A stretch of 24,439 bases of DNA from a virus: the IMG/VR virus record IMGVR_UViG_3300020462_000047, positions 1 through 24,439 of that record; one strand, written 5' to 3'. The translations under genes and the position numbers were made by a program. How positions within the stretch are numbered: position 1 is the first letter of the stretch; each line of letters starts with the position of its first letter. Shown here piece after piece: positions 1 through 24,439 of this stretch. The notes beneath the pieces are model-generated. The model was not told the origin of the DNA. It worked only from the letters and a program-made list of their open reading frames with translations, and did no database searches.

Positions 1-75
1 ACTGCTGGTCCTTTAACAGTTAATAACGGGTATACAATTCAAATCGCATCAGGCGGTAGTTGGGTAATTATTTAA
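1..75 (+). CDS. C-terminal end of a fibre-type structural protein (partial)
   Basis: Only the last 24 codons are in the window, read in frame from base 1 to the TAA at 73-75. The visible tail carries LTVNNGYTIQI followed by SGGSWVII. It resembles the beta-strand motif near the N-terminus of the three following glycine-rich proteins (for example SGSNVTIQSGYTLRL in the second), and similar endings occur on cyanophage fibre-like proteins. The next gene starts four bases after the stop, so it belongs to the same transcription unit. Its identity cannot be established from this fragment. Confidence 0.6.
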   Translation, partial: TAGPLTVNNGYTIQIASGGSWVII

Positions 76-78
76 AAA

Positions 79-831
79 ATGTCTAGACTTTTAGTTAATA
101 ACCTGAGAGCTTACTCAGGTTCAGTTATTACAATCCCTTCGACGACCAAGTTGTCATTGGGAGGAAAGACCATTAGTGAAAACTCTGTTCTACCTTCTGC
201 TTCAGGGCAAACTAATAAAGCAGTAGGAAGCAATGGGGAGCAAATTTTATATGACACTTATGGTGCCAATGGAATGCAGGTATTCACCTCATCTGGTACA
301 TATACAAAATCTACAGGTGTCAATCAGATAATGGTAAGACTCGTAGCAGCTGGAGGCGGTGGTTCAGGTCACTGTGAAGCTGGTGGAGCAGGAGGTTTTT
401 CTGAGAAGATAATCAATGTTACAGGTATATCTTCAGTATCAGTTGCCATTGGTATTGGCGGTACTGGAACGTATTATTCTGGAAGGTCAGGTCAAGGTTC
501 TTCTTCATCGTTCGGTTCATTCATGTCAGCCACTGGAGGAGATGGTGCTAACCAATCCTATCAACACGCAGGAGGACTTGGCGGTGTTGGAGCTGGTGGA
601 GATGTTAATATGTACGGTGGCGGTGGATCAGCTCATGGTAGAATTAACGGGGGAGGAGGATATTCTTTCTTCGGAGGATGTGCTGCTAGAGGACATCCCC
701 GTGGTGGTGACTATTCTAGAAACCACCAAAGTCGTTCAGCACCTGGTTCAGGTGGAGCGAACGGATGGTTTAGATCGTATCTAGGACCTGAAGGAAAGCA
801 TGGTATGTGTGTAGTTTGGGAGTTTAAATAA
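79..831 (+). CDS. Glycine-rich putative tail-fibre adhesin, copy 1
   Basis: A 250-residue protein and the first of three tandem paralogues. Residues 1-35 form a short module (LLVNNLRAYSGSVITI then LSLGGK) shared by all three and possibly used for docking. Residues ~66-105 have the form of the glycine-rich domain seen in many phage fibres: a Phe/Thr-rich lead-in, VNQIMVRLVAAGGGGSG, then AGGAGGFSEKIINV. The rest is Gly-rich with TYYSG (131-135), YQHAGG (161-166), a polyglycine run at 180-183 and YSFFGG. The last ~50 residues (His, Arg, Ser rich) differ most between copies. Polyglycine segments separated by variable loops recall gp38-type distal adhesins, which set receptor specificity; that role is inferred. 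The stop overlaps the next start (TAATG). A minor structural protein is the alternative. Confidence 0.72.
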   Translation: MSRLLVNNLRAYSGSVITIPSTTKLSLGGKTISENSVLPSASGQTNKAVGSNGEQILYDTYGANGMQVFTSSGTYTKSTGVNQIMVRLVAAGGGGSGHCEAGGAGGFSEKIINVTGISSVSVAIGIGGTGTYYSGRSGQGSSSSFGSFMSATGGDGANQSYQHAGGLGGVGAGGDVNMYGGGGSAHGRINGGGGYSFFGGCAARGHPRGGDYSRNHQSRSAPGSGGANGWFRSYLGPEGKHGMCVVWEFK

Positions 832-1592
832 TGAGTATACTAAAGGTAAATGAACTGAGACCCCAATCGGGTTCAAACGTAACAATTCAATCAGGATACA
901 CACTAAGACTAGGAAGTAAAAACCTAGACTCTAGTAGTGTTATGCCATCTCCTAGTGGTCAGAATGGTAAGATACTTGTAAGTAACGGATCATCTCGTAA
1001 CTGGGAAGATCATGGTGCTGTGTCTATGTCTGTATGGACATCTAATGGTACATGGTCAAGACCTAGTGGAGTAAAAAGAATTCTTGTAAGAATCACTGGT
1101 GCTGGTGGAGCAGGCTCAGGTGTTGGAGAAGCAGGTGGAGCAGGTGGATATGCAGAAGAAATTATTGACGTAACAGGTGTATCATCTATATCTGTTACTA
1201 TAGGACAGCCTGGCTCATGGGGTGGTACATACTACTCTGGTGGTGCTGCTAATGGTGGTTCTACATCATTCGGTAACTATATGTCTGCTAGTGGTGGTAA
1301 CGGTGCTAACCGTAACTATCAGCACTGTGGAGGACTACCTGGCGTAGGGTCTGGTGGTCAGTTGAATATATATGGTGGAGGAGGATCAGGTCACGAATAT
1401 TGGTCTGGTTATCCTGGTGGTGGTTCCTTCTTTGGAGGAGCAGGAGCAACAGGTCATCCTCGTGGTGGTCATTATGCTTACAATCACCAATACAGAGCCG
1501 CTGTTGGAAGCGGTGGATCACCTGGTTATCATACATCTCGTAGAGGTGCTCGTGGTATGGCAGGTGTTGTATGTGTCTGGAACTTTAGATAA
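831..1592 (+). CDS. Glycine-rich putative tail-fibre adhesin, copy 2
   Basis: A 253-residue paralogue of the flanking genes. The N-terminal module (LKVNELRPQSGSNVTI, LRLGSK) aligns with copies 1 and 3. Residues ~66-125 match the glycine-rich fibre domain closely: VWTSNGTWSRPSGVKRILV, AGGAGGYAEEIIDV, then SVTIG. TYYSG is at 133-137, YQHCGG at 163-168, and the Gly-rich stretch ends in GGGSFFGGAG. The C-terminal segment (GHPRGGHYAYNHQYRAAVGS) shares GHPRGG with copy 1 but then diverges. It closes with VVCVWNFR, like VVWEFK in copy 1, suggesting a common final beta-strand. Start and stop are packed against the neighbours (one shared base upstream, two bases downstream). Receptor binding is inferred from the resemblance to polyglycine adhesins. 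Confidence 0.72.
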   Translation: MSILKVNELRPQSGSNVTIQSGYTLRLGSKNLDSSSVMPSPSGQNGKILVSNGSSRNWEDHGAVSMSVWTSNGTWSRPSGVKRILVRITGAGGAGSGVGEAGGAGGYAEEIIDVTGVSSISVTIGQPGSWGGTYYSGGAANGGSTSFGNYMSASGGNGANRNYQHCGGLPGVGSGGQLNIYGGGGSGHEYWSGYPGGGSFFGGAGATGHPRGGHYAYNHQYRAAVGSGGSPGYHTSRRGARGMAGVVCVWNFR

Positions 1593-1594
1593 CT

Positions 1595-2350
1595 ATGTCA
1601 AACGTTTATACAAATGAACTCGACGCAGCGTCGGGACAATCTATATTAATTGCTCAAGGATACAATCTATCTTTGGGTGGTACTATACTGAATAGCTCTT
1701 CTATACCTCCTGATCCTACAGAACAGCAAGGTAAGTTTCTAGTCAGTAATAATACAGACGCAGAATTTAAACACATAGGTCCTACAAGTATTTCAACGTT
1801 TTTTACCAGTGGTACTTGGAGTAGACCAGATGGTATCAACCGTATCATTGTACGTGTTACAGGCGGTGGTGGCGGTGGTTCAGGACACTCTGAATCAGGT
1901 GGTGCTGCTGGTTATGCTGAGGAGGTCATTGACGTTCGAGGTGTTTCTAGTGTATACTGTACAGTAGGAAATGGTTCTGGAAGTGGTACATACTACTCTG
2001 GAAATGGTGGCGGGGGAGGTACATCCTCATTCGGTAACTACGTGTCTGCTAGTGGTGGACTTGGTGCGAACCAAACATACCAACACTGTGGTGGACTAGG
2101 TGGACTCGGATCAGGTGGAAACCTCAACATATATGGTGGAGGTGGCATCGGACACATGAACTACATGGGTCACGGTGGAGGATCGTTTTTTGGATCAGGA
2201 ACTATGAGTGCTCATGGTAACTGGAACCAAGGAACTAGAAGTTCTCAGTTGAAAGCTGCTCGTGGTTCGGGTGGTACATCAGGATATCAGCGTTCTTATC
2301 AGGGTGCTAACGGTATGGCTGGTGCAGTTATTATTTTGGAATTTGTCTAA
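1595..2350 (+). CDS. Glycine-rich putative tail-fibre adhesin, copy 3
   Basis: A 251-residue third paralogue. It has the N-terminal module (VYTNELDAASGQSILI, LSLGGT), the glycine-rich domain (FFTSGTWSRPDGINRIIV, GGAAGYAEEVIDV), TYYSG at 132-136, YQHCGG at 162-167, NIYGGGG and GGGSFFGSG. Its last 50 residues are the most divergent: GHPRGG is missing and it ends AVIILEFV. It keeps the GSGG and GANGMAG landmarks, so the same fold is likely with a different exposed surface. The gene ends in a TCTAAATA box that may be the late promoter of the next gene. Three near-equal tandem copies suggest duplication and divergence, either as alternative receptor-binding tips or as subunits of a mixed tip. Confidence 0.72.
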   Translation: MSNVYTNELDAASGQSILIAQGYNLSLGGTILNSSSIPPDPTEQQGKFLVSNNTDAEFKHIGPTSISTFFTSGTWSRPDGINRIIVRVTGGGGGGSGHSESGGAAGYAEEVIDVRGVSSVYCTVGNGSGSGTYYSGNGGGGGTSSFGNYVSASGGLGANQTYQHCGGLGGLGSGGNLNIYGGGGIGHMNYMGHGGGSFFGSGTMSAHGNWNQGTRSSQLKAARGSGGTSGYQRSYQGANGMAGAVIILEFV

Positions 2351-2353
2351 ATA
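2346..2353 (+). promoter_or_regulatory. Putative T4-like late promoter box TCTAAATA
   Basis: TCTAAATA overlaps the stop codon of the third glycine-rich gene and lies 21 bases before the ATG at 2375. T4-type late promoters are a single -10 box, TATAAATA, and cyanophage versions tolerate changes in the first two positions. No other box of this kind was found before 11398, so it is the best candidate for driving the halogenase/oxygenase block through the short gene at 2375. Confidence 0.5.
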
Positions 2354-2374
2354 GGATTAACAGGTAAACTAAAA

Positions 2375-2890
2375 ATGGCTAAAAGTTGTTTAGTAGACTA
2401 TCGTGGATTCATCACCGATGTGGTAGAACCTGGTGAAGAATTCGAGGTCTATCAGGGGGATGATTCCCCAATCAAATGGGTAACATGCGACGATGATAAC
2501 GTCACTAACCTATGGGTACTTTGTAATGGAGAGTTTTTTGACAGTGCTAACAGACTGGAAAGAAACCAACAGATGAAAAGAAAAGTTGAGTATGGTTCCA
2601 TCGAAGATCAGATGGATATGATGTACTGGGATCAAATGAATGGTACGACTACATGGAAAGATCATGTAACTGCTGTTAAAGCCAACATCGTAAACCAGAC
2701 AACTGCTGACGCAGACGCTACGTTCTACGCAGGTAAAAAAGAATTTGAAATGGGTACTGAAGAAGCACCCGCATGGAATGGTCTTGCTGCCGAGAAGAGA
2801 CAGAAGGTCACTACATTCAAGAATGCGACAACATATGACGCAGGATGGGGACCAGACCCCGTAACAGGAAAACCCGTGTATACTGGATAA
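2375..2890 (+). CDS. Small phage protein with a YGSIEDQMDMMY-type motif, function unknown
   Basis: A 171-residue acidic protein. Residues ~1-60 look like a compact beta domain with conserved-looking Trp and Cys (IKWVTCDDD, LWVLCNGEFF). Residues ~70-105 hold RKVEYGSIEDQMDMMYWDQM followed by TTWKDHVTAVKANI. This resembles a C-terminal motif (YPSIGDQLDALY... then IKxxYP) that recurs in phage fibre-proximal and fibre-assembly proteins. The tail includes AGWGPDPVTGKPVYTG. The gene lies between the adhesins and the first halogenase, 24 bases after one stop and 14 bases before the next start. A fibre chaperone or attachment role is possible but weakly supported; the motif resemblance is the only clue. 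Confidence 0.6.
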   Translation: MAKSCLVDYRGFITDVVEPGEEFEVYQGDDSPIKWVTCDDDNVTNLWVLCNGEFFDSANRLERNQQMKRKVEYGSIEDQMDMMYWDQMNGTTTWKDHVTAVKANIVNQTTADADATFYAGKKEFEMGTEEAPAWNGLAAEKRQKVTTFKNATTYDAGWGPDPVTGKPVYTG

Positions 2891-2904
2891 AGTAACCTTA
2901 CATT

Positions 2905-4479
2905 ATGAAAATTGAATCAATTTGTATAGTCGGTGGCGGTACCGCAGGATGGATGACCGCTGCTACTCTGATTAAATCATTTCCAAAAAAGAAGATAACT
3001 CTGATTGAGTCTGAGAATATACCTACTATTGGTGTGGGTGAGTCTACGACTCAATTTTTTCGTGACTGGACACTGGAGATGAATCTGCCAGATAACTGGA
3101 TGGATGAGTGTGAGGCAACATATAAGTACAGTGTTTTATTCAAGAACTTTAGTGAGTATGGTGACTTCCATTATCCTTTCAATGATGGTCAGGCTCCAAA
3201 AAATAGTAGTTGTGATATCCTAGAATGGTTCTTCCATTATAGAGCAACCAATGGTAATCCTGATGTGTCTTTCGCTGAATGGATGACACCATACTGGAGA
3301 ATTATTAAAGAGAATAAAGTTGTAATAGATGACTTTGAATCATTCAAATCATATAAGAACGCAGGTTATCATCTAGACGCAGTTAAGTTTTCTAACTATC
3401 TGAAGAGAGAGTTCTGTATACCACGTGGTGTAGAACACATAACAGATGACATCAAAGATTGTATCAAAGATACTGACGGTAATATAGCAAGTATTGTAGG
3501 AGACAAAGACATATATCTTGCTGACATGTACGTTGACTGTACTGGATTTAAGTCTGCCATCCTAGGTGGTATGATGGGTGTAGAGTGGGATGACTTCCCC
3601 TTCCTTATCAATAACAAAGCATGGGCTGTAAAGACAGGCTATACTGATAAGTCTAAAGAGATGACAGTATATACACAGTGTACAGCGTTGGATAATGGTT
3701 GGGTATGGCATGCTCCACTTACAACTAGAATAGGTACAGGATATAATTTCTGTGACAAGTTTATATCAGAAGAAGATGCCTTAAAAGAATTTAAAGAATA
3801 CTTAGGAGACAGACCTCTGCTATCTGAACCACGTTTAATTGAGTGGAGAAATGGTGTAGCTAAGAAGATCTGGACTAAGAACGTTGTAGGTGTAGGTCTG
3901 TCAGCAGGTTTCATTGAACCATTAGAATCTAATGGACTACTGTCTGTACATAACTTTGCTGTGTTCTTAGCAGACGCTTTGTCTATGCATGATGGTAAGG
4001 TCAATACTCTTATCAGAGCACAGTTCAATAGAAGGTGTCGTAAGCATATGAGTCAGTTTGCTCACTTCGTTGGTAATCATTTCATGATGACAACAAAAGA
4101 TAACAGTGAGTATTGGAGACACATATCTGAGAACATCAACTATATGGATGATCAGGCAGAGGATGAGAGAGGTACACATGGTGGATACCCACTAGATGAT
4201 TTCCCATTGAAGATGGATGAGTTACCTCAGTTTAATTTCAGTAACCTAGCAGGAAATTCTTATGTCTGTGCGGGACATATGCATTCTCCTACTACACCAT
4301 GGACTATAGATTATATGGAAAAGAGAGGAAACATTGACATGACCTCATTCAGAGTGCTATCATCAGGATATCAACTAGATCCTAATATACATGCGATGAT
4401 AGATCAGTTCCCTACACCTGAGCAGTTCTATTATGATGACGTAGCAGGAGTAGACTTTCATTATACATTACACGGATGA
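2905..4479 (+). CDS. Flavin-dependent tryptophan-halogenase-family protein 1
   Basis: A 524-residue protein, the usual length for this family. The FAD-binding GxGxxG equivalent is GGGTAGWM at 10-17, followed by IGVGEST (42-48). The Lys thought to guide hypohalous acid or form the haloamine in PrnA-type enzymes (K79 in PrnA) corresponds to K74 in ATYKYSVLF. The partner acid and serine lie in IEPLESNGL (E341, S342). The halogenase signature WxWxIP appears as WVWHAP at 266-271, so one position departs from consensus. Family enzymes use FADH2, oxygen and halide to halogenate electron-rich aromatics; the cyanophage member VirX1 from phage Syn10 has been reported to iodinate small molecules. No flavin reductase is seen here, so a host or distant enzyme must supply FADH2. 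The substrate is unknown. The stop overlaps the next start (ATGA). Confidence 0.88.
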   Translation: MKIESICIVGGGTAGWMTAATLIKSFPKKKITLIESENIPTIGVGESTTQFFRDWTLEMNLPDNWMDECEATYKYSVLFKNFSEYGDFHYPFNDGQAPKNSSCDILEWFFHYRATNGNPDVSFAEWMTPYWRIIKENKVVIDDFESFKSYKNAGYHLDAVKFSNYLKREFCIPRGVEHITDDIKDCIKDTDGNIASIVGDKDIYLADMYVDCTGFKSAILGGMMGVEWDDFPFLINNKAWAVKTGYTDKSKEMTVYTQCTALDNGWVWHAPLTTRIGTGYNFCDKFISEEDALKEFKEYLGDRPLLSEPRLIEWRNGVAKKIWTKNVVGVGLSAGFIEPLESNGLLSVHNFAVFLADALSMHDGKVNTLIRAQFNRRCRKHMSQFAHFVGNHFMMTTKDNSEYWRHISENINYMDDQAEDERGTHGGYPLDDFPLKMDELPQFNFSNLAGNSYVCAGHMHSPTTPWTIDYMEKRGNIDMTSFRVLSSGYQLDPNIHAMIDQFPTPEQFYYDDVAGVDFHYTLHG

Positions 4480-6008
4480 AGATTTGTATTGTAGGCGGTG
4501 GTTCATCAGGATGGATGACTGCTGCTGCCTTTGCTAAAAGGTTTCCACATTATGACATACAAGTTATAGAAGATCCTGACACTAAGCCTCTTAGTGTAGG
4601 TGAGTCAACACTTGGACATTTCAATCGGTACTTAGACTGTATAGATGTCAAAGACACTGACTGGATGAAGGATTGTAATGCGACATATAAACTATCCATA
4701 CAATTTTCTAACTGGAAAAATGGCGATAGTACTGATGTATTCCAATACCCCTTTGGGGAGATGGATTACACTAACGGTGACTTCCTAACATGGTACTATC
4801 TACATCACACGTGGCCACAGTTATTTCCTGATCAGACATATTGTGAGTTCTATAATCCTATCAGTTACCTAGCAAGTACTAATAAGATAGTAGATGACAA
4901 TACTCATGTTCGTAATTTTAGAAGGCACTGGGATACATCATATCACTTTGATGCTACATTATTTGGTGGGTGGTTGAGAGATAATATATGTAAGACTGTA
5001 GTTAATACAAAAGCAAAAATTATAAATGCGTTATACGATGATCAGTGTAATATAAAATCCCTCGTTGACGCTGAAGGTATACATCACAACGCAGATTATT
5101 TCATAGATTGTACTGGTTTTAGTTCAGTCCTATTAGAGCAAAAGATGGGACAAGAGTTTATCCAGTTTCCTAATCTACCAAATGATTCTGCTGTAGTAGC
5201 ACACGTACCATATAAAGACAAGAACAAAGAGATGAAGAACCAGACAGATGGTTACGCTCTTGATAATGGATGGTGTTGGACTATACCTCTATGGAATAGT
5301 CTAGGAAAGGGATATGTATATTCTAGTGAGTTTGCTTTACCAGGTATAGCAGAGGCAGAGTTTAGAAAGCATACAGGATATGCTCATGAAGTGGAGCATA
5401 TAAAATTTAAACATGGTAGGAGGAGATTAGGGTGGTCTCAAAATGTTATAGGTATAGGTCTATCATATGGTTTCTTAGAACCATTAGAATCTACTGGTCT
5501 GTTTACTACACATGAGAACATACTCAGGTTAGTAGATACCTTTGAACGTAGAGACGGACATGTCACACAGATAGATGTAGATGGATATAATCATGCTGTA
5601 CACTATGAACTAGAAGCTATGAAAGAGTTTGTAGAGATGCATTACTACCTCTCTCCTAGAATAGACACACCATACTGGAGACACTATAGCAATGGATCAC
5701 CTCTCTCACATGAGCAGATGTTTGATAAGGTAGTGAGATCCCCTAGACTATATCAAGAGTTTATACACTGTTGGAATATATCTAACGCACCCAAAGATCT
5801 AGGTGGTTTACCATACATCGCAGCAGGTTTAGGATATCATCCATTGACAAAAACAGATTACAACTATAAGGTTAATAGGAGAGAGTGTGATGTGTCTTAC
5901 TTAAATGAACTTAAGAACAGACATTTCCATTATAGAAAATCCGTGCTAAAATACTTAGAGAAGCAACCTACTCACTATGAGTATTTGAAGAAATACATTT
6001 ATGTTTAG
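4476..6008 (+). CDS. Flavin-dependent tryptophan-halogenase-family protein 2
   Basis: A 510-residue paralogue of the preceding protein. It has VGGGSSGWMTA at 6-16 (dinucleotide binding), VGEST at 41-45, catalytic Lys K72 in ATYKLSIQF, a canonical WCWTIP at 266-271, and LEPLESTGL with E338 and S339. All halogenase hallmarks are intact, making it the more conventional of the pair. The two proteins match throughout their N-terminal two thirds but differ clearly in their C-terminal regions (residues ~390 on), where substrate or partner selectivity often lies. The gene overlaps its upstream neighbour by four bases and its downstream neighbour by eight, so translational coupling is likely. It may halogenate a second site or act with the first as a heteromeric pair; neither idea can be tested from sequence. 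Confidence 0.9.
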   Translation: MKICIVGGGSSGWMTAAAFAKRFPHYDIQVIEDPDTKPLSVGESTLGHFNRYLDCIDVKDTDWMKDCNATYKLSIQFSNWKNGDSTDVFQYPFGEMDYTNGDFLTWYYLHHTWPQLFPDQTYCEFYNPISYLASTNKIVDDNTHVRNFRRHWDTSYHFDATLFGGWLRDNICKTVVNTKAKIINALYDDQCNIKSLVDAEGIHHNADYFIDCTGFSSVLLEQKMGQEFIQFPNLPNDSAVVAHVPYKDKNKEMKNQTDGYALDNGWCWTIPLWNSLGKGYVYSSEFALPGIAEAEFRKHTGYAHEVEHIKFKHGRRRLGWSQNVIGIGLSYGFLEPLESTGLFTTHENILRLVDTFERRDGHVTQIDVDGYNHAVHYELEAMKEFVEMHYYLSPRIDTPYWRHYSNGSPLSHEQMFDKVVRSPRLYQEFIHCWNISNAPKDLGGLPYIAAGLGYHPLTKTDYNYKVNRRECDVSYLNELKNRHFHYRKSVLKYLEKQPTHYEYLKKYIYV

Positions 6009-6798
6009 AAAGAAGAAACCAAAAGCAAGGTTCTTTAGTTTACACCCTGCTGTACATACATTACATCCTATTACCAAGGCAGCAGATCTTGATAGAAAGT
6101 GGGTGAAAGATGAGAGAGGAGACTATAGAGAGAGATTGAATAAGTGTCCTATCTCTCAAGCATTACAAGGTGTACAAAACTTCCCTAATTCTATAGGTCG
6201 CTGTCCAGCTATAAATTCTCTTATGAGGACAGGTTATATTGTATACGCTCCCGCTGACTTTAAAGTTCACACTAATGGAGATGGACATACAATACTGTTC
6301 ACAACAACTCCTTTCAATCCTCCATCATCAGACTACGTTGTATTACATGAAACTGATGTAACTAAATGGTTGATGGATTCTAGTAAGGATACAACAATAG
6401 ATCAGGTAGTAAAAGTCAATACTACTTGGCGTGTACAGGCAGATGATGATGTCGTATTTCTCCAAACAAAAGTACCTTTCGTTAATGAAACTCGCTTCTC
6501 AGCAGTATCTGGTGTTCTCGATCCACGTACTGCTTATGAAGTCAATGTCCAACTCTTCTGGCACTTGATGGAAGGTGACACAACAGTTAGAGCAGGAACA
6601 CCTCTCTGCTGTTATGTTCCTATATCACGTAGTCTATTAGAAAATCTTGACATGTCTATTGACGTAGCTACACCTACAGATTATAAGCTTGAAGAAGAGT
6701 TTATATTTACTGCGTACAATGAGTTCCCTGAGAATGTCAATACAACTCAGAGACAAATTAAAACTAATAAAATTTTGAAGAAGTATTGGAATGGATGA
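6001..6798 (+). CDS. Unidentified protein of the halogenase/oxygenase block, possibly DUF6065-like
   Basis: A 265-residue protein starting with a basic stretch (MFRKKKPKARFF) and then LHPAVHTLHPITKAADLDR. Around 66-87, GRCPAINSLMRTGYIVYAPA is followed by Asp-Phe. At 157-210, KVPFVNETRFSAVSG, a ...VNVQLFWH segment and GTPLCCYVPISR form an all-beta pattern. The layout (tryptophan or arginine near the start, a CP...G...DF segment, a late G-P-hydrophobic-P-x-x-R element) recalls DUF6065-type proteins, a family of unknown function that I recognise only loosely. No catalytic motif or membrane segment is evident. Overlaps of eight bases with both neighbours tie it to the cassette; it might be an accessory or substrate-presenting subunit, which is inference. 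Confidence 0.65.
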   Translation: MFRKKKPKARFFSLHPAVHTLHPITKAADLDRKWVKDERGDYRERLNKCPISQALQGVQNFPNSIGRCPAINSLMRTGYIVYAPADFKVHTNGDGHTILFTTTPFNPPSSDYVVLHETDVTKWLMDSSKDTTIDQVVKVNTTWRVQADDDVVFLQTKVPFVNETRFSAVSGVLDPRTAYEVNVQLFWHLMEGDTTVRAGTPLCCYVPISRSLLENLDMSIDVATPTDYKLEEEFIFTAYNEFPENVNTTQRQIKTNKILKKYWNG

Positions 6799-7399
6799 AT
6801 CAATACCTTTATTTTCTGTACCCATAGTTAAGGGCAGAATAGTACCAAATGAATATGATGATGCTGCTACTGATACTATGTTAAGCCGCATCTTTCTTGA
6901 TAGAAAGCTAGGTGAGTTTGAAGGTGAGTCAGGTCTATCTACAGGTCCTGATGAGATGAAGATACATGAAAAAGAAGAACTTAAATGGTTGATGAAACCA
7001 TTAGACTTTGCTGTCAAAGAATATTGGGTATACACTCTAGGCTATAAGAAGATGGCAGATATCAAATGTAGAGATGGGTGGGCAAACAAACACTTCGCAG
7101 GAGATACTACAGTAGAACATAGTCATCAAGATGGATGGTGGGGTAGTTGTCAAATATCATGTGTATATTATTTTAGAAAACCAAAAGGATCTAGCAATAT
7201 AAAATTCTGTAACCCTAATGATTACATCCTACGTAATCAACCATACGCTATGATGAAAGGAATACATACTATAGCAACTGACTTTCCAGCTGAGCAATTC
7301 GAGTATGTTATCTTCCCATCATGGGTAAGACATAGAGTTGACCCTAGTACTGTAGGACCTCGTATAGCTATGTCATTTAATTTCCAAGGTTATGATTGA
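6791..7399 (+). CDS. Putative 2OG-Fe(II) oxygenase 1 (PF13759-like)
   Basis: A 202-residue single-domain double-stranded beta-helix protein. The metal site is in VEHSHQDGWWGS (H110, H112, D114), the distal His is H181 in FPSWVRHRV, and the 2OG-anchoring Arg is R191 in RIAMSFNFQG. The FPSW-H-V and R-x-[SA]-x-[SM]-FN pattern is typical of the 'putative 2OG-Fe(II) oxygenase' family common in marine T4-like phages. The H-x-H-x-D arrangement gives a conventional HxD pair if H112 and D114 are the ligands. It is first in a run of six such genes, overlaps the preceding gene by eight bases and the next by four (ATGA). Hydroxylation of a protein or small molecule is the expected chemistry; the substrate is unknown. 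Confidence 0.8.
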   Translation: MDESIPLFSVPIVKGRIVPNEYDDAATDTMLSRIFLDRKLGEFEGESGLSTGPDEMKIHEKEELKWLMKPLDFAVKEYWVYTLGYKKMADIKCRDGWANKHFAGDTTVEHSHQDGWWGSCQISCVYYFRKPKGSSNIKFCNPNDYILRNQPYAMMKGIHTIATDFPAEQFEYVIFPSWVRHRVDPSTVGPRIAMSFNFQGYD

Positions 7400-8205
7400 T
7401 GTATATACTTCCAATATCTAAAAGAGTATACCAAGAGACAAAACCTATCTTCAAACCAGTAAGTGAATGGAACTTTACCTATCACAGTAAGTACTGGGTA
7501 GTCAGAGATATCTTCAAAGAGGGTGGTCTAGATTTAATCAAAAAGATTGCTAGTTCATATCCTATTGTTGATACAAATAATCACGATGAAGATTTTGATC
7601 ACAACCCTTTTATGGTACATCATTTACCATACTGGATTACACAACCTCTATGTGAGGCAGTCAGGGAATTTGTACTTAAACAACACTTCGGTCAAGGACC
7701 TGAGTTAGAATTAATAGACGAACGTTTATCAGAGTGGGGTAATGTGTATTACAAAAATGAGTGTCGTCCTCTAGTAAACTCATATATACCACACGTAGAT
7801 TTCCCTAATGATGAGGGATGGATAGGAAACTTATGGTTATCAGAACATGAAAAAGGACAAACAACAACAGACATCTATGAGTATAAAGGAGAGGTGTCTG
7901 AAGGACGGTACGATTTCCAACTTGATCCACGTCACCAACGGTATAAAGAGTGGCACGATTGGGTTGGAGACGGAAAAAATCATACAGACGGCTTTCAAAA
8001 TCTCACAGGAAACCAAGCCTTTCACTGGGGATTCAGAAAAATAGCATCAGCTCCTGTAGAGTATGGAACTATGACTATCTACAATGCTAACTTACCCCAT
8101 TGCCCTTTCATAGATGATAGTGTACAATGGAGATGGTCTCACTGTTTCGGATTCAAATACAAATCCTTAGCAAGAGTATTTAAAGCACAAGAAGTTCCTG
8201 TTTAA
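7396..8205 (+). CDS. Putative 2OG-Fe(II) oxygenase 2 (HxD...H type)
   Basis: A 269-residue protein with a late beta-helix core. The HxD pair is H133 and D135 in SYIPHVDFPNDEGWIGNLW, the distal His is probably H235 in YNANLPHCPF, and R246 in VQWRWSHCFGF is placed to bind 2-oxoglutarate. The region between the two halves (150-215) is unusually long and rich in charged and aromatic residues (YDFQLDPRHQRYKEWHDWVG), possibly a lid or substrate-recognition insert. It could relate to DUF6445-type proteins that accompany tryptophan halogenases in bacteria, but this is a tentative family call. The gene begins ATGATG with a four-base overlap upstream and shares one base with the next gene (TAATG). Confidence 0.7.
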   Translation: MMYILPISKRVYQETKPIFKPVSEWNFTYHSKYWVVRDIFKEGGLDLIKKIASSYPIVDTNNHDEDFDHNPFMVHHLPYWITQPLCEAVREFVLKQHFGQGPELELIDERLSEWGNVYYKNECRPLVNSYIPHVDFPNDEGWIGNLWLSEHEKGQTTTDIYEYKGEVSEGRYDFQLDPRHQRYKEWHDWVGDGKNHTDGFQNLTGNQAFHWGFRKIASAPVEYGTMTIYNANLPHCPFIDDSVQWRWSHCFGFKYKSLARVFKAQEVPV

Positions 8206-8765
8206 TGTTTCTAGATGAAATATTTCCTACACCCATATGGGGTTTTGATTTAGATCTTGACGTGTCCAGTATTGAATATTGGATGTACCAAGAGATGAAG
8301 AAAGACGAGGGAAGAACTATATCTAATATTGGTGGGTGGCAATCAAATGACTATAGGGAGTTTGGTGACACACCACTCACAAACCTTGTACTATTCATTG
8401 TCAAAGAGTCACACAACATAGCAAAGGATATCGGTATACCAAAAGGTGATCGTTGGGTCGAGAACCTATGGTTAAATATCAATCCTAAGTATTCGTATAA
8501 TCAAATACATCAGCACCCAGAGTCTAGACTCTCTGGTGTTTTCTATGTCTCTGCTCCTGAGAACTCAGGTAATATATGTTTTACAAGATCCAATGGTTAT
8601 GCTCTAGGAACAGTCTGCCCAGAGATGACTAGATATAGTGTGGCAGAATACTGTTATCCTCCTAAGAAAAACAGACTGCTAATATTTCCTGCTTGGCTTG
8701 AGCACCATGTGAAGGCGAATCTATCTGAAGAAGATAGAGTATCAATATCATTTAACATACGATGA
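8205..8765 (+). CDS. Putative 2OG-Fe(II) oxygenase 3 (PF13759-like)
   Basis: A 186-residue protein opening with MFLDEIFPTPIW, the typical N-terminal beta-strand of this phage oxygenase family (a 'FPTPI' motif). WVENLWLNINP leads into YNQIHQHPESRLSGVFYV, with H102, H104 and E106 at the metal site. FPAWLEHHV supplies the distal His (H167), and R178 in RVSISFNIR is the 2OG Arg. This is the best match in the window to the family consensus HxHP...SGvyY...FPsWLxHxV...R-x-SisFN. Such genes recur in cyanophage structural regions without a proven role. Start and stop overlap the neighbours by one and four bases. Confidence 0.85.
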   Translation: MFLDEIFPTPIWGFDLDLDVSSIEYWMYQEMKKDEGRTISNIGGWQSNDYREFGDTPLTNLVLFIVKESHNIAKDIGIPKGDRWVENLWLNINPKYSYNQIHQHPESRLSGVFYVSAPENSGNICFTRSNGYALGTVCPEMTRYSVAEYCYPPKKNRLLIFPAWLEHHVKANLSEEDRVSISFNIR

Positions 8766-9382
8766 GAGAGTTTAAAAACTTTTTACCTAGCTCGTTAGCA
8801 AACGAGTTACATGATAAGATGACATCTAATGAGTTCCCTTGGTTCTGGTTAGATGATGTCACAGTATCACCTAAAGATAGATCAGAGGTTCCTGAGTTTT
8901 ACAGGAGTCAACCAGGTATGCATCATACTCCTTACAGAGATGGTACTATGAGTACATGGTATGGAGACTTCAGTTTCTTCTATCACTACATCATTGATAC
9001 TCTTGGTCTGCCTTATGATCAATGGTATCTGTCTCGACTTAGATGTGGATTAAACTTTCCTACATTTAGAGAAGAGCACTTCTTACACAACCAACCACAC
9101 GTTGACTTTCCAGAGTCATCAGGTGTAGACCACTTTACATGTTTATACTATGTCAATGAATCAGACGGTCCGACAGTCGTATTCGAGGAGAAAGAGGAAT
9201 CGGAGAAATATAATATCAAATATCAATGCAGTCCCGAAAAGAATAAGCTTTTCGTTTTTGATGGTAAGCACTATCATGCTAGCTCATGTCCTCAGCATCA
9301 TGACGCAAGGATCGCTATAACTATCAACATCGTCAACCGTCATCAACCAGCCAGTGTTAAGCCGTTTCTTCGCGTCGCGTGA
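8762..9382 (+). CDS. Putative 2OG-Fe(II) oxygenase 4 (HxD...H...R)
   Basis: A 206-residue protein. The facial triad is legible: H113 and D115 in NQPHVDFPESSGVDHF, then H172 in FDGKHYHASSCPQ, with R183 in ARIAITINIV as the likely 2OG-binding Arg. Residues 124-142 (HFTCLYYVNESDGPTVVF) form the strand pair usual between the ligands. The N-terminal 90 residues are mostly aromatic and charged and probably build the substrate pocket. The fold pattern is close to prolyl-hydroxylase-like phage enzymes. It overlaps the previous gene by four bases; the next gene starts inside its last 29 bases. Confidence 0.78.
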   Translation: MREFKNFLPSSLANELHDKMTSNEFPWFWLDDVTVSPKDRSEVPEFYRSQPGMHHTPYRDGTMSTWYGDFSFFYHYIIDTLGLPYDQWYLSRLRCGLNFPTFREEHFLHNQPHVDFPESSGVDHFTCLYYVNESDGPTVVFEEKEESEKYNIKYQCSPEKNKLFVFDGKHYHASSCPQHHDARIAITINIVNRHQPASVKPFLRVA

Positions 9383-10046
9383 TCTATACTGTGATGATGG
9401 TGTAGTATACATCCCACAGTTTATAGACAACCCACAAGAATACCTATCATGGAAAGACGTAGAGACATGTCTTACACGTGATGATATCTACTGGGAATTG
9501 ATAGACAAGAATGGACGTAAGAAAGAACTAGGAATGTACAAACCATACTGGTCTCCAGTTCCTTGTCAGGATAAGAACACAATATATGACCATGTAATAG
9601 GTGGAGAGAGTTTTGTTATTACAGGGTATAGTAAGATAAAAAGAAAGTTACAAGATCTGTGTATAGAGATAGAAAGATCTTTGGATGTCAATGTAGACAT
9701 ACATGTATATGGAGCAAGAGGTAAGTCACCTTCGTTTAAAACACATTGTGATCACTTCTCTAATTTTATAATACAGTGTGTTGGAGAGACACCGTGGAAA
9801 GTATATAAGAATAAACAGACCTCATTGTTGGCATGTAAAAATGACAAATCGCTAAACTATGATATAATGGAAACTGAATGGGAAGGGATTCTAAAGCCTG
9901 GTGATCTCCTCTATATACCTGATAGAGCATATCACTGTGCTATACCAAATAACACAAGGTTATCAATGAGTATTCCTTGTGCTCCTACTGTTCTAAACCC
10001 AGAGTTCTATGACAGACGTAACTACAAAATACAAACCGATAATTAA
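9354..10046 (+). CDS. JmjC/cupin-like putative Fe-2OG oxygenase 5
   Basis: A 230-residue protein starting at GTG; no in-frame ATG precedes the domain and the GTG leaves a natural N-terminus before VVYIPQFID. HCDHFSNFIIQCVGETPW gives H131 and D133 and matches the HxDxxxxFxxQxxGxxxW signature of JmjC/YcfD-like ribosomal oxygenases and Cupin_4/8 proteins. KPGDLLYIPDRAYHCAIP supplies the distal His H194 and is the standard second half of that motif; RLSMSIP follows. Family members mostly hydroxylate residues in folded proteins, which supports the idea that the cassette acts on a polypeptide. No Shine-Dalgarno-like sequence is visible, and the 29-base overlap suggests dependence on upstream translation. 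Confidence 0.78.
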   Translation: MLSRFFASRDLYCDDGVVYIPQFIDNPQEYLSWKDVETCLTRDDIYWELIDKNGRKKELGMYKPYWSPVPCQDKNTIYDHVIGGESFVITGYSKIKRKLQDLCIEIERSLDVNVDIHVYGARGKSPSFKTHCDHFSNFIIQCVGETPWKVYKNKQTSLLACKNDKSLNYDIMETEWEGILKPGDLLYIPDRAYHCAIPNNTRLSMSIPCAPTVLNPEFYDRRNYKIQTDN

Positions 10047-10626
10047 GGTCTGGAAGGAAGCAGTTCCTATTCCAGTCGTTGATCATCTGTATGCTGAGTT
10101 TCGTTTGATGAGAGACGCTCTGTTGGCTATGGGTAGTAATGAAGGGTACAATGATCCTACTACACCTGATTGTTTCTCTTGGTATTCACCTCTATGTTTT
10201 GAGGCAATGAGTATCAAATTAAAACCAGAAGTAGAAAGGATTCTCAAGGCAGAGGTTCAATCTACCTACTCCTATGGACGCATATATACTGAAGGAAGTG
10301 AACTTGAAAAGCACACTGACAGAAGGTCTTCAGAGATAGCAGTTAACCTGTCTATCGCTAGAGATATCAAATGGGATCTAAATTTTGAATGGATGGGACA
10401 AACCCTATCAGTTGACTTAGAACCAGGAGATGTGGTAATATACACAGGAACTATTCCGCATTGGAGAGAAAAGTATACAGGTAAAGAACATATCAATGCC
10501 TTTATGCAGTATGTTTATGCTGATGGTCAGTTCGCTGACATGAAGTATGACACACGTCCATACCTTGCCACCCCATTCACTCTCGCAAGGAGTGATGTTC
10601 AAGATGAAGTAAAAAATTATGTCTGA
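10009..10626 (+). CDS. Putative 2OG-Fe(II) oxygenase 6 (HxDR...H)
   Basis: A 205-residue protein with RIYTEGSELEKHTDRRSSEI giving H102 and D104 and the HTDR-x-x-SE signature seen in small phage and bacterial oxygenases. LEPGDVVIYTGTIPHWRE supplies the distal His H151, and GKEHINAFMQYVY holds the final strand, with Lys159 or the upstream Arg153 as possible 2OG anchors. The beta-helix core covers roughly residues 85-175. The ATG at 10009 lies 38 bases inside the preceding gene; no better in-frame start is evident, and this one leaves a complete N-terminal helix (VVDHLYAEFRLMRDALLAMG). It is the last oxygenase of the run. Confidence 0.75.
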   Translation: MTDVTTKYKPIIKVWKEAVPIPVVDHLYAEFRLMRDALLAMGSNEGYNDPTTPDCFSWYSPLCFEAMSIKLKPEVERILKAEVQSTYSYGRIYTEGSELEKHTDRRSSEIAVNLSIARDIKWDLNFEWMGQTLSVDLEPGDVVIYTGTIPHWREKYTGKEHINAFMQYVYADGQFADMKYDTRPYLATPFTLARSDVQDEVKNYV

Positions 10627-10906
10627 ACCGACTACTACTGAAACCCCCGAAACAAAAGAATGGACATTTGATCTAGTCTGGGAAGATTTTGTTGCTCAAC
10701 TTGTAGCAGCAAGAGAAGACGTAAGGGAGAAAGAAGAAGAGTTAGAGAAGAACTCTAGTCTTATGACTAGGATTGATCTAACAGATCTTAATGACGCTCG
10801 CACTAAAGTGAACCGTCTAGAAGGTGCTTGTGAAGCACTTGACATTATACGCACCGCAGTCTTAGGTGCTGAATCTAAAATCCAACCAACTGAAACTACA
10901 GCATGA
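10619..10906 (+). CDS. Small acidic helical protein, function unknown
   Basis: A 95-residue acidic protein. After a Thr/Glu-rich start (MSEPTTTETPETKEW), residues ~22-85 are predicted by eye to be two long helices with heptad-like spacing (AAREDVREKEEELEKNSSLM, then DARTKVNRLEGACEALDII). I do not recognise it. It overlaps both neighbours (eight bases upstream, four downstream) and shares a coiled-coil character with the next product, so the two may pair. It could be an adaptor or virion-associated protein of the cassette; nothing in the sequence decides this. Confidence 0.65.
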   Translation: MSEPTTTETPETKEWTFDLVWEDFVAQLVAAREDVREKEEELEKNSSLMTRIDLTDLNDARTKVNRLEGACEALDIIRTAVLGAESKIQPTETTA

Positions 10907-11103
10907 CTATCGAAGAAATGATTACAGACTTTACTGAGCAGCAGAGCAAGGTAAAAGCAGAAGTGGCAGAAATAAAAGATGCCCTTAAAACAAGAGAAGA
11001 CCAACTATTGAGACTCCAAGGAGCAATAGAAGGTCTAAGATTAGCAACTAAGGATCAAGAGGAAGCTCCTGTTGAACCAGTTGTTGAACCGAAAGTTAAA
11101 TAA
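10903..11103 (+). CDS. Small coiled-coil protein, function unknown
   Basis: A 66-residue protein. Residues 1-50 form one long amphipathic helix (MTIEEMITDFTEQQ, VKAEVAEIKDALKTREDQLL), followed by an acidic Pro/Val tail (EEAPVEPVVEPKVK). The pattern is that of a short dimeric coiled coil. It is the last gene of the block, beginning in ATGA overlap with its neighbour. Its TAA directly abuts the stop codon of the opposite-strand gene with no intervening base. Similar tiny helical proteins are frequent in T4-like phages, mostly uncharacterised. Confidence 0.65.
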   Translation: MTIEEMITDFTEQQSKVKAEVAEIKDALKTREDQLLRLQGAIEGLRLATKDQEEAPVEPVVEPKVK

Positions 11104-11391
11104 TTAATCTACAAACTTGAGGAACTTGCTTGATATCAAGTCATGCTTCTCATCAAACTCTAAACGTCTACGGGCATGGGTCTTATCTCCATCAACAATG
11201 AGATAATATCTTTTACCGTAGATGTTTTTTGTCATGCCTATAGCAACGATAGGTCTATCGTCATACTTATCACCAACATCATAGGGGATAGTCTCTGCGG
11301 TACCATTGTAAGGAGTAAGAGTTTTACTCCAAAGGTGTTCTCTGAGTCTATATTCACCTGTTGGTGCTTCTCTGTCTCTAAGTCCAGCCAT
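11104..11391 (-). CDS. Opposite-strand small protein, function unknown
   Basis: The only convincing minus-strand gene in the window, 95 residues. The composition looks like a real folded protein: YDVGDKYDDRPIVAIGMTKN, then YGKRYYLIVDGD followed by THARRRLEFDEKHD. The overlapping plus-strand frame at 11176-11418 gives a Cys/Ser/Ile-rich translation with no plausible domain. The gene converges on the cassette with no gap and diverges from the large protease gene with 43 bases between starts. No Shine-Dalgarno or minus-strand promoter could be assigned. If real, it would be transcribed against the late genes, possibly early in infection. Confidence 0.55.
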   Translation of the reverse strand: MAGLRDREAPTGEYRLREHLWSKTLTPYNGTAETIPYDVGDKYDDRPIVAIGMTKNIYGKRYYLIVDGDKTHARRRLEFDEKHDLISSKFLKFVD

Positions 11392-11397
11392 GAGTTC

Positions 11398-11405
11398 TAT
11401 AAATA
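11398..11405 (+). promoter_or_regulatory. T4-like late promoter box TATAAATA
   Basis: An exact match to the T4 late consensus TATAAATA, 29 bases before the ATG at 11435 and in the only intergenic space between the opposite-strand gene and the giant structural gene. GAGGATAATA follows it and could contain the ribosome-binding region. This is the strongest promoter call in the window and probably drives the protease-like gene and the gp13 to gp16 run behind it. Confidence 0.75.
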
Positions 11406-11434
11406 CAAAAGAGGATAATACTGACTAATATTCA

Positions 11435-14400
11435 ATGGCAACCCTTTTAGTAAAGGTAGCAGATTCTATGACTCTTGATGGTGCTCAAGCACTAATACAG
11501 GGTCAGCATAGTTATTTAGAGTTTGTTCGATCTTTCCCTTCATTTAAAACTATCCAGTTTACAGCACCTTCAGAGGATCAATCCTCTATTGATGAGATAA
11601 GATCTTTAGCTTATGTTCTAGGTGCTACTTACGACAAACCATTCGAGATAGACCCTGTGGTAGGAGGTCTTGTAGAGACTGCTGAGTTCAGCACTGATAT
11701 AATAGAGAGTAATACAAACGAAGAAGAAGCAACAGGTACAAGGAATACAAGAATAATAACTTCAAGTGGTGGTGGAACAATATATGTTAAGGTAGCAAAC
11801 TATGGTGGTAATTTAAGATTTGAGTTAGGATCATCTCAAGGTGGTGTGTACAGTCGTATCGCAACCTATAGTGGTTTCGTACAGGGTGGTACATATACCT
11901 TCGACCAGAGTGATACATCTAACACAGGTCATAGAATAGCATTTTCTTTGACACCTGATGGTACACATGGTGGTGGTGTTCAATACACATACAAGGTAAC
12001 AACCGCAGGTACACCTGGTTCATCAGGTGCTTACACCCGTATTGAAGTAGATAGTGTTACAGCATCTGTACTGTACTGGTACAACGTGTCTAACTCTAAC
12101 TACGGTGCTTATGATGATAGTCCTTTACGTTATGGTGCCATTTGTATACATGACTTCTGGCATCTAGATCGTATATCAAAACAAAGTAGGAGTTTTTTAA
12201 ATGGAGTCTATAACACTACGGAAGAAGCTGACGGTGTTGACATATATGTACTTGATACTGGAATTAGAGGAGCTTCGAGACCGACTGGAACGAACGTAGG
12301 ATTACATCCAGAACTATTCGATACAAGTAATAACGCTGACCTTAATGGTTTATCAGAGCAGCAGTCATACCGTGTGTATGAAGTAGCAGGTTATAGTTCA
12401 GGATATACTGTCAATGGTGTGGCAAATAGTAATGAAGATGATAACGGACACGGTACATACTGTGCTGTATTGTCAGGTGGTATCAAGTGTGGTGTCACAA
12501 ACCAATCCAAGTTCTATGCTTTGAAGTGCTTTAGTTCTTTTGGTAGTGGATCTCTGTCAGGTATCATGAATGCTTACCAAGCAGTCATCAACCATAATGA
12601 CAGTGGACACGTCAACTACAAGGGTAACACTAGACCAGCAGTGATCAACTCATCCTTCGGTGCTACACAACCTAGTGGCTCTGTACCATACGTTGAGATA
12701 AACGAGGCAGGTACTGACTCAGGATTTGATATAGAACTCTATGACGAGACAGAGAAAGACGTAGTAGATGCTAATATTGTACTTGTTAGATCAGCAGGTA
12801 ACGGATTTAAAGATGCTAGTGATAGTTTCTTAGGACCTCTACAAGGTAGATTCCAAGCAGGAACTAGATCAGCAGGTTATCCAGACGGAGATGTCAACAC
12901 AGTTGATACAAATATCGCGTCTATCTCTGTAGGTGCTACAGACTATAATGACAGATGGGCAGACTTCTCTAACTATGGTTCAGGTGTAACAGTTACAGCA
13001 CCAGGTCAACACATAACAGTACCAAACTATAACTGGACTACTAATACTCCTTATACATCAGTATCAAACTACACTAACATAGGTGGTACATCGTTCTCAG
13101 GTCCTATCACAGCAGGTGTAGTTGCTCAGTTCATAGCAGCTAACAGTTATACACATAGTACAGGTACACTACCAGTATTATGTAAGAACTGGATTAGAGG
13201 GACAGGAGATGCTGGTAACTTCGCAGCTGTCAGTACAACTGCATATCCTACTAACACAGCTCATGAATATAAGTTACCCACTGACCCATTCGCAGTCAGC
13301 AGTGGTAGCAATGTCATCAAGATATACTATAACGCAATAGATTCTAGTGCCTTCCTGAACAAGATTGGTAAGAAGTTACAGTTCAGAGTCGCAGCTAGCT
13401 CACTATCAGTGGGTGGTATTAACATTAAAGAAGAGTCTGGTACATGGTATGGCATCACAGGACAGGATGCTGCTAATAACTATGTTGAAATCACTGTAGT
13501 TAACAGTGGTACAGGTAATGAAGTAGGTGGTGGAGATAATAACTATGGGTGTATTATATCTGATACACATGAAGGAACTGACGGACCTTCATTCGGTAAC
13601 GTCACATTATATGCTGAGTTAGACTCAGAGGAAGCAGGACATACAGGTCGTACTATCCAACAGATACCAGTAGATACAGGTGTTGACTTTGATTACAGTC
13701 AAACAACATCCTTAATTAGTAAGGTCAGAGGACTGTTCACTAGATACATCTCTAAGACTATCACATGGTTCTACAATGGATCTATTAGTCAGACAGGTGG
13801 TATTGGAACTACTAACGGAAGAGTCTACTGGGATACAGAAGGAGTCACAGCTGCTTCATACTATCTTCAGTGTGAGTATCATACTAACATGTATGGAACT
13901 CTTCAGTTATCTGGTTCAGGTGGTACTGCCAAGAGATATTGGACAGTTACAGCACCTGGCAATGGTGCTTATAGATTTACAGAACAGGGCGTAACTCCTG
14001 TAGTCAACACATATAACATAGCCGTCACTGCTAGTGGCAGTTCAAACTATACACTATCGGGAACAGATAGAAGTGGTAGTGTTAGTGGTAGTGACCCAAC
14101 AGTTACAGTACAGGTTGGAGATACAATAAGATTCAATATGAATGCGGGTGGACACCCAATGTTTATCAAGACTGTTGGTGGAACTGGTACAGGAAATCAA
14201 GTCACAGAAGGAACTACATCAGGTCAAGGTACACAGAGTGGTGGCACTATAGAGTGGGTCACAGATGGAGTAACACCTGGTACTTACTACTACAACTGCC
14301 AGTATCACGGTGGTATGGAAGGTCAGATAGTTGTACAGGCAAATAATACAGCAGGTCAAAGTGGTGATGATATTACTATCACAGGAACTGTAGGTGATAT

Positions 14401-17296
14401 ATTCGTATTTGATGTTAACGCAGGTGGTCACCCATTTAGACTTAAGACTGTAGCAGGAACTAATGATGCTACTACAAATGAAGTTACTACAGGTTACATC
14501 GGTGGTGATGGATTCGATCACAACAGTTCTCAGAGCATAGACATAGGTGTAGATGAGTTCAAGAGTTTTGCTAATGAAACGTTTAACGCAGGTGAGACAT
14601 ATACTCTGTCAGGTGATGATATATCAGGTACAGGACTGACATTCAATACAACGAGTGGTGTTCTATCTGGTACAGTCACATCATCCTATCAGGATACATT
14701 CTATAACATCACAGTTACAGAGGATAGTTCTACAGAGGCAAGAAATTATAACTTCCATACTGTTGGTACAGGTGTTATCATCACGATTGGTGATCAACCA
14801 TCTGATGTAACGATAGAAGCTGGAGCAGGAACCAACGCACAGTTCGGTCCTATTAACGCAAGTATATCTGACAGTAGTACTATCAACTACCAGTGGCAGT
14901 ATAGTACAGGTGGTGCGTGGACAAGCATTAGTAGTCTAGGAGGACATAGTGGAGAGACATCAGATACACTTACTGTAGACGATCAGTACGCATTTAATGG
15001 ATGGCAGTACAGATGTGTATGTAGTGCTAACTCAGCTGGATCAGATACAACTACCAACGCTGCTACATTAACAGTAAACAGAGTTATCACAATATCAGGT
15101 CAACCAACACCACAATCAGCTGTCGCACCAGCTGCTGCTACATTTACTATCACTGCTGCTACTGCTGATACAGCTACACTAGGATATGCTTGGGATAAAT
15201 CAGAAGACAATACCGTATGGCACCAGATTGCGGGAGCAACTTCTTCATCATATGTAACTACTGCTACCACATATGATAGTGGTGGTACACCTCCAGCTTC
15301 CTTCAATGCTGACAATGGAGACTACTTTAGATGTAGAGTCAGTGTTGTTGGTGGTAATGAAGTAACATCTAGCAGTGTTCAGTTAACAGTTACAAGAACT
15401 CTATCAGTAGATACTCACCCACAAAATACTACAGGATCTGTTGGTGGCACTAGAGATTTCTCAGTTGTTGCTAGTATATCTGATGGAGATAGTTCTGACA
15501 TCAATTACCTATGGCAGGTATCATTGAATGATGGAGCAGACTGGTCAAGTATTGGTGGAGCAACAAGTGCGTCATATACAACCCCAACATTATCAAATCA
15601 ATATGATGAGTATCAGTATCGTTGTTTAATATCAGCAGCTGGTGCTTCAAACATATTCTCTAACGCTGCTACCTTACAGGTAGAAACAGTTACTGTATCT
15701 GTTGTTGGTAATCCCGCTGATAGAACTATAGATGAGGGACAGTCAACAGGATTTACAGCAGTAGGTTCAGTACAGAACCAAGAAATTACTTCCCTACTTA
15801 ACTCTTCCTTTGGAGTTGGTAACTGGGTAACACCTTCAGCTGGTGGAAACAGTGCGACAGAACAAACCGCTGCTGATCCAGAGCTATACAACTCAATATA
15901 TTCTGACCACGCACCTTCAGTCACATATCAGTGGGAGAGATCTGATAACGGTGGAGTTGATTGGAATGATGTACCTGGTGCTACAAGTCCTACTTACAAC
16001 ACAGGCACAGTAACATATGCTGACGACAACGGTGACAGATACCGTTGTAAACTATCTGCGATAGGTGCTACATCTGACGCAACGACTGACGCTGCTCTCT
16101 TGACTGTATACAGAACACATCAAGTATCTGTACAGCCAGTTAACGCAACAGGTAATGAGGGAGGCACATCTTCTTATACAGCAGGTGGTACAACATCCAG
16201 TGGTACACATACATTCCAGTGGAGTAAATCTGACAATGGCGTAGACTACAATACTATACCAGGTGCTACTAATGCTACCTACACCACTCCAGCTCTAGTG
16301 TTTGCTGATGATAATGATGACAGATTCAAGTGTACATTATCTCTAGTAGGTGCGGAAACAACTTTAGACACAACCTATGCTGTACAGACAGTTCTTAGAG
16401 TTCTTTCTATCTCTCAACAACCACAGGCACAGACAATTATTGAAGGACAGACAGCAACATATAGTATCACTGCTTCTATTACCAGTGGATCTATAAACTA
16501 TCAGTGGCAGAGATCACAAGACAGTGGTGGTAACTGGTCTACTCTTGTTGGTGCTACAGCAGCATCATATACTACACCTGCGATGCCATTCCCAACGGTA
16601 AACAATCAGTATCGTTGTGTATTGTCTAACTCTAATGCTATATCAATCACATCAGACGCTGCTAACTTAACTGTTAATGAATCTGAGTTTGTAGAAGCAG
16701 CTGCTTCCATGAATGTCAATGTAGACCCAACAACTAACTTGACATTCAATAGACAACCTACGTTTACTTCTGGAGCATTTGTTTCACAGTACGCAGGATC
16801 AGCACACGCAGCATCATACTGGTTAATTAAGAGAACAGCAGATAACGTGACTGTATATGATACTGCTACTATCACAGTTCCTGATCTATCAGGTGGTGAT
16901 ACTGGTAACTTGACTACATTCACAGTACCAGCTGGTACACTTGACTTCCAAGTAACTTATTCAGTTCAAGTCAGGTTTAAAGATAACGCAGGTTTATTGA
17001 GTAACTATTCAACTCCTGTAACCTTCTCTACTCCTGTAGTAGATCAACCAGAAATACAAACTATTACACCCGCATTCAATCCTACAATCAATGTTCTCAC
17101 TCCAGAGATCAAGACTGGATACGGACATAACTCTACTGACTGGCAGTTCTCAGCAGCAGAGACATTCACTGACATTGAACATCAATCGTTAGGAAACTCA
17201 ACTAACTTACAGTCTTATACGTTACCAGGTGACGTTACACTGTTACCTACAACTACATATTATGTAAGGGTGAGATTTAACGTGGATACAATCTAA
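11435..17296 (+). CDS. Giant virion protein with subtilisin (S8), cupredoxin-like and Ig-like domains
   Basis: A 1953-residue protein. Residues 1-90 form a small unassigned domain. Residues ~265-600 are a subtilisin-type domain with the complete triad: D274 in YVLDTGIRG, H339 in DNGHGTYCAV and S553 in GGTSFSGP, plus oxyanion Asn N456 in RSAGNGF. Residues ~870-968 are cupredoxin-like with H907 (AGGHPMFIKT) and C955-x2-H958-x2-M961 in YYNCQYHGGMEGQIVV. Half-copies lie on either side. Residues ~1114-1748 hold six Ig-like units, each with a YQW-type Trp and a YRC-type Cys strand. The tail (1750-1953) looks fibronectin-like. There is no signal peptide. It lies directly before gp13 (TAATG overlap) behind a consensus late promoter, so it is probably a virion protein. 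The protease may mature virion proteins or degrade cell-surface protein. Copper binding is inferred from ligands. Confidence 0.85.
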   Translation: MATLLVKVADSMTLDGAQALIQGQHSYLEFVRSFPSFKTIQFTAPSEDQSSIDEIRSLAYVLGATYDKPFEIDPVVGGLVETAEFSTDIIESNTNEEEATGTRNTRIITSSGGGTIYVKVANYGGNLRFELGSSQGGVYSRIATYSGFVQGGTYTFDQSDTSNTGHRIAFSLTPDGTHGGGVQYTYKVTTAGTPGSSGAYTRIEVDSVTASVLYWYNVSNSNYGAYDDSPLRYGAICIHDFWHLDRISKQSRSFLNGVYNTTEEADGVDIYVLDTGIRGASRPTGTNVGLHPELFDTSNNADLNGLSEQQSYRVYEVAGYSSGYTVNGVANSNEDDNGHGTYCAVLSGGIKCGVTNQSKFYALKCFSSFGSGSLSGIMNAYQAVINHNDSGHVNYKGNTRPAVINSSFGATQPSGSVPYVEINEAGTDSGFDIELYDETEKDVVDANIVLVRSAGNGFKDASDSFLGPLQGRFQAGTRSAGYPDGDVNTVDTNIASISVGATDYNDRWADFSNYGSGVTVTAPGQHITVPNYNWTTNTPYTSVSNYTNIGGTSFSGPITAGVVAQFIAANSYTHSTGTLPVLCKNWIRGTGDAGNFAAVSTTAYPTNTAHEYKLPTDPFAVSSGSNVIKIYYNAIDSSAFLNKIGKKLQFRVAASSLSVGGINIKEESGTWYGITGQDAANNYVEITVVNSGTGNEVGGGDNNYGCIISDTHEGTDGPSFGNVTLYAELDSEEAGHTGRTIQQIPVDTGVDFDYSQTTSLISKVRGLFTRYISKTITWFYNGSISQTGGIGTTNGRVYWDTEGVTAASYYLQCEYHTNMYGTLQLSGSGGTAKRYWTVTAPGNGAYRFTEQGVTPVVNTYNIAVTASGSSNYTLSGTDRSGSVSGSDPTVTVQVGDTIRFNMNAGGHPMFIKTVGGTGTGNQVTEGTTSGQGTQSGGTIEWVTDGVTPGTYYYNCQYHGGMEGQIVVQANNTAGQSGDDITITGTVGDIFVFDVNAGGHPFRLKTVAGTNDATTNEVTTGYIGGDGFDHNSSQSIDIGVDEFKSFANETFNAGETYTLSGDDISGTGLTFNTTSGVLSGTVTSSYQDTFYNITVTEDSSTEARNYNFHTVGTGVIITIGDQPSDVTIEAGAGTNAQFGPINASISDSSTINYQWQYSTGGAWTSISSLGGHSGETSDTLTVDDQYAFNGWQYRCVCSANSAGSDTTTNAATLTVNRVITISGQPTPQSAVAPAAATFTITAATADTATLGYAWDKSEDNTVWHQIAGATSSSYVTTATTYDSGGTPPASFNADNGDYFRCRVSVVGGNEVTSSSVQLTVTRTLSVDTHPQNTTGSVGGTRDFSVVASISDGDSSDINYLWQVSLNDGADWSSIGGATSASYTTPTLSNQYDEYQYRCLISAAGASNIFSNAATLQVETVTVSVVGNPADRTIDEGQSTGFTAVGSVQNQEITSLLNSSFGVGNWVTPSAGGNSATEQTAADPELYNSIYSDHAPSVTYQWERSDNGGVDWNDVPGATSPTYNTGTVTYADDNGDRYRCKLSAIGATSDATTDAALLTVYRTHQVSVQPVNATGNEGGTSSYTAGGTTSSGTHTFQWSKSDNGVDYNTIPGATNATYTTPALVFADDNDDRFKCTLSLVGAETTLDTTYAVQTVLRVLSISQQPQAQTIIEGQTATYSITASITSGSINYQWQRSQDSGGNWSTLVGATAASYTTPAMPFPTVNNQYRCVLSNSNAISITSDAANLTVNESEFVEAAASMNVNVDPTTNLTFNRQPTFTSGAFVSQYAGSAHAASYWLIKRTADNVTVYDTATITVPDLSGGDTGNLTTFTVPAGTLDFQVTYSVQVRFKDNAGLLSNYSTPVTFSTPVVDQPEIQTITPAFNPTINVLTPEIKTGYGHNSTDWQFSAAETFTDIEHQSLGNSTNLQSYTLPGDVTLLPTTTYYVRVRFNVDTI
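13757..14509 (+). repeat. One complete and two half cupredoxin-like repeats inside the giant protein
   Basis: At the protein level, the copper-loop half (VTAASYYLQCEYHTNMYGTL, with C813, H816, M819) precedes the full domain, whose matching half is VTPGTYYYNCQYHGGMEGQI. The first-ligand half (VGDTIRFNMNAGGHPMFIKT) recurs downstream as VGDIFVFDVNAGGHPFRLKT with H999. Neither half-copy has the complementary ligands. The arrangement looks like partial duplication or unequal recombination around one intact module. Confidence 0.65.
14774..16678 (+). repeat. Tandem Ig-like domain repeats (six units)
   Basis: Six consecutive ~95-140-residue units in the giant protein share a start like ITIGDQPSDVTIEAG, a core Trp in YQWQYS/YQWERS/FQWSKS, a GATSxxYTTP turn and a YRC/FRC/FKC strand ending in a TLTV-like segment. 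The first and last cores are at residues ~1151 and ~1689. Unit 4 carries an extra ~45 residues (~1449-1493) before its core Trp. Such domains in phage structural proteins often provide weak carbohydrate or surface binding. Confidence 0.75.
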
Positions 17297-18105
17297 TGGC
17301 AAAACCAAATAGTAGAGCAACTCTAGCAGAGTATGCTTTAAGAAAATTAGGAGCACCCGTCCTAGAAATAAACGTCGATGATGATCAGATAGATGATCTC
17401 ATAGATGATACTATGCAGTTCTTTAATGAAAGAGCTAGTGATGGATATATCAGAACGTTCCTAAAGTATGAGTTTGATCAAGCAACTATAGACTTGATGA
17501 CTACTGACAGCACTACCACAGTGACACAGGTGGGTGCTAGACAAGCAAACTTCCTTGAGCAGAATAACTTCATCACCATGCCTGAGCATGTCACCTCAGT
17601 CATTAAGATATTTGATTTCACATCTAAGAATACTACTAACTTGTTTGACGTAAGATACCAGTGGAGATTGAATGATCTCTGGGATCTAACTCAGACTGAG
17701 ATTCTTACATATGAAATGGTGAATAGAAGATTAGAAGATATATACTTCCTACTAGAAGGACAGAAACAAATAAGATTCCAAACAAGAGGAGACAGGTTAT
17801 ACATGGATCTTGACTTCAAGACCGATGTAAACGATGGAGACTTTATAGTGTTTGATGCTTACAGAGCATTAGATCCATCATCATTTAACACACTGTATGA
17901 CGACATCTTTGTCAAGAGATATCTTACACAACTTATCAAAAGACAGTGGGGTCAGAACCTTAGTAAGTTCAAGGGTGCTCAGTTACCTGGTGGTATCACT
18001 ATGAATGGTGATGAGATATACCAACAAGCACAGAATGAGTTAGATAAGATCGAAGATCAAATGCTCACTACTTATGAAATACCTCCTTATGACATGATTG
18101 GATAA
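17296..18105 (+). CDS. 13: Neck protein gp13
   Basis: A 269-residue homologue of T4 gp13, the protein that with gp14 closes the portal after DNA packaging and forms the tail-joining surface. The start MAKPNSRATLAEYALRKLG, then DDDQIDDLIDDTMQFFNERA, is characteristic of T4-like marine phage gp13. The middle (TMPEHVTSVIKIFDF) and the C-terminus (DEIYQQAQNELDKIEDQMLT) also fit. It is somewhat shorter than T4 gp13 (about 309 residues), as is usual in cyanophages. It overlaps the giant gene by one base (TAATG) and is followed by gp14 in the same overlapping manner, matching T4 gene order. Confidence 0.93.
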   Translation: MAKPNSRATLAEYALRKLGAPVLEINVDDDQIDDLIDDTMQFFNERASDGYIRTFLKYEFDQATIDLMTTDSTTTVTQVGARQANFLEQNNFITMPEHVTSVIKIFDFTSKNTTNLFDVRYQWRLNDLWDLTQTEILTYEMVNRRLEDIYFLLEGQKQIRFQTRGDRLYMDLDFKTDVNDGDFIVFDAYRALDPSSFNTLYDDIFVKRYLTQLIKRQWGQNLSKFKGAQLPGGITMNGDEIYQQAQNELDKIEDQMLTTYEIPPYDMIG

Positions 18106-19439
18106 TGGCTAGAAACGTATTCTTCACACACGGTACTCGTAACGAGCAGTTCCTTCAGCAGAACCTTGTTGAAGAGTATATCAAGATGTTTGGTATGGAT
18201 GTGTTATACATTCCTAGACAACTGATAGCGAAAGATAATGTGTTTAATGAAGAGGTTGTATCACAGTTTGATGACTCATATATTATAGAAGCATACCTAG
18301 AAAACTTTGATGGTTTCCAAGGTGGTGGAGATCTATTGACTAAGTTTGGTATCAGACAGACTGATGAGATAACTATGGTTATATCACAGCAGAGATTTAG
18401 TGATCTTATATCTCAGTTCCTATTGTTAGATCAGGACATTGAGGTAGGAGAAAGACCACAAGAAGGAGATTTAATATACTTCCCACTCTCATCTAATTAC
18501 TTTGAGATAAAATTTGTAGAGCATGAAGAACCATTCTATCAGTTAGGTAAGAACTATACATATAAATTAAAGGCAGAACTCTTCGAGTACAGCGACGAAG
18601 GTGGAGAGTTCTTTGCTGGCGACGACGAGATGATAGATACAGGTTACACTGTACAATACTACTATCTTGTTAATCCTGGCGAATCTGCTGCTGCGACTCC
18701 TCTCTTAGATGGAGATGTAGTATCACAAGCTATCGTCACTACCAATGGTAGTAAGTACAACTTCACTCCTAGTGTCACTGTTACAGGTGATGGTACAGGA
18801 GCAACAGCACATGCTGAAATGATAGTTGTCAATGTGGGTGGATCTATTCCTATAACCGCAGCTGTCTTAGATCCTACCGTGAGAAACGGTAAGATGGTTG
18901 GTCTTAAAATTTTAAATGGAGGTGCGGGATATGATGTATCTCGATCTAGTATTGATTTCACTGATCCTAGTAGTACAGGCTCCAAACCTGTGGTCGTTCC
19001 GACTTTTGACTCGAATGGTACGCTCACTAAAGTTGAGATTACCAATGAAGGGTCAGGCTATGACTCGGTTGAAAGGATAGTAATAGACAGTGGTGGTAGT
19101 GGATATACTACTGCTGGCTTCACCATTGAGTCAGTCCCAGCTGGCTTAACTGGTAACTTCACTGATGGAGAATCCGTAACTGGAGGAACTACTGGTGGTA
19201 CTGCTGTCATAGCAGACTGGGATAAATCAGAAGGCTGGTTGAAGTTAAAGTCACCAACAGAAGACTTCCAGATTGGAGAGTTACTTGTTGGTAATACAAG
19301 CGGTGCGACAATAACGATACATAGTTATGACGCAATGGCAACAACCGATACTAAATACTCTGAGTCTGTGACCTTTGAGACATTCGCTGATGACATTATC
19401 GACTTCAGTGAAGGCAATCCGTTTGGAATAGGAACATAA
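18105..19439 (+). CDS. 14: Neck protein gp14 with a large internal insertion
   Basis: A 444-residue homologue of the neck protein gp14, which works with gp13 at the head-tail junction. The conserved N-terminal half is clear: MARNVFFTHGTRNEQFLQQN, EEYIKMFGMDVLYIPRQ, FDGFQGGGDLLTKFGI and the ELFEYSDEGGEF segment. The conserved C-terminus (TFETFADDIIDFSEGNPFG) is separated from it by about 205 extra residues (~205-410). The insert has Gly/Thr-rich repeats of the type ITNxGSGY and a TGATITI-like element, which also occur in other cyanophage structural proteins. T4 gp14 is about 256 residues, so the insert accounts for the size difference. It begins at the TAATG overlap with gp13; the next gene starts one base after its stop. 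Confidence 0.92.
   Translation: MARNVFFTHGTRNEQFLQQNLVEEYIKMFGMDVLYIPRQLIAKDNVFNEEVVSQFDDSYIIEAYLENFDGFQGGGDLLTKFGIRQTDEITMVISQQRFSDLISQFLLLDQDIEVGERPQEGDLIYFPLSSNYFEIKFVEHEEPFYQLGKNYTYKLKAELFEYSDEGGEFFAGDDEMIDTGYTVQYYYLVNPGESAAATPLLDGDVVSQAIVTTNGSKYNFTPSVTVTGDGTGATAHAEMIVVNVGGSIPITAAVLDPTVRNGKMVGLKILNGGAGYDVSRSSIDFTDPSSTGSKPVVVPTFDSNGTLTKVEITNEGSGYDSVERIVIDSGGSGYTTAGFTIESVPAGLTGNFTDGESVTGGTTGGTAVIADWDKSEGWLKLKSPTEDFQIGELLVGNTSGATITIHSYDAMATTDTKYSESVTFETFADDIIDFSEGNPFGIGT
18717..19334 (+). other. Gly/Thr-rich insertion within gp14
   Basis: Residues ~205-410 of gp14 contain three or four copies of a turn-rich unit (TTNGSKYNFTPSVTV, KILNGGAGYDVS, ITNEGSGYDSVE, SGGSGYTTAGF), followed by GESVTGGTTGGTAVIADWD and QIGELLVGNTSGATITI. 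The unit is a common surface-exposed decoration in cyanophage structural proteins. It interrupts an otherwise conserved neck protein between its core and its final helix. Confidence 0.65.
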
Positions 19440-19440
19440 C

Positions 19441-20439
19441 ATGTTAGGTAATTACACATATAATAAAGTCATCCGTAAGTGTGTCATCGCTTTCGGTACT
19501 TTGTTTAATAATATAGAAGTTAGGAAAGAAGTAGGAGCATCAACCGTTCAGAAGATGAAGGTTCCCCTTGCTTATGGTCCTAAACAAAAGTTTTTAGCTA
19601 GACTAGAGGGACAACCTGATCTCAATAAGAAGGTTGCTATCACTCTACCTAGAATATCATTTGAGTTAGTAGGAATAACTTATGACGGTAGTAGGAAGTT
19701 AAGTCCTATTACAACTGATGTCAAGAAAGATGGTCAGAATATAAGAAAGATATTTACTCCAGTACCATATAACTTGGAGTTTAGTTTGTCTATACTATCA
19801 AAGACAAACGACGAAGCGTTAGAAATAACAGAGCAGATGCTACCTATATTTCAACCCTCATACAATGTCACGATTAAGATAGTCGATGAGATTAATGAGT
19901 ATCGTGATGTACCAATAGTTCTCAACAGTTTAAACTATTCTGATGAGTATGAAGGTAACTTCGATCAACGTAAACTAACTACGATTGATGCGAACTTTAC
20001 TATGAAAGCATACATCTTCGGACCTACATCCACAGGCAAACCAATCAAGAAAGCGAAGGTGGATTACAATACTGGTACTCCAAAAATACCACAACGTCGT
20101 GCTCAATACGTAGTAGAACCTACAGCTCTCCGTGATAAGGACAGCGATGGAGCAGGACTGACAATTACAGCACAAGTCAACAAGTCGGTGGCTACACTAC
20201 CTGTTACAGACTCAACTGTATTCAGCATCAATGACTACATTGAAGTTAACAATGAAGTTATGAAAGTCAAGACTAAGCCTGATGAGACATCTATTACTGT
20301 AATGCGTGGTCAAAATGCTACCACACAGTCTGCTCATGCGAGTGGATCAGTTATAGATATAATATCCGCAGCTGATACAGCATTACTAGATGGTGATGAT
20401 GACTTCGGATTCAACGAAATGACCTCTTTCTATGGATAA
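19441..20439 (+). CDS. 15: Tail sheath stabiliser / tail completion protein gp15
   Basis: A 332-residue homologue of T4 gp15, the hexameric ring that caps the contractile tail and stabilises the sheath. Recognisable segments are YNKVIRKCVIAFGTLFNNI, KVPLAYGPKQKFLARL, ITLPRISFELVGITYD, then FTPVPYNLEFSLSIL. Residues 1-215 cover the usual family length (T4 gp15 is about 272). Residues ~242-308 form an added module, INDYIEVNNEVMKVK followed by ITVMRGQNATTQSAHASGSV, seen as an add-on in other cyanophage structural proteins. The gene starts one base after gp14 and overlaps gp16 by eight bases. Confidence 0.9.
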   Translation: MLGNYTYNKVIRKCVIAFGTLFNNIEVRKEVGASTVQKMKVPLAYGPKQKFLARLEGQPDLNKKVAITLPRISFELVGITYDGSRKLSPITTDVKKDGQNIRKIFTPVPYNLEFSLSILSKTNDEALEITEQMLPIFQPSYNVTIKIVDEINEYRDVPIVLNSLNYSDEYEGNFDQRKLTTIDANFTMKAYIFGPTSTGKPIKKAKVDYNTGTPKIPQRRAQYVVEPTALRDKDSDGAGLTITAQVNKSVATLPVTDSTVFSINDYIEVNNEVMKVKTKPDETSITVMRGQNATTQSAHASGSVIDIISAADTALLDGDDDFGFNEMTSFYG

Positions 20440-20827
20440 CAATTTCGGTGGTTTGGAAAAGGCATTTGATGTCGATGAACCCAAACCCAAAAAGACTAAA
20501 TCTATCAGACCCAGTGAGGATCAGGTAACTGATGATCATGAGTATGCTAGATCAAACCTATACTCTCTCATAGAGAAAGGACAGGAAGCAGTCGATGGTG
20601 CTTTAGATGTAGCACAAGGTAGCGATCACCCCAGAGCATATGAAGTAGCTGGACAGTTGATTAAGCACGTCGGTGACGTTGCTGATAAACTTATGGCACT
20701 TCAGAAAACAACCAAAGAAGTAAAAGAAGAGAAAAAGAAAGGACCTTCTACAGTCAACAACGCTCTATTTGTAGGCAGTACCGCTGAACTACAGAAGATG
20801 TTGAAGAATGCTTCCAAGGATAAATAA
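20432..20827 (+). CDS. 16: Small terminase subunit gp16
   Basis: A 131-residue protein with the features of the T4-like small terminase, which recognises DNA ends and stimulates the gp17 packaging motor. After a charged start (DVDEPKPKKTKSIRPSEDQV), DDHEYARSNLYSLIEKGQEA and DHPRAYEVAGQLIKHVGDVA form the helical core. An acidic/basic linker (KEVKEEKKKG) and TVNNALFVGSTAELQKML end the protein. The final motif is typical of marine T4-like gp16. It is shorter than T4 gp16 (164 residues). The gene order gp13-14-15-16 supports the call; gp17 does not follow within the window. Confidence 0.87.
   Translation: MDNNFGGLEKAFDVDEPKPKKTKSIRPSEDQVTDDHEYARSNLYSLIEKGQEAVDGALDVAQGSDHPRAYEVAGQLIKHVGDVADKLMALQKTTKEVKEEKKKGPSTVNNALFVGSTAELQKMLKNASKDK
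20819..20826 (+). promoter_or_regulatory. Putative late promoter box GATAAATA
   Basis: GATAAATA overlaps the end of the gp16 gene (its TAA is at 20825-20827) and lies 23 bases before the ATG at 20850. It fits the NATAAATA form reported for cyanophage late promoters. It would start a transcript for the small genes after gp16. Confidence 0.6.
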
Positions 20828-20849
20828 GTAAGAACCAACTATTATTAAC

Positions 20850-21395
20850 ATGTCAGTATTAAAAGTAGTGCAGGATGGACCTACGGTGACCGTCGGTAGT
20901 GCTGCCAACACACAAAGTACAGCACTATCTGTAAAGACAGGTATCTATCGCTTCTCTGCTGAAGTCGCAAAGGGCGGTGCTGCCATACAGCTAGGTGGAG
21001 CTGCCAATGCCACTAACTCAAGTTTGTATCTAGAGAAAGGCGAAACAGTAATCGTCAAAGGTGACAGCCCAGTGCGTATGGGTATCACAGGTGCTACGTC
21101 TGCTAACCCAGTAGTATACACCATAGAAAGATCAGGTGGAAATCATAATCAAATTAAGGTAGGAGATTTTGTTACAGTATCTGGTGCTGCTACAGGAGCA
21201 TTCAATCTATCTCACGTCGAGGTAACTGCGGCTACACCTACCACGTTCACAATCGGTGGTACTGATGGTTCAGGTTTCGCTGCGTTTGGAACTGGTACTG
21301 CTGAAGTACGTAACTCAATGAAGTATGCTATAATGCCTAAGACTGCTAGTGGATCAACAGTTCACTGTACAGAGGTACAAGTAGTTGTATCATAA
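20850..21395 (+). CDS. Putative virion structural protein, beta-rich
   Basis: A 181-residue beta-rich protein. Residues 1-90 (LKVVQDGPTVTVGSAANTQS, GIYRFSAEVAKGGAAIQLGG, then YLEKGETVIVKG) resemble small decoration or head-surface proteins. Residues ~95-150 hold GDFVTVSGAATGAFN and TPTTFTIGGTDGSGF, a module that recurs in cyanophage virion proteins. There is no signal peptide or catalytic motif. Own late promoter box upstream. It lies where gp17 would often follow gp16. A structural role is likely by composition and context; the exact location in the particle is unknown. Confidence 0.65.
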   Translation: MSVLKVVQDGPTVTVGSAANTQSTALSVKTGIYRFSAEVAKGGAAIQLGGAANATNSSLYLEKGETVIVKGDSPVRMGITGATSANPVVYTIERSGGNHNQIKVGDFVTVSGAATGAFNLSHVEVTAATPTTFTIGGTDGSGFAAFGTGTAEVRNSMKYAIMPKTASGSTVHCTEVQVVVS

Positions 21396-21628
21396 TGTAT
21401 ACAGAAGCTGCTAGATTAAATGAGTATGGTAAGTACTATTACGTCGAGTTGGTTTGGCGTGGTAGAATGTATCGTGTTCAGATCTTCTTTCCATCGTTAG
21501 GTAAACCCCAACGTCAGCAAATCCAGAAACAAGCAAACAAAATATATCCAGGTGCTAGAATACTATCATACGTAGAAGCGGGTAGAAGTAATGATCTGCC
21601 TATGCTTTTCGCTTTGGACATAGACTAA
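21395..21628 (+). CDS. Small conserved-looking protein, function unknown
   Basis: A 77-residue basic protein: MYTEAARLNEYGKYYYVELV, then RGRMYRVQIFFPSL, PQRQQIQKQANKIYPGARIL and the end LPMLFALDID. The pattern suggests a short beta-sheet followed by a helix. I recognise the type as a small protein found near the terminase genes of cyanophages but cannot name a function. Start and stop both share bases with the neighbours (TAATG in each case), so it is translated within the same unit. Confidence 0.65.
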   Translation: MYTEAARLNEYGKYYYVELVWRGRMYRVQIFFPSLGKPQRQQIQKQANKIYPGARILSYVEAGRSNDLPMLFALDID

Positions 21629-21780
21629 TGCAGTTTCGTGAAGATGACATACTAGATTTACTTGATGTATGTCGCACAACAGATAAATGTAGTGCTAAAC
21701 TTGTACACAAGTTAGAAAACTACCTTGAACAATACTCTTGTAATGACTCTACCAACCGTGTGGCACGACACCATACCTGA
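21628..21780 (+). CDS. Short ORF of 50 residues overlapping the next gene
   Basis: The ATG at 21628 overlaps the previous stop (TAATG), and the frame runs to TGA at 21778-21780. The product is small and helical (MQFREDDILDLLDVCRTTDK, then LVHKLENYLEQYSCND). The last 38 bases overlap the following oxygenase gene. It fills what would otherwise be a 114-base gap in a region with no other gaps, and the TAATG coupling is the same device used by its neighbours. Its function is unknown; a non-coding leader is the alternative. Confidence 0.5.
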   Translation: MQFREDDILDLLDVCRTTDKCSAKLVHKLENYLEQYSCNDSTNRVARHHT

Positions 21781-22294
21781 AGAAATCTTTAGCAAGTTGA
21801 AAGATGCTTGTATAGAGAGACGCAAAGATAATGAATGGGACTATAATGATAAGTTAGTTGGTGCTCTCAACTCCTCATCATTAGAACCAACGGAGGGATT
21901 GGAGAATTATCTCATTAATATCTCCGCAAATATCTGGACACACTTCTTCCAGACATCCCCATGGGATCAGAACTTTAATCCAGAGTACCTAGATCTCCGC
22001 AACCTATGGGTAAACTATCAACAGAAAGGTCAATATAATCCTTATCACTGCCATCATGGTGTGGTAAGTTTTGTTATTTTTGTAGATATACCTTACGGAA
22101 ATGAGGAGAGAGCACATCATGGTAGTGATGGTGGGTTCCAATTAGAGCAACATCTATTCAGAATAGATAGGAAATGGAACGGAACAGTCCTAATGTTTCC
22201 CGCAAGCACCAACCATGCTGTGTATCCATACTACTCCACAGATAAGGAGAGGATTACAGTCGCAGGAAATCTGTTCTGGAACGCTGCTAAATAA
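21743..22294 (+). CDS. Putative 2OG-Fe(II) oxygenase 7, with a Gly at the possible acid-ligand site
   Basis: 183 residues from the ATG at 21743; an upstream in-frame TTG (21725) is less likely. The layout matches the PF13759-like family: YLDLRNLWVNYQQKGQYNP leads into YHCHHGVVSFVIFVDIP, then WNGTVLMFPASTNHAV with the distal His H158, and R170 in ERITVAGNLFW. The metal region reads H102-C-H104-H-G106, whereas the two similar proteins in the upstream block have D and E at the equivalent of 106. If H104 and position 106 were the ligand pair, this protein would lack the acid. If H102 and H104 are the ligands, it would be normal. It lies apart from the six-gene block, among small late genes. Confidence 0.75.
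   Translation: MTLPTVWHDTIPEEIFSKLKDACIERRKDNEWDYNDKLVGALNSSSLEPTEGLENYLINISANIWTHFFQTSPWDQNFNPEYLDLRNLWVNYQQKGQYNPYHCHHGVVSFVIFVDIPYGNEERAHHGSDGGFQLEQHLFRIDRKWNGTVLMFPASTNHAVYPYYSTDKERITVAGNLFWNAAK
22286..22293 (+). promoter_or_regulatory. Putative late promoter box GCTAAATA
   Basis: GCTAAATA overlaps the stop of the oxygenase gene and is 19 bases before the ATG at 22313. It deviates from TATAAATA in the first two positions, like the box at 2346. Its position at a gene end just before a start repeats the arrangement seen at 20819 and 22528. Confidence 0.45.
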
Positions 22295-22312
22295 GTTAGC
22301 AGCTGTATTACC

Positions 22313-22552
22313 ATGAGCGAAGTTCCAGAAGATCGTCTTCAAGCCCAGTTGGACTTTGAAGAAGACATGAGAGAGAACCCTTCTTTCTATAACTCTTATC
22401 TAAACAATCACCACGAAGACTATCCAGAAAGTCCCCATTGGGATTACATAATAGATAAGTGGGTAGCATATGATCATGGTGTCACGATGTTCTTCAATAC
22501 CCAAGAAGAAGCATGTGACTGGTATACGCTAAATACCACTAGCACACAATAG
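22313..22552 (+). CDS. Small acidic protein, function unknown
   Basis: A 79-residue acidic and aromatic protein: MSEVPEDRLQAQLDFEEDMR, SYLNNHHEDYPESPHWDYII, then GVTMFFNTQEEACDWYTLNT. No known domain is recognised. It follows a putative late box by 19 bases and contains another in its own 3' end. The His/Asp/Glu content is high, but no metal site is evident. Confidence 0.6.
   Translation: MSEVPEDRLQAQLDFEEDMRENPSFYNSYLNNHHEDYPESPHWDYIIDKWVAYDHGVTMFFNTQEEACDWYTLNTTSTQ
22528..22535 (+). promoter_or_regulatory. Putative late promoter box GCTAAATA
   Basis: GCTAAATA lies inside the last codons of the 79-residue gene, 32 bases before the ATG at 22568. It is identical to the box at 22286, and the spacing to the start is like that of the consensus box at 11398. 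It would drive the long fibre-type gene. Confidence 0.45.
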
Positions 22553-22567
22553 TTAAACAGAATAATA

Positions 22568-24439
22568 ATGTCCCTGACGATTCGTAGATTACCTGAACAG
22601 GATAACAATCTGCTCAGACCCCCATCAAGTATAACTCCTTCACAGAATGGTGATGTGTCGTTAGAAGCAACTTCTAACACAGTCCTTACCATGAAACTGA
22701 AAGGTACGGATGGTGTTGTCAGAAACTTTGACGTTGGTGGTGGTGGATCTACTATTGGTACTGAATATGATATCCGTGCTATAGCAGCAACATCTCCTGA
22801 TGTTACATTTAGATTGACATCATCTTACTCAGTATTAGATGACATAACATTCAAAGGTAATTCGCAGCAAATTATATGCTCACGTGTAGACGACGATAAT
22901 ATACAATTCGCTTTCCCAACTGATGTCACAATGCCTAATGACTTGACAGTCACAGGTAACTTGACAGTTAACGGGACAACGACTACGGTTAATTCTACTA
23001 CCGTTCAAGTAGATGATAAAAATTTAGAACTAGGTACAGTTGCTTCACCTACTGATGCTACAGCCGATGGTGGTGGTATAATCTTAAAAGGAGCAGCAGA
23101 CTATAGCATGCTATGGTCAAATACAAATGATGCTTGGACATTCAATCAGCATGTTTTCCCATCTGCTGATTCAACATATGAACTTGGTAGCAATCTAATC
23201 CGTTGGGCAAATGCTTACATGGATGCTGCTACTATTACTACCGTGACAGGAGCACTATCAGGAAATGCTACTACTGCAACTACTTTACAGACTGCTAGAG
23301 ATATCTCAGGCGTTAGCTTCGATGGTGGAGCAGACATCACGTTGGTTACAGACAACGTTCAGGAGTCAGGTACACCCACAAATGTGTACTTCACAAACAC
23401 TAGAGCGAGATCTGCGATTTCTATCACGGACTCTGGCGGTGATGGATCCCTCGGTTACGACAGCGGAACGGGAGTTGTTACCTATACTGGTCCTAGCTCC
23501 TCAGAAGTTAGAGCACATTTTTCGGGAGGGACGGGAGTTACAATCGCGTCTGGATCAGTTGCCATAGGACAGGCAGTTGGTACATCTGATGATGTAGTCT
23601 TCAACCAAGTAACAGCAGCGGTTGTGGGTAACGCAACTACAGCAACAACATTACAGACAGCAAGAAATATAAACGGAGTCTCCTTTAACGGAGCAGCAGA
23701 TATCACACTAGACTTAGATGATATCGCAGAAGCATCATCTACACCTACAAACCTATTCTTTACTAACGAGAGAGTAGATGACAGAGTAGCAGCTCTACTT
23801 GTTGGTGGTACTGGTATCAATAAGACATATAATGATGTAGCAGACTCACTAACATTAACTGTAGACTTCACAGAGTTTACAACTGACGACGTTGTAGAAG
23901 GAACAACTGATCTATACTTTACTAATACTAGAGCAAGAGCTGCTGTATCAGTCACAGACAGTGGTGGAGATGGTAGTTTAGGCTATGATAATAGCACAGG
24001 TGTATTCACATACACAGGTCCTAGTGCTGCTGAAGTAAGAGCACATGTTTCAGTCACTGACTTAGGTGGTGACGGATCTATGTCTTATGACAGTGGAACT
24101 GGTGTTATAACTTACACAGGTCCTAGTCCTCTAGAGACTAGACAACACCTTAGTGGTAGTACAGGTGTAACTTATAACTCCGCATCAGGTGCGATTGCTA
24201 TTGGACAGGCAGTTGCTACTAACTCAGACGTTACCTTTGGTGAGGTAACTATCGGTGCTAGTGGTACAAGAAACTTACTAATACAGAACACTGACAACGT
24301 AGGTACAGTAGACACAGTTGCTAATATTACATTCAAGCACAGTGGTATTGACTTTACTTCTAACAGTATCGTTGCTGATGGTAATGACCTAGGACATATA
24401 GATTTTAGAAACAATGGTGGTACAAAGGTAGCAGCATTT
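22568..24439 (+). CDS. Fibre-type structural protein with internal repeats (partial, no stop in window)
   Basis: The frame is open from the ATG at 22568 to the last base, giving 624 codons with no stop. After a unique start (MSLTIRRLPEQDNNLLRPPS) and a GGGGS linker at ~58-62, residues 126-145 read LTVTGNLTVNGTTTTVNSTT, followed by VDDKNLELG. This module is typical of cyanophage fibre and baseplate-attached proteins. Next come TYELGSNLIRWANAYMDAA and repeats built from NATTATTLQTARxIxGVSF, ADITL, YFTNTRAR, TDSGGDGSLGYD and GVxTYTGPS. It is probably a long trimeric fibre or similar appendage, with the C-terminal tip outside the window. Receptor binding is likely but not shown by the visible part. 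Confidence 0.8.
   Translation, partial: MSLTIRRLPEQDNNLLRPPSSITPSQNGDVSLEATSNTVLTMKLKGTDGVVRNFDVGGGGSTIGTEYDIRAIAATSPDVTFRLTSSYSVLDDITFKGNSQQIICSRVDDDNIQFAFPTDVTMPNDLTVTGNLTVNGTTTTVNSTTVQVDDKNLELGTVASPTDATADGGGIILKGAADYSMLWSNTNDAWTFNQHVFPSADSTYELGSNLIRWANAYMDAATITTVTGALSGNATTATTLQTARDISGVSFDGGADITLVTDNVQESGTPTNVYFTNTRARSAISITDSGGDGSLGYDSGTGVVTYTGPSSSEVRAHFSGGTGVTIASGSVAIGQAVGTSDDVVFNQVTAAVVGNATTATTLQTARNINGVSFNGAADITLDLDDIAEASSTPTNLFFTNERVDDRVAALLVGGTGINKTYNDVADSLTLTVDFTEFTTDDVVEGTTDLYFTNTRARAAVSVTDSGGDGSLGYDNSTGVFTYTGPSAAEVRAHVSVTDLGGDGSMSYDSGTGVITYTGPSPLETRQHLSGSTGVTYNSASGAIAIGQAVATNSDVTFGEVTIGASGTRNLLIQNTDNVGTVDTVANITFKHSGIDFTSNSIVADGNDLGHIDFRNNGGTKVAAF
23261..24250 (+). repeat. Protein-level tandem repeats in the fibre-type protein
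   Basis: The unit beginning GNATTATTLQTAR occurs at 23261 and again at 23627, 366 bases apart. The sub-unit TDSGGDGSLGYD...GVVTYTGPS occurs near 23417, near 23945 and again as TDLGGDGSMSYD...GVITYTGPS near 24047. The element IAIGQAV closes copies near 23560 and 24195. Nucleotide similarity is lower than protein similarity, since codons differ between copies. Confidence 0.75.

Follow-up and report, generated by a model that had tools for sequence, protein, structure and literature searches.

Near-obligate linkage of halogenase and putative non-heme iron oxygenase genes to a tail adhesin in marine T4-like cyanophages

Results

Gene content of the block

The window we analysed is a 24,439-nt stretch of the virus record IMGVR_UViG_3300020462_000047, from a marine T4-like cyanophage. 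At positions 2905–10626 it contains a block of nine overlapping genes: two halogenase genes (genes 1 and 2), gene 3, and six oxygenase-type genes (genes 4–9; Table 1). The extent of the block and the count of nine genes, both proposed earlier from a sequence-only reading of the window, were correct when we rechecked them, and the overlaps, given there as 1 to 38 bases, measure 4, 8, 8, 4, 1, 4, 29 and 38 bp. The block is separated from the neck genes by two small genes, one minus-strand gene and the gene for a 1,953-aa protein. We considered the small proteins sm1 and sm2 as candidates for the precursor of a peptide natural product and rejected the idea, as by eye they look coiled-coil, unlike precursor peptides. 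A seventh oxygenase gene lies outside the block and possibly has no connection with it.

Table 1. Features of the window discussed in the text, in order of position.
Feature	Coordinates	Strand	Evidence or remark
Glycine-rich tail adhesin paralogue 1, candidate substrate	79..831	+	phrog_863 tail fiber assembly, E 1e-46
Glycine-rich tail adhesin paralogue 2, candidate substrate	831..1592	+	Pfam Gly_rich_2, E 4e-5, slightly below cut-off
Glycine-rich tail adhesin paralogue 3, candidate substrate	1595..2350	+	Same family as paralogues 1–2
CTAAATA, T4-late-promoter-like	2347..2353	+	~27 nt 5' of phrog_1787 gene; consensus match, not mapped promoter
phrog_1787 protein ('tac'), between adhesins and halogenases	2375..2890	+	PHROG match; position conserved
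Gene 1, flavin-dependent halogenase A	2905..4479	+	PF04820 E 8e-89; VirX1 6QGM E 1.8e-85
Gene 2, flavin-dependent halogenase B, VirX1-like	4476..6008	+	PF04820 E 1e-95; VirX1 6QGM E 6.5e-125
Gene 3, phrog_7084	6001..6798	+	AlphaFold2 model weakly dUTPase-like fold
Gene 4, putative PF13759 oxygenase	6791..7399	+	H110xH112...H181, R191
Gene 5, phrog_1644 / DUF6445-related, predicted Fe/2OG fold	7396..8205	+	H133xD135...H235, R246
Gene 6, putative PF13759 oxygenase	8205..8765	+	H102xH104...H167, R178; PDB 3bvc/2rg4
Gene 7, putative Fe/2OG-type oxygenase (PHROG label 'DNA endonuclease V')	8762..9382	+	H113xD115...H172, R183
Gene 8, putative JmjC_2 oxygenase	9354..10046	+	PF08007 E 4e-19; H131xD133...H194
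Gene 9, probable Fe/2OG oxygenase (PHROG label 'ferrochelatase')	10009..10626	+	H102xD104...H151
Small protein sm1	10619..10906	+	Conserved 3' of block
Small protein sm2 (phrog_580)	10903..11103	+	PHROG match; conserved position
Seventh oxygenase, PF13759	21725..22294	+	Pfam and HxH...H motif; outside block

Genes 1 and 2 had been read as members of the flavin-halogenase family, and both do match PF04820, at 299 and 322 bits against a curated cut-off of 21. Near their N-termini they have a GxGxxG nucleotide-binding motif (GGGTAG and GGGSSG), and the catalytic residues K72 (the position of PrnA K79) and E338, near PLES, are invariant among 12 phage halogenases. A WxWxIP motif sets halogenases apart from monooxygenases. 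Halogenase B has this motif as WCWTIP, together with Lys72 and Glu338; in halogenase A the expected motif reads WVWHAP, with its Ile replaced and the catalytic Lys and Glu retained. By these sequence features both are flavin halogenases, with predicted halogenating activity. The nearest solved structure to both is VirX1 (PDB 6QGM) from cyanophage Syn10, a phage that shares with the window its adhesin, phrog_1787 gene, halogenase pair and gene 3. VirX1, which has an open active site and a broad substrate range (PMC8407142), has been studied as a lone enzyme acting on small molecules.

Gene 3, which the sequence-only reading had left without identification, is predicted from its AlphaFold2 model (pLDDT 92) not to be an oxygenase. 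Foldseek matches the model to the dUTPase fold with an E-value of about 1e-3 and a query-normalised TM below 0.36, and inspection by eye found a motif III/IV-like stretch but not the dUTPase phosphate-binding motif II. The S-CREM1 homologue is annotated as a triphosphate nucleotidohydrolase.

We assign genes 4–9 to the Fe/2OG-type oxygenases, and metal-ligand motifs are conserved in all of the families. The claim that all six have a readable HxD/E...H motif holds for genes 5, 7, 8 and 9, in which HxD...H is present in all relatives, or all but one, of each (50/50 for gene 7 and 33/33 for gene 9), but not for genes 4 and 6. These two have a non-canonical HxH...H that is invariant in 26/26 and 82/82 relatives, respectively, so the canonical triad is absent. 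Profile searches group gene 7 with PF13759. Gene 5 is without a Pfam family, and its AlphaFold2 model (pLDDT 94.4) points to a 2OG-oxygenase fold, with Foldseek matches to HygX, ColD, OGFOD1 and prolyl hydroxylases at E-values down to 1.7e-5. For gene 9, sequence searches found no relative in Pfam or PDB, hhalign gave weak results, and comparisons of genes 9 and 5 with gene 7 were uninformative; the invariant HxD...H motif is the one feature that makes it a probable Fe/2OG oxygenase. Gene 8 matches PF08007 at 69 bits (cut-off 22), and its profile is nearest to protein-residue hydroxylases of the NO66/MINA53/ycfD type, which act on His or Arg of ribosomal proteins (NO66 E 1.4e-13). It has the JmjC_2 domain and HxD...H site in common with the ribosomal oxygenases NO66, MINA53 and ycfD/RoxA, but at 230 aa it is shorter than the solved chains (~370–490 aa) and is without the dimerisation and C-terminal domains of these larger enzymes.

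Adhesins and late-promoter-like motifs

The family of adhesin paralogue 1 is invariant in loci that carry the block, and a profile search of the adhesin against PDB gave no match. In composition the tail-tip adhesin is glycine-rich and His/Tyr-rich. NO66 prefers an NHxH motif, and NHQxH occurs in many of the adhesins. We looked at covariation between this adhesin motif and gene 8 (56/72 loci with gene 8, 7/20 without) and discarded it, as there are exceptions both ways and the pattern is confounded by clade.

The phrog_1787 protein is possibly a tail assembly chaperone. The sequence [AC]TAAATA is present 5' of phrog_1787 genes at 66 of 100 loci and 5' of gp13 at 18 of 20, and 5' of genes 4, 5, 6, 8 and 9 in none of 421 cases. 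Judging from these promoter-like motifs, the block would be expressed late. Virion proteomics of cyanophage S-SZBM1 detected fibre proteins 51–54, encoded immediately upstream, and its list of virion proteins contains neither the adhesins nor the halogenase or oxygenases (PMC9146016, Table 1). The list fits enzymes that are left unpackaged; the adhesins, which have 8–9 usable tryptic peptides each, may be missing through low copy number.

Conservation and linkage to the adhesin

The order adhesin–halogenase–gene 3–oxygenases seen in the window is the same in the cyanophages S-RIM44 (gp157–gp169) and S-CREM1 (ORF67–80), although halogenase identity to the window is moderate (about 43–47%) and the two entries label the separate genes as ferrochelatase, minor coat protein, endonuclease V and so on. 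Because the same order occurs in cultured S-RIM44 and in dozens of IMG/VR contigs, the block is far beyond chance; it is real and widely conserved. The possibility that these genes do not co-occur in related phages is strongly contradicted by S-RIM44, the IMG/VR loci and the phage records. A dense run of oxygenases is, however, less unusual than the sequence-only reading held, since multi-copy 2OG oxygenases are known in cyanophages and S-CREM1 has already been reported with ten (PMC9964418).

We found that the link between adhesin and halogenase is near-obligate. A tblastn search with the adhesin (paralogue 2) against 50,697 phage records hit 20 records from 11 phages, and all 20 have a halogenase within about 3 kb; by comparison, a halogenase is present in 64 of the 50,697 records and the neck protein gp13 in 960. 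IMG/VR contigs located via the adhesin or phrog_1787, a phylogeny-dependent sample whose seeds were halogenase-linked adhesins, have a halogenase in 78 of 78 cases and three or more oxygenases within 9 kb in 77 of 78. In neither the phage records nor the 78 contigs did an adhesin of this family lack a halogenase. The adjacency is retained under inversion (loci L074, L079 and L087), and it is still kept in P-TIM40, P-RSM6 and S-SZBM1, where gp13 is ~70–110 kb distant. The tightest constant neighbours of the enzymes, in both orientations, are the glycine-rich adhesin and phrog_1787. Halogenases distant from adhesins do exist, adjoining SbcC in S-H35 and psbA in S-MbCM6.

Adhesin type and enzyme set are exchanged jointly. 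Phages Sf-CH3 and Sf-CH11 are 88% identical in gp13 and 85% in gp15, but between fibre and neck genes they have different glycine-rich adhesins with a different enzyme set, and their halogenases are 39% identical. The same slot differs likewise between the window and P-HM1 (gp13 67% identical).

A parallel exists in bacteria, where halogenase paralogues had been said to lie near outer-membrane receptor genes: among the loci of PF04820 relatives, 36 of 58 have a TonB receptor no more than 1.5 kb away. Like the phage block, the bacterial clusters have PF04820, DUF6445 and Cupin_8 genes adjoining a surface-protein gene, but theirs encodes an outer-membrane receptor, not an adhesin, and no PF13759-rich run was seen in the bacterial loci inspected.

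Discussion

We think it somewhat probable that the block forms a cassette, expressed late, whose enzymes hydroxylate and halogenate the tail adhesin or another tail protein that partners it while the tail is being assembled. The enzymes would be expressed alongside the tail genes, with promoters lying close to the adhesin and phrog_1787 genes, and would act within the infected cell on a polypeptide, either the tail-tip adhesin or the protein that it directly partners, at or before the stage of tail assembly. The receptor-binding loops would have their side chains hydroxylated and halogenated in vivo, and this decoration would alter receptor binding, stability or protease resistance, with a presumed selective advantage. 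Multi-step tailoring of a surface polypeptide had been proposed from the sequence alone, and the idea gains from the co-occurrence of the genes, the conserved metal-ligand motifs, the link to a tail-tip adhesin, the protein-hydroxylase-like gene 8 and the bacterial parallel. More tentatively, marine T4-like phages may carry exchangeable cassettes in which each tail-tip adhesin comes with a dedicated set of halogenases and non-heme iron oxygenases, giving a halogenated, hydroxylated receptor-binding protein, and this may be the natural role of VirX1-type enzymes; we regard this proposal as plausible, if short of probable.

The characterised relatives VirX1, PrnA and RebH work on small molecules, and this, like the halogenases located away from adhesins, weighs against adhesin tailoring. 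The phage enzymes might instead serve auxiliary metabolism by making or modifying a small molecule, and the halogenated, hydroxylated product would protect the host cell or reprogram it. In vitro, VirX1 iodinates small aromatic compounds of many kinds (PMC8407142), cyanophage authors have suggested chlorination of tryptophan and antibiotic protection (PMC9964418), and the S-MbCM6 halogenases stand alone amid metabolic genes. We consider this role unlikely, as the block contains no scaffold-making gene (NRPS, PKS or precursor) and a small-molecule product leaves unexplained both the linkage to one adhesin type in all 20 records and the joint replacement. Slightly less likely again is a different polypeptide substrate, such as some other protein of the virion or its fibres, or one on the host surface, whose modification might for instance block superinfection. 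Gene 8 resembles JmjC protein hydroxylases, the bacterial relatives adjoin TonB receptors, and fibre genes also neighbour the block, all of which would suit such a target, but the constancy of the adhesin and phrog_1787 as nearest neighbours argues against it.

Genomic linkage can also reflect exchange as a unit instead of a tie between enzyme and substrate. If adhesin loci are exchange hot spots, the enzymes could be carried without acting on the adhesin, and the content of the fibre–neck slot does vary among close relatives, as a hot spot predicts. A neutral passenger should, however, have been lost in some lineages, whereas the halogenase is kept throughout both surveys and active-site residues are invariant, which makes mere carriage improbable. 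A role for the oxygenases in DNA repair or in 2-oxoglutarate balance during nitrogen metabolism (proposed in PMC3037559, discussed in PMC9146016) is very improbable, as it leaves the halogenases, the JmjC member, the late-gene setting and the adhesin linkage all unexplained, and the S-SZBM1 copies are not between uvsY and uvsW according to its authors (PMC9146016).

The component families were already known, but their assembly for adhesin tailoring appears to be undescribed in the literature we searched, where we also found no link between VirX1 and an adhesin; the adhesin–halogenase linkage is a new result. It offers a specific and testable answer to the questions of what the natural substrate of VirX1 is and what purpose many cyanophage 2OG oxygenases serve. 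If adhesin tailoring by the cassette is correct, host recognition by these phages would depend on enzymatic decoration of the adhesin, adding to host range a layer of chemistry beyond adhesin sequence that sequence-based prediction of host range would miss. The cassette would also be a polypeptide-halogenating enzyme set useful for biocatalysis, and would hint at what the bacterial halogenase paralogues beside TonB receptors do.

The cassette and its gene families

The enzyme cassette is real, conserved and linked to a glycine-rich tail adhesin. The window comes from IMG/VR, as a 24.4-kb fragment of a T4-like marine phage, and we reproduced both the extent of the overlapping nine-gene block described in the sequence-only reading and its overlaps of 1 to 38 bp between neighbours. 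Genes 1 and 2 (halogenases A and B) belong to family PF04820, genes 4 and 6 to PF13759, and gene 8 to JmjC_2. The PHROG matches of genes 5 ('minor coat protein'), 7 ('DNA endonuclease V') and 9 ('ferrochelatase') do not fit the proteins, because gene 5 has a confidently predicted 2OG-oxygenase fold, profile searches join gene 7 to the PF13759 group, and an HxD...H motif is invariant in all three; gene 9 is a putative oxygenase by this motif only. These labels (PHROG families 274 for 'DNA endonuclease V', 1644 for 'minor coat protein' and 2954 for 'ferrochelatase') have spread into public cyanophage annotations, and the proteins of the three families look like Fe/2OG oxygenases.

Six oxygenases with HxD/E...H motifs had been proposed. 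Genes 5, 7 and 9 do keep HxD...H, but both PF13759 proteins have HxH...H, invariant in 26/26 relatives of gene 4 and 82/82 of gene 6. The same two histidines align in 3bvc, a solved PF13759 relative; any oxygenase-type metal chemistry of genes 4 and 6 is putative. A seventh oxygenase also has HxH...H (see table). We rejected gene 3 as an oxygenase. Its predicted model (pLDDT 92) is weakly dUTPase-like, and a homologue in S-CREM1 is annotated as a triphosphate nucleotidohydrolase. Gene 3-like copies occur in tandem, up to four, beside halogenases and oxygenases in six compared loci (L066, L069, L072, L073, L077 and L089).

By PDB search, VirX1 of cyanophage Syn10 is closest to both halogenases; it has an open active site and accepts a wide variety of aromatic substrates for iodination (review PMC8407142). 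Across 12 phage halogenase relatives the catalytic Lys and Glu do not vary, and WxWxIP is kept in halogenase B and reads WVWHAP in halogenase A.

Coordinates of features in the window and in compared loci (L-numbers)
Feature	Location	Strand	Description
Genes 1-9	window 2905-10626	plus	nine-gene block
phrog_26228 gene	window 11104-11391	minus	95 aa; lone gene between block and large protein; similar-sized minus-strand gene at equivalent position in closest relatives
Large protein	window 11435-17296		1,953 aa; protease-PHROG match at residues 241-572, subtilisin-like by eye; weak plastocyanin-like stretch, residues 887-968; homologue of P-HM1 PHM1_104 (51% over 936 aa)
Seventh oxygenase	window 21725-22294		PF13759; outside block, downstream of terminase small-subunit gene
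phrog_1458 gene	L034:8171-9403; L059:15096-16784		409-563 aa; near halogenase in another phage group, in several of whose loci it lies between phrog_1787 and halogenase
Oxygenase run	L332 (Pelagibacter phage HTVC008M) 56808-59681	opposite	five oxygenase-type genes immediately before neck genes; halogenase ~4 kb beyond
Single-cell contig	L243:1-3595		Prochlorococcus genome AG-418-C09; halogenase A, halogenase B (77% identical), gene 3, gene 4

Gene order and expression

The order of three adhesins, phrog_1787, two halogenases, gene 3, genes 4-9, small genes and neck recurs in cultured S-RIM44, with variants in Sf-CH3, Syn9, P-TIM40, P-RSM6, S-SZBM1 and S-CREM1, the last of which has a single halogenase, together with gene 3 and eight oxygenases. 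About 80 halogenase loci from IMG/VR, divergent phages included, have neighbourhoods that follow the same pattern. The Prochlorococcus contig is probably phage DNA out of an infected cell, which hints at Prochlorococcus as the host.

A T4-late-like motif, [AC]TAAATA, precedes phrog_1787 by 10-60 nt in 66/100 loci, gp13 in 18/20 and halogenases in 31/214; the same scan found it before none of 421 copies of genes 4, 5, 6, 8 and 9. From these consensus matches, the block is probably read within a late operon.

Linkage to the adhesin

The main new result is the linkage between adhesin and halogenase. Searches with the adhesin found 20 phage records (11 cyanophages), all among the 64 halogenase records and with a halogenase within ~3 kb; the neck protein gp13 gave 960. 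Because gp13 lies ~70-110 kb from the block in P-TIM40, P-RSM6 and S-SZBM1, the constant neighbour is the adhesin, not the neck region. Among 78 distinct IMG/VR contigs, found via the adhesin or phrog_1787 with at least 6 kb downstream and seeded from halogenase-linked adhesins, all 78 carry a halogenase, and at least three oxygenases are present in 77; contigs counted as distinct when their phrog_1787 proteins differed, which leaves relatives in the sample. Three loci (L074, L079 and L087) carry their adhesins on the other strand, with adjacency kept. As evidence against adhesin tailoring, S-H35 and S-MbCM6 have halogenases without adhesins, next to DNA or photosynthesis genes.

Adhesin and enzymes also change together. 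Sf-CH3 and Sf-CH11 are 88% identical in gp13 and 85% in gp15 and differ in the slot between fibre and neck genes: Sf-CH3 has the window-type adhesin, a halogenase, gene 3 and genes 4-9, whereas in Sf-CH11 a prolyl-hydroxylase-like gene, oxygenases and a halogenase (39% identical) are flanked by two different glycine-rich adhesin-like proteins. Gly_rich_2 proteins flank the enzymes on both sides in related loci, L061 among them. P-HM1, with neck genes 57-67% identical to the window's, has one oxygenase and two different tail-tip-like proteins there.

Candidate substrate

Multi-copy 2OG oxygenases and halogenases are already known in cyanophages, where they are viewed as auxiliary metabolic genes (PMC3037559, PMC9964418, PMC9146016, PMC10452541); in our partial coverage of the literature, we found no paper proposing adhesin tailoring. 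A residue-level prediction, pairing presence of JmjC gene 8 with an adhesin motif, did not separate the loci cleanly. The closest matches to the gene 8 profile are hydroxylases acting on histidine and arginine of ribosomal proteins. Among bacterial PF04820 relatives, 36 of 58 loci place a TonB-dependent receptor no more than 1.5 kb away, together with DUF6445 and Cupin_8 enzymes, and the PHROG of gene 5 matches DUF6445 proteins too; thus the enzymes adjoin a surface-protein gene in two settings. The best explanation, which we favour by a little, is that the cassette tailors the tail adhesin, its candidate substrate.

Follow-up and report, generated by a model that had tools for sequence, protein, structure and literature searches.

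Cupredoxin modules with a conserved type-1 copper ligand set in a predicted subtilase of marine T4-like phages

A T4-like phage fragment (IMG/VR record IMGVR_UViG_3300020462_000047; 24,439 nucleotides, all of it analyzed and here called the window) encodes a 1953-aa protein in which a predicted subtilase and a chain of Ig-like units are combined with cupredoxin modules. Alignments give good support to a complete type-1 copper ligand set kept under purifying selection in these modules. The explanation that we modestly favor is a large virion-associated subtilase at the pre-gp13 locus, into which mobile cupredoxin modules have been inserted as copper-stabilized surface units. Subtilases, cupredoxins, and Ig repeats are each already known. 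A literature search, with most subscription papers and preprints outside its coverage, returned no description of cupredoxin modules in phage virion proteins, the nearest copper match being a viral nirK auxiliary gene, which is a different thing. A prior inspection of the letters (the sequence-only reading) had called the combination unusual, which holds for the literature but not for cyanophages, where the domain is common.

Gene locus and catalytic domain

The features of the gene are as follows.

11435..17296, plus strand: whole gene, 1953-aa multidomain protein of the T4-GC_519 family (ATG start; phrog_27200 match)
11435..11719, plus strand: residues 1-95 at the N-terminus, a possible subtilase pro-domain (from position and a secondary structure of low confidence)
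11765..12109, plus strand: decayed N-terminal cupredoxin-like module, residues ~111-225 (alignment of 19 relatives)
12155..13204, plus strand: predicted subtilase (S8, proteinase K-type) catalytic domain, residues ~241-590 (Pfam, profile, catalytic residues)
12254-12256, plus strand: Asp274, catalytic triad
12449-12451, plus strand: His339, catalytic triad
12800-12802, plus strand: Asn456, oxyanion residue
13091-13093, plus strand: Ser553, catalytic triad
13784..13906, plus strand: C-terminal half of the split cupredoxin module, residues 784-824, with Cys813/His816/Met819 (ligand-masked HMM)
14006..14335, plus strand: complete cupredoxin module B, residues 858-967 (profile, fold, ligand-masked HMM)
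14153-14155, plus strand: His907, module B ligand residue
14297-14299, plus strand: Cys955, module B ligand residue
14306-14308, plus strand: His958, module B ligand residue
14315-14317, plus strand: Met961, module B ligand residue
14345..14515, plus strand: N-terminal half of the split cupredoxin module, residues 971-1027, with His999 (ligand-masked HMM)
14762..16669, plus strand: six Ig-like units, residues ~1110-1745 (six aligned W/C core pairs)

The reading frame is intact over its 1953 residues. A second IMG/VR contig (L006) encodes the same protein with 100% identity across 1953 residues, and 31 more relatives exist besides it, which together rule out a one-off fusion or an assembly artefact. 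The gene lies directly upstream of gp13 (neck) and is followed by three genes matching the gp13, gp14, and gp15 families and then by a small-terminase gene. In T4, the gene immediately before gp13 is wac (neck whisker), and the 1953-aa gene holds this wac-like position, a correspondence of gene order only; the PHROG and Pfam matches of the protein include no fibritin-type family.

The same locus before gp13 is occupied by T4-GC_519 proteins in the Prochlorococcus phages P-HM1 (PHM1_104), P-HM2 (PHM2_106), and MED4-213 (CPMG_00018), which are 48-50% identical to the window protein over ~90% of the length and share its subtilase triad and four-ligand cupredoxin modules. These homologues carry one complete module at another post-protease site and an intact N-terminal module, whereas the window protein has its complete and split modules elsewhere and its N-terminal module is decayed. 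They are annotated only as hypothetical, P-HM1 and P-HM2 adding a PF07686 note.

Residues ~241-590 are, by profile, a peptidase S8 subtilase of the proteinase K type, a predicted protease. The isolated catalytic region matches PF00082 at 7e-21 with 75.2 bits, passing the cut-off of 21.8, while aqualysin and proteinase K come up at 1.2e-19 when the family profile is used. The triad and oxyanion residue named in the sequence-only reading are numbered correctly and sit in the expected contexts (VLD274TG, NGH339GT, AGN456G, and GTS553FSGP); all four are invariant across all relatives covering those positions. An AlphaFold2 model of residues 1-742, built from 19 sequences, has a mean pLDDT of 43 over the catalytic domain, so the subtilase assignment is carried by the sequence profiles. 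Residues 1-95, with no Pfam match, show a beta-alpha-beta-alpha-beta pattern in low-confidence secondary structure and, given also their position, may be a subtilase pro-domain. No signal peptide is visible by eye at the N-terminus (MATLLVKVADSMTLD) of the 1953-aa chain.

Cupredoxin modules and conservation of their ligands

His907, Cys955, His958, and Met961 of module B are present as the sequence-only reading numbered them, in type-1 copper spacing (GGH907P and NC955QYH958GGM961). Module B matches PDB plastocyanins at E 0.003 in a single-sequence phmmer search, and a profile does so at 9e-5, bringing His, Cys, His, and Met into register with the known ligands. The stretch has a confident AlphaFold2 model. 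Over 98 residues it superposes, with Z 11.1 and rmsd 2.4, on domain 1 of a Cu nitrite reductase of the three-domain type; in Foldseek it reaches E 7.9e-5 with many cupredoxins among the matches, the VIA and Foldseek lists concerning mainly model residues 118-239. Judged from this model, module B has the cupredoxin beta-sandwich fold. Structure prediction, which the earlier reading had proposed for both domains, bore out the fold of module B but not the catalytic domain.

Module B shares its fold and ligand set with plastocyanin, with amicyanin, and with the plastocyanin-like domain found in three-domain Cu nitrite reductase. Its C-x2-H-x2-M spacing is that of amicyanin, a short loop unlike the plastocyanin type. 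Those proteins are free or enzyme-linked electron carriers, while the window module lies within a large phage protein that has no signal peptide. Module B falls below the curated cut-offs of PF00127 (17.4 versus 21.2) and TIGR02656 (19.1 versus 87.85 bits); together with its location inside a 1953-aa chain, this rejects a free-standing plastocyanin or petE-type auxiliary gene.

The sequence-only reading counted one cupredoxin set, which is module B, and overlooked two further modules. The halves of the first flank module B, with Cys813/His816/Met819 upstream and His999 downstream, and cover complementary parts of the ligand-masked HMM: residues 784-824 correspond to positions 66-107 (E 6e-5) and residues 971-1027 to positions 23-75 (E 3e-9). 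Both halves have a high-confidence AlphaFold2 prediction, and both ligand sets are intact in 24/24 window-type sequences (near-duplicates counted). Cyanophage S-CAM1 (L046) has a natural permuted copy in the same order with no module between the halves. The two halves are probably one circularly permuted cupredoxin, the permuted fold being read from the HMM coordinates, and by sequence the window protein thus holds two complete His-Cys-His-Met sets, in module B and in the split module. The second overlooked module is N-terminal (pLDDT ~47-92 by block) and has kept its His but lost Cys, His, and Met (YWYNVSNSNYG), as have 14 of 19 relatives, the window protein among them; the other 5 keep all four ligands.

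Is the ligand set more than a chance motif? For the census, all frames of the fetched loci were searched with a profile in which the ligand columns were masked, which avoids circularity. In the first set, the full His-Cys-His-Met set is present in 54/54 complete modules that span the site. These modules fall into 26 clusters of <65% identity and have a mean pairwise identity of 0.38. Only six columns of the module alignment are invariant (H907, P908, Y953, C955, H958, and M961), four of them the ligands. In the extended set, the four ligands are complete in 134/136 viral modules, a count that is partly non-independent for Cys and the first His since some of these loci were found by a pattern containing one of them. 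The exceptions are the S-CAM1 permuted copy, whose Cys/His/Met lie upstream, and a degenerate module. The ligands of module B are invariant across every relative holding it. This census rules out a chance motif, and the ligand conservation argues strongly that a metal site, most likely a type-1 copper site, is under selection. Judging from the ligand residues, the modules may be loaded with copper.

The strongest competing explanation, in our view unlikely, is that the fold is solely a beta-sandwich spacer, with any bound metal incidental or absent, a structural-only use that the sequence-only reading had also offered. It suits the N-terminal module, which is retained in the 14 relatives that have lost its ligands, as well as three relatives (L024-L026) that keep the subtilase but have no intact copper-site module, and Ig-like spacers are frequent in phage virions. 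It does not suit the other modules, which keep all four ligands while little else is invariant. Moreover, Cys, His, and Met disappear together where a site decays, and the axial Met has no obvious reason for retention if metal is absent. Since L024-L026 have an intact protease and no intact site, copper would be an accessory that is dispensable for the core function.

Spread and mobility of the module

Many cyanophage proteins carry the module, at several independent insertion points; their annotations include gp9 tail-fibre connector, tail fibre, and other subtilase. The collection was scanned with a tighter module profile, since one drawn from 13 diverse modules varied too much; searching predicted viral proteins by structure returned the same protein set. 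The subtilase serine motif occurs in 56/80 viral frames with the module, a share raised by a query set that favored such proteins.

Within one backbone, the module sits after the catalytic domain at two sites, whereas in S-BM3 and L037 it is inserted inside the catalytic domain, and in L036 a second module encloses a complete one. This L036 gene (2852-12034) encodes a large phage subtilase that has YHYH domains (PF14240) in addition to the cupredoxin within a cupredoxin. The module also stands at the end of annotated gp9 connectors and of a second type of cyanophage subtilase, and within annotated tail fibres. The subtilisin-like serine proteases of S-H9-1, ACG-2014e/i/j, and S-MbCM7 combine subtilase and cupredoxin module in a single chain, as in the window, but are ~690 aa long with a C-terminal module and no Ig chain. 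That of S-MbCM7 (S-MbCM7_177; L041:6421-9345) has, by eye, an extra alpha/beta-hydrolase-like stretch in the same chain. The gp9 proteins (baseplate wedge tail-fibre connectors) of S-RIM8, S-SSM4, S-SSM5, ACG-2014b, and P-TIM68 carry the same His/Cys/His/Met module but, unlike the window protein, lack a protease; the S-SSM5 module stands at the end of a T4_gp9_10_N protein. In the module tree, which is poorly resolved, modules that occupy different insertion sites in one backbone fall in different parts, suggesting repeated acquisition.

Beyond phages, large proteins of marine Flavobacteriia (L144, L145, and L147-L149) carry the module C-terminally, 50-59% identical and with the same ligands. 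These proteins differ from the window protein in being cellular and in showing no protease. Several have a lipoprotein-like N-terminus, which together with the C-terminal module fits extracellular, surface use. A close relative of the window protein is also encoded by a contig of a 'Euryarchaeota archaeon' bin (L143; PBPH01000083.1), probably a phage contig binned with an archaeon.

Particle location and candidate roles

The six Ig-like units claimed in the sequence-only reading are borne out by six Trp/Cys core pairs (1154/1194, 1253/1300, 1360/1397, 1500/1538, 1596/1633, and 1691/1728). The Ig-like region matches phrog_613, phrog_25852, and phrog_3995, which are head/tail structural proteins. 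The module itself occurs in S-SCSM1_231, annotated 'virion protein', and a module of the N-terminal type occurs in an S-TIM5 protein annotated as virion structural. For S-SCSM1, the published virion proteome comprises 45 identified proteins (PMC9602691). These matches and annotations suggest that the 1953-aa protein is probably particle-borne.

According to the explanation that we favor, the protein belongs to T4-like phages of the Prochlorococcus/Synechococcus type, and its backbone would be a proteinase K-type protease followed by the Ig-like chain, with mobile plastocyanin-fold modules inserted. As no signal peptide is visible, the protein would be built apo in the reducing cytoplasm, and the modules would take up copper after lysis. 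It would be located on the neck or tail with the Ig-like chain and the copper modules facing outside, and the subtilase would trim particle proteins or host-surface proteins. Copper strongly stabilizes cupredoxins, so the simplest role for the copper-bound beta-sandwiches would be that of rigid, protease-resistant surface modules serving stability and/or adhesion; we rank host attachment as the next most likely role.

In its narrower form, host attachment would mean that copper-loaded modules help the phage to recognize its host, much as in the 'Trojan horse' idea for iron on tails but with copper. Iron in the tail fibres of T4 and alterophages has been proposed to engage siderophore receptors, and the iron-binding HxH fibres (T4 gp37 and alterophage R22Y) are likewise metal sites proposed on phage tails, although theirs are octahedral Fe-His sites in trimers and the window protein has a cupredoxin fold (PMC11705849). 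The concentration of the module in annotated gp9 connectors and tail fibres, which are host-contacting parts, agrees with such a role. No receptor or copper-uptake partner is known for the module, however; the modules are internal, their insertion points vary, and the gene of the 1953-aa protein lies at the neck locus, and we give this account a lower probability than the spacer.

A somewhat smaller chance falls to an infection-stage protease that acts in the cell or is released at lysis and is no part of the virion. The virion proteome of 2010 is that of S-SM1, and the matches listed include no S-SM1 homologue of the window protein. Against this stand the place of the gene in a structural operon, between tail-fibre-like genes and gp13-gp14-gp15, the virion-type Ig repeats, and the sharing of modules with annotated virion proteins. 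Least probable is the redox-active center of the sequence-only reading, with the sites serving electron transfer or oxidant quenching on the particle: the ligands match those of blue copper electron-transfer proteins, but the protein encodes no redox partner, second type of copper center, or haem, the module accompanies unrelated domains, and nothing ties it to the neighboring halogenases and oxygenases.

A broader proposal, which we hold to be possible rather than probable, is that functional type-1 copper sites on the neck, baseplate, and tail-fibre proteins are a widespread and repeatedly acquired feature of marine T4-like phages, permuted and nested cupredoxins included, and that copper from seawater or the lysed host alters particle stability, attachment, or redox. 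If copper is bound, some of the most abundant ocean phages would be copper-bearing particles, a copper counterpart of the iron-on-tails idea with a bearing on attachment, particle stability, and seawater trace-metal cycling. The hypothesis is directly testable with the cultured phages P-HM1, P-HM2, S-SSM5, and S-RIM8. In many cyanophages, a so far unexplained stretch of the annotated gp9 and tail-fibre proteins gains a probable identity, and cupredoxins that are split or nested are of themselves structurally unusual.

Upstream in the window, the halogenase/oxygenase block noted in the sequence-only reading is real. Two tryptophan halogenases lie side by side at 2905-6008, both strong PF04820 matches, and a series of 2OG-Fe(II) oxygenase and JmjC-like genes occupies 6791-10046 and 21725-22294; the block genes at 6001-6798, 7396-8205, 8762-9382, and 10009-10626 have no Pfam match. 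A functional tie between block and protein is unsupported, since P-HM1, P-HM2, and MED4-213, the best-studied relatives, have no annotated halogenase within the ~6 kb upstream flank. Three neighboring glycine-rich paralogues of ~250 aa each lie at 79-2350, the first matching tail-fibre families, and a 95-aa gene on the minus strand (11104-11391), just upstream of the protease gene, matches phrog_26228 (function unknown). In phage DSL-LC01, a halogenase follows a gene with YHYH and cupredoxin domains.
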